Below are positions 1 through 64,000 of a DNA stretch of 64,000 bases, piece after piece. The notes under the pieces are model-generated. The model worked only from the letters and a program-made list of their open reading frames with translations. It did not search any database and was not told the DNA's origin. Every line of letters begins with the position of its first letter. Position 1 is the stretch's first letter. The stretch is from Streptomyces sp. NBC_00442 (lineage in GTDB: Bacteria > Actinomycetota > Actinomycetes > Streptomycetales > Streptomycetaceae), in contig NZ_CP107918.1 of NCBI RefSeq assembly GCF_036014195.1, positions 7,661,773 to 7,725,772 on the forward strand, in the 5' to 3' direction. Made by a program: the position numbers and the translations under genes.

Positions 1-1
1 G

Positions 2-799
2 CAAGACACTCTTGAGTTCCCGGACCTGTTGCGACTGATCGATGAACGGTCTGCCGCCTTCCGCTCCGTGGTCGCCGCCGCGTCCACCCTCGATGTGCAG
101 GTGCCCAGCTGCCCCGGGTGGACCCTGTTCGATCTGGTGAAGCACCTGGGTGGGGGAGACCGTTTCTGGGCCGCCATCGTCGGCGCGGGGTCTGCCGACG
201 CTCCGCCGGCCGAGGCCGTCGCCGCGCGCGCCGCGCTGGAAGTGCCGCAGGAGCGTGAGGCCCTGCTGGCCTGGCTGGACGCGTCGACGCGGCTTCTGCT
301 GGGCGCCCTGCGCGCGGCGGGACCGGAGAGCGGCTGCTGGACGTGGTGGCCCGCGTCGCAGTCACCGCAGACCGCCGGCGGCACCGCCCGGCACCGGGTC
401 CAGGAGACCGCGGTGCACACCTACGACGCCCAGCTCGCCGGGGGCGCCCCGCAGCCACTGCCGGTCGGGCTGGCGCTCGACGGTGTGGAGGAGTTCCTGT
501 TCACCGTCTGCGCAACGCCGAGTGCCTGGCCGCACAAGCCCACGGCCTTCGACTTCCACGCCGCCGAGGGCCGCTCCTGGCGCCTCGCCGTCGACGGTGA
601 CGGCGCCCGCACCACCCGCATCCCCGCGGCCGCCGCCGCGACCGGCGAAGACTCGGACGCAGCCGGCGCCTCCGTCCACGGCACAGCCAGTGAGCTGGTC
701 CTCTACCTGTACGACCGGCTCCAGGCCGCCTCCTTGCACGTTGACGGAGACGCAGGGCTGCTCGACCTGCTCCGCGCCTGGGAGCCGGAGGAGAAGTAG
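2..799 (+). CDS. Mycothiol-dependent maleylpyruvate isomerase-like protein, 5' end probably outside window
   Basis: The protein belongs to the MDMPI/DinB-like family, whose members use mycothiol and a bound metal to isomerise or detoxify small molecules. An N-terminal four-helix DinB-like part carries the typical 'FDLVKHLGGGDRFWA' histidine segment, and a second metal-site stretch reads 'HRVQETAVHTYDAQLA'. A C-terminal MDMPI_C-like part ends near 'LVLYLYDRL'. Usual length is about 240-270 residues. The reading frame is open to the left edge; the first in-window start is TTG at 29, but 'DTLEFPDLL' before it also looks like normal N-terminal sequence, so the true start is probably just upstream. 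Substrate cannot be told. Family call is fairly sure; the exact reaction is not. Confidence 0.82.
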   Translation, partial: QDTLEFPDLLRLIDERSAAFRSVVAAASTLDVQVPSCPGWTLFDLVKHLGGGDRFWAAIVGAGSADAPPAEAVAARAALEVPQEREALLAWLDASTRLLLGALRAAGPESGCWTWWPASQSPQTAGGTARHRVQETAVHTYDAQLAGGAPQPLPVGLALDGVEEFLFTVCATPSAWPHKPTAFDFHAAEGRSWRLAVDGDGARTTRIPAAAAATGEDSDAAGASVHGTASELVLYLYDRLQAASLHVDGDAGLLDLLRAWEPEEK

Positions 800-984
800 G
801 ACGTAGCGGGGGCGGTTGGCCCAGCCCCGAGCCGGTAAGTGGTTGCTGTCGTTCCGGTCTTGAGGTGCGTGTCGGACGGGAGTCCCGATCGGGTGATCGC
901 TGCGGGGCACAGGGACAGGGCCCGGTTGTCGGAGCCAAGAGCCGTGCCGAGAGGCCCTGTTGTCGTATGTGTACGCGTTCGCGC

Positions 985-1180
985 CGATGGAGTTCAACTC
1001 GGTTGCCCCGTCGGGTGATGGTGTCGCTCACCGGTTCGGGAACGTTCTTCCGCCGCTGGTGCGACCACGGCCTGGTCAAGGAGTTCCACGCCCGCCCGCG
1101 CGCTCGGCTGCCGCAGCGGGCGGCCCGGTACGAACAGTCCACGGTCGGCGTGATCGATTCGCAGTCTGTGAAAGCGGGGA
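985..1180 (+). pseudogene. IS5-type transposase fragment
   Basis: About 60 residues read like the middle of an IS5-family DDE transposase: 'FFRRWCDHGLVKEFHAR' followed by 'VGVIDSQSVKA', the stretch holding the first catalytic aspartate (VIDSQS). The sequence before and after is unrelated and no start, second or third catalytic residue is present. It is a relic of an insertion, not a functional gene. Between 1180 and 1340, on the minus strand, a short hydrophobic C-terminus-like peptide (LSLFSVVLIAMAQDHGR then stop) can be read but belongs to nothing I recognise. Confidence 0.6.
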
Positions 1181-1343
1181 TTCGACGGGGCAAGCTCATC
1201 AACGTCCATGATCTTGAGCCATCGCGATGAGGACGACGCTGAACAGGGACAATGCGATGTGGACGGTGTCCTCGGCACGGAGGGTCGGATACCTTTCCGG
1301 CTGCGGGAATTGTGTCGCCCGGCGTGTCGCTCGCTCCGGACGG

Positions 1344-1778
1344 TCAGCCGGACGATGTCTCGACTGTCACTCCGACGCAATGGTGCCGAAGCCGGGCGGC
1401 TAGGAGTTCCATCTCGACGAACGTGCCCACGAGGCTGGTCGTCTTCAACTCGTCCGCCAGGGACCGCGCCTGTGCCAGTGATAGGCCGTGCACCTCTCGA
1501 AGAGCACGAAGGACGGGCACTCCACTCGCCTCGGGCGCTGTCAGCCGGAGCCGGGCGGGTCCGTGTTCCGCCAAGAGGGCCTGGCGGATCCCCTCGGGAG
1601 CTGCGTCACCGAAGTCCTGCTCGCACCAGGCGGCGGGGCAGGACTGGCAGGCCCCCTCGGTTCCCCACCACAGGCGTCCACCCTCGATGGACTGGCCGGT
1701 GTCGAGAATCAGCACACCGCCGCAGCCCACGCATTGTGTCGTGATCTTCACACCCTGACTGATCACCGTGCTCCTCAA
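1344..1778 (-). CDS. Zinc-ribbon protein with ribosomal L7/L12 C-terminal-like segment
   Basis: A 144-residue cytoplasmic protein of unknown function. Residues 17-50 carry CxxC and CxxCxxxxC patterns (CVGC, CQSC, then WC), suggesting a structural zinc site. Residues about 85-115 read 'LRALREVHGLSLAQARSLAD', which resembles the L7/L12 C-terminal fold used by many actinobacterial small proteins (ALREVTGLGLKEAK-type). The gene stands alone between relics. Codon usage is normal for a high-GC actinobacterium, supporting a real gene. The domain comparison is by eye only; no function should be assigned beyond a likely metal-binding, possibly protein-interacting, small protein. Confidence 0.75.
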   Translation of the reverse strand: MRSTVISQGVKITTQCVGCGGVLILDTGQSIEGGRLWWGTEGACQSCPAAWCEQDFGDAAPEGIRQALLAEHGPARLRLTAPEASGVPVLRALREVHGLSLAQARSLADELKTTSLVGTFVEMELLAARLRHHCVGVTVETSSG

Positions 1779-1899
1779 CGTCGGACCTTGGCCCGGACAG
1801 TGCCGTGACAGCGGCCCCCGTCGACCGCGAATCCCCGCCGACCTCCCGGGGTGGCTGCCGGACGAGCTGCGGTCGCGATGCCGGTGTATCAGCTTCTCA

Positions 1900-2220
1900 T
1901 CACGGGCCGATCGCCCTTGCCGCTGGTGACGTCGCCGTGGCGCGGATGCCGCAGACGTCGGCCGTGCGGCGTTCGCCCAACGCCAGGGCCAAGGGCTGCC
2001 GGAGCTCGCGGCTCTCCGACCTCAGCTGCCGGTTGCGCGCGGTGGCGGCCTCCGGGCGCCGCAGCAGGGATGCCTCGGAGGCCCGCTGTCGATCGGGGAC
2101 CGGGCGGGCAGCGGGGACGGGGCGGTGCCGGACTCGCAGACGTTCGATCTCGGCTCGCAGGTCCGGCTGGTTGTAGAGCCAGGACGCCCGCCGGACTCTC
2201 CGACGACCGGCTCCACACAC
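1900..2220 (-). pseudogene. DUF6262-like (recombinase-associated) protein, degraded
   Basis: The C-terminal half reads like DUF6262 proteins, small coiled-coil partners of Tn554/tyrosine-recombinase elements: 'SWLYNQPDLRAEIERL', 'ATARNRQLRSESRELRQP', 'LALALGERRTA'. The N-terminal region and a proper start are missing, and the expected neighbouring recombinases are absent, so this is a remnant of a lost integrative element. Family name is by recognition of the heptad-rich pattern; moderately sure. Confidence 0.55.
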
Positions 2221-2778
2221 CTGTCGAACCGCTTGGCTGGTCGCCGCTCGATCTGGTCCAGCACCTCAGCCGGGTTGAACACCGACGGCTGCGATGGGGG
2301 TTTGGCGCCGAAGACGTCATCGCCTATCCACCCGGTGGAGACGCTCAGGAGTGGACGCCGTTGGACGGGAAGGAATGCGCACCAGAACACTCCATCCCCT
2401 TCCCGCAACACGGTCGTTCCACGCCGTAGGGCGACGACGTGCGGCACCGCCCGATACCACCTGTGACGGCACGTCCGATCCTGACATGCGCGAGGCCCGG
2501 CATCCCCGGCGGACAACCGCCGTGAACGCCGGGCCTTCGGCTGTCACGTTGCCCAGGTCGCGGGCGTGCCGTCTTCGTCGGGGCTGGGGATGCCGGCGGG
2601 CGGTCGCGACGGCCGATGGGCGCCAGGCTCGATGCCCGGACTGTTTCGACCCGTAGGACGAGTCGTCGTCGACGGAGACACGAACGTGCCGACGGGGCGC
2701 CGCGCGAGAACTTTGGCGGCCACCCGGCCCGGCCCCTCGGACGGTACCCGGGCCGGTGCGTCGGCCTGGACGGGCGCG
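2221..2778. other. No supported gene
   Basis: Several overlapping open frames occur on both strands but none shows a recognisable motif, a ribosome-binding site with a matching start, or consistent codon bias. It may include decayed N-terminal sequence of the DUF6262-like gene. Confidence 0.4.
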
Positions 2779-4800
<2,022 letters not shown>

Positions 4801-4846
4801 CCGCGGGCCGTCGAGACCGTCGTAACTCGGCACGCAGGTAGGCCAG

Positions 4847-5050
4847 TTGCTTGTGTCCCGGTATCACGAAGTGCAGCCGGAACCTGCGAAAATGGACGCC
4901 TTCCGCCCATTCCTCACCGGCTGGCTCGCCGTGTACGGCGTCCCGGTCCTGGTGGCCCGGGGCTTCGGCTCCCCGTCCTACGCCGACATCTTCCGCGACC
5001 GCGTCACCACCGGCCCGAGGGAAGCGGTGCTGCTGACGATTTTCGGGGCA
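4847..5050 (+). pseudogene. Fragment of a Toprim-like actinobacterial protein
   Basis: The frame contains 'VYGVPVLVARGFGSPSYADI' and 'TGPREAVLL', a pattern I associate with Streptomyces mobile-element proteins that carry a Toprim-like module (VARGFGSQSY...AVLLYIGDFDCSGE). The acidic DxD of the module is missing because similarity stops at about 5045, where the antisense end of the DUF4344 gene begins. No start or stop fits. A relic, function unknown. Confidence 0.45.
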
Positions 5051-5871
5051 TCGGCCCGCATGTCGTCGTACTGCGACTGTGTTCGTAGGAGGGGCTGGAG
5101 ACGGGTCATCCAGGCAGTGTGGGCCTGGGCCCATTCCTGCGGACATTTGGTTGCGCGTGCGGAGGGGAGGTGGCCGCTGGTGGCGAGGTCTTTGTTGTGG
5201 TCGGGGGCGGCGCCGTAGAGGTAGCAGAGGTGGTTGACTGCGCGCACCGGGTTGGGGGAGTGCTCGTCTCTGGTGTCGGTTGCGTCGTCCGTGGTGGAGA
5301 GTTCGTAGGCTTCGGCGGCGGTGCGGAGCTGGCGCTCGCCGGGGAGGCCGGTGCGCAGGAGCATGAGGGCGGCGAACTGGTCGGCGGCGTCTTCTTCCTG
5401 GCGGTTGGTGAGAGGCAGGTCCAAGAGGTCGGTGAGGGCGTGGGCGGCTTCGTGGTAGAGGGTTTCGGCGGCGATGGCGGCGGCTTCGTCGTCGGCTGGG
5501 TGCCGTCCGGCGTTCTGGAAGAGTGCGCGGTCTTCGGTCGTGTCGTCGTAGCAGAGGTCGATGGTGCGGGTCTGCGGGTCGTAGGCGGACCCTTCGCCGT
5601 TGCAGGAGCGGCCGGCCACGGTTATCTGCTGGTTCAGGGTGAGCAGGGTGTTGAGGGCGTGTGCGGCGGCCGCGGCGGTATTTCGGTCGCGGAGGAAGAA
5701 GGCGGACGGGCGGTCGGCCGGGGTGGGTTCCTCGTAGCGGATCGTGAAGCCGATCCCGCTGGGATGGGCGGGTTCGGGGGTGCGCGGGTCGCTGCCGTTC
5801 GTGGTGCAGGAAAGCAGGAGCGTCGCACTCAGTCCTGCTCCGAGGACGTGCCGTATGCCTCGTGGTGCCAT
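4978..5871 (-). CDS. DUF4344-type metallopeptidase-like lipoprotein with altered C-terminus
   Basis: A 297-residue lipoprotein. The lipobox LLLSC (Cys22) follows a short hydrophobic segment, so the mature protein should be anchored on the outer face of the membrane. Residues 139-143 are HEAAH, a zincin HExxH motif, followed by an acidic EEDAAD stretch that could supply the third zinc ligand. This matches the DUF4344 putative metallopeptidase family (usually about 250-290 residues). The start ATG at 5871 is picked because it begins directly before the signal sequence. The family's normal end lies around 'WMTRLQPLL'; the last roughly 35 residues run antisense into the Toprim-like relic, so the original stop seems lost and the tail is a chimera. 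Peptidase activity is not proven. Confidence 0.82.
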   Translation of the reverse strand: MAPRGIRHVLGAGLSATLLLSCTTNGSDPRTPEPAHPSGIGFTIRYEEPTPADRPSAFFLRDRNTAAAAAHALNTLLTLNQQITVAGRSCNGEGSAYDPQTRTIDLCYDDTTEDRALFQNAGRHPADDEAAAIAAETLYHEAAHALTDLLDLPLTNRQEEDAADQFAALMLLRTGLPGERQLRTAAEAYELSTTDDATDTRDEHSPNPVRAVNHLCYLYGAAPDHNKDLATSGHLPSARATKCPQEWAQAHTAWMTRLQPLLRTQSQYDDMRADAPKIVSSTASLGPVVTRSRKMSA

Positions 5872-5903
5872 GAGCGCATTGTCGGGCACGGGCTTGAGGT
5901 CCT

Positions 5904-6489
5904 CTACCGGCCCTTCTGTTTTGGGGAGTTGGCTGCGGTGGGGTGGCTGTCGCATCGGGTGAAGATGTTTGTGCACCCTTCGGCTCCGTGCGGGTCGAGG
6001 GTGTTGAGGCGCCAGGCGATGAGGCCGGTGGTGCTGGCTTCGCGGGGGCGATGGTGGCGGTGAAGGGCGGGCCGGCGGGGATGTCGATCCGTTGGGCCTC
6101 GGGGCCCGCGGCGTAGCTGTCGCAGGTGATGTCGAGGCGGTAGGGCTTGCTGCCTGAGGTGTCGAAGGGGTTTGTTCATGCCGGAGGCGACGTGGGGGCG
6201 TTGCGGTCTATGACGGGGAGGGTGGTGTCGTCGGTGTCCACGGCACGATCGGCGCGCTGGAGCGCGTCGTCTGGTTCCCACCCTCGTCTGGTTCCCACCC
6301 TCGTCTGGTTTGTGCTGCTGGTGGGGGAGTTGTCGCTGGCGCGCCGCCGCCGTTGAGCGCCGTGGTTGTGAACAGGAGCGCGGCGCCGGGGCCGACCTCG
6401 TTTGCCCCGTACCGGTGGCCCCGCTTGTAGGAGCGGGAGGAGTCCGGTGCCGCGGGGCGTGCCCACCTGCCCCGGTTGATTGTGCGCAC
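5904..6489 (-). pseudogene. Exported-type hypothetical protein inactivated by 17-bp duplication, nonsense codon and indel
   Basis: A single coherent protein can be rebuilt on the minus strand. It starts near 6489 (MRTINRGRW), is thrown out of frame by a perfect 17-bp tandem duplication at 6271-6304, continues as 'DDALQRADRAVDTDDTTLPV', meets an in-frame TGA at about 6177, reads on in the same frame as 'SGSKPYRLDITCDSYAAG', and changes frame once more near 6045 before ending with 'LIAWRLNTLDPHGAEGCTN'. Removing one 17-bp unit exactly restores the upstream frame (checked by coordinate arithmetic). It lies just upstream of the DUF4344 lipoprotein in the same direction, so the two may once have been an operon. 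Function unknown. Confidence 0.6.
6271..6304. repeat. Perfect 17-bp tandem duplication
   Basis: Two adjacent copies of CTGGTTCCCACCCTCGT (6271-6287 and 6288-6304). It is the apparent cause of a frameshift in the minus-strand gene spanning it. Confidence 0.95.
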
Positions 6490-6681
6490 GGTACGTCCGA
6501 ACCGGATGCGTTCAGCAACGCGAGATGGTCATGGCGGGGCCGCCGGGTATCGCCATGAGGGGGCGGGGCCGGGCGTACGGCGGTGTGCCCACCAGCAGGC
6601 CGGGGTGCCCGGGGCGACGCGACGCCTGCCCATGGCCAAAAAGTGCCCCGGCCTTCGGCCACGGCGCGGGCATGTGTGTTC

Positions 6682-7002
6682 TCAAGGGGCGGGCTCGTCG
6701 AGTGCGGAAAGGCCATCCTCCCAGCGCCTGCGCCGCTCATCCGCGCTCTGCTCCCACCAAGGGGTGCCGCGCTCCCCGAGAGCGACTTTCGCACGCTGCA
6801 CACGCCTTCGGGCGTTCCGTACCGCCGCATCGTCCCCACGTGAGAGTGCCGCACGCACTGAACGCCGGGCTGCCATGAGGTGCTTGCGAAGTTGGGACGC
6901 GATGTTCTCGGGGAGTATCGGATCGGTCGCCCGCCACTTGCGCCCATCGATGACCACGAAGTGCCCGTCAGGGGTGTGCTCAGGGCTCCGGTTTGTTGAC
7001 AT
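6682..7002 (-). CDS. Conserved actinobacterial small protein ('biopolymer transporter Tol'-type annotation)
   Basis: A 106-residue soluble, charged, mostly helical protein. It opens with a small beta part (GHFVVIDGRKWRATDPIL) and continues with arginine-rich helices ending 'KVALGERGTPWWEQ'. This arrangement is very common in Streptomyces genomes, where it is often labelled, without real evidence, as a biopolymer transporter Tol-like protein; I see no membrane segment and no reason to call it a transporter. It appears intact and stands alone. Function unknown. Confidence 0.8.
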   Translation of the reverse strand: MSTNRSPEHTPDGHFVVIDGRKWRATDPILPENIASQLRKHLMAARRSVRAALSRGDDAAVRNARRRVQRAKVALGERGTPWWEQSADERRRRWEDGLSALDEPAP

Positions 7003-7175
7003 ACGACCGATTGTGCCGGGCCGGCCTCGGCCCTACCAGGTGAAACGGGGGCACGGGTCGCGGGCACGGGTCGCCAGGCGGTGCCGGCGCCGGCGACCTG
7101 CACGGATCTGGCCGAACATGGCGCGCGTACTACTGCGTCGCGAAGTCCGGGCTCGGGGGCCCGTGCCGCTGCCAC

Positions 7176-7215
7176 GTCCGGAGCCGTCCGGAGCCGTCCG
7201 GAGCCGTCCGGAGCC
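7176..7215. repeat. Four tandem copies of a 10-bp unit
   Basis: GTCCGGAGCC is repeated four times in a row, in non-coding sequence upstream of the I36-like remnant. A probable replication-slippage product. Confidence 0.95.
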
Positions 7216-7261
7216 ATCGGGCGCCACGGGGACACGTTCCCCGTTTCCCACTCCTGGGAGG

Positions 7262-7490
7262 AGACGGGAAACGGGCTTCGCCCTCGACATCTACTTCTCC
7301 GGCAACCCGGGGGAGTGTACGTACGTCGGCGACAACTGGAACAACAGGATCCGGTCCGCCCGCACGGAGGTCGCCACCCGCAGGGTCGAACTGTGGGACA
7401 ACTACAACTACAACTGCACCGGCGGCGCGATCATCATCGACGGATCCGGCTACAGCAGCATCGGATCGTGGGTCAGCGCCTACCGCGTCA
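7262..7490 (+). pseudogene. Secreted peptidase-inhibitor I36-like fragment
   Basis: About 75 residues have the look of the small secreted crystallin-like/I36 inhibitor proteins of Streptomyces: 'YFSGNPGECTYVGDNWNNRI', 'RVELWDNYNYNCTGGA' and a closing 'GSWVSAYRV'. The signal peptide and first strands are missing, since the sequence upstream is tandem repeat and unrelated DNA. The 3' end runs on into non-matching sequence. Probably a truncated relic; the family call is by pattern only. Confidence 0.5.
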
Positions 7491-7945
7491 TCAACGGACA
7501 GCGTCCGCGCCGCACCGGCCCCCGGCCGGCCGAGGGCGGTGCGAGGTCATTGCTTCCGTCACCCTCGAGGGCAGCTCCGCCCGTGCCGCAGGCCCCAGTT
7601 GACGGTCGAAGGCCTCTGCCAGGTCGCGAAGAATTCCCGGTGCTACGTCACGCCGCCGGCGGCCGGCCTTGGCCGGCTTGATGAGGGTGCTGGTGGCCAC
7701 CGCCTCTGCGGGGAGAGCTCCTGCGGGCGGTCCGCCAGGCTCTCGGCACCCCGAAGGACGTCGCCAGGACCGAAGGCGGCGTGCTTCGGCCGCCACCGGC
7801 AGGGCGCACTGGCAGGGTCGCTCTCACGGTCGGTGTCCATGGCGCAGGGAGGGTCCAAGACCGCGAGCGCGGGGCCGCGTCCCCGCGCTGGGGAGTGAGT
7901 CACCGCCGCCGGCGCGGCAGCCGCGACTCCCGGAGGCCGCAGGGT
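7491..7945. other. No supported gene
   Basis: A minus-strand stretch near 7560-7680 reads 'APGILRDLAEAFDRQLGPAA', which is protein-like and may be a small relic, but no family, start or boundaries can be given. Confidence 0.35.
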
Positions 7946-8833
7946 TCAGCCGTGGACCGTGACACCCAGCTGGTCCGCCACGGTGGTGAGGGCCGCGCCC
8001 AGCGGGAGAGCCACGCGCGTGACGGCGTGCTGGTCGCCCCGGGTCGGATCGCGGTTGATGATCAGCACCGGACGGCCGGCCTCGGCCGCCTGGCGGACGA
8101 AGCGGAGGCCGGACATCACTGTCAGGGAGGAGCCCAGGACCAGCAGTGCGGACGCCTCGCGGACCATCGTGCGGCAGCGTTCGACGCGCTGGGGCGGCAC
8201 GGTCTCGCCGAAGAACACCACGTCGGGCTTGAGGATGCCGTCGCACACCGCGCAGGACACCACGCGGAAGTCCTGGACCTGCTCGTCGGTGAGGTCGGCG
8301 TCACCGTCCGGGTTCATGGCCGCCGCCACCGGCTCGAAGCCCGCGTTCGCCTCCTCCAGCCTCTCCGCCAGCACGCGGCGTGGGCCGAAGGCGCCGCAGG
8401 AGAGGCAGACGACCCGGTCGAGGCTGCCGTGGAGCTCAACGACGTCCTCGGTGCCCGCGGCCTGGTGCAGGCCGTCGACGTTCTGGGTGATCACACCCGA
8501 GAGCAGGCCGCGCCGTGCGAAGGCGGCCACGGCCCGGTGCCCGGTGTTCGGGCGAGCCCGGCCGAAGGTGCGCCAGCCGAGGTGGCTGCGGGCCCAGTAC
8601 CGGCGCCGGGCCTGAGCGCTCGCTGTGAAGTCCTGGTACGTCATCGGAGTGTGCCGGCTCAGGCTCCCGCCCTCGCCGCGGTAGTCCGGGATGCCCGACT
8701 CCGTCGAGAGGCCCGCCCCGCTGAGCACCAGCACGCCGCCGTCGCTCAGCGCATCGGTGACCGGCCCCAGATCCGTGGTTCCCGGCGAGAGCTCCGCGGT
8801 GGGGGTCCAGCTCAGAGTGGGACGCATGCGCAT
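7946..8833 (-). CDS. SIR2-family NAD-dependent protein deacylase
   Basis: A 295-residue cytoplasmic sirtuin that should remove acyl groups from protein lysines using NAD. All signature elements are present: the nucleotide site 'GAGLSTESGIPDYRG' (about residues 39-53), 'TQNVDGLH', the catalytic histidine in 'ELHG', and a zinc site made of CLSCG and CAVCDG pairs around residues 140-200. 'FFGE' and the 'LGSSLTVMSG' NAD-binding strand follow. Length fits bacterial class II/III sirtuins. Two nearby in-frame ATG codons (8833 and 8827) make the exact start uncertain by two residues. The gene is monocistronic here, and no acetyltransferase partner is adjacent. Confidence 0.94.
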   Translation of the reverse strand: MRMRPTLSWTPTAELSPGTTDLGPVTDALSDGGVLVLSGAGLSTESGIPDYRGEGGSLSRHTPMTYQDFTASAQARRRYWARSHLGWRTFGRARPNTGHRAVAAFARRGLLSGVITQNVDGLHQAAGTEDVVELHGSLDRVVCLSCGAFGPRRVLAERLEEANAGFEPVAAAMNPDGDADLTDEQVQDFRVVSCAVCDGILKPDVVFFGETVPPQRVERCRTMVREASALLVLGSSLTVMSGLRFVRQAAEAGRPVLIINRDPTRGDQHAVTRVALPLGAALTTVADQLGVTVHG

Positions 8834-9251
8834 GCGTCCCAGGGTACGGAACGGGCCGCGATCGCCGGAGGCACCCGTGGGTGGCGCCGCGACGATCAGG
8901 GTCGCCCCATCGCTGCTCGGCGTTGCCGAGCGTGACGGTCGTCATCCCGTTCGAGGTGCGCAGCCAGTTCCTTGACCGTGGGGTTGCGGGCGAGCGGGGG
9001 AGCGGGGGAGCGGGGGACGCTCCTCGGCCTGTGCGAACCCGGAGCGCCGATTCCGAAGGCGACGAGCCATCGCGGTTGCGGCCCCACGACAGCGATTCGA
9101 CGGAGAGGGCGGCGTCGCATTCCGGCCCGGCCCGCGGCCCCGTGCAGGCCGAACCTCAGAGCAGCCGGTGCATGGGGCCAACACCACCAAGACCCAGGCA
9201 GCCGCCTTGTTCGGCGTATGCGTCGGGCGATATCGGGGCCACGGGCCGGAC
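8834..9251. other. No supported gene; short tandem repeat
   Basis: No motif-bearing frame. Contains three tandem AGCGGGGG units at 8993-9016. Confidence 0.5.
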
Positions 9252-9350
9252 TCATGCCAGTCCGCCCGTCGCCCGCAGGTTCTGGCCGGTGATCCACCCT
9301 CCCTCCGTACTCGTGAGGAACGCGACGACATGCGGTCCGGCGGCGCCGGC
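9252..9350 (-). pseudogene. C-terminal fragment of a short-chain dehydrogenase
   Basis: About 30 residues ending 'GGWITGQNLRATGGLA' then stop match the conserved C-terminus of SDR oxidoreductases (substrate loop and the G-x-x-GGL ending). Everything upstream, including the Rossmann motif and YxxxK, is absent. Relic only. Confidence 0.65.
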
Positions 9351-9369
9351 CGCCGCTCGATGCCGATCG

Positions 9370-9708
9370 TCGGATCCACTCGATCCAACCCTGGCGCTGC
9401 CACCAGCCGATAGCCGTGCGTGCGATGGACAACTCCCGGTTGACGGCGTCGGCGTCCATCTCGTCCGCCCGCGCCGCCGCCAGCTCGGCCAGCACCTCGG
9501 GCGGCGTCGGGGCACCGTTGGCGGCGACGGGGAAGATGGGCGGCTTCGCGCCCCGGCGGGCGGGTCCGGGCGGCGCCGGTTCACCGATGAGCATCCACCC
9601 TCAGGTCGTCGGCGAGATCCGGTAGATACGTGCGGAGGACTTCGCGATGCCCGCGCCGGTGAGGGAGCGCTCGACCGCCGCGGTGTACGACGCGGGAGGG
9701 GCGGACAT
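9370..9708 (-). pseudogene. Degraded gene, possibly a GbsR/MarR-like regulator at its N-terminus
   Basis: Starting at ATG 9708, the frame reads 'SYTAAVERSLTGAGIAKSSA' then 'RIYRI', meets a TGA near 9603, and continues in the same frame with 'GWMLIGEPAP', 'PPEVLAELAAARADEMDADA' and 'SIARTAIGWWQRQGW'. The 'ARI...GWML.GEP' spacing recalls the first helices of GbsR/MarR-type winged-helix proteins, but the rest does not match that family by eye. The in-frame stop and loss of a coherent 3' end show it is broken. Identity uncertain. Confidence 0.4.
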
Positions 9709-10007
9709 GGGCACGACACGGGCGCGCGGCAACCGCAATGCGTCCCCCGCTCCCGGGTTCGGTCACCGGTCGATCGTCATGCCCTCTCCGCCCTCCCGGT
9801 GCTGCCGCAGTGAATGCGTACACCCCACCCCGGCGGCCGGGAATGCCCCGCCACAGGTCGCGACGATCACCGTACGGCTCCGTCGCGGTAAAACCGGCGT
9901 TTACTGTGGCACTGCCGCGGGCCGTTGCAGCAACCGCAGAACTGAACGTCACGTAGCGCTGCACGGCACCTGGCCGTCGCTATTACGAGGGCTCCCGGCC
10001 CCGGCCC
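9709..10007. other. No supported gene
   Basis: Nothing recognisable on either strand. Confidence 0.4.
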
Positions 10008-10871
10008 TCAGCCTTTGCCGAAGTGCACCGCGGGGAAGGCGCCCGCTGCTCTGAGGGTCCGGGAGAAGCCGCCGGCCAGTTCGGTGAGGCGTGCGGTGGC
10101 GGCCGGGCCGAGGTGGTCGTACGGGGCGGCGTCGAGGCGGTCGGTGAGTACCTCGGTCTCGCCGCGCAAGGTCGCGCCCGCCTGCGTGAGGTCGCCTGAC
10201 TCGTTCAACAGGCCGCGGTCGCGCAACTGGTCCCGGGCGGTGTCCCACTGCTGCGCGGACCACCCGCGCGTCCGCATGAACAGTGCCGATGTCGGTGCCG
10301 TGCCGGTGGCGTTGTGCAGGACCAGCGCCTCGATGCCGGACAGGCCGGCGATCGTCAGGGCGGCGAGGTGGCCGTCACCCCGGTGCTCGCGCAGCAGCGT
10401 CGCGGCGTGCCACAGAGCCAGGTGCGGTTGTTCGGGTACCGGGAGGTCGGCGTTGGCGGCGTACAGCGGCCGTGCCTCCCGGCGGCAGGCTTCGGTGGCG
10501 CGCAGCGCCAGCTCGGCCGCCTCGGTCATTTCCGTGGACGTGAAGGTCTCCTTGCCGAGCAGCCGCTGCAGCATCCGGTCCGCGCCGCGCAGCCGTGCCG
10601 TGAGCACTTCCTCCGGCGTCGTGACGCTCCACGCGGCGGGGATGTACCGCTGCACATGCTCGTGGTTGAAGTTGTAGAACGTTGCTGTGACGGTGCCCGC
10701 ATCGACGGCCCCGAGCGGTGCCGCGCGGCCCGCGAGGTAGACCATGGCTCCGCGTTCCAGCCCGAGCGCCGCGAGCTCGTCCGTCGGCTCCGGCGCGAAG
10801 TACCCGGATGCGTGCAGCGGGCTGACGGCGTTGTGGCAGTGGCGGCCTGGGCTCGCCTCGAAAGTAGTCAT
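10008..10871 (-). CDS. SCO6745-family protein
   Basis: A 287-residue soluble protein of a family common in Streptomyces and Mycobacterium (SCO6745 type) with no proven biochemical role. Features seen are 'HNAVSPLHASGYFAPEP' at the N-terminus, 'FYNFNHEHVQRYIPAAW' near residues 65-85, and a C-terminal part that resembles a MarR-like winged helix ('RGWSAQQWDTARDQLRDRGL', then 'AGATLRGETE'). Length fits the family. It lies directly downstream of the GntR regulator gene in the same direction (58 bases apart), so the two are probably co-transcribed and the GntR protein may control both. Confidence 0.85.
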   Translation of the reverse strand: MTTFEASPGRHCHNAVSPLHASGYFAPEPTDELAALGLERGAMVYLAGRAAPLGAVDAGTVTATFYNFNHEHVQRYIPAAWSVTTPEEVLTARLRGADRMLQRLLGKETFTSTEMTEAAELALRATEACRREARPLYAANADLPVPEQPHLALWHAATLLREHRGDGHLAALTIAGLSGIEALVLHNATGTAPTSALFMRTRGWSAQQWDTARDQLRDRGLLNESGDLTQAGATLRGETEVLTDRLDAAPYDHLGPAATARLTELAGGFSRTLRAAGAFPAVHFGKG

Positions 10872-10929
10872 GCTGTGGCTCCGGTTTCGGCGATCAGGTG
10901 CGGTAGTGCGGCCAGGCAGGCAGGGGGCA

Positions 10930-11634
10930 TCAGGCTTCGTCCGTGGGTTCGTGATGGGAGCACTCGGTCAGTCCGGCCGCGGTCTGGGTGAGGTGCTGGG
11001 TCAAGACCTGGGCCCCGGTGTCGGCGTCACGGGCGAGTACCGCCTCCTCCAGGCGGCGGTGCTCGGCGGCGCCGTCCCGGTCCGGGTTGCGGTGCGCCGA
11101 CCAACGGCGGGCCAGCTCGCTCGCGGTCCACATCCGGTCGAAGGTCTCCAGCAGGACGAGGTTGCCGCAGCCCTCCAGCAGCGTGCGGTGGAAGAGGCGG
11201 TGGGCTTCGGCCCAGGCGCTGCTGTAGTGCTCGCCCTCCTCCGCCAGGTACGCCGGGGTGCGGGTCAGACGGTGGTGGGAGGCTCGTACGCGGGCTTCCC
11301 AGTCCACGTCGCCGCGCTCGATGGACATGCGCAGCATGACCGGTTCGATGGTCCGGCGGGCCTCCGCGATCTCCTGCCAGCGGCGGTCGGAGTAGGCCGG
11401 AACGGCGAAGCCGCGGTTGGGCAGGCGGTTGGCGAGGCCCTCGCCGACCAGCCGCACGAGTGCCTCGCGTACGACGGCCAGGCTCACGCCCTGCTCTTTC
11501 GCGAGGTCCTGGGGTTTGAGGGCATCACCGGGGGCGTGGTCCCCGCGCATGATCGCGTCCCGCAGGTGTGTGTAGACCTGCTCGGAGAGCATCTGCTTCC
11601 CCGCCGAGGGTGAAGTGTGAGTCGTCTGGGTCAT
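10930..11634 (-). CDS. GntR-family (FadR/FCD type) transcriptional regulator
   Basis: A 234-residue DNA-binding repressor. An N-terminal GntR winged helix (about residues 10-75: 'LSEQVYTHLRDAIMRG' and 'AKEQGVSLAVVREALVRL') is followed by an all-helical FCD ligand-binding domain with metal-type histidines ('HHRLTR', 'HRLFHRTLLEGCGN', 'EHRRLEEA'). ATG 11634 is used; a GTG three codons upstream is possible. The gene is divergent from the YbhB/YbcL gene at 11799 and leads the SCO6745-family gene, so it probably autoregulates and may control its neighbours. An imperfect inverted repeat (ATAAT-CA-ATTAT, 11661-11672) lies in the intergenic region as a candidate site. Effector unknown. Confidence 0.9.
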   Translation of the reverse strand: MTQTTHTSPSAGKQMLSEQVYTHLRDAIMRGDHAPGDALKPQDLAKEQGVSLAVVREALVRLVGEGLANRLPNRGFAVPAYSDRRWQEIAEARRTIEPVMLRMSIERGDVDWEARVRASHHRLTRTPAYLAEEGEHYSSAWAEAHRLFHRTLLEGCGNLVLLETFDRMWTASELARRWSAHRNPDRDGAAEHRRLEEAVLARDADTGAQVLTQHLTQTAAGLTECSHHEPTDEA

Positions 11635-11660
11635 ACCTTCCACAATAGACGATCCAAGGA

Positions 11661-11672
11661 ATAATCAATTAT
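11661..11672. promoter_or_regulatory. Candidate operator between gntR-type gene and ybhB-type gene
   Basis: ATAATCAATTAT is an inverted repeat with a 2-bp centre in an unusually AT-rich patch of the divergent intergenic region. Position fits a GntR operator or a -10-like element; assignment is inference. Confidence 0.35.
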
Positions 11673-11798
11673 CGATGTTATGGTCGATCTCGTCGGTGAG
11701 CGGAAGCCGTGACCGCGTCGCCTGCTGGCGCCACTACGGCGGGACCTCCGCCGGCCGCGTCACCACCACCCCACAGCACACCTGAGAGGCACGACACC

Positions 11799-12338
11799 AT
11801 GAGCTCCAACGACCCCTTTGCCCGCCTCCCCGAGGCGACCGCTTTCACCGTTGTCAGCACCACCGTCGCCGACGGCGCCCCCTGGTCGATCGAGCAGTAC
11901 TCCGGTCTCTCAGGCGTTCCCGGCGGGAAGGACCTATCCCCGCACCTTTCTTGGAGCGGCGCCCCGGAAGGCACCAAGAGCTACGCCGTCACGGTCTACG
12001 ACCCCGACGCCCCCACCGGGTCCGGGTTCTGGCACTGGGCGGTCGCCGACATCCCCGCCACCGTCACCGAATTGCCCACAGGTGCCGGCGACGACACCGG
12101 CTCGGGCCTGCCCGAAGGCGCGTTGCAGCTGCCCAACGACGCCCGTGCGGCCCGTTTCATCGGCGCCGCCCCGCCGGCTGGACACGGCCCGCACCGCTAC
12201 TTCACCGTGGTGCATGCCCTCGACGTCGAGTCCATCGGCGTCCCCGCCGACGCCACCCCGGCCGCCCTCGGCTTCACCATGGCCGGCCACATCCTGGGGC
12301 GCGCGGTCCTGACAGCCACCGCGGAAACTCTCGCCTGA
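11799..12338 (+). CDS. YbhB/YbcL family Raf-kinase-inhibitor-like (PEBP) protein
   Basis: A 179-residue cytoplasmic protein of the phosphatidylethanolamine-binding fold. The family signature is clear: 'LSPHLSWSGAPEGTKSYAVT' with the DPDAP loop, then 'FWHWAVADIPA' and 'GPHRYFTVVHALD'. The conserved pocket residues (D of DPDAP, H of HW, GPHRY) are all kept. Bacterial members have no firmly assigned function. ATG 11799 is chosen; the frame opens further upstream but without coding character. Divergent from the GntR regulator, which may control it. Confidence 0.92.
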   Translation: MSSNDPFARLPEATAFTVVSTTVADGAPWSIEQYSGLSGVPGGKDLSPHLSWSGAPEGTKSYAVTVYDPDAPTGSGFWHWAVADIPATVTELPTGAGDDTGSGLPEGALQLPNDARAARFIGAAPPAGHGPHRYFTVVHALDVESIGVPADATPAALGFTMAGHILGRAVLTATAETLA

Positions 12339-12376
12339 AGAACGGCCATAAGGCCCGCCCCGAGCGCAATCGGGCC

Positions 12377-12402
12377 CTCCATCCGGTCAACGTCCGATGG
12401 AG
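12377..12402. terminator. Stem-loop downstream of the YbhB-type gene
   Basis: CTCCATC ... GATGGAG forms a 7-bp stem 39 bases after the stop codon. Without a T tract, but this is common for actinobacterial terminators; role inferred from position. Confidence 0.4.
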
Positions 12403-12565
12403 GCGCTGAGGACCGCGGCGAACCGGCTGGTCACTTGCCACGCCTACCTCGTCCCGCTGGTCACCAGCCCGGAGGCCGGCCACGAAGGGCGTCCGAAGCT
12501 GCAGGAAGCTGCGGACGCCGCTTCGCCTGCACCGCCAGCGCTCACACAAGGAGGCTCGCAGTCGG

Positions 12566-13093
12566 TCAGGCGGCCCGGCCGAGGCCGGCAACGGTCAGGT
12601 CCTGCTCGCGCAGCGGTGTGAAGTCGACGTCGAGCTTCGGGTCGTACGCGTCGGGCCGAATGCCGCATTCATGCGTGCTGACCCGGCATCCGCCGCAGCA
12701 TCTGCGCCGCGCAGCTCGTCCTCCAGCTGCTGGCGGAAGAACTTGGCGTCGAACTCGGTGCTCTCGCATCGGCCGGATCCTGGCCGGCCAAGACCTGGAC
12801 GGCGCCATGCGCAGCGACGCCACGTTCTGCCGCTCTGCCAACCGGGCCCTGCCGGAGGCGGAGGGCCGCGTCCGGCGCCGCTCCTACATGCCGGGTTGGC
12901 GGCACCTGTCCTTCCGCCTGGCCCTTGGTGGGGGCGTCGTGGAGACCGGCTGTCTGACCACCCGGGACCTGGGCGCCGCCCGGGAGACCCTCGCGCCGGC
13001 AGCTGCGGCCGGAGCCCGTTCTCGTGGACGGCGCCGCTCCTTGACTCCGCGGCGGTTTCCTGGCTTTCCCGGCCCTCGGTCATAGTCGGCGCC
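12566..13093 (-). pseudogene. Unrecognised degraded coding sequence
   Basis: On the minus strand two frames join near 12660 into a C-terminus-like peptide: 'EFDAKFFRQQLEDELRGADA' then 'IRPDAYDPKLDVDFTPLREQ' and 'VAGLGRAA' plus stop at 12566. On the plus strand, 12800-13000 also reads protein-like ('GWRHLSFRLALGGGVVETGC'). Neither has a start, intact frame or known family. The interval is best regarded as remnants of at least one gene. Confidence 0.35.
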
Positions 13094-14668
13094 ATGGACT
13101 TTGCCATGGACTTTGACGTAGTGGTGGCCGGAGGCGGCCCCGTCGGACTGATGCTGGCCTGCGAGCTCCGACTGGGAGGCGCGCGGGTGGCCGTCCTGGA
13201 GCGCCTCACCGAAGTGGACCCGACGATCAAGGGTGGGGCGATCACCACGCCCAGCGCCGAGGCGCTCTACCGTCGGGGCATGCTGCCCACGCTGGCCGAG
13301 GTGCAGCGGCAGGCGGTGGACCGCTTCCAGGCGTTCATGCGCGAACGCAACGGCGGGGACGGAGGCGGGGCCCCGCGCCAAGGGATCGGAATCGTCGGGC
13401 ACTTCGCCGGCATCATGCTGCGCGCCGACCTCGTCGACCGCACGGAGCCGGGCCTCGGCGACGCCGGACCCGCCTCCGAGATCACGTTCGTGGCGCAGCA
13501 GGACATCGAGCGGCTGCTCGAAGGGCGGGCGGACGAGCTCGGTGTCGACGTGCGCCGAGGAGTCGAGCTGACCGGGTTCGACGCGGACGACGAGGCCGTC
13601 ACGGTGCGGACCACCCACGGGGCCATACGCGCCGGCTGGCTCGTGGGCTGCGACGGCGGCCGCAGCACCGTCCGCAAACTCGCGGGGTTCGCATTCCCCG
13701 GCACGGACCCGGAGATCACCTGCCACCAGGCGGTCGTGGAGATGGCTGACGCCGAGGACCTGACGGTCGGCTGGGCCACCACGGACAACGGGGTCTACGC
13801 TCACGGGCCGATGCCGGGCCGCATCGTCACCGTGGAGTTCGACGGCCCGCCGGCCGACCGGGACGCGCCGGTCACCACCGAGGACCTCCAGGCGAGGCTG
13901 CGCCGCGTTTCCGGCGTGGACGTCACGATCACCGGGGTGCGTACCGCGACCCGGTTCACCGACCACGCCCGCCAGGTCACCGAGTACCGCAGAGGCCGGG
14001 TGCTGCTGGCGGGCGACGCGGCGCACGTGCACTCGGCGTTCGGCAGCCAGGGGCTGAGCCTTGGTATCGGGGACGCGATGAACCTCGGCTGGAAGCTCGC
14101 CGCGGTGATCGGCGGCCGGGCGCCACAGGGGTTGTTGGACACCTACACCGCCGAACGGCACCCGGTCGGCGCGGGGGTCCTCGACTGGACCCGTTCCCAG
14201 GTCGCGGCCATGCGCCCGGACCCACAGTCCCGGGCCCTGCGCGAGATCGTCAGCGACCTGGCGGAGACGGTCACGGGCACCACGTACCTCACCGCGCGGC
14301 TCAACGGCGCCCACGTGCGCTACGAGTTGCCGGGCGAGCACCCCCTGACCGGCCGCAGCGCCCCGGACCTCGAATTCGCCGACGGCAGCCGCCTCGCGGA
14401 CCACCTCCACGGCGGCCGGGCGCTCCTGCTCGACCTCGCCGACGACCCGAAGCTCCGAGCCCTCGCCGTGGGGTATGCCGGCCACGTCGACACCCTGACG
14501 GTCGGTTGCCCGTCCCGCCCGAAACTGGTGGCGCTCCTTGTCCGTCCGGACGGCTTCACCGCCTGGGCGGCCGAGACGGGGGTGAAGGCGCCGACGTCGA
14601 CAGCTGGGCTGGCGGAAGCGCTGGAGGAGTGGTTCGGCGTGCCAGAGGGTGCAGTGACGCCGGGCTGA
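13094..14668 (+). CDS. FAD-dependent aromatic monooxygenase
   Basis: A 524-residue class A flavoprotein hydroxylase (PheA/TetX/RdmE-like). The Rossmann motif GGGPVGLMLA lies at about residues 13-22, the DG fingerprint as 'GCDGGRSTVRKLAGF' near 190, and the second FAD motif 'GRVLLAGDAAHVHSAFGSQG' near 300. A thioredoxin-like C-terminal part (about 390-524) is typical of enzymes acting on polyketide or phenolic substrates. Start ATG 13094 is used; a second in-frame ATG lies four codons on. No polyketide cluster is adjacent, so it may serve catabolism or antibiotic (rifamycin/tetracycline-type) modification. Substrate unknown. Confidence 0.92.
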   Translation: MDFAMDFDVVVAGGGPVGLMLACELRLGGARVAVLERLTEVDPTIKGGAITTPSAEALYRRGMLPTLAEVQRQAVDRFQAFMRERNGGDGGGAPRQGIGIVGHFAGIMLRADLVDRTEPGLGDAGPASEITFVAQQDIERLLEGRADELGVDVRRGVELTGFDADDEAVTVRTTHGAIRAGWLVGCDGGRSTVRKLAGFAFPGTDPEITCHQAVVEMADAEDLTVGWATTDNGVYAHGPMPGRIVTVEFDGPPADRDAPVTTEDLQARLRRVSGVDVTITGVRTATRFTDHARQVTEYRRGRVLLAGDAAHVHSAFGSQGLSLGIGDAMNLGWKLAAVIGGRAPQGLLDTYTAERHPVGAGVLDWTRSQVAAMRPDPQSRALREIVSDLAETVTGTTYLTARLNGAHVRYELPGEHPLTGRSAPDLEFADGSRLADHLHGGRALLLDLADDPKLRALAVGYAGHVDTLTVGCPSRPKLVALLVRPDGFTAWAAETGVKAPTSTAGLAEALEEWFGVPEGAVTPG

Positions 14669-14752
14669 TCCGCCGCCCTGCCGGCCGACTCGAACCGGTG
14701 TGCCTTTGGCGTGCGGGCCCCGGCACAGGGCGAACAAGCCGATTCCACCCAA

Positions 14753-14781
14753 GGCCGCCGCACCCACCCGGTGCGGCGGCC
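14753..14781. terminator. Strong hairpin downstream of the monooxygenase
   Basis: A perfect 12-bp GC stem (GGCCGCCGCACC ... GGTGCGGCGGCC) with a 5-base loop, 84 bases after the stop. Likely transcription terminator. Confidence 0.6.
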
Positions 14782-15220
14782 GCCGCCGTCCAGGGCTCCC
14801 CTGTGGGCGGCAACTCGCCCATAACAGAACCGAGTTCACCGTGCTGAGAGAGCAGCCATTCACAAGGCCCGGATGGCGGGCCTGGGACAACGTGGTGCTG
14901 CGGTCGATGTGCTGGAGACGTCCCACGACGTCGTGTCGGCCCCCAACAACACCGTGACGGGCACGGTGGGGGAGCCGGAGACCGCGCATGGCCTTGGTGG
15001 CCACCGCTGCCGTCCCTCGCGGCCACTGAGAGCCGGCGCACGAATGCCCGGCCCTCGCCCGGACATCGACCATGCCGTCCTCGGCCATGGCCCCGTGCTC
15101 GCGCATCCAGGTCATGCAGACCTGCCGCCCAAGTCCTGCCGACATTGCGCCTGTTCGGGCGGGTTGCGGCTTCGACGTGGCAGGATCCCCCCCCACCTGT
15201 TCCGAGAACGTGGGGGAGTC
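14782..15220. other. No supported gene; possible hydrolase relic
   Basis: A minus-strand stretch around 14890-15000 reads 'GSPTVPVTVLLGADTTSWDV', reminiscent of the strand before the catalytic acid in alpha/beta hydrolases. Too short to name; otherwise nothing seen. Confidence 0.3.
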
Positions 15221-15580
15221 ATGCGCTTGACGAGCGAAGCGCGCCAGCAACTGCTGCTCCAGAACGAGGACTTCGAGCTGACGACTGGCTTCTCGGGAGG
15301 TAACTTCACCGAGTACCGGCGGTATTGGGTCACGGGTGGGGAGTTGCGTTGCCGCTCCAGCGGCAAGACGTCGTGGGCGGACAGCCGCTTCGACGGCGAG
15401 TACGTTGCCACCGACGAGCAGACGCACCGGTTCCTGCGGGAACACCTGGACGAGCTGAACACGGACGGGCTGTCGGGGAGCCCCCGAATCGCACGAAGGC
15501 AGCGCCCTCGCACCGATGGAGCCGGGGCGCTGCCGTCCGCTTCCTCGGCTACAACGACCGCCTGGACCGCCAAATGGCGT
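15221..15580 (+). pseudogene. Small hypothetical protein with disrupted C-terminus
   Basis: ATG 15221 follows a purine-rich GGGGGAG site and opens a convincing protein: 'MRLTSEARQQLLLQNEDFEL', 'GNFTEYRRYWVTGGELRC', 'DEQTHRFLREHLDEL'. After about 15475 the frame turns into arginine-rich antisense sequence, while another frame continues with 'AAVRFLGYNDRLDRQMA', indicating an indel near 15480. The literal open frame runs to 15862 inside the convergent glycosylase-like gene. Family not recognised. Confidence 0.55.
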
Positions 15581-16154
15581 GCTCCAGTCCGCCTCTGTCG
15601 TGCCCGAGGAGCCCGGCGGCTTCCTCGTACACCGCGCGCAGTTGCTCATAGGGGAGAACCGGAACGCCGGCATCTGCAGCGAAGGCGCGCAGATGCACAT
15701 CGACGGCGATCTGCGAACGGCCGACGAGGTTGCCGATGTAGTCGATGCTCTTCGGGCCTACGCCCTTCACCGTGCGCAGGGCGGCGCGATTGGCCTGCTG
15801 GTCGAGCCAGGAGTGGAGATCGTCGCGGGTGTCGACCCCGTTCGCGGCCAAGAGGTCGGTGATGGCGTGAGCTGTCGCGGCCTTCTGGGCGTGCTTGAAC
15901 CTCATGGCGACGGCGAGGTCATGCGTGGCGAGCCGGCTCTGGAACCCGCGAACTGTGTGGGCGTCCGGCCAGTTCGTTTGCAGATCGAGAAGTCGCGGCC
16001 GGAGGGTCGCCTCGTAGGTGCACCGCGGCTGGAAGCTGACATCGCAGATGACAGCACCCATGTGAGTCCACCCGCCGGGCGGCGGAAACGGGCCGCCGCC
16101 CAGGAGGTGCCGAATGTGGTCGGCGAGTCGCTGGGCAAGGCTGGGTGCGGTCAC
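15549..16154 (-). CDS. HhH-GPD base-excision DNA glycosylase-like protein
   Basis: A 201-residue protein with an endonuclease III-like helix-hairpin-helix: 'LRTVKGVGPKSIDYIGNLVG' (residues about 126-145), followed by 'IAVDVHLRAFAADAGV' holding the aspartate equivalent to the catalytic Asp of the superfamily (VDVHLRAF). There is no iron-sulphur cluster cysteine set and no catalytic lysine typical of bifunctional enzymes, so it may be a monofunctional or non-classical member. The GTG at 16154 is selected because coding character begins there; the frame runs far upstream in low-complexity sequence. Convergent with, and slightly overlapping, the broken gene at 15221. Confidence 0.78.
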   Translation of the reverse strand: MTAPSLAQRLADHIRHLLGGGPFPPPGGWTHMGAVICDVSFQPRCTYEATLRPRLLDLQTNWPDAHTVRGFQSRLATHDLAVAMRFKHAQKAATAHAITDLLAANGVDTRDDLHSWLDQQANRAALRTVKGVGPKSIDYIGNLVGRSQIAVDVHLRAFAADAGVPVLPYEQLRAVYEEAAGLLGHDRGGLEHAIWRSRRSL

Positions 16155-16950
16155 GGTCCCATGATGAAGGGCTGATCTGGTGATCGGGACGCACAGCGCG
16201 AATTTCTCGAATGGTCGGGCTCGGTGACGAGGCGGCGACGGGGCGGCGACGGGGCGGCGACGGCGACGGGGCGGCGGCGACGCGGCCTGGGCGTTCTGGC
16301 GGATCCTGTCGGGGGCGCTCGACAGCGAAGAGAACGAATCCGAGACGCGGACACCTGAGCGGCCAGGCCCACGGCCACAGCACTCGCAACGCCGGAGGGA
16401 CCACGCCGGCGCCGGCACGACCCCAAACGGGGATGCGCGCGCGGCGGTGGTCGGCTGGACGCACAACAGCGCGGCGGGGCGGAATCCCACGGGACCCGTC
16501 GGCTCTCCTCGACGGGGGCCGTCGAAGGTGCGTATCGCGTGACCAGCCGGTGGTGGCGGGTCGTCAGGTAATGGCCACGGTTCGTCCTTCGGCGCCTTTT
16601 CTTCTTCCGTAGCCGGGAGTTGGCGAAGAGTGGTATACCGGTTGCTTGAGGTTCCCATTTGGGGGCTCCGATATCCGTGCGGAGCCCGGTGCGCTGACTT
16701 CCGCCCCGAACCTTCCGGCCCACCAAGCCTTCCGCGTGAGCCGCGTGCACATCTCTTCAGCCCACGGAGTCCCCCAGGCGGCTCGCCAGGACATTTCCTG
16801 CGGCCTCTCGGCGCTTTATGCGCCCTGCTTCGACTGGAAAGACTACTCGGCTACGCCATCGAATCCCCGGCACCGGATGCCTGGTCGCCAGGGGGTTATC
16901 CGGATGGCGGCGCGGAGGAGATCTACAATTCCTCATCCGAGGGGTGCACC
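16155..16950. other. Long intergenic region with GC-rich tandem repeats
   Basis: No gene supported. Around 16229-16283 there are irregular tandem GGGGCGGCGAC units. The last 100 bases before 16951 probably hold the promoter of the giant gene; a GAGGGG ribosome site sits 7-8 bases before its ATG. Confidence 0.45.
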
Positions 16951-19900
16951 ATGAGTATGGAAACATTCCTGCGTAACCCGCGGCCGGGCGGCGGCCCTGT
17001 CGGCGGGGCCGGCATTCTGGGTCCCGGATCCTTCTCGGTCTCGACCCAGCTGATGCAGGATGCGGTACCCGCGGCGGGCGTGTCCGTGGGCGACGGGCGC
17101 AACCAGGAGGCGCTCTTCGCGAACCCGTTCAAGAGCAGCCGGGAAGAAGCGCTTGTGATCAACCGGCAGGGGCAACTGACGTACCTGGAACGGACGGACA
17201 CTTCCCCCACCGGCTGGGTTCAGGAGCCGGTGGCGAACACACCGCAGGTCGCCGAAGTCGTCGTGGCCGTGCACCCTTCCGGGGACGTGTGGGCGATCTG
17301 CAGCCCCAAGGACACGGCAGCCATGATGTTCGGGCTGGTCCTGGCCCTCGGCGAGCGCGAACCCGACGGTACGGCGCGCTGCGTGTGGCAGGGCATGACC
17401 TCGTTCAACAAGGTCGGACTTGCGGGTCAGGCGATGACCGTGTCCTACGCACCCGACGGCGGAGCGCTGGTTCTGGGGACGAGCCTGGAAGCCGAGACCG
17501 GGCCCACCAACCTGGTGCTCACCCCGCAGTTGAAGAGCAGCGACGGTTCGGGAGGCGGCTGGTTCACCGAACCCACCGGGCTGCTGGTCCAGGGATACCC
17601 CATGGTGGGCGGCGGCTTCCTGCCCTACCTCTCGTCGGGCAACCAGCCCGGCACCTACGTCTACTACGCCCTGGACGGGCAGAAACTGCTCCGCTGGGAG
17701 GAGCGCATGGGCGTGCCGGTGGGCAATGCCCTCCAAGTCAGCACGTCATGTGCGCAGTTCTGCGGCACCTATCACCAGCCGTACCTGAACCGCGACAACC
17801 CGCAAGGAGACATCGGGTTCCTCTACGTCGACACGAAGGGGGCCCTGGTCTGGGGCTACCGCATGTCTCCGGGAGGCACAGTCGTCACGGGTGAGGTCAC
17901 CGATGTCGACTTCGCGGCCAAGACGAGGCTGTGGCAGGACGCCGACGGCAAGATGCACGTCTTCGGCCTCGACAAGGACGCCACCTTGAACGTGCTGCAC
18001 CAAGCGGGATGGGAAACCGTCAGCCGGCAGATCGGTCCCCTCCGGGCGCAGACACTGCAACCGAAATGGACCCAGGCCCGCGTCGCGTCGGCCCCACCGG
18101 GAATCGGCGGATACGACCTGGCCCGCCCGAACGACCGAATGGTGGCATTCGACTACACCAGGTCCGGACACTCCGACCACCTGTTCGCCTACCGGCCCGG
18201 CCCCACGCACTACTACAGCGACCAGACCGTGTGGGTGGTCGAGCGGACCGACGAAGTCGGCGGGTTCGCCAGAGCCTTCAGCAACGAGTACGGACTGCCC
18301 GGGTACGACTTCACCTCCCCCGACGACCACGTCGTCGCCTACGACTACACGGGGTCGGGAAGCGCGGACCACCTGCTGGCCTACCGCCCGGGAGCGGGCA
18401 AGTTCTCGATCTTCAAGAAGCGGGACGGAGCGGAGGGCTTCGTCCCCGTGGCCGGCGCCGCCGCTGGAGGCATCGGAGGCAGCGGTGGAACGTACGACCT
18501 GGCAGACCGCCGAGACCGGTTGCTGCCCTTCGACTACCTGGGCACCAAGAAGAACGACCACCTGCTGGCCTACCGGCCGGGCACGCGAACCGCGTGGGTA
18601 CTGGCACCGAAGGGCGACGGCTCGTTCACCCCAGTGGTCAGGTCATCGACCGGCCTCGGTGGATTCCCCCTGAACAGTCCGGCGGACGAGATAGCCGGCC
18701 TCGACTACGACAGCACGGGCAGCAGCACCCACCTGTTGGCCTACCGCCCCGGAGCGGGCATGGTCTACATCCTCGTGCCGGACAAGCACGGCGGCTTCAG
18801 GGCGGTGGTGCACAACCAGACCGGCGGGATCGGCGGCTGGGACCTGATGGAACCCGAAGACCGGCTCGTGCCGTTCGACTTCTCCGGCCTCGGCTGCAAC
18901 GACCACATCCTGAGCTACCGGCCGGGCGACATCCCGGGCCACACCTCCCGACAGGCGTGGGTGCTGCGCCGGGACGGCGAGACCACCACCTACAAGCCCA
19001 GCATCCAGGGCAAGGGCCTGGGCGGGTACGACTTCTCCTCCCTGAGCGACCTGGTGACCGGCCTGGACTACAACGGCACGGGCGGCTTGTCCTACCTCGT
19101 CGCCTACCGGCCCGGTGCGGGCAAGGTCTCGGTGATGGGCCAGCGCGGCGCGGACAACATGGCCCCGGTCTACCAGGTACCGCCACCGCCGTTCACCACG
19201 GTCACCGTGGGAGTGCACGCCTCGGTAGTGGACTACCAGTTGGACCCGTACCCGGACTACAGACCGTCCGAGCTGATCAAGATGAGCGGAATGCCTCCGG
19301 CCGAGGCGTACTGCGTGTGCACCCAGGACATCACCACCTCGCAGTGGCAGATGGACAAGGTCCGCCTGCCCGAACCGGTCAAGAAACCCGGCCAGTCCGC
19401 GCCTCCTCCCGACGTCGTCTCGCACTACGTCGCCGACGTCACGCTGCTCTCCAAGGGGGGCCAGCCTCTGCCCGGCCACCCGGTGTCCGTCTCCGCCGAC
19501 TCCCTGGTCGAGGTCCAGATCGCCGAGATCTCCTACCAGGTCGGCCCCGGCCGGCCCATCGCCGTGACCACCAGCCCCATGGGCAAGCTCGCCCTGGCCA
19601 TCGCAGCGCGCGGACTCAACCCACCGGTGGTGCATCTCAATGCCGACGGCCTGCAGTCCGGCACGGCCATCGACTTCGCGGCCCAGGCCAATGACTTCCT
19701 GGCGGGCAACGGCACTCTGCCTTCACAGAAGGGCATGTTCACCCCCGACCTGCTCGAACACGCAACGGTTCCGTCGAACATGCCGGGAGCGCAGGGAGCA
19801 CCCCCGCCGCTCGCCGACTGGAAGGCCCTCAGAGAACGCGGTCTGACGCCTCAGATCGTCGTCGACCATTGCACCAACATGTACGGGCAGGCAGCGGGCG

Positions 19901-22161
19901 GCAGCGCACTCCAGCCCGCTCTGATCGACGGCTTCGACGGACCCCAGCCCATCATCGGCTACGTCATCCAGCTGTGGGACCCCGACCGGCCCGCCTACCA
20001 GGCGTTCCGCACCCAGGACGAACTCGACGCCTACCGGAAGTACCGCAATGCCCACCCCACGTACGGCGGCTGGTGGGACGACTTCACCAGCTGGGCCTCC
20101 GACGTCTGGGAGGGCATCAAGACCGGGGCCGCCAAAGTAGCCGAAGTCATCGTCACCACGATCACCGAGATCGCCCTGTGGGTGGGCAACACCATCGTCT
20201 CCCTCGGCGAAATGGTCATCGAGGCCATCGAGCAAGCCATCCAGGCCGTCGAAGCGGTCTTCCAGATGATCGCCGAAGCCATCAGGCGCGTCATCGACTG
20301 GCTCAAGTCCCTGTTGTCCCTCGACGCCATCTGGAACACCAAAGTGGCACTGGAGGGAGCCGTCCAGTACTTCGTCCCGCTGTTCTCGTCGACGATCACC
20401 TACGCTCAGGGCCAACTCGACGCCTGGCTGATCGGTGTGCGCCAAAGGATCGACGACGCCCTCAATGACCTGACGCGAGAATTCGGCGGGACGCGTATGG
20501 GCGACTTCGGCAACAAGGTTCCCGCGGCGACAGGACCCACCGGTACGCAGGTGAACTCCGGCGAACTCAACACGCCGCAGGCCAACTGGATGCAGAACAA
20601 GGCCCTTTCCGGGACGGAGGCCTACCGGATCCAATTCCCGGATGCACCGGTGTCCGGAATCGAAGACGAACTGGCCCTCAAATTCACCAACATGTTCAAT
20701 GCCTTCGGCGCCGCCGGCCCACAGGCCCTGTTCGGGAAACTGGAGGGCCTGTACGCCGAGGTCGAGAGCTTCTGCACGGTCGACGTCGGCGCCGGCGCCG
20801 AGCGATCCGCCTTCGAAAGCATCGTCGGGATGCTCAGGTCGCTCATCGACGAAGTGCTGGACGCGATCGGCGCCGTCGCCGACAAGGCCTTCGAGGCTGC
20901 CGCTTCGGCCGCCGCTTCCTTCTGGGACCTGTTCAGCCAGCCCCTCACCACTCCCTTCGGGCTGCTCGAAGCCCTCTATGAGTGGATTCACCAGCAGGCG
21001 CGGCCCGGTGAGCCTCCCGAGACACTGACCCTGGGCCGGCTCATCCTGCTGGTCGCCGCCTTCTTCATGACGGTGATCCACAAACTCATCCACGGAGTGG
21101 ACACGGAACCCTTCCCGCAGGGGTTCCCAGCGAACATCCCGCTCCCCTCATGGGACCCGCGCTACGTTCCGAGTCCCCAGGAAGTCTCGTCACCGGACTG
21201 GGCGCTCAACGACAGCCTGCTCAGGGTTCAGGAGGTCCTCGGCGTGTTCTCGGCGATCTTCGACGGGGTCGCCACCCTCGGCACCGATCTGATCGCCCTC
21301 AACCCCTCAGCCGGGGACAATGTGCTGCGGCGCGTGGTCAACGGCATCGCGTGCTTCGGGAAGACCCTCACCCTGGTGGTCACCTGTCCACCGGTCCTCG
21401 GCACCAAGTGGGAGCAGACGGAAGGCGCGATCGCCTGGGGGATGCAGGTCGGCCGACTCGGCTGCGACATCGGCCTGACCGCCGTCGGCCACCTCATCGA
21501 GACGCTGGGTGAGCGCTCCACGCTGCTGAAGAACGCTGGCAGGGTCATCGATGACGTTCATCACATGATCGAGGGATCGGCCGGGCACTTCGTCCTGGGC
21601 GGCGTCTCGATGGGCTGCGGCATCGCCAGTGTCCTGAAGTCCCCGCCGGACAGCGAGGGCCTGACCCAGTGTGTCCTGGCGAGTACGGTGCTCGGGAACG
21701 CTCCCGATGTCCTCCAGGTCTTCCGCACCATCGCCCGCGCGATTTCCAGGGACGCGACGCCCACGAAGGTCATCATCGGCGCCGTCGCTGTGCTCGACGG
21801 ACTGAGCGTCATGGGGTCCGATCTGCTGATCGGTGTGCCGGCGATCGTCGAACGGTACAACCTTCCGACCATCGACACGACGAACCCGACCCCCGCGACC
21901 GTCGGCGTCGAATACACGTGGACGTTCAAGGGAACGGGCGGGGAACGGTTCATCAACGACTCGAAGAAGAGGTTCGCCTTTTACGGTCCGGTGCCAGCTT
22001 GGCTGGCGACGCTGGATGAGTGCACGGGGGTGGTGGGTGGGACGCCGACCAGTGCGGATGTGGTCACGCCGCCTGTGGGGTTTTTCGTGGCGCGTTATGA
22101 CGGTTTCGCGCCGCCGCAGGGGAAGGCGGCGGAGTTCTCCATCGCGGTTCTGGAGGAGTGA
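16951..22161 (+). CDS. 1736-residue repeat protein with propeller-type repeats, helical core and C-terminal Ig-like domain
   Basis: Not assigned to a characterised protein. N-terminal residues 1-70 are glycine/proline-rich ('NPRPGGGPVGGAGILG') with no signal peptide. Residues about 70-370 are beta-rich. About 383-740 hold six repeats of roughly 57-60 residues with the core 'FDYxGSGxxDHLLAYRPG', similar to FG-GAP/VCBS-like beta-propeller blades. A beta-rich linker (740-1030) is followed by long amphipathic helices (about 1040-1150, 'AIEQAIQAVEAVFQMIAEAI') and a hydrophobic segment near 1360-1383 ('LILLVAAFFMTVIHKLIHGV'). The last roughly 90 residues look like a He_PIG/Ig-like domain. Domain order (recognition propeller plus membrane-active-looking helices) suggests a large toxin, adhesin or effector, but this is inference. 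Monocistronic; a hairpin terminator follows. Confidence 0.85.
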   Translation: MSMETFLRNPRPGGGPVGGAGILGPGSFSVSTQLMQDAVPAAGVSVGDGRNQEALFANPFKSSREEALVINRQGQLTYLERTDTSPTGWVQEPVANTPQVAEVVVAVHPSGDVWAICSPKDTAAMMFGLVLALGEREPDGTARCVWQGMTSFNKVGLAGQAMTVSYAPDGGALVLGTSLEAETGPTNLVLTPQLKSSDGSGGGWFTEPTGLLVQGYPMVGGGFLPYLSSGNQPGTYVYYALDGQKLLRWEERMGVPVGNALQVSTSCAQFCGTYHQPYLNRDNPQGDIGFLYVDTKGALVWGYRMSPGGTVVTGEVTDVDFAAKTRLWQDADGKMHVFGLDKDATLNVLHQAGWETVSRQIGPLRAQTLQPKWTQARVASAPPGIGGYDLARPNDRMVAFDYTRSGHSDHLFAYRPGPTHYYSDQTVWVVERTDEVGGFARAFSNEYGLPGYDFTSPDDHVVAYDYTGSGSADHLLAYRPGAGKFSIFKKRDGAEGFVPVAGAAAGGIGGSGGTYDLADRRDRLLPFDYLGTKKNDHLLAYRPGTRTAWVLAPKGDGSFTPVVRSSTGLGGFPLNSPADEIAGLDYDSTGSSTHLLAYRPGAGMVYILVPDKHGGFRAVVHNQTGGIGGWDLMEPEDRLVPFDFSGLGCNDHILSYRPGDIPGHTSRQAWVLRRDGETTTYKPSIQGKGLGGYDFSSLSDLVTGLDYNGTGGLSYLVAYRPGAGKVSVMGQRGADNMAPVYQVPPPPFTTVTVGVHASVVDYQLDPYPDYRPSELIKMSGMPPAEAYCVCTQDITTSQWQMDKVRLPEPVKKPGQSAPPPDVVSHYVADVTLLSKGGQPLPGHPVSVSADSLVEVQIAEISYQVGPGRPIAVTTSPMGKLALAIAARGLNPPVVHLNADGLQSGTAIDFAAQANDFLAGNGTLPSQKGMFTPDLLEHATVPSNMPGAQGAPPPLADWKALRERGLTPQIVVDHCTNMYGQAAGGSALQPALIDGFDGPQPIIGYVIQLWDPDRPAYQAFRTQDELDAYRKYRNAHPTYGGWWDDFTSWASDVWEGIKTGAAKVAEVIVTTITEIALWVGNTIVSLGEMVIEAIEQAIQAVEAVFQMIAEAIRRVIDWLKSLLSLDAIWNTKVALEGAVQYFVPLFSSTITYAQGQLDAWLIGVRQRIDDALNDLTREFGGTRMGDFGNKVPAATGPTGTQVNSGELNTPQANWMQNKALSGTEAYRIQFPDAPVSGIEDELALKFTNMFNAFGAAGPQALFGKLEGLYAEVESFCTVDVGAGAERSAFESIVGMLRSLIDEVLDAIGAVADKAFEAAASAAASFWDLFSQPLTTPFGLLEALYEWIHQQARPGEPPETLTLGRLILLVAAFFMTVIHKLIHGVDTEPFPQGFPANIPLPSWDPRYVPSPQEVSSPDWALNDSLLRVQEVLGVFSAIFDGVATLGTDLIALNPSAGDNVLRRVVNGIACFGKTLTLVVTCPPVLGTKWEQTEGAIAWGMQVGRLGCDIGLTAVGHLIETLGERSTLLKNAGRVIDDVHHMIEGSAGHFVLGGVSMGCGIASVLKSPPDSEGLTQCVLASTVLGNAPDVLQVFRTIARAISRDATPTKVIIGAVAVLDGLSVMGSDLLIGVPAIVERYNLPTIDTTNPTPATVGVEYTWTFKGTGGERFINDSKKRFAFYGPVPAWLATLDECTGVVGGTPTSADVVTPPVGFFVARYDGFAPPQGKAAEFSIAVLEE

Positions 22162-22176
22162 GCTTGCTCTGCGGTG

Positions 22177-22214
22177 GTCCTGCGTCGGCGAGTTGCTGCT
22201 CGTCGACGCAGGAC
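22177..22214. terminator. Hairpin terminator after the giant gene
   Basis: GTCCTGCGTCG ... CGACGCAGGAC, an 11-bp perfect stem beginning 16 bases after the stop codon. Confidence 0.65.
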
Positions 22215-22598
22215 TGTCCGGGGGGACTTCGGGCCGGGGTCGGGGGTGAGGGGGGCGTGTGTCGTCGTCCGGTCGCGGGTGGGCGGGCGGTGAGGGGGCG
22301 CGGACGGTGGTGGTGCGGTTGTGGAGGTGTTGTTCCTGGGCGGGGCGGAGGCGGATCTCGGGCCCTTCCGGCGCCGCCACGGCGGGGCCCCCGCCCAGAC
22401 CCGCTTCACCGCTCCCGCTGCACCTCCACCGCTTCATGGCCGCCCCGGTGGCGCGGGGCAGGAGTGTGGTGGCGTGGTGGCGCCGTGTGTGGTCTTTCGC
22501 TTTGGTGTCTGCTTGGCATGCACGACGTACGCGGCACGTACGTCTAAAGTGCGGTCTGTGTACGGTTCGGGGGCTAGGGTGCGCTCGGGAGGTGTTCC
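22215..22598. promoter_or_regulatory. tap upstream region
   Basis: No gene seen. The 90 bases before tap are less GC-rich and contain repeated ACGTAC steps (GACGTACGCGGCACGTACGT around 22525-22545), a candidate promoter/operator zone. A GGGAGGTG ribosome site precedes the tap ATG. Confidence 0.4.
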
Positions 22599-25061
22599 AT
22601 GTCCGAGTTGTTCGATCGAATCGATGCGCTGGTTGCGTCCCGGTCTGCGTTGCCGCTCCCGGCGGAGCGCAAGAGGCTGCGCCAGGCGCATGGCCTGACA
22701 CTGGACGAAGTGGCTTCGGCTCTGGATGTTCGGCGGGCGACGGTCAGTGGCTGGGAGGCCGGCAGGACCGAGCCACGGCCGCCGGAACGCGAGGCGTATG
22801 CGCGACTGCTCGCGAAGCTCGCGGAGCTGTACCCCGCCGGCTCCAACGCTGCGGCGCCCGTTGAGGGCACGCTCGTTTCGCGCACGGTGGCGGGCGCCCC
22901 AGCCCCTGCCTGCGCTGTCCAGGCGCAGCCTGGGCCCGCAGACCCGGCGATCGAGGCTGCGGCGGTCACGGCAACCGGGCACCCCCCGGCCCCGGCGCCC
23001 ACTCCGGTCCCGGCCCCGGCCCACACCCCGGGGCCCGTCCCGGCCCCGGCCGCCACCCCTACCCCCGGCGCCCCCGTCCCGGCTCCGGCCTCCCTGCCCG
23101 CGGCTGCAGCTCCGGCCGCCATGCCCGAGGCCCCAGCTCCGGCTGCCGCGTCCCGTCCGGCGCCGGCCAGCGGGCCGCTGCCGTCGTCGTCGCGTCGTCC
23201 CAGCACCGGGCCGTCGACGTCGTCGTCGCGTCGCTCCGGCGCGCGGAAAACCGCCCCGGCAACCACCCTGGCAAAGACTTCGGCAACGACTTCGGCGACG
23301 ATTTCGGCGCCCGCCCCGGCGAGCGGCCCCGATCCGCGGTTCGAGAACGGCCCGCTGGCCGTCATCGACGTCGACACCCACGGCACGGTGTCGGCATACT
23401 GCGCCCGCGGACTGGTCCTGGACGTACCCGCGACGTCGATCCCGTCCCTGGTGGACTGGACGCTCAAGGAAGCCAGACTCGGGGCCCCGAAACTCGCCGG
23501 GCCCGGCAAGGACGCCGACCCGCTGCTCGTGCTTACCCAGACCGCGCTGGAGCGCTACGGCCTGCCCGTCGCGCTCACGCAGGACGAGCGGCTCGCCGGA
23601 CGGCTCCCGGAGGACCACAACGTCGTCAAGCAGCTGGCCCGCGCGCAATGGAAGCTGACGAAACGGGGGTTCGGGCCGTGGGCACGGATCTACCGCCCCG
23701 CGACCGGTCCGGAGCGGGCCTGCGTGCAATTGTGCATCCCGTCCTGGAACGCGCTCGACACCCGCCACTGGGCCCACGCCGGACAGCTCCCGCCGGCCGA
23801 ACTCGCCCGCGTCCTGGGCGTGTACGCGTCGCGGGTGATGACGCCACGCGGCTCGACGGCTGTGACCGGCCTGGAGCTGATGACCGCGCTGCACCCCCCG
23901 ACCCGGGCCTCCGCACCGGACGCCGACGGCAAGCGCCATCCCGAGCACAACCCCGGCTCGCTGGGCAAGGATCCGGTGGACTGCGCCCCGTGCGAGGCCC
24001 CCGACGGCCACCCTCTCCTCAAGGACCTGCCCCGCTTCCACCTGCGCGGCCCGCAGGAAAAGCTGTTCGAGGAGGCCTACGACTGGGCCCGGCCGATGAC
24101 CGACGCCGAATGCACCCTGCGTCATCTGGTCGGTATCGACGTGAACATGGCCTTCGCGGCCGGCGCGAACGGCCTGACCGTCGGCCTCGGTGCGCCCACA
24201 TACCTCAAGACCCCGGTCTTCGACCCGAAACTGCCCGGCTCGTGGCTCGTGGACCTGTCCCATGTCGACCTGTCCCATGTGAAGGCCGGCAAACAATGGG
24301 TGGAACTGGACGGCAGCCTGCTGCCCTCCCCGTTCACCCCGAAGGGCGACCGGCCCGAGGGTCCGGCCTGGTACGCGACACCGACCGTCGCCTACGCGGT
24401 GGAACTCGGCTACGACGTCACACCGATCGAGGCATACGTGCGCCACGAGAACGGCCGCTACCTGGACAGTTGGTACCAGCGGCTGCGCGACGCCTACCTC
24501 GCCACGATGTCCGACCTCGGCATCGACGCCGACCTGCCGCCGCAGGACTTCCTGACAGCCATCGACGGCCACCAGACCCGCGACCGGGAACTGGCGATCG
24601 TCGTCTCCGCCGTCAAAGCCACCGTCAAGGGCGGCCTGGGCAAACTCCGCGAACGCCCCCGAGGCGAAGGCTGGCGGCCCGGCGAGCCGTGGCGCGCCCT
24701 CGCCCGGCCCACCTGGCGTCCCGACATCCGCGCCGCCGTCATCTCCCGCACCCGCATCAACCTGCACCGCAAAATCGTCAAACACGCGGCATTCACCGGG
24801 CAGTACCCCATCGCGGTCCTCTCCGACTGCGTCGTCTACGCCTCGAACGGGCCGAGCCCGCTGGACTTCCTGCCCCACCACGACGGCAAGCCGCTGCCCG
24901 GCGGCTTCAAACTCGGCATCAACCCCGGCCTGGTCAAGCCGGAGGGCACCCAGTCCGTCCTGTGGGGCGAAGAGGTCCGCGAGCGATTCAACGCCCCCGA
25001 ACTCAACCTCGCCCGCTACATCAAGGACGGCACCATCACCGACACCGACAACGGCGAGTAG
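22599..25061 (+). CDS. tap: Telomere-associated protein Tap
   Basis: An 820-residue homologue of Streptomyces Tap, which binds the folded 3' overhang of linear replicon telomeres and recruits terminal protein Tpg for end patching. An XRE-type helix-turn-helix lies at about residues 20-60 ('LRQAHGLTLDEVASALDVRR' then 'TVSGWEAGRTEPRPPEREAY'). Residues about 100-240 form a very proline/alanine-rich linker, probably explaining why the protein is longer than the roughly 740 residues usual for Tap. The conserved core follows, with 'LVLDVPATSIPSLVDWTLKE', 'GFGPWARIYRPATGPERACV' and a C-terminal 'AVLSDCVVYASNGPSPLDFL'. tpg starts 10 bases after its stop, giving the standard tap-tpg operon. Start supported by GGGAGGTG. 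Very confident from context plus pattern. Confidence 0.93.
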   Translation: MSELFDRIDALVASRSALPLPAERKRLRQAHGLTLDEVASALDVRRATVSGWEAGRTEPRPPEREAYARLLAKLAELYPAGSNAAAPVEGTLVSRTVAGAPAPACAVQAQPGPADPAIEAAAVTATGHPPAPAPTPVPAPAHTPGPVPAPAATPTPGAPVPAPASLPAAAAPAAMPEAPAPAAASRPAPASGPLPSSSRRPSTGPSTSSSRRSGARKTAPATTLAKTSATTSATISAPAPASGPDPRFENGPLAVIDVDTHGTVSAYCARGLVLDVPATSIPSLVDWTLKEARLGAPKLAGPGKDADPLLVLTQTALERYGLPVALTQDERLAGRLPEDHNVVKQLARAQWKLTKRGFGPWARIYRPATGPERACVQLCIPSWNALDTRHWAHAGQLPPAELARVLGVYASRVMTPRGSTAVTGLELMTALHPPTRASAPDADGKRHPEHNPGSLGKDPVDCAPCEAPDGHPLLKDLPRFHLRGPQEKLFEEAYDWARPMTDAECTLRHLVGIDVNMAFAAGANGLTVGLGAPTYLKTPVFDPKLPGSWLVDLSHVDLSHVKAGKQWVELDGSLLPSPFTPKGDRPEGPAWYATPTVAYAVELGYDVTPIEAYVRHENGRYLDSWYQRLRDAYLATMSDLGIDADLPPQDFLTAIDGHQTRDRELAIVVSAVKATVKGGLGKLRERPRGEGWRPGEPWRALARPTWRPDIRAAVISRTRINLHRKIVKHAAFTGQYPIAVLSDCVVYASNGPSPLDFLPHHDGKPLPGGFKLGINPGLVKPEGTQSVLWGEEVRERFNAPELNLARYIKDGTITDTDNGE

Positions 25062-25070
25062 GACAAGACA

Positions 25071-25628
25071 ATGAGTATGTTCGGGGACGGCCTCGACCAG
25101 GCAGTGCAGCAGGCATTCACCCGCCCCGCACCCAAGAACGCCGGCCCGCAGATCCGATACCTGGTCAAAAAGCTGGGCGGCACGAGAGCCGTCGCCCAAT
25201 TGCTGCGTGTCTCCCAGCGCACCGTCGAACGCTACGTCAAGGACCAGATCAAAAAGCCCCGCCCCGACCTCGCCGCCCGCCTGGAGCGTGAGGTGAACAA
25301 ACGGTGGCAGCCCCAGATCCGGGCCAGGGCCCGCCAGAACGCGGCCACCACCAGCGGCATCGTCATCGACACCCGCGCCCGCATGGGCTACACCGCACCG
25401 ATCGGCTCCACCGACCAGGACCGCATCCGGCACCTGACCGTCGCCCTGCCACCCCACCACGCCGCCCGCCTCTTCGCCGCCCAGGAACAGGGCGCCACCG
25501 ACCAGCGCCTCCAGGAGATCACCGCCGAAGCCCTCAAAGAGATCTACTTCCAAGACAACGGCCACCGCGCCGGCAGCCTCGAAGAGATCCGTTTCACCGA
25601 CATCGAACACCTCGAGTTCGGCCTGTAG
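25071..25628 (+). CDS. tpg: Telomere terminal protein Tpg
   Basis: A 185-residue terminal protein, the expected Tpg length. Tpg is covalently attached to the 5' DNA ends of linear Streptomyces replicons and primes end patching. The helix-turn-helix is seen at about residues 35-60 ('GTRAVAQLLRVSQRTVERYV'), followed by the conserved basic stretch 'REVNKRWQPQIRARARQ' and 'TRARMGYTAPIGSTDQDRIR'. The C-terminal half includes 'ALKEIYFQDNGHRAG' and ends 'DIEHLEFGL'. It lies directly downstream of tap in the same operon. A paralogue with the same length and landmarks is at 49205-49762. Confidence 0.94.
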   Translation: MSMFGDGLDQAVQQAFTRPAPKNAGPQIRYLVKKLGGTRAVAQLLRVSQRTVERYVKDQIKKPRPDLAARLEREVNKRWQPQIRARARQNAATTSGIVIDTRARMGYTAPIGSTDQDRIRHLTVALPPHHAARLFAAQEQGATDQRLQEITAEALKEIYFQDNGHRAGSLEEIRFTDIEHLEFGL

Positions 25629-25699
25629 CCACCGCGCCGCGACCATGCCGCACCCGCCGGACCACCACGGCCCCGGGGCCCGCCCGGAATCCGCCGTCG

Positions 25700-26483
25700 G
25701 ATCGGCTACGTCCTTGCGGTGGTCTGCTCGGCCGAAGTGCCCACAGGCGCGGGTACCTTCGCTGCGGATGCCCTGGTGAAGAGTGACCGAAGCGAGCCTC
25801 GCAGAAGCTGTGGGACGGGCCTGGCGCGAAGGCATGCTCGACGCGAGCCCGAACCTGTTTGTGCGAGCGGTTGTGCTCCTGTTTCCACTCGGTCAGTTCC
25901 TCGCCGGCCCGGCGACGGTGCGGCATCACGAGTCCGGTTCCGGGGTAACCGGCGTCGGCGATCGTCATGGTGTGGCCGACGGCGGCCTTCGCGCCGGACT
26001 CGCCCCATGCCTTGCAGTCGTTGCGGTTGCCCGACAGTGGCTGTCCGACCACGAGGACCAGGCGGGTGTCGGCGTCGATGACGACCTGGTGGTTGGTGGA
26101 GTACCGGTGGTTTTTCGACTGCTCGGCGACCTCGTGGTCGCGGATCGGAACCAAAGTGCCGTCCACGATGAGTACGGCGTCCTTCGCGAAGCGGTGCCGA
26201 GGTTGCAGTGCCAGCAGCGGCCCGAGGTGATCGATGATGAGGTCGACCGCGGACTTCGAAATGCCGAAAAGCGGGGGAAGCTGGCGCATCGTCAAGTTCG
26301 TGCCCCAGTACGCCGTGACCAACAGCGTCCGGTCCCCAGCGAAAGGCCCCACGGCCGACCCTGGTGGACCGTATCGACACCGGCGCGGCGCAACACCGTC
26401 AGCAGCTTCGCGAACTGGCGTGGGCTCAGCCCGGTGAATGGGGCTGTCCAAGACGACTCCGACGCCGTGATCACGCCAGTCAT
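25700..26483 (-). pseudogene. IS5-family transposase (DDE_Tnp_4 type), frameshifted
   Basis: Starting at ATG 26483 ('MTGVITASESSWTAPFTGL'), the protein shifts frame near 26340 and again near 25850. Between them a good transposase core is read: HTH_Tnp_4-like 'TNLTMRQLPPLFGISKSAVD', first catalytic Asp in 'VLIVDGTLVPIRD', second in 'IADAGYPGTGL', and the third acidic residue in 'RARVEHAFA'. The C-terminal helix region is only present out of frame. It inserted just downstream of tpg and is now inactive. Terminal repeats were not identified. Confidence 0.8.
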
Positions 26484-26490
26484 AGCAAGA

Positions 26491-27176
26491 TCATTTCGCT
26501 GGTGTTGAGCCCTCCTGCTGGTGAGGGTGGGTTCCGGATGCGAAGGCGAGAATGTCGACGACCGCTGCGCGCAGGCTCCCGAAGTGACGGTGCACGCCGT
26601 CGACGGCAACGGAAGCGTTGACCCCCCACACCGTCATGCCGGCACGCAACCCGGACTGCACCCCGGAAGGGGCGTCCTCGATCACCAGACAGTCCTCCGG
26701 CTCGGCACCGAGCCGCTTGGCAGCCAGGAGATACGGGACGGGTGAGGGCTTGCCTTCCTCGACGGAGGCGGCATCCACGATGACATCCGCACCGGCAAGC
26801 CGGTCCGGGCGAAGCGTCCGCGCACCCGGTGCTCGTAATTCGGGGTCACCAACGCCCACGCCCCGGAGGGCAAAGCGCCCAGCACCTCGGAGGCACCGGA
26901 GAAGGCCGTATACACGCCGGACCGCACATCCTCGTCCTCCAGCTCGTGCAGCGCGGCCAGGCACTCCCGTGGGTCCCGGTCTGGAAAGATCTGCGCGAAG
27001 GTCTCCATCGGCCTCGTCCTCAGCGCCACTTGGTAGACCTCATCGGGATCCAGCCCGTATCGCTCCGCCCACACGCGCCAAACGCGGCGCTGGTTGTCCA
27101 CGGCATCGATCAACGTGCCATCGACATCAAACAGGACATACTTCTTGGCTCCGGGCCGAGCAGATTCACCCATCAC
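26491..27176 (-). pseudogene. HAD-superfamily phosphatase, frameshifted
   Basis: A sugar-phosphatase-like HAD hydrolase broken by one frameshift near 26810. The first frame has the nucleophile motif DVDGTL ('YVLFDVDGTLIDAVDNQRRV') and 'WALVTPNYEHRVRGRF' (motif II region); the second continues with 'AASVEEGKPSPVPYLLAAKR' (motif III lysine) and 'DCLVIEDAPSGVQSGLRAGM' (motif IV). If the frame were restored the enzyme would be about 225 residues and complete, so this is either a recent lesion or a sequence error. Confidence 0.82.
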
Positions 27177-27449
27177 GCCCCGATCATGCCATCAGGCCCC
27201 CGAACAGGCAGTTTGCGGGACAGCCCTTAGGAGGTGCCGTCCTCGCTCCGTCCTTGCGTACTCCGTTCACATGAGCGCATGTGACAAGCCGAATGCCGTG
27301 TTGATGACGACAAGACTGCTTCGACTGATCCGAATCGCCATCTCATCCCTCTCCGTGGGTGACAACTACGGTGCTTCGGCTCAGATCTGCGGGTCGGCGT
27401 ACAGGGCACTGGCGGCTGCCCGCTCCCGAATCCGCAGCACGAATACGAG

Positions 27450-28225
27450 GCTGAGGATGACCAGGATGTGGCCGCCCGGCGGCACCCGTCGACCGCTCGC
27501 CCCGCGCGTTGCCGCGCCCCGTGAGCCGGTCGACCCTGCCTGGATCGGCCGCCGCGTCGTACGGTGCCGGGCGAAGGGGATGGACGCCGGTGCCGTCGCG
27601 GCGGCTCTTGAGGTCGCCCGGTTCGATGCCCGGCAGGCGTCCCGGCATGAGGGCCTGGCCGACGACGCCTGCGGCCCGGCGGAGCTCGCGGAGTGGGAAC
27701 GCATCGACCCCAACTGCTCGCCGCCGCGCCCGCGGGCACCGTCTACGCCCCGGACGTCGACACCGTCGTTCAGGCCGAGCTCGCCATCGGCGCCGCGGCA
27801 GCCGCCGCCCGGGGAGCCGAGCTGCGCGAAGCGATGCGGATCGCGGCCCGCGCCGACGAGCTCCAGGCGCTGCGCGAGCTCGGCACGCTGGAACAGACCG
27901 AGCCCCGCCGGCGACGAAGCCGTCGGTGACGAGCTCACCCGGCGAGTCGGCGGGTACGTCCAGGCCGACGTCGACCCCTGGCTCGCCCACGCCCTGGCCG
28001 CGCACCTTGGGCACTACCGCGACCGCACCGCCCACGAGGAAGCCGCCGGCCTTCTGGCCCCGCCAGTCCTCGCGCACGCCGCGCTGCTCGCCGAACTCGC
28101 CCGCCTGGTCCCCGGCGAAGACATGGACCAGCTTGCGTTCGCGGGCCCGGCTCGCCACCACCGAGCCCGAAGCCGCCGGCGCGCTCGCCGCGTTCCTCAC
28201 CCGCGCCGAAGGACTCCGGGCGTGA
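27450..28225 (+). pseudogene. Unrecognised alanine-rich gene with several frameshifts
   Basis: Three plus-strand frames must be combined: 'DPAWIGRRVVRCRAKGMDAG' and 'LAEWERID', then (after about 27700) 'TVYAPDVDTVVQAELAIGAA', then (after about 27910) 'GDELTRRVGGYVQADVDPWL' and 'LAELARLVPGEDMDQLAFA', and a last shift near 28150 to 'TTEPEAAGALAAFLTRAEGL' plus stop. The pieces are clearly protein-like and collinear but I do not know the family. At least three lesions. Confidence 0.5.
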
Positions 28226-28377
28226 GCGACGGCCGGTGATCCGTCTCACTGAGGTTTGACGGCGTCTCAGCGAACTTTGACGAGGCGCTCGTTGGATGAG
28301 CGGAGCAGTTGCTGGACGTGCCCCGGGGTCGCCACCGTGCGCTTGCTTGGCGGCCCCGGGGCCCCGGTGGTAGCCGG

Positions 28378-29481
28378 TCAGCCCTGGAGCGTCTGCTGGG
28401 TGAACTCCAGGGTGATGAACTCGGCGGGCCGCAAGGCGGCGAGGCCGACCTGGACAACCAGCCGGCCCGCGGCGATGTCATGCTCCGTCATCGTGACGCC
28501 CCTGCCGACCCGGACGAAGTACGCCTCCTGCGTACTGCTACCCATCAGGGCGCCCTGCCGCCACAAGCTGTCCAGGTAGTTGTCGATGGCGGAACGCACC
28601 GACTCCCACGTGCGCTGGGCGTTCGGCTCGAACACCGTGACGCTCAGTGCCCTCTGAATGTCGCGCTCGACCATGGTGAACAGTCGGCGGATCGGGATGT
28701 AGCGCCAGTCGGTGTCGGCGAGGGTCCGGGCGCCCCAGATCAGCGTGCCCCGGCCGGAAAAGGTGCGGATGAAGTTGAGGTTGAGGTGGGCGCCCTGGTC
28801 CGTGTCACTGGCCGGGTGGAGCGGGCCGTCGATGCCGCGCAGGGCGATGTTGGCGGGAGCCTTCCATACTCCGCGCTCGCGGTCGACGGCGGTCCAGGCA
28901 CCCGCGACGGCGCCGCTGGGTGCGATCGGCTCGTCGTCGCCGCTCTGCTTGAGCCAGGGGGAGTACACCGCCGCGTAGCCCAACACCTCCTGGTCCAGGC
29001 CCCATGCCTCGACGGCCGTGCCGGCCTGCTCAGGGGTGTGGTCGCGGTCGGTGTGCAGGATGGCCATCGCTTGGTTCTGCGCGGCCCAGCCGGTGAGCGC
29101 GCGGGCCCACTCCCCGGCGCTCTGGGCGCCCTGGTCCCACAGTCCGGGGGCGACCACGATCGTCACGCCCCCCAATGCCGTCACCGCCTCCAGAGCCTCG
29201 GCGAGGGAGGATCCGGCGGTGCTGACCAGGTAGCAGTACCCCCCGCCGTTCTGGAAGTAGCTCTTGAGAACCGGCCCCAGCACCTTGCCGACGTCCGCGC
29301 CGCCATCCGCGTCGGCCAGTGTGCGGAAGTCCAGCCAGCTGTTCACCCGGACCCCGCCCGCGGGCACCCCGGCGAAGTCGCCGACGAACGCCGTCACCGC
29401 GCTCTGCCCCGGCTGGACGGACATGCTGAGGCTGTACGTCTCCGCGACGTAGACGCCCGGGAAGCTCGACGAACCTGCCAT
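28378..29481 (-). CDS. Contractile-injection-system tail sheath protein, orphan
   Basis: A 367-residue sheath subunit of the phage-tail/extracellular contractile injection system (eCIS) type. The N-terminus 'FPGVYVAETYSLSMSV' and the 'SAVTAFVGDF' strand are typical of sheath insertion-strand regions; the C-terminal subtilisin-like sheath domain is seen in 'NLNFIRTFSGRGTLIWGART', 'RYIPIRRLFTMVERDI' and 'ITLEFTQQTLQ'. Length matches eCIS sheaths rather than longer phage ones. ATG 29481 is chosen because a strong GGAGGAG site lies 7 bases upstream. No tube, baseplate, spike, ATPase or cap gene is present within several kb, so it cannot form a complete machine from this locus. Role unknown (spare sheath, relic, or partner to a distant cluster). 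Confidence 0.86.
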   Translation of the reverse strand: MAGSSSFPGVYVAETYSLSMSVQPGQSAVTAFVGDFAGVPAGGVRVNSWLDFRTLADADGGADVGKVLGPVLKSYFQNGGGYCYLVSTAGSSLAEALEAVTALGGVTIVVAPGLWDQGAQSAGEWARALTGWAAQNQAMAILHTDRDHTPEQAGTAVEAWGLDQEVLGYAAVYSPWLKQSGDDEPIAPSGAVAGAWTAVDRERGVWKAPANIALRGIDGPLHPASDTDQGAHLNLNFIRTFSGRGTLIWGARTLADTDWRYIPIRRLFTMVERDIQRALSVTVFEPNAQRTWESVRSAIDNYLDSLWRQGALMGSSTQEAYFVRVGRGVTMTEHDIAAGRLVVQVGLAALRPAEFITLEFTQQTLQG

Positions 29482-29868
29482 GGGACTCTCCTCCACTGTA
29501 GGTGTGCAACGCGGATGATCATCCAGCGGGACCGGAGTACCCGTAGCTGTTCGCGTGTTCTGACCAACGCCACACCGCACTTCAGGTAATGCACCCGAAC
29601 GACGGCGCCAGCCCAACGCCTCCGCCGCACCCTGGCGGTCAAACTCCAGTGAGGCACCCGGCACTCCGTCGAACTTCGACGAGACTCGCCAAAGGTCGTT
29701 GCGACGGATCATGACCCGTCGCAAATGATGTGGCCCCTGACCATCCTTGTGACCAGCGGCGACCAGATGCATTGAGATGAGGAGGAGTTGAAAATCTCAG
29801 CTGATGTGGTCCAGATTCAGCGAATCGGCCGATGTTGTCGTGTGACATCAAACCTTGAGCGTGGGCCA
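29482..29868. other. Upstream region of sheath gene
   Basis: No gene supported; probably contains the sheath gene promoter and the junction with the IS982 relic. Confidence 0.4.
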
Positions 29869-30330
29869 CCGAATTTGGCTGGCTGGCGCAGTAACCGTAT
29901 GCGGCCCAGCCGGCCAGCTCAGTGCGTTTGACCGTCTCGCGGGAGCACCCGCATTCCACCGGGGTGGAGTCGGCCAGCCACACGTCATCGGTCCACAAGG
30001 TGGTGTCGACGGCCAACAGGCGTATGACCTGCCGGACCAGGCCAGCGGATTTTTCGCAGCCGCTTGTTGCAGCCGGGCTGTTTGGGGAGATCTGGGAACA
30101 GGTGCCGTAGGTGGGCGTGGGCGTGGCGGATCGAGCGCGCTTCGGAGGTGGAGCCGAGCATGGCCTGCATCATCGCGAGCGTGATCGGCTCGGCGTCGCT
30201 CAGTCGCGGCGCGATGCCCACGGTCGGCCGCCGCGGGCCCAGGCAAGGCGAGCCCTTGAGCAGGTCGTCGGTTTTCACGACCAGTGCGGTCGCGAGGGTG
30301 TCCAGGCCGGCGTTCACCAGGCCTCCAGGC
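29869..30330 (-). pseudogene. IS982-family transposase, truncated and frameshifted
   Basis: Reads as the N-terminal half of an IS982 transposase: 'ALVVKTDDLLKGSPCLGPRR', 'LSDAEPITLAMMQAMLGSTS', 'EARSIRHAHAHLRHLFPDLP' and, after a shift near 30040, 'VDTTLWTDDVWLADSTPVEC', containing the first catalytic aspartates. Similarity ends at 'ELAGWAAYGYCASQ', so the second half is gone. Confidence 0.75.
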
Positions 30331-30423
30331 TCCGGCGTCGGGGCGGTGCGAGGCCGGAACCTGGAAGTACGGTACGGTGCTGACGGCCGGGAATAGCGTG
30401 TGAAATTGGGGCAATCGGTTCAT

Positions 30424-30870
30424 TCGGCGAGTTCGAATCGGTCGGCGATCTGCTCGATGAGTGGCAGGTGCTCCTCCCAGGTCGCGCTTCCCATACCGAG
30501 CACGTACGCGCCGTTCCCGCGTACGGCGAAGTACTCCCGCATGCGGCAGGTGACTGTTCCCTCGCTGTTGCGGGTGACGAAGTCCAGCGTCACCCCGAGC
30601 TGCCCTGCGAACGCTGCCTCAGCGCGTGCGAGTCGTCGAAGCCATGGGCGGCGAGTCTCTTCTGGGCCCCTCGGCTACCTCCATCGCAGTTCCCCTGGCA
30701 GGCATCTTGAAGACGATCAGGTTTCGTCCGGGCCCGCCGGTGGCCCGAAGGATTTCCGGACCGTTCGCCGGGACCGGAGGCAGCGCCTCCCAGCCAATTG
30801 GTACATGCAGGATCGCCTCGTACGGGACGATCTTGATTGCTTACCAGGTGGCATTGCGGATGTCAGACAT
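30424..30870 (-). pseudogene. Hypothetical (DUF1795/PsbP-like?) protein with nonsense codon and frameshift
   Basis: A gene starting at ATG 30870 (MSDIRNATW) with GGAAGG upstream is stopped after nine codons by an in-frame TAA at about 30841. The same frame then reads 'AIKIVPYEAILHVPIGWEAL' and 'GPGRNLIVFKMPARGTAMEV', shifts near 30660, and finishes with 'QLGVTLDFVTRNSEGTVTCR', 'MREYFAVRGNGAYVLGM' and 'IEQIADRFELAE' plus stop. The beta-rich pattern and final 'TWEEHLPLIEQIADRF' recall DcrB/PsbP-like lipoprotein folds, but there is no signal peptide. Function unknown. Confidence 0.6.
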
Positions 30871-30969
30871 GCGGCGGCCTTCCGGAGCGACGTTCTCGGT
30901 CGCCAGGTGTAATACCGGCAATCGCCCGCAGTGCGAACCTCGCACAAGCCGCCCGGCCCGGTATCCGTA

Positions 30970-31295
30970 GGAGCGGCAACCCCACAAGCGTCGAACATGC
31001 CGTTGAGCTTGTCGACGACGTCCTCGCTCCACTCCAGGTAGCCCCGCAGCACGACCTCGGTGTCGCTCTTGGTGCGAAGGCGGTGCCCGCGCGACACGAG
31101 GTCCGCCCTGTGCTCCCGTTAGTTGCAGATCTCATGAAGGTGAGGACCGCGAGGAGGCGTCCGTCCTCCTCGGCGGTCATCGGCTGACGGCCGCCTTCGA
31201 GGTCGATCACCGACAGGCGGCGGTGGCCGATCGCGGCGTGCGGAGCGACACACACGCCTTCGTCGTCCGGGCCACGGCAGGCCAGGTCGACAGGC
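30970..31295 (-). pseudogene. asnB: Asparagine synthetase B N-terminal fragment
   Basis: Part of the glutaminase domain of AsnB can be read across two frames: 'RGPDDEGVCVAPHAAIGHRR', 'LSVIDLEGGRQPMTAEEDGR' then, after a shift near 31110, 'GHRLRTKSDTEVVLRGYLEW' and 'DVVDKLNGMF'. The catalytic N-terminal cysteine (MCG) and the whole synthetase domain are missing. A relic lying between the broken hypothetical gene and the MFS gene. Confidence 0.75.
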
Positions 31296-31427
31296 CGACG
31301 CTGAGCACCGGGATTCCGGGCGCTTTGCGGACAGGTGCGACTATGCGCCGTTCGGTCGGGGGTCGGCCCGCCGCCGCCGAAGGGGAGGCAACCGCGGCGG
31401 GCCATGGGGGAGAGCGCGGTCCGGGCC

Positions 31428-32651
31428 CTACTGGGACGCGGGGAACGAGATCTTCCTGGCGTGGTGGAACCAGGCCACGAACACCATCAGGACGGCGGCA
31501 CAGCCGCCGATCGTCATGACGGTCGAGGGGGAGGAGTGGTCGATGACGATCCCGCCCATCAGTGCCCCGATGGAGAAGGTGGCCTGGAACGACGCTGTGA
31601 ACACGACGGAGGAGGCCTCGGGGGAGTCGGGGTTGGCCTTGGCGAACCACGTCTGCGAGCAGACCGGCACGGCGCCGTAGGCGATGCCCCAGACGATCAG
31701 CAGGGCCACCGCGCCCAGGTCCCACCGGCCGAGCACCGGCAGCAGCAGGGTCACGGAGGCGATCATCGCCGCGGCCGCCGCGAAGGTGGCCCGCGGGTAC
31801 CGGGTCACAGCGGACCCGCCGAGGAAGTTGCCGACGATGCCCGCGACTCCGTAGATGAGCAGGTAGACCGTGATGAGTCCGGAGCGCACATGGGTCACCT
31901 GCTCCAGGAAGGGGGTGACGTAGGTGTAGGTGCCGAAGTGGGCCAGGACGATGAGGAAGGTCAGCACCAGGGCGAACCGGGTGTTGATGCCGCGGAACAT
32001 GCCGCTGAGCACGTTCAGGCGGGTCGCCTGCACGGCTGGGAGCGCGGGCACCACCAGGAGCAGCATCACGAACACCGCGATGGTGAAGACGCCCATGACG
32101 AGGAACGTCGTCCGCCAGCCCGCGATGTCCGCGATGAACGTGCCGAGCGGGACGCCGAGCACCGAGCCGAGGGGCACCGCCGAGAAGATCACCGAGGTGG
32201 CCCGGCCCACCTGCTCCGCCGGTACAAGCCGGCCGGCGAGCCCAGCCCCGATGGACCAGAAGCCGCCGATCGTGATGCCGACCATCACTCGCGAGATCAG
32301 GATCATCCAGTAGCTCGACGCCGCCGCAGCCAGGAAGTTGGCCAGCGCGAGGAGCAGGATGAACGCGCCGAGCATCACCCGCCGGTCGATGCGCGCGGTG
32401 GCCACGGTCACCACCGGCGCGGAGACCGCGGCGAGGAAGCCGGGCATGGTCATCATCAGCCCGGCCATTCCGTCCGAGATGGTGAAGCTGGATCCGATCG
32501 ATGTCAGCAGACCGATGGGGAGGATTTCGGTGGTGACGATCGCGAAGATCCCCATCATCACCGAGATCACGGTCAGCCAGGAGACCAGGGGTGAACGGAG
32601 AGTCGGCGCTGCTGAGGCTTCGCCGGAGGTGATGGTGGTTGCTGTGGACAT
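31428..32651 (-). CDS. MFS efflux transporter (DHA1 type)
   Basis: A 407-residue inner-membrane drug:proton antiporter-like protein with about 12 predicted membrane segments. Recognisable are the N-terminal 'AIVTTEILPIGLLTSIGSSF' (the E/LPIGL signature of AraJ/CmlR-type sugar-efflux and chloramphenicol transporters), the motif-A-like 'ARIDRRVMLGA' and 'MVGITIGGFWSIGAGLAGRL'. It resembles AraJ/PbuE-type members more than multidrug QacA types. The ATG at 32651 is chosen because the first membrane helix starts shortly after; the frame continues upstream without coding character. No regulator is adjacent, so substrate and control are unknown. Confidence 0.88.
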   Translation of the reverse strand: MSTATTITSGEASAAPTLRSPLVSWLTVISVMMGIFAIVTTEILPIGLLTSIGSSFTISDGMAGLMMTMPGFLAAVSAPVVTVATARIDRRVMLGAFILLLALANFLAAAASSYWMILISRVMVGITIGGFWSIGAGLAGRLVPAEQVGRATSVIFSAVPLGSVLGVPLGTFIADIAGWRTTFLVMGVFTIAVFVMLLLVVPALPAVQATRLNVLSGMFRGINTRFALVLTFLIVLAHFGTYTYVTPFLEQVTHVRSGLITVYLLIYGVAGIVGNFLGGSAVTRYPRATFAAAAAMIASVTLLLPVLGRWDLGAVALLIVWGIAYGAVPVCSQTWFAKANPDSPEASSVVFTASFQATFSIGALMGGIVIDHSSPSTVMTIGGCAAVLMVFVAWFHHARKISFPASQ

Positions 32652-32774
32652 CAATCCCGTCCTGCGTTGGGCATCACGTGGGGTGTGATCACTAGTCCAG
32701 CAGGGACGGCAGCCAGCTTCTGGCAGATTCTCGACACCAACAACAGGCATCCCGGGTGATGTCGCGCTTTCGCG

Positions 32775-32873
32775 AAGCAGAAGCAGGCCCGCACCGCCTT
32801 CCACACCGCCGCACTCTCCGACATGCGCAAGCACGGCCTGTCGGAGCACGGCGGTGCCACCGAGACCGTCGAC
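32775..32873 (+). pseudogene. Replication-relaxation family protein fragment (copy A)
   Basis: About 33 residues: 'TAFHTAALSDMRKHGLSEHG' then 'GATETVD'. The nucleotide sequence 32792-32872 is nearly identical to 36942-37022 (copy B), which continues into a recognisable replication-relaxation protein. Here the similarity ends abruptly. Confidence 0.6.
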
Positions 32874-32889
32874 CCCCCCGGGCCGGGAC

Positions 32890-33190
32890 GCCGCCCTGAC
32901 CCCGGCGCAGCGGGCCACCGCTGTCCAGGCCCACCAGCAGGCCGGGATGCCCGCGGAGTACCTGGAGGGCCGCACGACCGACCCGGCGACGTGGCTGCGC
33001 ACACCCAAGAACCTGGACCGGCTCGCCGCCTTCACCCGCGCCGCCGACGCCCGCCGCCGCGCTATGGAGAACCGGAAGGCCCCGGCCACCGGCCCGGCCA
33101 GTCCGGTCGACCAGCACCGTCAGAGCACGAGCAGCACCGGCAGCCCGACCCCGGTCAAGGCCAGGGCCAGGGCCAGGGCCGCCGGCCGTG
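32890..33190 (+). pseudogene. Mobile-element protein remnant
   Basis: A frame with 'LTPAQRATAVQAHQQAGMPA', 'EYLEGRTTDPATWLRTPKNL' and 'RLAAFTRAADARRRAMENRK' is protein-like and hydrophilic, reminiscent of C-terminal parts of Streptomyces plasmid proteins. No start and no clear family. It follows directly on the replication-relaxation fragment. Confidence 0.4.
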
Positions 33191-33708
33191 AAGTGCCGTG
33201 CGGCCCGTGGCGGGACGGACGACGAAGTCACCGCGCCAGGCGCCGGGACGCGACCGACCGCCCACTCCCGAAGTCACCCGGGAGCGGGAAGGGTGCCAGG
33301 GACCCGCCCCCTCAAGCACGAAGGCCCCCCATGGCTGCCCCGAAACGCCCCGCCTTTCGCCGGAGCAGCGCGAGCGCCTGGAGCAGCTCGCCGACGCCGC
33401 CCGGTTGCGCGCGGCGCTCTACCCGTCGCCGATGCCGCCCCGCCCGGCAGCAGTACCCCTGTGGCTGGCCGAACCGGTGGCGCGCCGGGGGAGGCCGCCG
33501 CCGGGGATGAGTGGACACGGTGCACTCCACCACGCGCGTGCAGGGAGGGGAGTGGACCACGGTGGTGCGGATCGGGCGGTGGAGGACAGATGCCGGGCGC
33601 CGCCCGACTCGCACAACGGTCACCCGTGGTCCTCGGCATCCCGACCACCCGCCCCAGCGCACGTGACGAAAAACCACCGGCGAACGCCAGCGATGATCCA
33701 ATCCGAGG
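33191..33708. other. Mixed small coding relics
   Basis: Short protein-like pieces in different plus-strand frames ('LSPEQRERLEQLADAARLRA', 'GGEWTTVVRIGRWRTDAG') suggest two further decayed small genes. None has intact ends. Confidence 0.35.
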
Positions 33709-34083
33709 TCACGCCTGGGAGAGGACCTCCGCGCGAAGACGCTCATATTCAGCGCTGGCAGTCGGCTCGCCGTCGAAGTAGTCCTCCCAGAAGCCTGGTC
33801 GCTGCCACTCCTCGGGCGCGAGCGTCACCTGGCCGTCCTCCAGCCCTGCGACCCAACAGTCCGGCATTCGACTGCTGACCACGGTGAACATGGCGGCATC
33901 CCACAGCCCAGGGGTGTCTCGCTCCAACAGGACGTCGGGCCGCTCGGGGATCCGAAGGAGGACCCGGCGGGCAGTCGTGATGACTTCCAGGACCGGATAC
34001 TCGGCGCCAACCCGGATCCCTGGATGATCACTCACCACTTCTCCGCTCGTCGGGCTGATGATCTGGAAACACTGAACGATCAT
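33709..34083 (-). CDS. Hypothetical protein, 124 aa
   Basis: An intact small acidic soluble protein. It starts 'MIVQCFQIISPTSGEVVSDH' and contains 'LLERDTPGLWDAAMFTVVSS' and a tryptophan-rich 'EEWQRPGFWEDYFDGEP'. The size, acidity and solitary occurrence next to mobile-element debris are like orphan immunity proteins of contact or polymorphic toxin systems, but no toxin gene is adjacent and the similarity is only in general character. Function unknown. Confidence 0.72.
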   Translation of the reverse strand: MIVQCFQIISPTSGEVVSDHPGIRVGAEYPVLEVITTARRVLLRIPERPDVLLERDTPGLWDAAMFTVVSSRMPDCWVAGLEDGQVTLAPEEWQRPGFWEDYFDGEPTASAEYERLRAEVLSQA

Positions 34084-34142
34084 GCGGGCACCCTACTCAA
34101 GCTCCAGCAGTGCCCAGGCATCGGCTTGACTTACTGATCGTT

Positions 34143-34964
34143 TCAGAATGAGGTTCGGAGTCGTCTCAGGCAGATGATGCTGCAGGCGAGTTGAAGCAAG
34201 CCGAGGTGCAGGTCGGCGCGTATCTCGTAGCGGATGCGCGGGCGCTTGAACTGGTGGAGCCAGGCGAAGGTCCGCTCGACCACCCAGCGGGTCTTGCCCA
34301 GGCCCGAGCCGTGGGCGACGCCGCGTCGGGCGATGAGAGGCTTGATCCCACGCTTCCACGCCAGGCGGCGGTACTTGTCGAAGTCGTAGCCCCGGTCGGA
34401 GAATAGCCTGCGTGGCCGTGGCCGTGTACGCGGGCGTCCGCGCAGGCCCCTAATCGGCGGGATCGCATCGAGGAGCGGCAGGAGCTGGGTGACGTCGTGT
34501 CGGTGGCCGCCGGTCAACGTGACGGCGAGCGGGGTTCCGTGCCGGTCGACGATCAGGTGGTGCTTGCTGCCCGGCCGGCCTCGGTCGACCGGCGAAGGTC
34601 CGGTGTGATCCCCCCTTTGAGCGCCCGGACGTGCGAGCCGTCGATCGCGCAGTCGTCCATCTCCAGCACACCCGCCGATCGCAGCTCTGCCGGCAGCACC
34701 TCGTGCACGCGAGGCCACACACCTGCCTCGGTCCAGTCCCGCAACCGCCGCCAGGCCGTCACTTCGGAGCAGCCCACACTCTCTGCTGGCACGTCGCGCC
34801 AAACAACGCCGGTTCGCAGCACGTACAGCACTCCTGCGAGCGCTGTCCTGTCGGGAACGCGCAGACGTCCGGGGTAGCGACGACGATGCTCGGGAAACGG
34901 GCGGCAGCAGCGGCGCGACGCGCTCCCACAAGGCATCCGGAACAAGATCAGCACACGCCCGCAC
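34143..34964 (-). mobile_element. IS5-family (IS427-like) insertion sequence transposase, two-frame
   Basis: From GTG 34964 the transposase reads 'VPDALWERVAPLLPP', changes frame near 34900 ('RRRYPGRLRVPDRTALAGVL', 'AWRRLRDWTEAGVWPRVHEV', first Asp in 'DDCAIDGSHVRALKGG'), then shifts again on a CAAAGGGGGG run at about 34610-34619 to 'VDRGRPGSKHHLIVDRHGTP', 'RLFSDRGYDFDKYRRLAWKR' (second Asp) and 'RWVVERTFAWLHQFKRPRIR' (catalytic Glu). The slippery run is where IS427-group elements normally use programmed frameshifting, so that shift is expected; the one near 34900 is probably a mutation. Exact terminal repeats not defined. Confidence 0.85.
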
Positions 34965-35031
34965 AGCCTGCCGATCGAGATCGCCAGACGCAAGATCTCG
35001 GACTCGCTGAAGCCATCGATAAGATCGGCCG

Positions 35032-35331
35032 GTGGTTTCGTTCTGGCAGGACCGACGTACCGCCGATGCCGCATTCGCCGCAGCGTGCACTTCAATCGGA
35101 CACGGCCCCGACGAGTGCAATGAGGAAGCTGCTGGGACGGCCTTCTGGTGGACCAGCAGCCTTCCTGCGTGGCCTCACGGGGTGATCGTGTTCTGGCGGC
35201 ACGGTCGGGACTGGCGGCTCATCCCCCTCGATCGTGATGAGAACCCAGTCAAGGGCGGCACAGAGCAACTCCCCTGGCCGGCCGAGCTGCCACCGGACGA
35301 GGCCGCTCAGCGGGTCGCAAAACTGCTCTGA
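35032..35331 (+). CDS. Hypothetical protein, 99 aa
   Basis: A small soluble protein whose second half is convincing ('GVIVFWRHGRDWRLIPLDRD', 'EQLPWPAELPPDEAAQRVAK'). The start at 35032 is the first in-frame one after the insertion sequence and the N-terminus may have been altered by that insertion. No recognised family and no partner gene. Confidence 0.5.
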   Translation: MVSFWQDRRTADAAFAAACTSIGHGPDECNEEAAGTAFWWTSSLPAWPHGVIVFWRHGRDWRLIPLDRDENPVKGGTEQLPWPAELPPDEAAQRVAKLL

Positions 35332-35881
35332 GTGCAGAGAAGGTAGTGGCCCTCCCCACGGCCGGTGAAGTCGAATGCGGTCTCCTGGCCGGCCAGGGCC
35401 TGCAGCCCCTGGCCCGGTCGAACGTCAAGGCTGCGCTCGCCCACCAGGTCGTCGTCGTTGACGAACACGCTCAGCAGCCAGCTGATCAGCCCGGCGACCG
35501 CCGCGGTCACGCGGTCACCGCCGCGAGCGTCGCCTCGTCGCTCTTGCCCCCCGCGATGGTCCTCATCGCCGTGTTCGCGCATGCGTCCGCCACTCCCGCG
35601 ATCGCCTTGCGCAACTCCTCGAAGATGTCCCCGCTGTGTTCCTCCCAGCGCTCGATGTTCGCCATCAGTGTCCGGGTGATTTCCCCGCAGAACAGGTGGG
35701 TGTCCTCCCGCGAAGTCACGCCTCGCTCCGTGCCCCGGGTTCTCGAGGGCTGGCGAGGTGTAGGACTGGCGGGCACCCGTGTCACCTCCACCAGCCCCGC
35801 CTCCAGCGACGGCAGCTCCGGGCCCCGCTCGCGCCGCGCGGCCGCGCGCGGTGTCGCCCCCACGGTCACCGGCAGCCTCAC
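35307..35881 (-). pseudogene. Hypothetical protein, frameshifted
   Basis: The first frame gives 'SREDTHLFCGEITRTLMANI', 'ERWEEHSGDIFEELRKAIAG' and 'CANTAMRTIAG'; it stops at 35507, and the next frame continues with 'VAGLISWLLSVFVNDDDLVG' and 'TAFDFTGRGEGHYLLCTQ'. One indel near 35510 explains both. The rebuilt protein would have a helical N-terminal part and a beta C-terminal domain. Not recognised. Confidence 0.55.
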
Positions 35882-36170
35882 CCCCTCAGTTCCTCATCCT
35901 GGCCCGCTACGACGGCACCGGCCGCCTGACGGGTCGGACTCATGGGACCGAGGAGTTCAGCATGAGCATGGCGGTGGTTGGGTTGATGGCCGGCATGGCA
36001 CTCGGCTTCGCCGCGCACCATCGGCCGCACCGTCCCAAGCTCCGGAGTTTTCCGCTCGCTGGAGCCGAAGTGGTGGGCAGCCTGCTGCAGCACCATGTTC
36101 ATCTGGAACCGCGTCCTTGATAGAGACGCGGCCACGTGAAGATCATTCCCTGAGCAGTGACGGAGTCGTT

Positions 36171-36701
36171 GTGCCTCTCATCATCGAGTACAGCACCAAT
36201 GCCCGGCCGGGCTACAGGCTCGTGGAGGTGTATGACTCGGCTGCCTACCTCGGCGACGATGAGTCGTTGCAGCGGTCAAAGACTCAGGTGGTCGCCGGGA
36301 ACGGCCATCACCTTTACCTGCAGGCCGGCCAACCCGACATCGAAGTACAGGTCACCATCAGGATCTGGGATACCCCCCAGAGGCCCCCAGGAGACGTTGA
36401 GGGCACGATTCCTGTCTCTCTGGAATCAGAAACAGGCCAACTCGTCGTCAACCAAATCACCTTCGGGCCGGCAGGCGTGATGGACCTACCCCGCCCCGGC
36501 GTCTACAACGGACACGCGGCATGGAGCGGACGAGAAGCCACGGCTGCCTACTACAACACGTGCATCCAGCGCGGTGCCCAGGAGCAATGGGACGCGGAAC
36601 AGATCGGAGCAGCGTGGAGGCAGTGCCCTACGACTGAGCAGTACACCCTCGACCTCTGGTGCGTACGCGAATCCGAACCAGAGGACGACTGGGACGAATA
36701 G
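36171..36701 (+). CDS. Hypothetical protein, 176 aa
   Basis: An intact acidic soluble protein starting at GTG 36171, with ACGGAG about 7 bases upstream. Sequence features are 'LIIEYSTNARPGYRLVEVYD', a beta-rich central part, 'ATAAYYNTCIQRGAQEQWDA' and an aspartate/glutamate-rich end (EPEDDWDE). I do not recognise a family; overall character resembles small accessory/immunity-type proteins. It stands alone between relics. Confidence 0.7.
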   Translation: MPLIIEYSTNARPGYRLVEVYDSAAYLGDDESLQRSKTQVVAGNGHHLYLQAGQPDIEVQVTIRIWDTPQRPPGDVEGTIPVSLESETGQLVVNQITFGPAGVMDLPRPGVYNGHAAWSGREATAAYYNTCIQRGAQEQWDAEQIGAAWRQCPTTEQYTLDLWCVRESEPEDDWDE

Positions 36702-36941
36702 CCCGTGCGCCATGGCCATCCCGGTGCTGAGCGCTTGCACGAGTTCCTGACGGACTGCGTCGAACCTTGACTCCGGAGCTGTCGACTGGTCCGGAATCGG
36801 GCTGACCAGGCCGGTCAGGGTTCGATGGCACGAGCCATGCAGTGGTCCAACTTCAGTGGCAATAGGTCCAGGTTCGGTGTCACGGGACACCGGCGCCGCC
36901 AACTGCAACACCCGGCCCCGCCTCTAAAACCTCCTCTGCAA

Positions 36942-37230
36942 CACCGCCTCCCACACCGCCGCACTCTCCGGCATGCGCAAGCACGGCCTGTCGGAGCACG
37001 GCGGTGCCACCGGGACCGGCGACTGCTTGCGGAACCTGACGCCCAAGGGCCCTGACGCCGCTTCCTACGAACTGCGCCGCCCGGTAACGGAGATGGGCTC
37101 CACCGCGCGCGGCGCGGGCTCCAGCGGGGCCTCCCACCCGATGGCCGTGAACGAGACCGTGATCGCACTGCTGCGCCCGAAGCCGGACCTGGCCAAGCTC
37201 GCCGACGACCCGCCGCACGCAGAAGGCCAC
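36942..37230 (+). pseudogene. Replication-relaxation family protein fragment (copy B)
   Basis: A truncated copy of a mobile-element replication-relaxation protein: 'HTAALSGMRKHGLSEHGGAT', 'CLRNLTPKGPDAASYELRRP', 'VTEMGSTARGAGSSGASHPM' and 'AVNETVIALLRPKPDLAKLA'. N-terminal winged-helix part and C-terminal nuclease-like part are missing. The first 81 bases are duplicated at 32792-32872 in the same orientation. Confidence 0.7.
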
Positions 37231-37388
37231 CGGCTGGTTTTCACGCCTGCGCTGCTGAGCCGGGCAAGCCGCCGGCGGGGTGCCGTCCTAGCCCGGTGAC
37301 GGGGCCTGGGCGGCCTGGGCGGCCTGGGCGAAGTGCATGATGATTCCCTCCGGGCCTGCTGGTTCCTGGCAGAGGAGGAGTCGCTTCC

Positions 37389-40130
37389 TCAGAGGCTCAA
37401 GGAAGGGTGCGGGGCGGGGCTGAAGTCGGCGTGGTCGTGGTGGAGGGTGAGGGTTCCGGGGACGGTGCCGTCCCAGTCCAGGCCGCCGGGTTCGTAGCGG
37501 TCGCTGACGGTGGCCCACCAGAGGTTGGAGGTCATGATGTGGCCGACCTCCTCAAGGTAGGACCGCAGTTGTGGTTCCGCCTCGGCATGCTGGCTGAGGA
37601 TCTGGTCACGCAGGAGCACGAAGGCGGCTTCGTTTTCGTCGATGAGGGAGCACAGCCGGTTCATGGCAGCCTCGGTGCCCAGACCGTCGTGGGTTTTCAG
37701 GTGGTGCACGAGGTTCATGTCGTCGCCCATGGCTGCTTCGCGGCGGTAGGAGACGAGATCGTTGATCAGGGTGTACCCGTCGACGGCCGTGTCGTGCAGT
37801 GCGGCGACCGCGGGCTCCTCGAAGATGTCGCCGGAGATGCCGAGCCTGGGGTGGGCGGCTTCGGCGAAGCCGAACAGCCAGCGCACTCCCAGGCTGCTGC
37901 GCCGCTGCCCCAGATAGTCCTGGTAGCCGGTGTAGGGCGATCCGCGCCACTGTTCCAGCTCCCTGGTGAACCCGTATGCGAAATCCTCCACGTAGGCGAC
38001 CAGGCGCTCCCAGGCCGGGCGGGGCATCGTACGGCGGAGGTGCCGGAACTCGGCGGTGAGCGGGGTGGCGCCGTCCTGCCAGCCGAGGAGGTCGGCCATG
38101 GTGCGGGAGAAGACCCCGCGGGTGGCGAACGAGCTGCCGCCCAGGGCTCCTTGGTCGACCAGGCTGTTCTCGATGCCGATGAGGTAGCTCATGAGCTTGC
38201 AGCAGGTCAGGGTCAAGTCGTAGGAGACATGAGGGAGGCTGAAGGCGACCAGGAGAGCCCCGTCGGTGTTGTGGGCGATCTTGTCGTGATCGCCGTCGTA
38301 GGCGAAGCCCAGGTGTTCGTGAGCCCAGGCGGCGGCTTCGGCCAGCAACTGCTCGCTGTCGGGGTGCAGGGCGCGGGGCAACGCGTGGGCGAGCGCAGGA
38401 AGGCTCACGGTCTGGGGGAAAGGTTCGGTGACCGTGTTCGGGCGGACACGGGGCCGGGTGTACAGATGAGCGGGATGTTCTGGCCCACGCGGTGCGCTGC
38501 GGGCTTGTCCGGGGGACCGGTGCCCCGCCGGTGCGGGCTGCTGCGCCCTTCGGTCCCCGGGGTCACCGATCCCAACGGAAGGCGTCGCGGTGCCGGCCGG
38601 GTGGGTGAGGTGTCCCAGGGCGCGCAGGACGCAGATGTCGGTGAGCAGGGGGACGTGGTAGGTGAAGGGCCGGGGGCCGACCATGTCGGGCGGGGAGTCG
38701 AATCCGCCGTCCTCCCGCTGGCGTTCCAGCAAGTAGGCGACAGCGTTCTGGGCCGCTCGCGCGTCGCGGTAGCAGTCGAGGGCGAGGACCGCGTAGGAGG
38801 TGCTGATGGGGTCGCTGGGCCAGCCGGGCTCACGTCCCCAGCCGCCGTCGGTGTTCTGGGTCGCCCTCACGACCTGTTCGATACGAGCGGCCATCCTCAG
38901 GCCGGCCGGGGCCACTCCGGCAGCCGCCCGTGCCCGGTAGAGGACGTGCAGGCGGCTGTTGCTCCACCCCGGCTCGAAGTACCCGTCCTCGTCCTGGCCG
39001 GCGGCCAGAAAACGGCGGGCGTCGTCAAGAAGCCGCGCATTCCGGGTGCCCTGGTGGATGAAGGCGTTGATGACGGCGGCCGTCATGCATGCCTCGGACG
39101 GTCCGCCCGCCACGTAGGTGGGAAAACCGCCGTCCGTTCCGCGCAGCCGCCGCAGGTGCTCCAGCCCCGCCTCCACAGCACCGGTGGAGCGGCCGGGGTC
39201 CAGCAGCTGCAGGAACTCCAGGGCAACGGACGTGTCGTCAGTGTCGGCCAGTTCGGTGCAAGAAGTGATGGACCAGCCGCCGCACGGTTTTTGAACACCT
39301 TCCAGGTGGGCGGCAACCCGGCGCAGTACCGGCAGCGGGGCGCCGGCGGCGGCCAGCGCCAGGCCACCGGTGGCCGTGGCCCAGGTGTCGATGTCGCTGA
39401 CGAACGGGAAACCGCCGTCCGGCCGTTGCAGCGGCAGCAGCCCGCGCAGCCCCTCACGGACCAGCCCGTCATGCCCCGGAACCCGCACCAGCGCGTGCAG
39501 CATCAGAAGATGCGCCAGCACGTGCTGCTCCCACACCCCGCCTCGGGCCTCGCGCGCGGCGGCCGTCAGCACAGCGATGTCATCCCCCCTGATCTCCCCG
39601 GTCCGTCCCTGCGCGGCGGTCACGATCACCTCGGCAGCCACCGTCTGGACCCGGGCCCAGGAATGCAGCCCGGCCCGCCGTGCCGCCCCCGGGATGCTGC
39701 CGCCGCGTTGGACCTGGCTGCCGAGCACCACGGCGAGCGCGTCCAGGACGAGCCGACGACGCGGGGCCACGTACGAAGGCACCTGGGCCAGGACGAGTTC
39801 GCGGAAGTCCTCACCCTGCGGAGCCGGACCCATGCCACTGGACACCCGGGCCAGGGACCGGTCCAGCGGATCGGACACCGCACACTGGCGGCCCAGGTAC
39901 CCGGTCACCCGCTGCCGGCTGCCGGAGAAGTCGGTGAGGCGCCGCATCAGGGCCAGCACCAGAGCCGACTCCAGCACCCTGCTGCGACACGGCTCGTGCA
40001 GCCCCCCGTCCGCCCCCACCCGACGACGGAGCCGGCAGACCGCGGCACCGAGCGCCGCCGGTACTTCCCACGTGGCGACACTCCCGGAGCTGGGGAGAAG
40101 CACGGGGCTGAGGGAGGAAACGCGAGTCAT
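37389..40130 (-). CDS. Fused class II / class I terpene cyclase, 913 aa
   Basis: One open frame encodes two cyclase modules. Residues about 1-545 form a squalene-hopene-cyclase-like beta-gamma double alpha-barrel with the class II acid motif DTDD (about 296-299, in 'ELADTDDTSVALEF') and QW-type repeats ('LRGTDGGFPTY', 'ATQNTDGGWGREPGW', 'LERQREDGGFDSPP'), so it should protonate and cyclise a polyprenyl diphosphate. A proline-rich linker (about 550-610) leads to a class I alpha domain (610-913) with an NSE metal motif 'NDLVSYRRE' (about 790). The usual first DDxxD motif is replaced by ENSLVD (about 653). Bacteria normally keep these as two proteins. No P450 or prenyltransferase gene is adjacent. 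Product unknown; a diterpene from GGPP is the simplest guess. Confidence 0.88.
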   Translation of the reverse strand: MTRVSSLSPVLLPSSGSVATWEVPAALGAAVCRLRRRVGADGGLHEPCRSRVLESALVLALMRRLTDFSGSRQRVTGYLGRQCAVSDPLDRSLARVSSGMGPAPQGEDFRELVLAQVPSYVAPRRRLVLDALAVVLGSQVQRGGSIPGAARRAGLHSWARVQTVAAEVIVTAAQGRTGEIRGDDIAVLTAAAREARGGVWEQHVLAHLLMLHALVRVPGHDGLVREGLRGLLPLQRPDGGFPFVSDIDTWATATGGLALAAAGAPLPVLRRVAAHLEGVQKPCGGWSITSCTELADTDDTSVALEFLQLLDPGRSTGAVEAGLEHLRRLRGTDGGFPTYVAGGPSEACMTAAVINAFIHQGTRNARLLDDARRFLAAGQDEDGYFEPGWSNSRLHVLYRARAAAGVAPAGLRMAARIEQVVRATQNTDGGWGREPGWPSDPISTSYAVLALDCYRDARAAQNAVAYLLERQREDGGFDSPPDMVGPRPFTYHVPLLTDICVLRALGHLTHPAGTATPSVGIGDPGDRRAQQPAPAGHRSPGQARSAPRGPEHPAHLYTRPRVRPNTVTEPFPQTVSLPALAHALPRALHPDSEQLLAEAAAWAHEHLGFAYDGDHDKIAHNTDGALLVAFSLPHVSYDLTLTCCKLMSYLIGIENSLVDQGALGGSSFATRGVFSRTMADLLGWQDGATPLTAEFRHLRRTMPRPAWERLVAYVEDFAYGFTRELEQWRGSPYTGYQDYLGQRRSSLGVRWLFGFAEAAHPRLGISGDIFEEPAVAALHDTAVDGYTLINDLVSYRREAAMGDDMNLVHHLKTHDGLGTEAAMNRLCSLIDENEAAFVLLRDQILSQHAEAEPQLRSYLEEVGHIMTSNLWWATVSDRYEPGGLDWDGTVPGTLTLHHDHADFSPAPHPSLSL

Positions 40131-40601
40131 CTGCCCAGGTTGCGCTCCCGCGCGGAATCACGGGTGATGTGGTGTACGAGGCCACCCGATCAAGTGAACG
40201 GGCGGCTGGCCGTCTGACCGGCTTGATCATCCTTCTCGGTACGGCTCGGGGAACGTTTCCTGCCGCACGTGCATCACGAAGCGCCGGCGGACCACCGGCC
40301 AGCAGTGGGCGCCGGGCGCTCGCCGGCGTCGTCCCGCGCGAGGCGGAAGGCCGGCTGTCCGCGCCGCTGGAGGGCACCGGTGCACCGCGTCCAGAACCGT
40401 GCCCGCCTCGTGCGCGCCCTCTGTGAGCGGCTGGACCGGCTGGAGGCCGCACCCGCCCCCGGGAGGGTTGCACCGAGGGGGGCTGAGCTGGTGTCACTTC
40501 ACCCGTTCTGGCTGCAACAGCCGGTGCAACACCACCGCGCAACACGAGCACAACGGGCCTGCGTTTCACATCTGGCCCGCGGGAACGCCCGAAAGGAGCA
40601 G
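40131..40601. other. No supported gene
   Basis: Upstream of the cyclase, between it and the inverted-repeat element. A stretch at 40390-40440 ('QNRARLVRALCERLDRLEA') is protein-like but isolated. Confidence 0.4.
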
Positions 40602-40610
40602 GGTGGCTTT

Positions 40611-40655
40611 GACGGTGTCGTGTGACTCCATCCGGAAGGTGAGTTCCGACTCCGC
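40611..40655 (+). repeat. Left 45-bp inverted repeat
   Basis: Begins GACGGTGTCGTGTGACTCCA and ends TTCCGACTCCGC; the reverse complement of 41296-41340 except for one base. In minus frame it encodes ESELTFRMESH. Confidence 0.95.
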
Positions 40656-40781
40656 TTGGCGTTCGCCGTAACACCGTATCCAGGTGGCAACTGTGCCGTT
40701 CGCACCCCACGCGCCGTCCCGAATCAGGAAGATCATGAGGGCGCCCCCGGCGCACCACCCCAATCAAAAGGAGCGATCTCT

Positions 40782-41135
40782 GTGAGCGACACCAACCCGT
40801 CCCTGCCCGCCCCCACCGTCGACGAAGCCCCCGGCGGCGTCCTCGACCCCACCGACGCAGCGGGCGGGGTGAATCTTGTCATCCCCGCTTACGCCGCCTT
40901 CGACGCCGGCGACCAGGTCCAGCTCTACTGGGACGGCAACAGCGCCACTGACCCGTACACCGTTCCCCACGGCGAGGGCGACGAACCGATCACCATCCTT
41001 GTGCCCGAGTCGGCCATCGAGGGCACAAGTTCAGGCTCCATCCCCGTGTACTACACCGTCACCGACCGCGCCGGAAATGTCAGCCAGCCCTCCCAAAGCG
41101 TCCAGGTCACCGTTGACCGCACCGACCGGCGCTGA
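40782..41135 (+). CDS. Single-domain bacterial Ig-like protein, 117 aa
   Basis: Starts at GTG 40782 behind a good AAAAGGAG site. The whole protein is one beta-sandwich-type domain: 'LPAPTVDEAPGGVLDPTDAA', 'VNLVIPAYAAFDAGDQVQLY', 'PITILVPESAIEG' and 'SIPVYYTVTDRAGNVSQPSQ'. This is the pattern of Ig-like repeats found in tandem in large adhesins and phage/tail-associated proteins, here as a free-standing unit without signal peptide. Bracketed by the inverted repeats. Possible binding or structural accessory protein; not assigned. Confidence 0.8.
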   Translation: MSDTNPSLPAPTVDEAPGGVLDPTDAAGGVNLVIPAYAAFDAGDQVQLYWDGNSATDPYTVPHGEGDEPITILVPESAIEGTSSGSIPVYYTVTDRAGNVSQPSQSVQVTVDRTDRR

Positions 41136-41295
41136 CCCCACACCACTACCCGACCGCCCAGCAGCAGGACGACAGGCAGCGGAGACGGTGGCTCGGACAA
41201 CACACGCCCGGCCACCGTCTCCGCGACCAGGAACACGCCCAGACTGGCGGGCTGCCCTGCGGATCAAGGGGCCGGCGCACGGTCGACATCTCAAG

Positions 41296-41340
41296 GCGGA
41301 GTCGGAACTCACCTTCCGGATGGAGTCACACGGCACCGTC
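41296..41340 (-). repeat. Right 45-bp inverted repeat
   Basis: Reverse complement of 40611-40655 with a single difference (C for T at the eighth base). In plus frame it encodes ESELTFRMESHGTV then stop. Confidence 0.95.
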
Positions 41341-41353
41341 TGAACCACCAGTA

Positions 41354-42203
41354 TGAGGTCATCTCATTTGGGTGACTCGGTAGGGTGTTGGCCATGGTGG
41401 GGATCGTTGAGCGGCTGGTGCCGGACGAGTTGTGGGAGTTGTTCCAGCGAGTCGTGCCGGAGGCGCCGTCGCGGCCGCAGAGTGGTGGTCGGCGTCGGCA
41501 CGGCGACCGGGAAGTGCTGGCTGCGATCGTGGTCGTGGCTACTTCGGGTTGTACCTGGCAGCAGGTTCCGTCGGCGGCGTTCGGCCCGTCCGGAGCGACT
41601 GCCCACCGGCGGTTCTCGGAGTGGTCGAAGGTCAGGGTGTGGGCCAAGCTCCACCGCCTGGTCCTTGACGAACTCGGTGCCCGCGGTGAGCTGGACTGGT
41701 CGCGGTGCGCGATCGGCTCGGTGAACATGCGGGCCTTGAAGCAGGGGACCTGACAGGTCCGAATCCTGTCGACCGGGGCAAGTACGGGTCGAAGATCCGA
41801 CTGATCACGGAACGGTCGGGTCTGCCCATATCCGTCGGCATCTCCGGGGCCAACCTGCACGACAGCCAAGCCATGATCCCGTGCGTGAAGGGCATCCCGC
41901 CGATCCGCTCGCGCCGCGGTAAGCCCGGCAAGCTCCACGCCGACAAGGGCTACGACTAAGCCCACTTGCGGAAATGGTTACGCGGACGCGGCATCACCCA
42001 CCGCATCGCCCGCAAGGGAGTCGAGTCCTCACAACGGCTGGGCCGCCACCGCTGGACCGTGGAGTGCACCATGGCCTGGCTCGCCGGCTGTCGATGACTG
42101 CGCCGACGCTACGAGCGCAAAGCCGATCACTTCCTCGCCCTCACCAGCATCGCCTGCACCTTGATCTGCCACCGCAGGCTCGCCAAATGAGATGGTTTCT
42201 TAG
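41354..42203 (+). mobile_element. IS5-family (IS427-like) insertion sequence, inactive
   Basis: Transposase from ATG 41394 ('VGIVERLVPDELWELFQRVV', 'FGPSGATAHRRFSEWSK', first Asp in 'ELDWSRCAIGS') to 41753, continued in another frame by 'GPNPVDRGKYGSKIRLITER' and 'GKLHADKGYD' (second Asp). A TAA at 41957 follows GYD and a TGA near 42094 interrupts the last part ('HRWTVECTMAWLAGCR'), so the element is dead. Matching ends CATCTCATTTGG at 41360-41371 and its reverse complement at 42184-42195 mark the terminal repeats. It lies directly beside the right inverted repeat of the preceding cassette. Confidence 0.82.
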
Positions 42204-42210
42204 GAAGATG

Positions 42211-43893
42211 TCAGCCCTTCGGGATCACGGGTATTTCGAGCGTGGAGGGGTGGCCGGGTGCCCAGAAGAGAGTGGCCTTACCCGAGGTGGTCGGTTGGTA
42301 ACGGGTGGGGAAATGACCGAAGAAGGGGTTACGGGGCCGCTGGTACCGGCCGGCCACCGTGAGTCGCAGTTTGTCACCGGCGCGAAAGAGGGTCGCCGAA
42401 GAGCTCAGCGGGATGAGCACTTCGACTTGTTCGTCGTCCCGCACCGGCTGGAGCGTGCGGAAGGTGTGCTCGGGCTGGTGTGGGGTGCTGAGCACCGGGT
42501 CGAGTTCGCGGAGCGCGAGGCGGAGACGGCCCTGCGCTAGCAGGTCGCGCCCGTAGCCGTAAGAACCCTCGAACGGGACCGGCGCGTCGTGTGACCACTT
42601 CTCGATTCCAGCGAACAGCCGCGGGTCTTTGGCGCCGTTGGTGGCCACTCGCAGGCGCAGCGTCATCGGGCCGCTCAGCTCCGTGTCCTCGTCGAAGCGG
42701 TAGTCGAAGACGGCCGCGTTGCGCCGCAGGTCGAACGTGACGCTGCCCGCGCCGCCCTCGACGTCGCTCAGGACGCCACCCTCGCTGAGCCGCAGTTGGC
42801 GCCAGTTGGTGCGTGCGAGCGGCCATTCCTGCTCATCTCGTACCTCGACGACGTGATCAAGCCGGTCCCTGACCTCCAGGCGCAGGCGAGGAAGCGGGGG
42901 AACGTCCCGTACCCGCAGATGCCGGTCGAAGAACGCGAGCTGGGCCCGACGAGCCTCTTCACCGTAAAACGAGGCCCACTTGGGTCCGCGATGTGTGTAC
43001 GCGTGCCGCTCCGTGGAGCCGACGTGCTGGAAGGCGCGCATCGACCCCACGCTGTGCAGATTGCTGTCGGAGAAGCTGGCGCAGACCAGCATCGGGACGG
43101 TGATCTTCGACAGCTGAGGAGTAAGGGATTCCCACCATGCATCTCGAAGGGGATGCTTGCGCCGCTCGGCCGCAATGTCAGTCTTCAGACGGGCCACTCG
43201 GCCGGTGAGGAAGAGCCAGACCCGGGCGAAGCCGTTCTCGACGACACCGCCGGGAGTGAAGAGGTCGCGGTAGGCGTCGGTGAATCCCTCCCACGGTGAG
43301 ATCGCCTTCAAGGCGGGCGGGTTGAGCGCGGCGACCTTGTACTGGGACAGAGCGAGGTACGACACGCCAAGCATGCCGACACGACCCGTGGACCACGGCT
43401 GCGCTGCGGCCCAGGCGATCACCTGAGCGATATCGTCGGCCTCCTCATCGGAGAGCAGGTCGCCGCGCCCCTCCGAGTGTCCGCCACCGCGAGTGTCCAG
43501 GTTGATGACCGCATAGCCTTGCTGGGCCCACCACACCGGGTCGGGAGCCTCCCAGCTCGTCTGGTCCGAGATCCGCAGCGGCTCCGACTGGTTCATGACC
43601 CGGAACTGCTTGTTCAGCGACCACTTCCGGCCCTTCCGCTTCGGTACCAGGTCCTTGCCGTAGGGGTGCGCCGACAGGAGGACCGGGAACGGGCCATCGC
43701 CGGCAGTGCGGAACAGATTCAGGCGCAGCGTGACCCCGTCACGCATCCGCACCGGAACGTCCTCCTCCTTACTGATGTCCGACGGCATCGGGTAGACGGT
43801 GATCGGGGGGTGCAACGCCGTCGCGATCCTGCGGCGTGCGTAGGTCACAGCACCGGGGCGCTTCCAGGGTCGATCAGCTGTGCTCTTCGGCAT
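42211..43893 (-). CDS. CocE/NonD-family serine hydrolase
   Basis: A 560-residue enzyme with the X-Pro dipeptidyl-peptidase/cocaine-esterase layout. The N-terminal alpha/beta-hydrolase has 'VRMRDGVTLRLNLFR', the oxyanion region 'VLLSAHPYGKD', 'VINLDTRGGGHSEG' and the nucleophile elbow GVSYLA (about residue 174); the catalytic Asp is probably in 'VCASFSDSNLHSVG' and the His after 'GPKW'. The C-terminal jelly-roll PepX_C domain follows (about 350-560). Members hydrolyse esters or amides; substrate unknown. It is divergent from a TetR regulator with a large palindrome between them, so it is probably repressed by that regulator and induced by its substrate. Confidence 0.92.
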   Translation of the reverse strand: MPKSTADRPWKRPGAVTYARRRIATALHPPITVYPMPSDISKEEDVPVRMRDGVTLRLNLFRTAGDGPFPVLLSAHPYGKDLVPKRKGRKWSLNKQFRVMNQSEPLRISDQTSWEAPDPVWWAQQGYAVINLDTRGGGHSEGRGDLLSDEEADDIAQVIAWAAAQPWSTGRVGMLGVSYLALSQYKVAALNPPALKAISPWEGFTDAYRDLFTPGGVVENGFARVWLFLTGRVARLKTDIAAERRKHPLRDAWWESLTPQLSKITVPMLVCASFSDSNLHSVGSMRAFQHVGSTERHAYTHRGPKWASFYGEEARRAQLAFFDRHLRVRDVPPLPRLRLEVRDRLDHVVEVRDEQEWPLARTNWRQLRLSEGGVLSDVEGGAGSVTFDLRRNAAVFDYRFDEDTELSGPMTLRLRVATNGAKDPRLFAGIEKWSHDAPVPFEGSYGYGRDLLAQGRLRLALRELDPVLSTPHQPEHTFRTLQPVRDDEQVEVLIPLSSSATLFRAGDKLRLTVAGRYQRPRNPFFGHFPTRYQPTTSGKATLFWAPGHPSTLEIPVIPKG

Positions 43894-43911
43894 GGCACCG
43901 TTCTACCACGG

Positions 43912-43951
43912 TTTTTAGTGGCGCTCTAGTGCACTAGATTGACACTAAAAA
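43912..43951. promoter_or_regulatory. 40-bp interrupted perfect palindrome, TetR-type operator
   Basis: Outer arms TTTTTAGTG (43912-43920) and CACTAAAAA (43943-43951) and inner palindrome TCTAGTGCACTAGA (43925-43938) share exactly the same centre, with only the 4-base spacers asymmetric. TAGTG recurs in both layers. It lies between the divergent hydrolase and tetR-type starts and should bind the TetR protein as two dimers or one extended site, controlling both genes. Confidence 0.85.
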
Positions 43952-43969
43952 GCATGCGATACTCCCGCC

Positions 43970-44698
43970 ATGAACGTTGATGATGCTGGCGAACCGAAGC
44001 GACGGAGCCGCCAGAAGCAGGTCGGGGACGCCCTACGGCGTGAGACCCGCGCCAGGCTGCTGGAGGCCGCCGCCGACGAATTCGCGACACACGGGTACGC
44101 AGAGACGACGGTCACCCGACTTGCCGCCGCGGCCGGAGTGTCCGTTCCGACCCTCTACTTGACATGGGGAAGTAAACGCGAGCTTCTTCGCGGGTACATG
44201 GAGGAGTCGCTCTCCGGGTCAGCTTCCTCTCCGGAGGACGCAGCCTCACAATTTGCGGGACGGCCACCGCTGGAGCGACTCACAGGTCTGGCCGACCTCT
44301 TTGTGGAAGTCGCCGAACGTGCCGCGACCGGATGGCGCCTATACCGAGAGGCCTCAGCCGTCGACGCTGAGATCGCCGCCGACTGGGACGAACTCCAGCT
44401 CCTTCGGCACCGGCTTTTCGCCCGGATTCTTGACGGGATCCCTGAAGCTGCACTGGCCGACGGCCTCACTCGCGAAGCCGCGATCGACACGGCATGGGTG
44501 GTCGCGAGTCCTGACACCTACGACCTTCTGGTCCGCCGTCTCGGATACAAGGTCGTCGACTTTCGTAACTGGATGAAACAAACCCTGACCTCAGCCATCC
44601 TTGTCCCCGCCGCCGGTGCAGACGCAACCAGGGCCGGAGAAGGAGTCGAGGGCAGCCGTCGAGTTGCGCCTGCGCCGTGCGAAGCGGTAACAGCATGA
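43970..44698 (+). CDS. TetR/AcrR-family transcriptional regulator
   Basis: A 242-residue repressor. The N-terminal TetR helix-turn-helix is plain at about residues 22-70 ('ARLLEAAADEFATHGYAETT', 'VTRLAAAAGVSVPTLYLTWG'), followed by a helical ligand-binding domain. The start at 43970 is 19 bases after the operator palindrome. Divergent to the CocE-type hydrolase gene; the likely circuit is repression of both genes until a ligand (perhaps the hydrolase substrate) is bound. Ends with a short disordered tail. Confidence 0.92.
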   Translation: MNVDDAGEPKRRSRQKQVGDALRRETRARLLEAAADEFATHGYAETTVTRLAAAAGVSVPTLYLTWGSKRELLRGYMEESLSGSASSPEDAASQFAGRPPLERLTGLADLFVEVAERAATGWRLYREASAVDAEIAADWDELQLLRHRLFARILDGIPEAALADGLTREAAIDTAWVVASPDTYDLLVRRLGYKVVDFRNWMKQTLTSAILVPAAGADATRAGEGVEGSRRVAPAPCEAVTA

Positions 44699-44724
44699 TA
44701 TTCGCTGGATTGTGAGGTTTATCC

Positions 44725-44976
44725 GTGACAGGTGCGATGCCGATGCCTGTGGCCGAGCGCTGGCGGGACGGTACAAGGCTCTACGCCTCCGATGAGCCCG
44801 AGGATGCGGCCATCGGACGATGGCTCAGCCGACTGTCCTGCGACCGTGTCGTACATGCTCCGGGACTGTTCGCGCACCACGCGCTGGAAGACGGCGGGGC
44901 ACTGGACTTCCCCGCCGGGATCGCCGATCACCTGTCGCTTTTCGTGGTCAGCGGCAACTGTTCGGCCACCGGCTGA
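44725..44976 (+). CDS. Possible small hypothetical protein, 83 aa
   Basis: A GTG-started frame 26 bases after the tetR-type gene, with 'AERWRDGTRLYASDEPEDAA', 'IGRWLSRLSCDRVVHAPG' and 'PAGIADHLSLFVVSGNCS'. Composition is protein-like, but no family or clear ribosome site is seen and it could be a fragment of a longer lost gene. Confidence 0.4.
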   Translation: MTGAMPMPVAERWRDGTRLYASDEPEDAAIGRWLSRLSCDRVVHAPGLFAHHALEDGGALDFPAGIADHLSLFVVSGNCSATG

Positions 44977-45571
44977 TGGGCGTTGTGTGATGTGCATTGG
45001 GTGTGCGTCATAGGCTTTCACTGCTGCTGGGTTTAGGTGATGCCGGTGCCGGGGTGTCGTTTTGCCGGTGAAGGCTGGTGTCGTTCGGTGGGTGGGGGGG
45101 CTTGTCGCTCCTGTGGGTGGGTGTGGCGAAACGCCGGGTGGGACCGTGTCGGATCTGGCTACGCTCGGTGGATGCCGTCGTTTGCGGGTGAGTGCTTGAG
45201 TTGGCGGCTGAGCGCACTACATGGCGAGTTCCCGCGCAGGTCATGAGGCCGCACGGCGCCTTGGGCGGCATCACGCCCGCCGGCTGAAGCGTCGCCGGGA
45301 GAGCAGCTTCGGGTTTACACCGTCGTTGCCACGGGTCAAGGGGCTTGCCATGATGAGCGCCACGGTTGAGGATTCCCGTCACCTGGAGCGCTCAGGCACA
45401 GTCGGCGAGCAGAATTTGACCGCCCCTGAGGTCCGGCGGGTCCCCAGCCTTGAGCTTTGCTGTCACTGCGGGCCGGGTAGGTGATGCGCCGGCCATCGAG
45501 GTCGTCAGGAGACCGCGCGTCCGTGGCGGTCACCTGTGCGAAGATCCTTTGACGGCTTCGGGGGAGGATTC
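44977..45571. other. No supported gene
   Basis: Frames on both strands lack motifs. The final bases (GGGGGAGG) are the ribosome site of the next gene. Confidence 0.4.
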
Positions 45572-46111
45572 ATGCGCGGGACCAAGGTGGCTTTGGCAAC
45601 TGTCGCAATAGCGGCATTGGTGGCGGGGGTGAGCGGCGTCTTTGACCCGCCCCGCAGGTCTCCGTCCACCGCCAACGACCTCACCCCGCGTGAGCGCGCG
45701 ATTCGTTACAGGGAACAGCTGAAGATCAGCGCGGACATGAACTGGGAGATAAAGCAGGAGTTCATGTCGGTAGGGCTGGACGTCACGGACGGCATGTCCA
45801 CCTACACGGCAGAGGCCACGTGCACGCTTGGGCTGCGCGTCATCTACGACGAGGGAATGAAGCTCCGGCTGGTCAAGGCGTACGCCGACCTGGAAGCAGA
45901 CGGCTGGCAGCACAACCCGGATGCGCCGCCGGGTGCGCTCCGGTACCACAAGGACAACTCGATCACTGCCCAGTCGAAGTACGCCAACGACATATGGCAG
46001 CTGGCCGTGGGACGCGAGCACGATGTCAACGAACCCGGCAGCGACATCGACTCTGACAGGCCGGGCAAGTACGTCGACATCACGGTCGATAACTGCACCG
46101 CGCCAACCTGA
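45572..46111 (+). CDS. Membrane-anchored or secreted hypothetical protein, 179 aa
   Basis: Starts at ATG 45572, 4-5 bases behind a strong GGGGGAGG site. An N-terminal hydrophobic helix ('VALATVAIAALVAGVSGVF', about residues 5-23) should act as signal anchor or signal peptide. The extracytoplasmic part has 'ERAIRYREQLKISADMNWEI', 'TYTAEATCTLGLRVIYDEGM', 'DITVDNCTAP' and two cysteines that could pair. Not recognised; resembles small Streptomyces exported proteins of unknown role. Confidence 0.75.
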   Translation: MRGTKVALATVAIAALVAGVSGVFDPPRRSPSTANDLTPRERAIRYREQLKISADMNWEIKQEFMSVGLDVTDGMSTYTAEATCTLGLRVIYDEGMKLRLVKAYADLEADGWQHNPDAPPGALRYHKDNSITAQSKYANDIWQLAVGREHDVNEPGSDIDSDRPGKYVDITVDNCTAPT

Positions 46112-46159
46112 ACTGGGCTCACCGGGCCGTCCGGTAGGCGGCAAGGGCACTGGCCAGAG

Positions 46160-46517
46160 CCGGTGGAGCGAAGACGTCGACACCGCTCTCGCGGCCCGCC
46201 GCTACGCCCTCACCGGCGACCGCCGCGCCCTGGACGGCATCGTCCCGTAAGGCGCCGCGTCACTCGGGCGGGCCCAGCAGATGTCCCGGGGCTTGAAGGA
46301 AGGCACGATCGCCGGGCGGGAACGGCTGATCCGGCGCTTCCATGAATTCACCAACGAGTACCCGTGGTCGTGGCTGCCGGGCCGCATGGACGCGTGGTCA
46401 GCCTCGCTGACGGGCGAGAAGCACCTGGCAGCGTCCACAATCCGCAGCTACCAAGGCGACGTTCGGCAGTGTGCGCGGTCAGCGGGGCATCCGGGTGAGC
46501 GGACATCTCGGGTCTAG
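46160..46517 (+). pseudogene. Tyrosine recombinase N-terminal fragment
   Basis: Reads 'DVDTALAARRYALTGDRRAL', is stopped near 46250, and resumes with 'LKEGTIAGRERLIRRFHEFT', 'NEYPWSWLPGRMDAWSASLT' and 'HLAASTIRSYQGDVR', which is the SAM-like core-binding domain of Streptomyces phage-type integrases. The catalytic domain (R..H-x-x-R..Y) is missing. Relic of an integrated element. Confidence 0.7.
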
Positions 46518-46670
46518 GTGTGCGGACAGCTCATCTCCCATCGCGGTATGACTATTCGTCCCTCTGATGAGGGTCTGCTCTGGGGCCCCGTTGTTGAGCT
46601 TCGGGGCCTGGTGATCGGCTGATGTGACAGGCTTCGTGCTTTCGCCTGTCGTGGGGAACAAAGGGGCGCT

Positions 46671-47225
46671 GTGCTTGAGCAGGGTCGGTCGGAACTGTCG
46701 GTGTCGGTTGTCGAGTCATGGCCCATCGCCTCGGTCGTTGACGGCCGAGATGAGTTGCGCGAGCGTGACTGGGGCCGTGAGGTCGCGGTGATTCGTTTGG
46801 ACAGTTCTCGGTTCGGTCCTGATTCGTTGTCCGGCCTCGGGCAGTTTTCTCACCTTGAAGTCGTCTTCTTCTTCGACCGCGTGCCGGAGGAAGACATCGA
46901 TCGGGGTGCCCGCCGGGTGCCGGGACATGAGGACGAGCCGACGGTAGGGATCTTTGCCCAGCGCAGCAGGCGTCGCCCCAACCGGTTGGGAGTGTCGCGG
47001 TGCCGGCTCGTAGCGGTGGACGGTTTGGACGTTCACGTCACCGGGCTCGATGCGGTGACCGGGACGCCTGTGCTCGACATCAAGCCGTGGGTCCAGGAGT
47101 TCGGCCCGCTCGGTGACGTGCGGCAGCCGGAGTGGGCCTCCGAGCTGATGCGCGGTTCACAGGTTCGGCCTTGCCGAGACGGCGGAGCGGATCGTGTGTC
47201 CTACCTGGCCGCGCTGATGACGTAG
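46671..47225 (+). CDS. TsaA/TrmO-family SAM-dependent methyltransferase
   Basis: Up to 184 residues with the TrmO-like beta-barrel, the family that methylates N6-threonylcarbamoyladenosine at tRNA position 37 using SAM. Characteristic segments: 'FSHLEVVFFFDRVPEEDIDR', 'VGIFAQRSRRRPNRLGVSRC' and 'LDAVTGTPVLDIKPWVQEF'. The start is unclear: TTG 46671 or GTG 46698. The last about 20 residues overlap the 3' end of the convergent HAD gene by 25 bases and do not resemble the normal family ending, so the tail may be altered. A standalone actinobacterial paralogue; specific substrate unproven. Confidence 0.85.
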   Translation: MLEQGRSELSVSVVESWPIASVVDGRDELRERDWGREVAVIRLDSSRFGPDSLSGLGQFSHLEVVFFFDRVPEEDIDRGARRVPGHEDEPTVGIFAQRSRRRPNRLGVSRCRLVAVDGLDVHVTGLDAVTGTPVLDIKPWVQEFGPLGDVRQPEWASELMRGSQVRPCRDGGADRVSYLAALMT

Positions 47226-47851
47226 TTGATCGCGGTGGCGACATCCTCGGCGACATGGGTGGGCCGGAAGAAGGTCTCGGTCCACGACTGCCCGTTCGAC
47301 ACCCACGCGCTTCGGAGCCCGAGCGCGTTCGCGCCGGCGATGTCGGCGTGCGGGGAATCGCCGATGATCCATGCGCCGGTGAGAGGCACTCCGACGGCAT
47401 CCGCGGCAGCATGGAAGATCTCCGGTTCGGGCTTCTTGCAGCCGACCTTCTCGGAGATCACCCAGCCCTGAACAAGCTGGTCCAGTCCGACATGGCGGAT
47501 CTTGGCTTCCTGCTGGGCAGTGCGGCCGTTGGTGACGATCACGCAAGGCCAGCCGTCGGCCTGGGCTTTGGCCACGGCCTCGCGGGAGGCGTTCGTCAGC
47601 ACAACACGATCGGCAGCGCCATGGTCGAGCAGGGCACGGATGGCCGTCGCGGGCACCGCATCCCCATATCGCTCAGTCATGGCCGCGGCGACATCGTGGC
47701 GGGCGGTATAACCGCTGGCGTCGAGAGCCATCACCCATGTGAGATCGGTGGCCGGCAGGCGATGCTCGGTGAGGAAGGCGGCGACGGCATCGCGGAAGGC
47801 GGCATCGCGGTCGACCAGGGTGTTGTCGAGATCCAGCATCAGCAACGGCAT
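47201..47851 (-). CDS. HAD-superfamily hydrolase
   Basis: About 216 residues from ATG 47851 (an upstream ATG at 47914 would add 21). All four HAD motifs are intact: nucleophile 'LLMLDLDNTLVDRDAAF', motif II 'VIVTNGRT', motif III lysine in 'SEKVGCKKPEPEIF' and motif IV 'GAWIIGDSPHADIAGANALG'. Layout matches YjjG/pyrimidine-nucleotidase-like or haloacid-dehalogenase subfamily phosphatases with a helical C1 cap. The substrate is probably a small phosphorylated metabolite. Convergent with the TrmO-like gene, overlapping it by 25 bases. Confidence 0.9.
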   Translation of the reverse strand: MPLLMLDLDNTLVDRDAAFRDAVAAFLTEHRLPATDLTWVMALDASGYTARHDVAAAMTERYGDAVPATAIRALLDHGAADRVVLTNASREAVAKAQADGWPCVIVTNGRTAQQEAKIRHVGLDQLVQGWVISEKVGCKKPEPEIFHAAADAVGVPLTGAWIIGDSPHADIAGANALGLRSAWVSNGQSWTETFFRPTHVAEDVATAINYVISAAR

Positions 47852-48177
47852 GATCGGCAGTAGATCACGGGCGGCGATCTCGGGGCAGGTCGGTTTCCCG
47901 TCCGGGATCGACACGGTCGGCGAGGTAGATGAGGGTGGTGTGAGTGGGCGCGTTGGTGGCGTTGGGTGGGTGTCAGCGGGACAGGGGTGCTGGATGCCTG
48001 GTCAGGGGGATAGTTGCGGGCAGGCCCGCTGTCATGAGGCGACCAAGCGGCTGCTGTTTTCCGGCTGGTGTTGGGTGGGTCGGCTGTCGTGGGGGTGGCT
48101 GTTCCTGTGGTTTGAAGGACAACTGTAGGGATGCCCGCGAGACTCGGAGTCGGCAGTGGACTGGCGAGGGGGCTCCG

Positions 48178-48636
48178 GTGAGGACACCTGACGGGCTGGA
48201 TGAGTTTCGTTGGCGGTGGATGCTTCTTCGTCGTCCGAGGACCGAGTTGTTCTTCCTGCTGAATGCCGCGACGGGGCCTGCTGGTTTTCAGGATGTTCGC
48301 GTCTACGGCCGTGATGGGATTTCCGATGCGCGGCTGGTGTGGAAGGTCTGTCATCAGTGTGAGCGGGGCGTCATTTCGAAAATCTCGCTCTCTCCGGAAG
48401 TACAGCGGCAGGGTCTCGGCACACGCCTCGTCGACAGGGCGCTCCTGGACGGTCCCGGGTATCGCTGGACGACCAGCAGTCAGTCCCCGGATGGTCGGGC
48501 TTTCTTCCGGGCGATGACGGCACGTACCGGTGCCGAGTTCGCGGCGGGAGCTCGGACATGCGAGCACATCCTGGAGAGTCGGCCCGGACGTCATAGGCCA
48601 GTACTGGACCGGTGCCTGCACCGGGCGCGTCGCTGA
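48178..48636 (+). CDS. GNAT-like acetyltransferase-domain protein
   Basis: Starts at GTG 48178; 152 residues. The acetyl-CoA motif A is clear: 'ISKISLSPEVQRQGLGTRLV' (about residues 66-85, Q/RxxGxG loop), then 'GYRWTTSSQSPDGRAFFRAM' and 'TARTGAEFAAGARTCEHI', typical of small Streptomyces GNAT-like proteins. The last about 20 basic residues (after CEHI) look unlike the family and run into the next truncated gene, so a rearrangement probably replaced the end. Substrate unknown. Confidence 0.75.
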   Translation: MRTPDGLDEFRWRWMLLRRPRTELFFLLNAATGPAGFQDVRVYGRDGISDARLVWKVCHQCERGVISKISLSPEVQRQGLGTRLVDRALLDGPGYRWTTSSQSPDGRAFFRAMTARTGAEFAAGARTCEHILESRPGRHRPVLDRCLHRARR

Positions 48637-48639
48637 CTG

Positions 48640-49171
48640 TGACCCGTGCACGCCACCGCCGATCGCCTGGCGGCACCGCCCACCGCCCGTGCCTCTCACC
48701 GCGCCCACCGCCCAGCGAATCGCCCACCGCCTGCACACGGCGACCGCACATCCGCGCCTGGCCGCGGCCGTCGCCGCCGCGCTTTTCACCGGCGCCTCCC
48801 TCCAGCAACTCGCCACCGCACGCCCCCGCGACGACGACACCGCCGCGGCCACGCTCGCCCTGCACGACCGCGCCCGCTACACCGACGGCTGCGCCGCCCA
48901 CCCCATACCGCCCTGGGCCAGCGTCTTCCTGCGGGCCGCCGTCTGCTTCGCCCGGCTCGTCTCCAACGAGGACCAGGAACTGCTTGCCGCACCAGGTGAC
49001 CGCGGGCACCTGCTGCGCGTGGCGGAGACGGCCAGGCTGCGCCCGCCCCAGCCGCCCGCGGCCCGCCGCAAAGGCCCGGCCGGCCGTGTGGAGTGGGACT
49101 GGCGCGAGCGGCAGGAAGCCGAGCAGTACGAAGCCATGCCGACCAGTCGCGTCAGGCCCTCGCGACGCTGA
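48640..49171 (+). pseudogene. 5'-truncated paralogue of the third transposon gene (56111-57250)
   Basis: From about 48655 the frame matches the C-terminal half of the protein at 56111-57250: 'RIAHRLHTATAHPRLAAAVA' against IRRIHGATAHPRLAAALA, then a shared 'TDGCA' segment, 'PPWASVFLRAAVCFARL' against PSWSTVFLHAAARFTRL, and 'RVAETARLRPPQP' against RLAEEARLRPPQP. The N-terminal half is absent. Intact to its natural end at 49171, it faces the tpg paralogue. Confidence 0.75.
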
Positions 49172-49204
49172 ACCCCCTGACGCATTTCGCTCGAAGGGGA
49201 AGGC

Positions 49205-49762
49205 TCAACCGATCGAGAAGTCGGCGAACTCGACGTCGCTGAAAGCGATGTGCAGACCGGGGGCCCGCCGGCCCCCGTCACGGAAGTAGGCGTGTCCCAG
49301 AGCGCGAGCGAGGATCACCGTCTGCTGCTGCTCGCCCGCGCCGGCATCCCGGGCGGCGAACAGCTCCCGGGCCACCTCTCCCGGCAGGTCCTGGGTGATC
49401 CACCGCACCCGCGGATCGTCCGACGACCCTGCCGGAGCGGCGAACCCGAATCGCGCCCTGGTATGGAAGACGAAGCCCTCCGCCTCTGCCTGGGCGCGTC
49501 GACGGGCCCGTATTCGGGGCTGCCACCGGGCCAGGACCGCTTCCTCGATTGCCTGCACCTGCAGCGGACCCGGCGGACGACGCGCTCCTGGCTTCTTCGT
49601 CACCCACCGCTGCACGGTGCGCTGCGACACCTCCAGCACGGTGGAGACCTGCCGAGTGGAACCACCGTGTGATGCCAGCAGAAACCGCAGGCGGGCCTCG
49701 GTGCTTGCAGGAACGGGCCGGGTGCGTAACGCGCGCTCCAATCCCTGCTCGATCTGTCCCAC
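49205..49762 (-). CDS. tpg: Second telomere terminal protein (Tpg paralogue)
   Basis: From GTG 49762 the product is exactly 185 residues, the same length as Tpg at 25071, and this sets the start; GGAAAGG lies a few bases upstream. Landmarks align: HTH 'GSTRQVSTVLEVSQRTVQRW' (Tpg: GTRAVAQLLRVSQRTVERY), 'LARWQPRIRARRRAQAE' (KRWQPQIRARARQ), 'HTRARFGFAAPAGSSDDPRV' (TRARMGYTAPIGSTDQDRI), 'LGHAYFRDGGRRAPG' and the end 'DVEFADFSIG' (DIEHLEFGL). It has no tap partner and is clearly diverged, so it may serve a different telomere type or replicon end. Convergent with the truncated gene at 48640. Confidence 0.88.
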   Translation of the reverse strand: MGQIEQGLERALRTRPVPASTEARLRFLLASHGGSTRQVSTVLEVSQRTVQRWVTKKPGARRPPGPLQVQAIEEAVLARWQPRIRARRRAQAEAEGFVFHTRARFGFAAPAGSSDDPRVRWITQDLPGEVARELFAARDAGAGEQQQTVILARALGHAYFRDGGRRAPGLHIAFSDVEFADFSIG

Positions 49763-50154
49763 GTCCGCCTTTCCCAGCAGCCAGCCGACAGAGCCGGCAC
49801 CTGCAGTTCGTCGCCTCAATTCTCCCACGTCGTCTGCCCCCGCCTGCCAGTTTCCGCATTCTCGGGACAGCGCTGGCTGAGGCAAGCTATAAGCCCGTCC
49901 CGAACGCGGAGAACACCACCACCGCCTCGTCGTCGCCGACGAAGGAAAGAGCCGACGGCCGAGCCGCTATCCTGCCCGCAGGGCCGATGCCCTGGGCTAC
50001 GCCGACGCCCACACCGCACCCGGACACCCACACCGTCCGGAACACCGGTGGAAGGTCTTCCGGGATCAACGGACCGCTCGACGAACACCTTGACGATCCA
50101 TCGAGCCGGGGTTGCCGTGTGGGGGCGAGAACCCGGTGCCGAGAGGACCCGTCC
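49763..50154. other. Divergent promoter region
   Basis: No gene supported. Lies between the tpg paralogue and the gene at 50155 and should hold both promoters. Confidence 0.4.
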
Positions 50155-50733
50155 ATGACCAAACGCACTACCGAGCAGCAGCGCGCCCGCGAACTCCAGC
50201 GCACAGCACGCGAGCAGGGCACAAACCTCAGCTACCACGAAGCCCTCAACTGGGTACGCGCCACCGCCGAAGCGCGGGCTGAGAATCCGGGCAAGATCGC
50301 CATCTGCGTACCGCACGCGCACTGCATCATGATCTTCGGCGCGGACGAGGACCCCGAGTACATCCGTAAGTCGATCACACCGACTCCCGCGGCCGAAGTC
50401 GAGCTCGCCGATGAGCTCCTCCAGCGGAGGAACGCTCTGATGCGCGACCATTCCAAGGCGGAGATCATGGCCATGATCCTCAGGAGGCGGCGCGTTTCGC
50501 GCGCGGATCTCGCACGCTACACCAAGCAGGAGCTCGCCAACGATCTGGTAGACGGCGAGGACAGCCGCGAGCGCTATGAGGCGTACGGGCGGGTGGCGCT
50601 GATCAACGGCAGACCGCCGCGCGACTCACGATCTCTTTGCGGAGGCATCGGCTGCTCCGGCCACGACAGCGCGACGCCCTGGCCGCAAACCCGCGCGCGC
50701 TTCCGCGCCCAAGGGCCCTGCATCGGCGCATAG
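50155..50733 (+). CDS. Hypothetical mobile-element-associated protein, 192 aa
   Basis: Starts at ATG 50155 behind GAGAGGA. The N-terminal part 'TKRTTEQQRARELQRTAREQ' and 'NLSYHEALNWVRA' is of a type often seen in small Streptomyces plasmid and phage genes. Residues about 85-135 are helical and basic ('KAEIMAMILRRRRVSRADLA'). The last about 40 residues are low-complexity and may be out-of-frame tail. It converges on the truncated helicase. Function unknown. Confidence 0.65.
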   Translation: MTKRTTEQQRARELQRTAREQGTNLSYHEALNWVRATAEARAENPGKIAICVPHAHCIMIFGADEDPEYIRKSITPTPAAEVELADELLQRRNALMRDHSKAEIMAMILRRRRVSRADLARYTKQELANDLVDGEDSRERYEAYGRVALINGRPPRDSRSLCGGIGCSGHDSATPWPQTRARFRAQGPCIGA

Positions 50734-50748
50734 TAGCCCGAACGGCTT

Positions 50749-53481
50749 CTACGCCCTTGCCCATTCCAGTCCGAGCGCGGCGAGCGCGGCGAGTTGCTCC
50801 GCCGTGAGCTTGTCGCACCTCGACTTGGTGTTGGAGATCCATACGCCGAGCTTGACGACGACCGGTTCGGCCTCGCCGTCGACGAGGATCTGTTCGCTGT
50901 GGCCGCGTGGTACGGGCCGGTGGGCGCCTTCCCGTTCCACCCACTGCGTGAGGGCCGTGAGGCCGCGCTGGAACGTCTGCTGTGCCTTGCCGGGCCCCTT
51001 CGTTGCGCGCCCTGCCCCCGGGGCGGCAGCGGGTGCCTGGACAGGTTGTACGCCCAATGCGGCCAGCCGTTCCCGCTGCTCGGGCATCAACTGCGCCCAG
51101 GTGCCCGGCTCCTGCTGCCGCCACCGCCACGTTCCGATGTCATCGCCCTCGAAGGTGACGCCCGGCGCGATGTGGGGGAGGTGGCCGTCGGCGTCGACCA
51201 GGTTGGCGAGGACGCGGTAGTGCCGCTGCCAGTTGAGTGACCAGGGGCAGTTCCAGTCGGGGTCGATCCCGGTGAGCTGCTGCGCGCGCACGGCGGCCCG
51301 CTGCGGGTCCTTGCCGAGGCCGCCTTTGCGGCGGAGGTTGGCGAGGAACTGTCCGATGGCCAACTGCTCACTGTCACTCTCGCCTTCGCCCCACATCGCG
51401 TCCTGGCGGGGTGCGAGGTGCCCGGTGGCCCGCCGATAGGACCGCAGGGCGGCGAGCTTGCTCTCCCACGCTTCCTCGCCCGGCTCCCAGAGCATGCCGG
51501 CCTCCGGTGCGTCCAGCAGCGTCTTGCGCCGCTCCTCCAGCTCGCCCGCCCGCAGCGCCTTCCGCTGCTGATGCACCCAGCGGCCAAGCGGAAAGGACTT
51601 CGTGACGCCGACTTCGACCTCGGTGTCGTAGGGGACGGCGTGGACGCCGGTGATCTCGTTCTCCTTCCGCCAGCGGATGAGGGCCTGGTAGCCCTCCAGC
51701 CACACGAGGCTTTCCGGCCGGTAGACCCGGGTCCGCAGGAACGCGGCGATCGTCGCGGCGTCGCGCGGGCTGGAGAAGTGGAGCAGGGCGGCTTCGGCGG
51801 CGTCAGTGTTGTCGTCGTGCTCTTGGTCCTTGGCGTCGTCCGCGCCGCCGGCCCCGACGATCCGCCCGTCCTCGTCACGCTGGAGGTGGACCTTGCGCTT
51901 GCCGCTGGTGAGCGCGCGGGAGGCGAGCTGCTCGACCAGGCGCTCATCGTGGCTGCGCAGGCCCTGGAGGACGGCCACGAGGGGCTTGAAGCTGGCGGAG
52001 GCGACCATGTCGCTGGGGTCCTCGTTCGGCTCCAGGAATACCGGCACGATGATTCTGGCGACCTTGGTGGAGCCGTCCTTGTTGAGCCGGAGCGCTCGGC
52101 CGATGTTCTGCACGATCTCCACCTGGGAGCCGCGGGTGTCCGCGAAGCAGATCGAGTCGACTCCCCGCTCGCCGGTGATGTCGACGCCTTCACCGAGGAC
52201 GCGGCAGCTGGCGAGGAAGGCGCGGTGCACCCGGTGCCCGGACGCGTCGATGCCGCCTGCGAACTGGCGCAGGGCCTCGCGGCGTTCGGCGACGGTGTGG
52301 TCGCCGCACAGCCATGCCGACCAGACGCGGTCCGGCGGGACGTGGCGGCCGGCCTCCAGCTCGTAGAAGGCCGCGTCGATGGACGATGCGGGGAGGTTGT
52401 CGGCGGCGGCCAGGTCGGCGTCGGAGGCGTCGTTGGCGTACAGCGCGGCTGCGGTCTCGGGGAGCTTGTCAGCGAACGCGCGGGCCTCTTCGACCTTCTG
52501 GTGGAACGTCATGACCGTACGGAGGTTGTACGCGGCGGCGTGCTCCAACAGGGCGGTCTGCAACAGGGCCAGGCGCCGTCCCCGCCGCGCCTCCTCAGAC
52601 TCCCCGAGAACGGGCGAGGGATCACGGATCTCCAGGACGTCGATCTCGAACCCCGCGAGGATCTCGCGTTCGATCGCCTCCGACAGCCCGAGCTCCGTGA
52701 GCCACGCGCCGTAGGTGCCGTCCGGGGCGTCGGCCATGGTCGCGATCTCTGCCTCCTGCCCGTCCTCGCTCTTCTGCGGGCGGGCTGCGGCGAGGATGCG
52801 CGGTGTGGCGGTCAGGTAGAGCCGGAAGTCCGCCGGGATACGGGCGTTGTCGTGGATCGCCGCCCACGGACGGCCAAGATCACCAGCGGTTCCGTGGGCC
52901 TCATCCACGATGGCGAGGTCGAACCGGTCCATGCGCTGTCCGTAGAGGCGCTCTCCGCCCGCCAGAGCGGCCTCCAGCGGCCCGCGAACCTTCCGCTGGC
53001 CCTCGGCGTCGATGTCCTCGCGGTCCACGAGTGAGGCGTACGTGGCGAACACGACTACGGGCCCGTGTCCGGCCCACAGGGCGAGCTGGATCGGGTTGGT
53101 GGTGGTGCGCACCCCGAGCGAGTTGAGGACGGCGTCGTTCTCCAGCGAGCACACCGCGACCATCGGCGCCCGGTGGCCCACCGCCCGCCACGCCTGGGCG
53201 GTCTGCGCGAGCAGGTCCAGGGTCGGCACGGTCACGAGGATCCGGCCGTCTGCGAAGCTCTCCAGCGCGCACGCGGCGGCCGTGATCGTCTTGCCCGAAC
53301 CGGTCGCTGACACGATCGTGCCCCGGGCACCCTGCGGGGGCACGGATGACCTTGCAGGGAATCCCACCCACTTCCTAAACGCGGACCGCTGGTTGGGGGA
53401 TCTCGGTGGTCTGACCGGGTAGTTTCTCGTTTTGTTGTCCAGTGATCGTTTTGTGTACTTGGCCAACTTGGTTGTTCTCAT
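50749..53481 (-). CDS. Telomere-type DEAD/DEAH helicase with HA domains, N-terminus lost
   Basis: The open frame gives about 910 residues from ATG 53481, but authentic sequence begins only around 'PPQGARGTIVSATGSGKT' (about 53345). The motifs are Walker A SATGSGKT, 'VTVPTLDLLAQT', DEAH in 'DLAIVDEAHGTAGDLGRP', 'LYLTATPR', and helicase C motifs ('GEGVDITGERGVDSICF', 'VQNIGRALRLN'). C-terminal helicase-associated repeats have the W...GH...P...LG.W..NxR pattern. The 'LRxHQxEAV' Q-motif present in the paralogue at 57368 is missing here, replaced by sequence from the adjacent transposon-end region. This layout is that of TtrA-like subtelomeric helicases implicated in Streptomyces plasmid transfer. 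Probably a 5'-truncated pseudogene. Confidence 0.82.
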   Translation of the reverse strand: MRTTKLAKYTKRSLDNKTRNYPVRPPRSPNQRSAFRKWVGFPARSSVPPQGARGTIVSATGSGKTITAAACALESFADGRILVTVPTLDLLAQTAQAWRAVGHRAPMVAVCSLENDAVLNSLGVRTTTNPIQLALWAGHGPVVVFATYASLVDREDIDAEGQRKVRGPLEAALAGGERLYGQRMDRFDLAIVDEAHGTAGDLGRPWAAIHDNARIPADFRLYLTATPRILAAARPQKSEDGQEAEIATMADAPDGTYGAWLTELGLSEAIEREILAGFEIDVLEIRDPSPVLGESEEARRGRRLALLQTALLEHAAAYNLRTVMTFHQKVEEARAFADKLPETAAALYANDASDADLAAADNLPASSIDAAFYELEAGRHVPPDRVWSAWLCGDHTVAERREALRQFAGGIDASGHRVHRAFLASCRVLGEGVDITGERGVDSICFADTRGSQVEIVQNIGRALRLNKDGSTKVARIIVPVFLEPNEDPSDMVASASFKPLVAVLQGLRSHDERLVEQLASRALTSGKRKVHLQRDEDGRIVGAGGADDAKDQEHDDNTDAAEAALLHFSSPRDAATIAAFLRTRVYRPESLVWLEGYQALIRWRKENEITGVHAVPYDTEVEVGVTKSFPLGRWVHQQRKALRAGELEERRKTLLDAPEAGMLWEPGEEAWESKLAALRSYRRATGHLAPRQDAMWGEGESDSEQLAIGQFLANLRRKGGLGKDPQRAAVRAQQLTGIDPDWNCPWSLNWQRHYRVLANLVDADGHLPHIAPGVTFEGDDIGTWRWRQQEPGTWAQLMPEQRERLAALGVQPVQAPAAAPGAGRATKGPGKAQQTFQRGLTALTQWVEREGAHRPVPRGHSEQILVDGEAEPVVVKLGVWISNTKSRCDKLTAEQLAALAALGLEWARA

Positions 53482-53630
53482 GGGGTGTTGTGTGTTGCTG
53501 ATGGGTGTGTCGGTTGGACGGGGAGTGGGGGTCGGCTGGTCACTGGGTGAGGATTGGCTGGTCAGTGAGCTGAGGGTTCCAAGTGGGGTAGGGTTTTTTT
53601 GATCGTTTAGGGGTTCGGTGTGCCCGGACT
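53420..53630. other. Candidate transposon end upstream of the TnsB-like gene
   Basis: A T-rich strip unlike its surroundings. It contains TGTTGTCCAGTGATCGTTTT (53436-53455) with the TGT start typical of Tn7-like ends, a second GATCGTTT at 53601, and two direct copies of GGCTGGTCA-C/G-TG about 20 bases apart near 53532 and 53552, as expected for TnsB-binding sites. The matching other end was not found. Confidence 0.45.
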
Positions 53631-55235
53631 GTGTGTCGGGGGTGCCGGGTGGGGTCTGTTGAGTCTGTGGCGGATGTGGGTGTGTTGCGTCCGGTGGCGG
53701 TACGCAGGCTGCTGGCCCTGGAGAGTCGGGGTGAGTTGACACCGGCGCATAGGCGGATGGTGGCGCAGACGCTTGGGACGTCGGAGCGGACGGTCCGCCG
53801 CTGGCTTACCGCGGCTCGCGCGGAGGATCGTTTCGGCCCCGCGGTACGCGAGCGGTTTGTTGTCACGCCGGGGGTGTTGAAGCTGTTGGCGTTCCATCGT
53901 GGGAACGCGGCTGCGCTCCACCGGGAGCTGGTCACCGTGGAGGCCGGGGGAGGGGCGCAGGCGCCGTCGCTCGCGACGTTGTACCGGGCCATAACGAGGG
54001 ATGTTCCGCCGGGCCAGTGGGCCGGGCTCAGGGGTGGGGAGAGCGCCCGCCGGGCCCATGACGTGTTCCTTCAGCGCCCGGTGGGGCATCGCAACGAGGT
54101 GTGGGAGAGCGATCACGTCCAGGTGAAGGTGGACGTTGATATCGATGGCCGTCCGGGGCGTCCGTGGGTGACCTGGTTCATCGACTGTGCGACGCGGGTG
54201 ATCTGCGGGTTCGCGGTGACCGCGCAGGTCCCGAGTCGGGAGTCGGTCCTGGTCGCGCTCAGGGACGCGATATCCCGTGAAGGGGAGCACGGCCCGTTCG
54301 GTGGCCTGCCGGGGGCGGTACGGGTCGACCGGGGGAAGGACTTCCTGTCGAGGGCGGTGGGTGAGGCGTTGGGCGCGTTCGCAGTCCCGGTCATCGACCT
54401 TCCCGCCTACAGCCCGCATCTGAAGGGCACGGTGGAGGCGTTGAACAAAGCCGCGAAGCAGATGTTCTTCGCTCAGCTGCCTGGTTACACCGCAGCTCCG
54501 CGTTTGAAGGGCGGCAGGAAGCCGTCCGCCGGGCAGCGGCTGCTGCCGCTGGAGGCGTTCGTTGAGCTGCTGGGGCAGTGGGTGGCCTGGTGGAACACCG
54601 AGCACGACCTCCGCTCGCTGGCCGGCAGGACCCCGCAGGCGGCGTGGGAAGCAGATCTGACTCCCATCGAGGACGCTGAGCCGGGCGCGCTGCACATGTT
54701 CACCCTCGAGGACGACGGCCGGGCGCGCACTCTTACCGGCAAGGGGGTGCGCTGGCGCAATCGCCACTACGTCGATGCCTGGATGACCGGGCAGGCCGGG
54801 CGGAAGGTGCGGCTGCGTTACATGCTGCACCACGAGCACGAGATCGAGGTCTACGACGCAGTGACGGGCCGGCATCTGGGGTCGGCGTACCTGTCGAACC
54901 GGGCGAGTGCGGAGCAGATCCGGGAGATGAAGCGGTCCCGCGCCAGGGAGGCCGACCGGCTCAAGCGGCTGCTTACGGCGGCGGAGAAGGACCGGGGCAC
55001 TCGCTACGCGGCGGCTACCCGCGGCACACCGGCCGAGGTGCTCGGTACCGTCACCGAGATGGAGGCCGAGGTACATCTGCGCGCGGCTGCCGCCGCGGAC
55101 CTTACCGAGGTGGCGCTGCCCGGCTACCTGCCGCTGTCCGCCCAGATGCCCGCGTCCTGGACTGCACCGGACACGGTCAAGCCGACTGCTCCCCGCCCCG
55201 AAGACGAAGACGAGAGCATCCTTACGCCGCGATGA
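53631..55235 (+). CDS. TnsB/TniA-like DDE transposase
   Basis: About 534 residues (start uncertain; GTG 53631, or GTG 53667). An N-terminal helix-turn-helix ('AQTLGTSERTVRRWLTAARA') is followed by an rve/RNase-H catalytic core: first Asp in 'EVWESDHVQVKVDVDIDGRP', second in 'AVRVDRGKDFLSRAV', Glu in 'SPHLKGTVEALNKAAKQMFF'. The C-terminal part has the Mu-transposase beta-barrel signature ('RTLTGKGVRWRNRHYVDAWM', 'EIEVYDAVTGRHLGSAYLSN'). This is the arrangement of the Tn7/Tn5053/Mu family. The gene overlaps the ATPase gene by ATGA, so the two are translationally coupled. Confidence 0.9.
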   Translation: MCRGCRVGSVESVADVGVLRPVAVRRLLALESRGELTPAHRRMVAQTLGTSERTVRRWLTAARAEDRFGPAVRERFVVTPGVLKLLAFHRGNAAALHRELVTVEAGGGAQAPSLATLYRAITRDVPPGQWAGLRGGESARRAHDVFLQRPVGHRNEVWESDHVQVKVDVDIDGRPGRPWVTWFIDCATRVICGFAVTAQVPSRESVLVALRDAISREGEHGPFGGLPGAVRVDRGKDFLSRAVGEALGAFAVPVIDLPAYSPHLKGTVEALNKAAKQMFFAQLPGYTAAPRLKGGRKPSAGQRLLPLEAFVELLGQWVAWWNTEHDLRSLAGRTPQAAWEADLTPIEDAEPGALHMFTLEDDGRARTLTGKGVRWRNRHYVDAWMTGQAGRKVRLRYMLHHEHEIEVYDAVTGRHLGSAYLSNRASAEQIREMKRSRAREADRLKRLLTAAEKDRGTRYAAATRGTPAEVLGTVTEMEAEVHLRAAAAADLTEVALPGYLPLSAQMPASWTAPDTVKPTAPRPEDEDESILTPR

Positions 55236-56044
55236 ATGCCATACCTGCCGCTCGCCCCTTGCCGGCCCGCCCGCGACGCGGCCCGCTCCCGTCGCCGCGC
55301 AAGGACCACTACTTGTCGCTGCCCGACGCGCACGTGATGGGCACATCGGCGTTGAAGGAGACGCTGGCCAATCTCGGGGAGGTGATCGCCGCGCGCGGGA
55401 TGATGTGTGTCTACGGGGCGGCGGGGCTGGGCAAGACGATGTCGGTCAACGCCTCGCTGCGGGAGCTGGCGCCGGGCGCGACGCGCCGGATTGAGTTCCG
55501 AGGCCGGCCCACCGTGCTGGACATCCGACACAACCTGTTCAACGTGCTTGAACTGCCGGGCAGCCCGCCCAGGCAGCCGACCGCGTTCGACACCCTGCTG
55601 AAAGACGTGCTGGCCGAACAGTTCCGCGTGCTGGTCTGTGATGAGGCGCAGTGGCTGCGGGAGGAGTCCTTCGAGTACTTCCGGCACCTGTTCGACGACC
55701 TGTACACCGATATCGCGGTGGTCTTCGTCGGCGGCGGCAACACCTACGACGTGCTGAGCCGCAAGGACATGCTGGCCTCCCGGGTGCACATCTGGCAGGA
55801 GTTTCGTCCGCTGACCCGCGAGGAGGTCCTGACCACGATCCCCGCCTACCACCCGGTGTGGCACGGCGTGGATGGCGATGACCTGCTGTACTGCGATGAC
55901 GTGGCCGCCCATGGCGTCTTCCGCACCTGGGCCAAGATCACCTACCACTTGGGGCGGGCCCTGGATGCCACCCCGGATCTCGAGGTCAACCGGGACCTGC
56001 TGCGCTGGGTCTTCAGCAAGCTCGGCCGCCGCACCCGGCCGTGA
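55232..56044 (+). CDS. TnsC/TniB-like AAA+ transposition ATPase
   Basis: A 270-residue ATP-dependent regulator that in Tn7-like systems forms filaments on target DNA and activates the transposase. Walker A is 'CVYGAAGLGKTMSVNASL' (about residues 60-77), Walker B 'FRVLVCDEAQWLREESFEYF', then 'IAVVFVGGGNTYDVLSRKDM' (sensor I), 'LASRVHIWQEFRPLTREEVL' (arginine finger) and a C-terminal lid helix. Starts at ATG 55232, overlapping the transposase stop by four bases. Length and order (TnsB then TnsC) fit a compact Tn7/Tn5053 core. Confidence 0.92.
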   Translation: MNAIPAARPLPARPRRGPLPSPRKDHYLSLPDAHVMGTSALKETLANLGEVIAARGMMCVYGAAGLGKTMSVNASLRELAPGATRRIEFRGRPTVLDIRHNLFNVLELPGSPPRQPTAFDTLLKDVLAEQFRVLVCDEAQWLREESFEYFRHLFDDLYTDIAVVFVGGGNTYDVLSRKDMLASRVHIWQEFRPLTREEVLTTIPAYHPVWHGVDGDDLLYCDDVAAHGVFRTWAKITYHLGRALDATPDLEVNRDLLRWVFSKLGRRTRP

Positions 56045-56110
56045 GTACTTCCGGACCCGTCCGCATCTGCCCGCCGCACCCTGGCGCCGACGAAACGACG
56101 CCGGAGACCT

Positions 56111-57250
56111 GTGAACAACACATTCCCTGATGTCACCGTCCTGCTCGACCCCAGTGACGACGCTGCTGTGACCCGTGCGGCGCTCGCCGGGCACGACCCG
56201 GCGGCCGGCTGTGTCACCGTCCACCCCACGCCGGGTACGACCAGCGACCGCTACTTCGCCCACGACCTCCTGGTGGCGCTGGGCAAACCCGCGCACCTCC
56301 CGGGCTTCCCAGATGCGCGCGCCCCGGTGTGGGAGGCCGCCACAGCCTGGCTAGCGGCGCTTCCCGTAGAACGCCTGACGATCCTTCGTGCTCACCTGCT
56401 CACCCGAATCCGCCTGCAACGCCTGCTCGACCTGCGGGCGTTCACCGGAGCGCACCTGGTCCTGGTGTGCCACCGCTCCCGTCCGACCGCTGCCCTGCGC
56501 GACGCTCTCACCGACGTGCCCCACACGCTCGTCCAGGCTTCGGCCGCCGGCGACCTCCTCGCCGGGGCGGCCGCTCCTGGCCCGGACCGCCCCGCCGTGT
56601 CGCCGCGGGCTGCCGGCCGCTGGATCACCGTGCCGGCGCTTCAGCGGCTGGCGGAATGGGACGGTGAGGACCACTGCATCGGATGCCTCCCACCGCCGAT
56701 CAGATGGCGCTACCGGCCCCGACCGCGGCCGTGCTCGTCACAGACCACCGCGGAGATCATCCGCCGCATCCACGGCGCCACCGCACACCCCCGTCTCGCT
56801 GCCGCGCTGGCGGTAGGGGTCTTCACCGGCGCCGCTGGGCAGCAACTGGGCACCGCGCGCCTGGCGGACTGGCGCGAGGAAACCTCCACCCTGGCCTTGC
56901 ACGACCCCCTCGGGCAGACCGACGGCTGCGCCACGCACCTCGTTCCTTCCTGGTCGACCGTCTTCCTGCACGCCGCTGCCCGCTTCACCCGCCTCACCCC
57001 CGCACCCGGCACACCCCTGCTTATTCGTCCCGAGGAGCACTCCGGCCTGCTTCGGCTCGCCGAAGAGGCCCGGCTGCGCCCACCCCAGCCCAGCGCTGAC
57101 CAGGAGCGCGGCACCGTTCCTGCTCGCGGGATCGAGTGGTTCTACCGCGAGCTGACAGAGTCAGGCATCGACGCAGAGGCCCCCCAGCACACCCGGCGTC
57201 CGCGTCTGCGTGTACGGCCTGTCAACAAGCCCCAGGCCAGCACATCATGA
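56111..57250 (+). CDS. Third gene of the Tn7-like operon, unknown family (possible target selector)
   Basis: A 379-residue soluble protein starting at GTG 56111 with GGAGA upstream, 66 bases after the TnsC-like gene and therefore in its operon. The N-terminal half (1-170) has an alternating beta-alpha pattern ('TSDRYFAHDLLVALGKPAHL', 'VERLTILRAHLLTRI', 'GAHLVLVCHRSRP') like a P-loop fold without a Walker A. The centre has a CxxC near 'DHCIGCLPPPIRWRYR', and the C-terminal half (220-340) is helical ('IIRRIHGATAHPRLAAALAV', 'LRLAEEARLRPPQPS'). It is not recognisably TniQ, but its place corresponds to the target-choice factor of related elements. A truncated paralogue lies at 48640-49171 beside the second tpg. 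Confidence 0.72.
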   Translation: MNNTFPDVTVLLDPSDDAAVTRAALAGHDPAAGCVTVHPTPGTTSDRYFAHDLLVALGKPAHLPGFPDARAPVWEAATAWLAALPVERLTILRAHLLTRIRLQRLLDLRAFTGAHLVLVCHRSRPTAALRDALTDVPHTLVQASAAGDLLAGAAAPGPDRPAVSPRAAGRWITVPALQRLAEWDGEDHCIGCLPPPIRWRYRPRPRPCSSQTTAEIIRRIHGATAHPRLAAALAVGVFTGAAGQQLGTARLADWREETSTLALHDPLGQTDGCATHLVPSWSTVFLHAAARFTRLTPAPGTPLLIRPEEHSGLLRLAEEARLRPPQPSADQERGTVPARGIEWFYRELTESGIDAEAPQHTRRPRLRVRPVNKPQASTS

Positions 57251-57367
57251 CCAGGCCACGCGGAACCCGCGTGAACTGCTTGCCCTGGGCCGAGGCTGCG
57301 GGAGCCGCCGAGCGCGCGTGGACGGAAGGGTGTGCGCGCGGCGCTGCGGTGGGCCCGGCTGCCGGCT

Positions 57368-59725
57368 TCAGTTCCAGCGCATGTCGAGAGCGTTGAGCGC
57401 GTCGATGCGCTGCGGGTGCAGTCTCGCTCGGCGGGAGCGCTGGTTGGCGATCCATATCCCGAGTTTGATCTCGGTACCGCCGGTGATCTCCACATGCTGG
57501 CGGGGGACGTTCAGGTGTCCTTCGCGCCGGGCGTAGCTGGCCGCAGCGGCGAGGTTCCGCGCGAACTTGTGGTCTGGAGCGAGACGCGGCGCGCTCTGGA
57601 TGCCGCCACCACTGGGCGTCACGCTGAGCTCAGCCAGCAGCCGGCGCTGTTCCTCGTGGAGGGTGTCCCAGTTGCTGCGCTGGTGGGCCAGCCAGGCACC
57701 GACGTCTTCTCCGGCAATCATGTGACCCGGCTCGATTTCCGCTATCTCTACCGGTCCTCCCGCGGCGAGGTACCGCTTGAGGAGTGTGAAACGGCGCTGC
57801 CACACCAGCGGCCACGCGGGGCACCAGCACGGGTCCACGTCGGCCAACGCCGTCTTGCGCGTGTTGGACAACGCGCCCTTGCTGCCGACGGCAAGGCGTG
57901 CCTCCCGGCGCCGGTTGGCCAGCCACGTTCCGACCGGATAGCCGTCCATGACGGCGTCGTGCCCGGCCGCGAGGTGGCCGTGGACGGCATGGTAGGCGCG
58001 GGCCATCGACAGCCCAGCGCTGAATACATGGTCGGGGTGGCTCCACACCATGCCCAGCCTGGTCAGCGCGTCGATGCGTACGGCAGGCAGGCGGCCGGTC
58101 TTGTTGGCCTTGCGCTGCTCGGCGATCCACTGGCCCAGCGGAAATGCCCCGTCCTTGCAGAGGTAGGGGACGTTCAGGTGGCCGCGGGTCGCGTGAAAGC
58201 GGCGGGCGGCCGTCCAGCCGCGCAGCCACCCGCGGCGCTCTACGTTGATCACCCGCAGCCTGACGAACTCCGCGATGTCAGCGGGATGGCGGTCGGTGGC
58301 GAACAGCAACGGCCCCTTGGCCAGTGGGGCCGCGCCCGTGTCGTCCCCGCCGGGCCAGGCGGCGAGCCGGTCGATCACGTCAGTGTCGTGGGCGGCGAGC
58401 GCGGCCAGGACCTTGACCAGCGGCAGATACGAGCCGGATGCCAGCCAGTCCTCGCAGCGCTCGTCGGGGGACAGGAAGACCGGCACCACCAGGGAGGCGA
58501 CCTTGTCACCGCTGGGCCCCTGCCGCAGCGCGCGTCCGACCGTCTGGACGGTGTCGACGATCGACTCCCTGGGGTCGGCGAAGACCACCGCGTCCACCTC
58601 GGGGATGTCCACCCCCTCAGCCAGCACCCGGGCACTGGAGAGCACGCAGCGTTCCACCACCACCCCGTCCGCGCCCCAGCCGCGGGCGAACTGGGCCAAC
58701 ACGTCGCGCCGGTGAGCCATGCCATGGTCGCCGTGCAGCCAGCCGGACCACACCCGACGCGGATAGATCGCCGGATCCACGGCCCAGAGCTGACGGGAGG
58801 CGCCCGGCGATGCCTCGGCAAACGCGCGGGTGTCCGCGACGCGGTGATGGAACGTCATCACACGGTCGAGCTGATGGGCGGCCGCGGCTTTGAGTACGGC
58901 TGTGGTCAGCGCTTCCAGCCGCGCCGCGGCCACATCCACCTCCGCGCGCTCCTCACCCGCCGCCCCCGGCGCCAGGGCCTGGTCGCGGATCTCCATCACG
59001 ATGATCTGGTAGCGGGCCAGCAGCCCGCGGGCGATGGCTTCGGCCAGCGTCAGCCGGTACACCACCGGGCCGAACGTCGTCTCGTCGTCCATCGAGGCCA
59101 TCAGTGCCGGCCCGCTTGCGGCCTCGTCATCCCCGTCGTCCACCGCGGCCCAGGGATCGGCCACCCGCGGCGTCGCCGTCAGATACAGCCGGCGGTCCGC
59201 CGGCAGCACGGCATCGTCATGGACCGCGGCCCACGGCTTGCCCCACGGGCCCGACGTGCGGTGCGCCTCGTCCACCACCACCAAGTCCCACCGCCGAAGC
59301 CCCGAGGCGTGAGCCTCGGTGAGCACCGGCAGCGACGCGTAGGTGGCGAACACCGTCACCCGCCCCTTCCTGCCAGCCCACGCCGACAGGAGCCTCGCGT
59401 CAGTAGTGCAGCGCACCCCGGCGGCATCCAGCTCCGCGTCCGCCCGCAGCGAGCAGACCGCCACCATCGGTCCCACCCGGCCCGCCTTCCGCCAGGCGGC
59501 GACCGTCTGCACCAGCAGATCCAGCGTCGGTACCAACACCAGCACGCCACCTGTGCGCGCCACCCGCAAGGAGATGTGCGCTCCCATGAACGTCTTTCCC
59601 GTCCCGCACGCCGAGACCACCGTGGCCCGCAGACCTCCGCTGGCCGGCGGGGTGCCTGCCAAGGCGCGCGCCGCCGCGTCCACCGCCTCGACCTGATGCG
59701 CCCGCAGTACTGGCCCGCCCTGCAC
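57368..59725 (-). CDS. Telomere-type DEAD/DEAH helicase with helicase-associated domains, complete
   Basis: A 785-residue superfamily 2 helicase. All parts are present: 'VLRAHQVEAVDAAARAL' (Q-motif-like), Walker A 'VVSACGTGKTFMGAHIS', 'LVLVPTLDLLVQT', DEAH in 'WDLVVVDEAHRTSGPWGKPW', 'LYLTATPRVADPW', helicase C 'AEGVDIPEVDAVVFADPRES' with 'TVQTVGRALRQG', then HA repeats ('RGHLNVPYLCKDGAFPLGQW', 'HLNVPRQHVEITG', 'KLGIWIANQRSRRARL'). HA-repeat helicases of this type lie next to Streptomyces telomeres (TtrA-like) and are implicated in end-related conjugal transfer. It converges with the third Tn7-like gene and is a paralogue of the truncated helicase at 50749. Confidence 0.92.
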   Translation of the reverse strand: MQGGPVLRAHQVEAVDAAARALAGTPPASGGLRATVVSACGTGKTFMGAHISLRVARTGGVLVLVPTLDLLVQTVAAWRKAGRVGPMVAVCSLRADAELDAAGVRCTTDARLLSAWAGRKGRVTVFATYASLPVLTEAHASGLRRWDLVVVDEAHRTSGPWGKPWAAVHDDAVLPADRRLYLTATPRVADPWAAVDDGDDEAASGPALMASMDDETTFGPVVYRLTLAEAIARGLLARYQIIVMEIRDQALAPGAAGEERAEVDVAAARLEALTTAVLKAAAAHQLDRVMTFHHRVADTRAFAEASPGASRQLWAVDPAIYPRRVWSGWLHGDHGMAHRRDVLAQFARGWGADGVVVERCVLSSARVLAEGVDIPEVDAVVFADPRESIVDTVQTVGRALRQGPSGDKVASLVVPVFLSPDERCEDWLASGSYLPLVKVLAALAAHDTDVIDRLAAWPGGDDTGAAPLAKGPLLFATDRHPADIAEFVRLRVINVERRGWLRGWTAARRFHATRGHLNVPYLCKDGAFPLGQWIAEQRKANKTGRLPAVRIDALTRLGMVWSHPDHVFSAGLSMARAYHAVHGHLAAGHDAVMDGYPVGTWLANRRREARLAVGSKGALSNTRKTALADVDPCWCPAWPLVWQRRFTLLKRYLAAGGPVEIAEIEPGHMIAGEDVGAWLAHQRSNWDTLHEEQRRLLAELSVTPSGGGIQSAPRLAPDHKFARNLAAAASYARREGHLNVPRQHVEITGGTEIKLGIWIANQRSRRARLHPQRIDALNALDMRWN

Positions 59726-60016
59726 CTACGCCCCCATTCACCTGCGCGAACTGGCTTCCCTGCCTGCCGGCTCGTAGCGTACGAACGATGCCCCACCAGG
59801 GCCAACAGCGATCCGGCCCACAGCCCCTCTCGGGCGTCCGGATACAAGGCATTGACGACGCCGTCGCCAAGACCGCCTGGGTTTCTACTGGTCAGGTCCT
59901 GCCACGAAGTGAGGGGATATGCGTGTGTCGCATGCGTCCGCGGATGCTGGTGCATGCGGGCTCGAAACCCCACGGCCACAGACGTCTGGTGGGGAGCATG
60001 GATCGGGGTGGGGCTC
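59726..60016. other. Intergenic, divergent promoters
   Basis: No gene supported; lies between the divergent helicase and the sigma-like gene and probably holds both promoters. Confidence 0.45.
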
Positions 60017-60961
60017 GTGACAGGTGGTGCGTACGAGGAGCTGCAGACCGGCGGCTTCGGGCCGGCCACGTTCGATCTGTTGTGGCGGCTGGTGCATCAG
60101 GTGCGTCGTGCCTACGGATTTCCACCGCCTGAGGGCTACGCACAGTGGGGCAACGAAGCTGCTTATGAGGTGGTTTTGGCGATGGTGACCGCCAAGGGGC
60201 AGAAGTTCGTGACCCGCTGCTTCACGCTTACGGCAGACCAGGAATCCCTGGAACGCGTACTTCTCACCTCCATTAAGAACTACCTCATCGACGAAGCGAA
60301 GAAGACCCCCCGCGGCAAACTGCGGCGCCGTATCGCCCGGCTGATGGGCGAGGACACGGCCTACCGCAAGAGCAACGGCTCCCCGCCGCGTTGGGCGCTG
60401 GCCGACCACCCCGAAGAAGCCCTCTGGCAGGGGGACCTCGACGATCTCATCGCCCATGCCGCGCACGTCAGAGGCGTCGGCATCACCCGCTGGAACCATT
60501 CCGGCCCAACGCCCAAGCAGACCGTGCACGCCCTCAAAACCATCCTGCTCTGCGTGCTGCAGCACGCACAGGGAGCGGTAAGGGAGGAAGACCTCGCAAA
60601 GGTTCTCGAGTCCCGCTTCGAGCTCTTGGCACCGGCCCGCGTGACCCGGCTGTTCGCCGATGAGGGGACCGTCGCCGCCATCGTCGAGCAGCATGCGGCC
60701 ACTACCGCGCCGGACCCGACCGGGACGGAGGGGATCGCCGAGGACATCTGGCAGCGACTCTCACCCAACGAGCGCCTGCTGCTTCCCTACCTCGACAAGG
60801 ACGCGCATCACGCGGCGCAGCTGCTGGAGATCCGGCAGGGCCACGCAGTGCTTGTCCTGTCCAACCTCAAGACCATGCTCCGCGATGCCCTGTCGTTGGA
60901 CAGCGACCTGCAGGCAGTGATGGCCGCGCTACTGAGGCGTTGCGAAGAGGCTGCGTCGTGA
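60017..60961 (+). CDS. Sigma-70-like DNA-binding protein
   Basis: About 314 residues from GTG 60017 (GTG 60008 also possible). Residues about 40-115 look like a sigma region 2 ('RVLLTSIKNYLIDEAKKTPR', 'GKLRRRIARLMG'), and the C-terminus like a region 4/HTH ('LSPNERLLLPYLDKDAHHAA', 'LLEIRQGHAVLVLSNLKTML'). A linker with 'RWALADHPEEALWQGDLDDL' separates them. It is first in a rightward series with the next two genes (80 and 22 bases apart) and is likely a regulator of this locus. The sigma-like call is by pattern and is not certain; it could be a diverged ECF-like or anti-sigma-controlled factor. Confidence 0.65.
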   Translation: MTGGAYEELQTGGFGPATFDLLWRLVHQVRRAYGFPPPEGYAQWGNEAAYEVVLAMVTAKGQKFVTRCFTLTADQESLERVLLTSIKNYLIDEAKKTPRGKLRRRIARLMGEDTAYRKSNGSPPRWALADHPEEALWQGDLDDLIAHAAHVRGVGITRWNHSGPTPKQTVHALKTILLCVLQHAQGAVREEDLAKVLESRFELLAPARVTRLFADEGTVAAIVEQHAATTAPDPTGTEGIAEDIWQRLSPNERLLLPYLDKDAHHAAQLLEIRQGHAVLVLSNLKTMLRDALSLDSDLQAVMAALLRRCEEAAS

Positions 60962-61041
60962 ACGGCCCCAGTTACGTCGTCTGGACCCAGTGAGAAGAGA
61001 ATGCGCTGATGGACCGCAGCCGAGGAGACGGGGGAGACAGC

Positions 61042-61950
61042 ATGAGCTCTGTCCACACCACTGCCTACCAGAGGCTGGTAGCCGCCGCGGCGGGCCTGAG
61101 GGTGCCCGACGCCGTCTACCAGGTGGCCACCGCACCACCCCAGGACCCCTGCCCCGGCCACATCTGGCGTGCGGTGTGGGAAGGCACCGTCCAACTGCTT
61201 CTGATCACTACCACTGGTGCCGATGACACCGTGCGTGCCGTCCCGGTCTCCTTCGAACGGTACGCCGACGCCGACACGCTGCTCCTGCCCGCCCAGGCGA
61301 CCACTTTGGAGCAGCCACTTGCACTTTGGTGGGGCCTGGAGACCGACGTGCCGTGGTGTGTGCTGGACCGGCAGGTCAGCGAACTGACCAGCCGCCCCGG
61401 CGCCCTCACTCCCCGGACGATCGCAGACACCGTGACCGGCGCCCAGTGGGGGAGCGGTACCGTCTTGTCCGCGGCGGCCAGCGAGTACCGTGCCACCCTC
61501 ACCGACCACGTGGAGGTCCTCGCCTCGGCACGGTGGGCCCCGCAGGGGTCGGGGGGCCTCTCTCAGGTGTTTCGTGATCACGACATCACCATCCAGCATC
61601 TCGCGGCCGAACTGAAACTGCCGCCACCCCTGGCGCTGGACGTGTGGAGGGGCCAGCAGCCCCTCTCCGCCGAACAGGCCGCCACGCTCGCCGCACTCCA
61701 CGACCAGCCCGCCGACCACTTCCTCGACGCCAACCCCGCCCTACCGCCCACCGTCGTACACGAACTCAACCGGCCCCTGCGTCGCAGCCAGGTCAAGAAG
61801 CTCGCCGCTCAGTACGGCGAAACCGAACACGCCGCCCGTCTGCGCGCCGCCTACGGTGTCTACGCGCTCGCGGCACGCGAAGAAAACCGCACCCAGCCGA
61901 ACTGGACTGCACGCACCGACCGCTACTTCGAACTCCTCCTGGACGAATAG
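61042..61950 (+). CDS. Regulator-like protein upstream of ImmA/IrrE peptidase
   Basis: 302 residues from ATG 61042, behind GGGGGAGA (ATG 61009 would add 11). The N-terminal 150 residues are beta-rich ('GHIWRAVWEGTVQLLLITTT', 'RYADADTLLLPAQATTLEQP'). From about 185 a helix-turn-helix-like segment follows ('HDITIQHLAAELKLPPPLAL', 'VWRGQQPLSAEQAATLAALH'), resembling XRE/HigA-type proteins. The next gene is an ImmA/IrrE peptidase 22 bases on; such pairs usually consist of a repressor and the protease that cleaves it, so this is probably the repressor/substrate. No exact family recognised. Confidence 0.65.
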   Translation: MSSVHTTAYQRLVAAAAGLRVPDAVYQVATAPPQDPCPGHIWRAVWEGTVQLLLITTTGADDTVRAVPVSFERYADADTLLLPAQATTLEQPLALWWGLETDVPWCVLDRQVSELTSRPGALTPRTIADTVTGAQWGSGTVLSAAASEYRATLTDHVEVLASARWAPQGSGGLSQVFRDHDITIQHLAAELKLPPPLALDVWRGQQPLSAEQAATLAALHDQPADHFLDANPALPPTVVHELNRPLRRSQVKKLAAQYGETEHAARLRAAYGVYALAAREENRTQPNWTARTDRYFELLLDE

Positions 61951-61972
61951 AGAAGAGAGAGGTACGCCCGAG

Positions 61973-62998
61973 GTGGTCAACTACGTGCTCGCCGGCGCCG
62001 CCCGGATCCAGGCCGCCGCCATAATCACAGAACTCGACGCAGCCCGCCCCGGCGCCATCGAGCGCCTGACACAAGGCGCCCTCGCAGAATTGCGGATCTG
62101 GCCCGAGCTCACAGTCAAAGACGTTCCCGAGAACGAGACGGCACCAGGCTGCAGCGTTGCCGGAGCGTACGACTACGGCCCCCCACCTCGCTTGTCCATC
62201 GCCACCTCCGCCAGCCACGCACGGCGGGACTTCACCGCCCTGCACGAACTCGGTCACCACCTGCAGAAGACCAGCTTCGACCTCATGGAGCCCTTCAGCA
62301 GGGAAGCCGACGGCGGCGTCCTCCTCGAAGACGCCGCCTGCGACGCGTTCGCCGCCCAGATCCTGATCCCCACGCACCTCGTCGAGCAGCACGTGGACGC
62401 CGTAGGGCCCACCGCCTCAGCGATCACCCGCCTGTGGGAGTCGAGCAGCGCCTCCCGCATGGCCGTCTGCGTGCGAGCAGCCCAGTACCTCCCCGCCCCC
62501 GGTCACGTTCTTCTCCTCGACCCTGACGGACACCTCGCTTTCGCCGCCTCCCACGGCCTGCCACCCCTGCGGCGCGGCAGCTTCCAAGGCGACATCCCCG
62601 TCATCGACCGAGCCCTGACCGGCTACGGCCGCGCGCAAGGACGAACCCAGATCCGCTACCGCGACGGCATCCTTGGACGCGAACTGCACACTGACACCGC
62701 CCCCATGGGCGGCTACACCGTCGCCGTGCTCGTCACCGACTCCGCCCCCTGGCGCGCCTTCACCCCACCCACCCCCGACACCGGCCCCCAGTCACGCAAC
62801 TACGACTGCGCGAACTGCGACGAGCACTACCGTTCCTTCGAACCCGCCTGCCCGCGCTGCCGCGTTCCCCGATGCCCCGACTGTGGTCGCTGCGCCTGCC
62901 CGCTCCGCACCCCCGGCCGCACCTGCCCAGGATGCTTCATCGTGCATCCGCCCGCCATGTTCCCCACGGACAGCGGCCGCTGCCTCGACTGCTCCTGA
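61973..62998 (+). CDS. ImmA/IrrE-family metallopeptidase with C-terminal zinc ribbons
   Basis: 341 residues from GTG 61973. The zinc peptidase motif HELGHH lies at about residues 90-95 ('DFTALHELGHHLQKTSFDLM'), with a downstream 'LEDAACDAFAAQILIPTHLV' holding the third ligand Glu/Asp, as in ImmA/IrrE enzymes that cleave XRE or DdrO-type repressors after a stress signal. Unusually, the C-terminus (about 280-341) adds many CxxC pairs ('NYDCANCDEHYRSF', 'CPRCRVPRCPDCGRCACP', 'TCPGCF'), i.e. two to three zinc ribbons that may sense or bind nucleic acid or protein. The gene directly follows its presumed repressor and precedes the ubiquitin-like genes. Confidence 0.88.
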   Translation: MVNYVLAGAARIQAAAIITELDAARPGAIERLTQGALAELRIWPELTVKDVPENETAPGCSVAGAYDYGPPPRLSIATSASHARRDFTALHELGHHLQKTSFDLMEPFSREADGGVLLEDAACDAFAAQILIPTHLVEQHVDAVGPTASAITRLWESSSASRMAVCVRAAQYLPAPGHVLLLDPDGHLAFAASHGLPPLRRGSFQGDIPVIDRALTGYGRAQGRTQIRYRDGILGRELHTDTAPMGGYTVAVLVTDSAPWRAFTPPTPDTGPQSRNYDCANCDEHYRSFEPACPRCRVPRCPDCGRCACPLRTPGRTCPGCFIVHPPAMFPTDSGRCLDCS

Positions 62999-63154
62999 CA
63001 CCCCGTAGGGCTCGCCCGCCACGTACTCCCGGCTACCCGCGAGTTACGTCGTCCGTCCCAGGCGAAGCACCCCACCCAGGGTGCTCACGGAACCCGGGCG
63101 CCGGTCGCGGGAACCCGTTGGAGCGTTGCCGGCAGGAACGGCAGGAACAGCAAC

Positions 63155-63439
63155 ATGGCTATCCAGATCACCGCGGTGCGCCTGACGGCCGGCGGCACCA
63201 CGCACGAGCACATCACCCACCTGTGGTGGACCAACCAAACCTCCGGCGACACCGGCAACAGCACCCGGGCGCAGATCGTCGACTGGATTGAGAACAAATC
63301 CGGCAAGGCCTACACCAGCGACGCGGCTGGACACCGCACGGAGGTCGCCGTCGTCACGCCCGCCCGGGGCGAGAAGCACCTGCGGACCCACGCCGACGGC
63401 GTATGGACCAACAACCTCCTCGCCCTTCCCCGGCGCTGA
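63155..63439 (+). CDS. DUF3892 protein
   Basis: A 94-residue protein starting at ATG 63155 after GGCAGGAACAGCAAC. It matches the small DUF3892 fold: 'AIQITAVRLTAGGTTHEHIT', 'HLWWTNQTSGDTGNSTRAQI', then 'VDWIENKSGKAYTSD', 'TEVAVVTPARGEKHLRTHAD' and 'GVWTNNLLALP'. Function of the family is unknown; it is often found near ubiquitin-like or toxin-related loci. It lies 156 bases after the peptidase and 106 bases before the multiubiquitin gene, in the same direction. Confidence 0.8.
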   Translation: MAIQITAVRLTAGGTTHEHITHLWWTNQTSGDTGNSTRAQIVDWIENKSGKAYTSDAAGHRTEVAVVTPARGEKHLRTHADGVWTNNLLALPRR

Positions 63440-63545
63440 CCCGCCACCGTCGACCGGCCGTCTGACGCGCCGCCCACACGGCGGCGCGCCAGACGCCCCG
63501 GCACCCACCACTCTGAACACACGCTCCCCACTTCAGGAGGACCCC

Positions 63546-63806
63546 ATGTCCCAGGAAACCCACGGGCACAAGTCCGTCACGATCATCGTCAACGCCCGTC
63601 CCCACACCTGGGAGGCGAAGGAGATCACCTACGAGCAGGTCGTCGACCTCGCCTACCCCGGCCAGCAGCCGAACGAGCAGGACACCTACACCGTCCGCTA
63701 CAGCCGCGGCCACGGAGGCCACGGAACGGGCAGCCTCACCGCCGGCCACAGCGTCCGAGTGAAGAAGGAGATGGTCTTCGATGCCTACCGGACCTCTCGC
63801 TCGTGA
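63546..63806 (+). CDS. Multiubiquitin-like domain protein (ubiquitin-fold modifier)
   Basis: An 86-residue protein from ATG 63546 with AGGAGG upstream. It is a single beta-grasp unit: 'SVTIIVNARPHTWEAKEITY', 'EQVVDLAYPG', 'DTYTVRYSRGHGGHGTGSLT', 'AGHSVRVKKEMVFDAYRTS'. This is the pattern of bacterial multi-ubiquitin-like proteins that serve as the modifier in ThiF(E1)-E2-JAB conjugation operons. Here there is one domain and no diglycine at the end, so a processing or non-covalent role is possible. The next gene (E1-like) overlaps it by 26 bases. Confidence 0.82.
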   Translation: MSQETHGHKSVTIIVNARPHTWEAKEITYEQVVDLAYPGQQPNEQDTYTVRYSRGHGGHGTGSLTAGHSVRVKKEMVFDAYRTSRS

Positions 63807-64000
63807 CACGGACCTGTCCCGCCTCCTCGACGACGGCTACGACGTCGTCGTCCGCGCCGGCCACCTCGTCGTCCAGCGCATCCCGTACGTCACCGAGAAC
63901 CGCACCGTCGAGTACAGCTTCCTCACCTACCCCGTAACCGTCACGGGGGACCGCATCGTCTCCGACACCGACCACCGCATTTGGTTCGGCGGCTCGACCC
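63781..64000 (+). CDS. ThiF/E1-like protein, N-terminus only (cut by window end)
   Basis: Starts at ATG 63781 inside the end of the modifier gene, behind AAGGAG. The first 73 residues ('DLSRLLDDGYDVVVRAGHLV', 'VQRIPYVTENRTVEYSFLTY', 'PVTVTGDRIVSDTDHRIWFG') look like the N-terminal DUF6791-type extension that precedes the ThiF/UBA-like adenylation domain in bacterial ubiquitin-conjugation operons. The catalytic part is outside the window, so the E1 call is inferred from this segment and from its overlap with the modifier gene. Confidence 0.7.
   Translation, partial: MPTGPLARDTDLSRLLDDGYDVVVRAGHLVVQRIPYVTENRTVEYSFLTYPVTVTGDRIVSDTDHRIWFGGST

Follow-up and report, generated by a model that had tools for sequence, protein, structure and literature searches.

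The 64,000-nucleotide stretch analysed here (the window) covers the right-hand terminus of the 7.73-Mb linear chromosome of Streptomyces sp. NBC_00442. Positions 53394–64000 are the visible part of a telomere-borne Tn7-like element whose outer boundary lies beyond the assembly; its inner junction was placed with the help of ttrA homologues and of the homologous element end in WAC 01529, which is exactly defined. The element begins with a unique transposon end (TGGGGGATCTCGG..., 53394–53630, plus strand), which is followed by three genes on the plus strand. The first (53631–55235) encodes a TnsB-like DDE transposase of 534 aa with rve and Mu-transpos_C domains, a match to a solved TnsB (E 1e-15), and D161, D233 and E269 at the motif positions, which give DD35E spacing. 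The second (55232–56044) overlaps tnsB by four bases (ATGA) and encodes a TnsC-like AAA+ ATPase of 270 aa with the Walker A motif GAAGLGKT and a Walker B motif; its match to ShTnsC is weak (E 0.04). The third (56111–57250) encodes a protein of 379 aa. On the minus strand there follows a complete HA-domain (TtrA-type) helicase gene (57368–59725, 785 aa), recognised by a domain match and conserved in the closest relative. The first-pass annotation had described translationally coupled tnsB- and tnsC-like genes with a third gene behind them and a complete paralogous helicase on the other side, and this arrangement stands. No phage genes were recognised in the tnsB-tnsC-third gene-helicase block.

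Cargo genes, all on the plus strand, fill the remainder of the assembled element. The open reading frame list and profile searches give a 345 aa frame with no family above the cut-off (59924–60961), a frame with a weak HigA-antitoxin-like match below the cut-off (61009–61950), an IrrE-like peptidase domain protein (61856–62998; Peptidase_M78, 5.5e-5), a DUF3892 protein (63155–63439; 2.8e-16), a multiubiquitin protein (63546–63806; Multi_ubiq, 4.7e-15) and a DUF6791 protein (63781–64000; 6.1e-20). The last is cut by the contig end; the assembly does not contain the true telomere. The contig ends of this genome display no telomere-like folding (z −0.1) in what is a weak test, the clear palindromes of the related genome G067 scoring just −1.4 and −1.6; therefore no telomere is claimed in this assembly. 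The archetypal telomere motif had no match in the 54 loci searched. No tpg was seen in the assembled part of the element (53394–64000); tpg or tap-tpg sit inside the corresponding elements of relatives, and the element may still carry a terminal protein gene of its own, as proposed at first pass.

A perfect terminal inverted repeat of 11,625 bp (52375–63999) is the reverse complement of chromosome positions 1–11625. The tnsB-tnsC-third gene-helicase block is inside this repeat and is therefore present at both chromosome ends. The repeat extends 1,019 bp inward past the element end, and as this flank is common to both chromosome ends, at least one copy did not come from an independent insertion.

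Inner junction and an apparent older layer

The single defined end of the element falls at 53394 (±4), where it interrupts an older ttrA-type helicase gene (50749–53393, minus strand) between codons ~12 and 13. Alignments with ttrA homologues indicate that the first ~12 codons of this gene were replaced by the element end. The older helicase DNA is matched in 229 of 295 genomes (E <= 1e-3), although many of these matches are weak. At the 29 homologous loci inspected (30 rows minus this genome itself), the alignments all end within window positions 53370–53393, with the stop at 53391 in 11 loci and at 53393 in six. In the closest ttrA contig (92%), the match begins at the base homologous to window position 53391, and the distal 1,194 bp of that contig have no match anywhere in this genome. 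This points to loss of the ttrA distal flank, for which the flank of one relative is limited proof because terminal sequences diverge fast. The first-pass annotation had the older helicase truncated at the T-rich strip. The cut is borne out by the 29 loci, but it is not a simple truncation, as the frame stays open across the junction into the element end (open reading frame to 53742).

Within the unique transposon end there are two putative TnsB-site-like 20-mers at 53399 and 53423, 24 bp apart, and a CTGGTC pair at 53536/53558, 22 bp apart. These spacings are identical in the two closest relatives. The 20-mer at 53423 and the CTGGTC pair fall within 53420–53630, where the first-pass annotation had suggested a search for TnsB-binding repeats. 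The 53399 site is weak, with a score of 15.7 against a shuffle maximum of 16.6 on a matrix derived partly from the window's own sites. A repeat search found no direct repeats at 53340–53720, and the paired sites emerged only on comparison with relatives. A single-site scan of the window found no inverted TnsB site above the shuffle maximum; a weak inverted match at 63327, near the contig end, scores 13.3 against a mean shuffle maximum of 13.0.

Inward of the junction there is a tapless tpg (49205–49885, minus strand; NCBIfam Tpg NF047541, 189 bits, cut-off 90), with no tap found beside it. It adjoins a third-gene remnant (48635–49165, plus strand) that corresponds to residues 188–372 and is 51% identical. 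In their order, the tpg, the third-gene remnant and the cut ttrA resemble an older element with this same arrangement. Both the tapless tpg and the truncated third gene had been seen in the first-pass annotation, but their assignment to the element, together with the cut helicase, fails: all three lie outside, inward of 53394. That annotation would have given up a telomeric reading if the element lay in ordinary sequence unrelated to telomeres, with the tpg and helicases outside its ends. The tpg and one helicase are indeed outside; the flank, however, is not unrelated to telomeres, being ttrA, a gene that the four measured relatives carry at a distance of 1.1–1.5 kb from the end of the contig.

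A candidate target selector

The 379 aa protein was analysed by AlphaFold models, structure searches and alignments. In the models, residues 3–144 have a predicted AAA+ fold of the TnsC/MuB kind without Walker A/B, and residues ~208–330 a predicted tyrosine-recombinase-like fold. Among 26 aligned third-protein sequences, the P-loop is absent from all 25 that cover the site, and an Arg occupies the position of the Walker B acid in all 26, the window's included (placement by eye). Tyrosine recombinases have conserved catalytic Arg and Tyr residues. In 20 aligned third-protein sequences there is no Arg or Tyr in invariant or nearly invariant columns; two His are conserved. The protein has no Pfam or NCBIfam match and none to PDB sequences below E 0.1 (one at 0.12). 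The predicted make-up, a TnsC-like domain that is dead as an ATPase joined to a degenerate domain of tyrosine-recombinase type, may be new. According to the models, the second domain shares its fold with the tyrosine-recombinase-like phage repressors MrpR, YopR and SroF, which bind DNA without recombining it; here, in contrast, the fold is fused to a TnsC-like domain and encoded in a transposase operon.

A profile of the third protein finds it downstream of tnsB in 60 of 82 loci with room for it, some of these loci being duplicates. Separate profiles of the two halves, run for a hidden third gene on 19 of the 22 lacking loci plus L046, matched L046 only, which is not among the misses. TniQ (PF06527) has no match in this genome at E <= 0.01, in a search of which the sensitivity is not established, since control genomes likewise gave none above the cut-off. 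Because TniQ is undetected, the third protein is the best candidate for the target selector of the element. It is tentatively suggested, at somewhat less than even odds, that the third gene encodes a target selector of a new type, serving Tn7-like elements without TniQ. Its dead TnsC-like and dead tyrosine-recombinase-like modules would recognise either DNA close to the telomere or the Tap/Tpg complex, and would direct one-ended transposition to the tips of chromosomes.

One transposon end plus telomere as the mobile unit in relatives

In nine strains inspected, the same unit is present on at least two replicon ends with differing inner flanks. The shared blocks of seven of these begin at or near a TG-starting end upstream of tnsB, which is 0–6 nt from the divergence point (G067, with four ends, G051, G199, G232, WAC 01529, G234 and G140). 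In G117 the divergence point is in a G run, and in G088 there is no TG at the start of the shared block. The G234 C1 and C2 pair was left out as a junction because its divergence falls inside tnsB. G067 has a common 11.9-kb unit, from palindromic tip to TG-starting end, on all four chromosome and plasmid ends. The mobile unit in the relatives is one transposon end plus telomere, and in several of them the terminal repeat stops, on its inner side, at the transposon end or a few bases from it.

The tie to linear replicon ends that had been proposed at first pass is upheld: both chromosome ends carry the element here, and in relatives it occupies either both ends or two replicons. The order tnsB-tnsC-third gene-tpg-ttrA recurs among them. 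TnsB relatives are found less than 50 kb from a contig end in 41 of 53 typed matches (11 of 108 in a comparison set of other rve matches). Of the 48 within 200 kb of a contig end, 41 are oriented outward and seven inward. Deep TnsB matches occur in four of 27 chromosomes (G110, 530 kb; G253, 334 kb; G118, 3.97 Mb; G007, 4.7 and 5.0 Mb from the contig end), and further matches are 57–161 kb inside in G093, G091, G068 and G193.

Origin of the terminal element

The locus is best read as a telomeric transposon, a Tn7-like unit bounded on one side by an end that TnsB recognises (53394) and on the other by the tip of the chromosome; this reading is given a probability of about 0.85. Streptomyces chromosome arms are rich in variable and mobile DNA, and an ordinary two-ended Tn7- or Mu-like transposon might have come to lie near the chromosome end by chance. 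In its favour are the Tn7-type TnsB and TnsC, a contig that stops early with the outer boundary out of view, and the weak inverted match at 63327. This is nevertheless very improbable: none of the inverted sites in the single-site scan exceeded the shuffle maximum, the ttrA distal flank is unmatched and TniQ without a match in the genome, the unit shared by relatives reaches the contig end, with a palindromic tip in G067, and the terminal clustering far exceeds that of other rve transposases.

Very improbable, likewise, is a spread of the block by homologous recombination (telomere exchange) among chromosome ends and linear plasmids, with the transposase genes as passengers and no movement by TnsB. 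Arm recombination is an accepted force on terminal inverted repeats (PMC8627663; PMC8743542); the continuation of the repeat for 1,019 bp past the element end and the G088 block without TG agree with it. Recombination is not expected, however, to stop each time at the TG end, as do the blocks of seven of nine relatives, within 6 nt and in unrelated flanks, four flanks in one strain, and the ttrA junction has only a few bases in common.

If the locus is a telomeric transposon, TnsB would nick and join the single end, and TnsC would choose a target near the linear end, steered by the third protein. The dead TnsC-like module of the latter would dock on TnsC and its dead tyrosine-recombinase-like module would bind DNA. 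With the unit's end joined to the target, everything distal would be replaced and the transposon's telomere would become the new tip. Insertion would have been into the ttrA of the older element (third gene-tpg-ttrA-tip), some 1.1–1.5 kb from the old tip, judged by the four relatives. The other-end copy would then probably have been made by arm-to-arm recombination, because both copies share the 1,019 bp flank.

Streptomyces chromosome ends change fast (PMC8627663), and recombination has been invoked to explain how telomeres and terminal repeats are exchanged (PMC8743542). At the present locus the replacement of an old tip by a telomeric transposon, atop an apparent older layer, is readable at near base resolution, and the third protein is a concrete candidate for the factor that leads a TniQ-less Tn7-like element to a chromosome end. 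Telomeric elements may help explain the renewal and copying of these ends. If the selector reading is true, repeated insertion would stack elements at the ends and create terminal inverted repeats, and ttrA and tpg would spread as transposon genes.

The telomeric transposons of Hsieh et al. (2025, Science 387 eadp1973) reportedly have Tn7-like TnsB/TnsC at linear replicon ends, with one defined end and the telomere as the other. They resemble the present element in these Tn7-like proteins (with the weak TnsC match noted), in the one specific end and in terminal location; in the relative G067 the telomere is seen as the other boundary, and here the contig stops before it. The pseudo-TnsC/pseudo-recombinase protein, the ttrA insertion and the multiubiquitin cargo may already be covered by that work. 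Reports of Tn7-family elements at Streptomyces telomeres, mentioned at first pass, are cited in two papers (PMC12669027; PMC13228271), and the I-E5 CAST found in telomeric transposons lacks TniQ-TnsD (PMC12669027). A literature search that included passages of six papers (PMC12669027; PMC13228271; PMC12915292; PMC8743542; PMC8627663; PMC10680173) gave nothing beyond citations on the third protein, the ttrA insertion or the identity of repeat border and transposon end.

Tn7 and type V-K CAST (TnsB, TnsC, TniQ/TnsD) also have a DDE transposase and an AAA+ regulator in one operon, but differ in having two inverted ends and TniQ/TnsD, where the assembled part here has one end and the third protein, with no TniQ/TnsD match. 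Mu (MuA/MuB) shares the Mu-transpos_C domain, and in structure searches the first domain of the third protein has MuB among its best matches; the present block differs from Mu in having no recognised phage genes, one end in view and a terminal location. The Streptomyces ttrA, tap and tpg functions are all represented in the window, by HA helicases, by Tpg and by a Tap-like gene. Several relatives have ttrA and tpg within the unit itself, placed between tnsB and the end of the contig. The tap-like gene (22599–25061, plus strand), so named by its place before a tpg and its HTH domain, is upstream of a tpg at 25071–25628 (plus strand). This pair (22599–25628) is outside the element, 38 kb from the contig end.

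Gene content of the element and its junction with ttrA

At the protein level, tnsB (53631–55235) encodes a product with rve and Mu-transpos_C domains that matches solved TnsB, and its motif residues D161, D233 and E269 give a DD35E spacing. The gene overlaps tnsC (55232–56044) by ATGA. The TnsC product has intact Walker motifs and a weak sequence match to solved TnsC. The third gene (56111–57250), predicted to encode a candidate target selector, shows no family in Pfam or NCBIfam. An HA-domain helicase gene (57368–59725) is oriented back toward it, and beyond the helicase is cargo: an open reading frame without a family, a weak HigA-like frame, an IrrE-like protein, DUF3892, multiubiquitin and a cut DUF6791 protein. 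The multiubiquitin and DUF6791 genes (63155–64000), members of a bacterial operon for ubiquitin-like conjugation, are near the chromosome end and are interrupted by the contig end.

Telomeric transposons of bacteria have already been described (Hsieh et al., 2025), and the NBC_00442 element is filed here as a further member. According to a CRISPR classification paper, the I-E5 CAST of telomeric transposons has no TniQ-TnsD.

The one defined transposon end interrupts a minus-strand helicase gene of the TtrA kind (50749–53393). Of the 295 genomes sampled from the genus, 229 have a match (E ≤ 1e-3) to a 941 bp stretch spanning the junction, although many of these matches are weak. The alignment to homologous ttrA ends between 53370 and 53393 in all 29 loci inspected (at 53391 in 11 and at 53393 in six), and the nearest of these loci continue for ∼12 codons past the junction to a start. 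In the closest ttrA relative (92%) the match starts at the base homologous to 53391; the 1,194 bp distal to this point have no match in the NBC_00442 genome, although flanks of this sort diverge rapidly. The base homologous to the insertion is 1,127–1,468 bp from the contig end in four relatives. Three of these four ends begin with palindromic sequence that resembles the archetypal telomere.

The closest relative of the element is in Streptomyces sp. WAC 01529 (TnsB 81% identical), where the element (99.9%) is found at both ends of the chromosome within different flanks, and the shared block begins at TGGAAGTTTTCGCG. In WAC 01529, Ncost-T10-10d (L139) and the window, the end is followed by a pair of site-like 20-mers with 24 bp spacing and a pair of CTGGTC words with 22 bp spacing. 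Alignment of these motifs places the end of the window's element at 53394, TGGGGGATCTCGG. The window's first 20-mer is weak (15.7), on a scoring matrix built from the same six sites that it scores. No inverted single site above the shuffle maximum of 16.6 was found elsewhere in the window, the best being 13.3 at 63327.

The reading frame of the cut ttrA continues without a stop into the transposon end (50749–53742), and the lost first ∼12 codons may have been replaced by element-encoded residues. Because the frame is open, the older helicase may still be produced.

Terminal inverted repeats and the mobile unit

The 7,725,772 bp chromosome is one contig, of which the window is the final 64 kb. 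Window positions 52375–63999 are a perfect reverse complement of contig bases 1–11,625. The stretch from 52375 outward therefore occurs at each chromosome end, giving two copies of tnsB, tnsC, the third gene and the complete helicase gene. A recognisable telomere was not found at the contig end, the last base of which is within the DUF6791 open reading frame. Folding of the last 180 nt is no stronger than that of internal DNA (z −0.1); palindromes at the start of G226, G094 and G228 give z of −2.1 to −3.3, in a test that is weak, as G067 with its clear palindromes scores just −1.4.

Replicon ends were compared in nine strains in which two or more ends share the unit but have differing inner flanks. 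In G067 an 11.9 kb block, at least 99.94% identical, is found on both chromosome ends and both ends of a 223 kb plasmid. Its boundaries are the palindromic tip and, to within 1 nt, TGTGATTGGGCG, after which come four different flanks. The terminal inverted repeats of G067 (L042/L177, L043/L178; C1, C2) are the transposon itself. Divergence occurs exactly at a TG end in G051, G199 and WAC 01529, and 2, 5 and 6 nt before it in G140, G232 and the G234 plasmid, respectively; in G117 it falls in a run of G, and in G088 it is without TG. Consequently, the inward limit of the terminal repeat coincides with the transposon end, or is within a few bases of it, in G067, G051, G232, G234 (plasmid) and WAC 01529. 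The G117 plasmid border appears likewise to be near the transposon end, with the run of G leaving some doubt.

The terminal repeat of NBC_00442 extends 1,019 bp inward beyond the element end, and in G199 (chromosome) and G151 it continues past the transposon end to the limit of the compared 20 kb stretches. Repeats that run past the transposon end point to later recombination between the arms in these three genomes. PMC8743542 suggests recombination as the origin of telomere exchange, and states that most streptomycete replicons are flanked by ttrA.

Distribution and orientation of TnsB relatives

TnsB relatives are found in 130 of 295 genomes (E ≤ 1e-3). Of these, 53 strong matches in 29 genomes were typed, all on contigs whose length is known; 31 are less than 20 kb, 41 less than 50 kb and 44 less than 100 kb from a contig end. 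Forty-one of the 48 that are within 200 kb of an end point outward, and in 19 of 27 chromosomes every typed match is within 50 kb. The terminal clustering is more than a property of chromosome arms, since among other rve matches in 15 of these genomes just 11 of 108 are this close to an end. However, seven TnsB matches point inward, and in four chromosomes matches are 334 kb to 5 Mb inside. One of these deep matches, in G007, has a ttrA match 31 kb away, and therefore the G007 record may be rotated. At four loci (L085, L090, L092, L094), TnsB relatives 1–31 kb from ends point inward and the third protein is more distant. TnsB relatives (E ≤ 1e-20) are also present on 184 plasmid records, including Streptomyces (72), Rhodococcus (13), Clavibacter (12), Sphingobium (11) and Acetobacter (11).

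The probable older layer and variant elements

The first-pass annotation had grouped a tpg, a truncated third gene and the cut helicase in the transposon region, but all are inward of the element's end at 53394. At L095, L111, L117, L118 and L120 a recurrent order is tnsB, tnsC, third gene, tpg plus a back-facing TtrA helicase, and contig end. Inward of the element, the window has the identical order minus tnsB and tnsC, i.e. a third-gene remnant (48635–49165), tpg (49205–49885) and ttrA (50749–53393). Because the gene order matches, the tapless tpg and cut helicase are best interpreted as what is left of an earlier, similar element into which the present one inserted.

Two tpg genes were found in the genome (E ≤ 0.01), both within the window: the one at 49205–49885 has no tap beside it, and the other follows a tap-like gene (the pair at 22599–25628). 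In units of relatives, tpg stands without tap, is paired with it, or occurs in both forms (L117, L098). The WAC 01529 unit includes tap-tpg and, provided that it reaches the start of the contig, measures 58.9 kb.

Related elements vary in gene content. L039, L042, L097, L111 and L118 have an extra gene upstream of tnsB that matches solely the TnsB N-terminal domain, as well as a second TnsC-like gene. In L111 (G092:C1, 6872653–6876133), tnsC is interrupted by ∼3.5 kb with two further rve transposase matches. The G199 element (L040), found on the chromosome and an 85 kb plasmid, has a second TnsC-like protein and a frame resembling Tap by eye (5078–6712 and 6898–8031). In the related terminal element L051 (G038:C2), two tyrosine-recombinase-like open reading frames (1765–2937 and 3669–4745) occupy the slot after tnsC; from their translations, one has recombinase-like catalytic motifs and the other is apparently degenerate.
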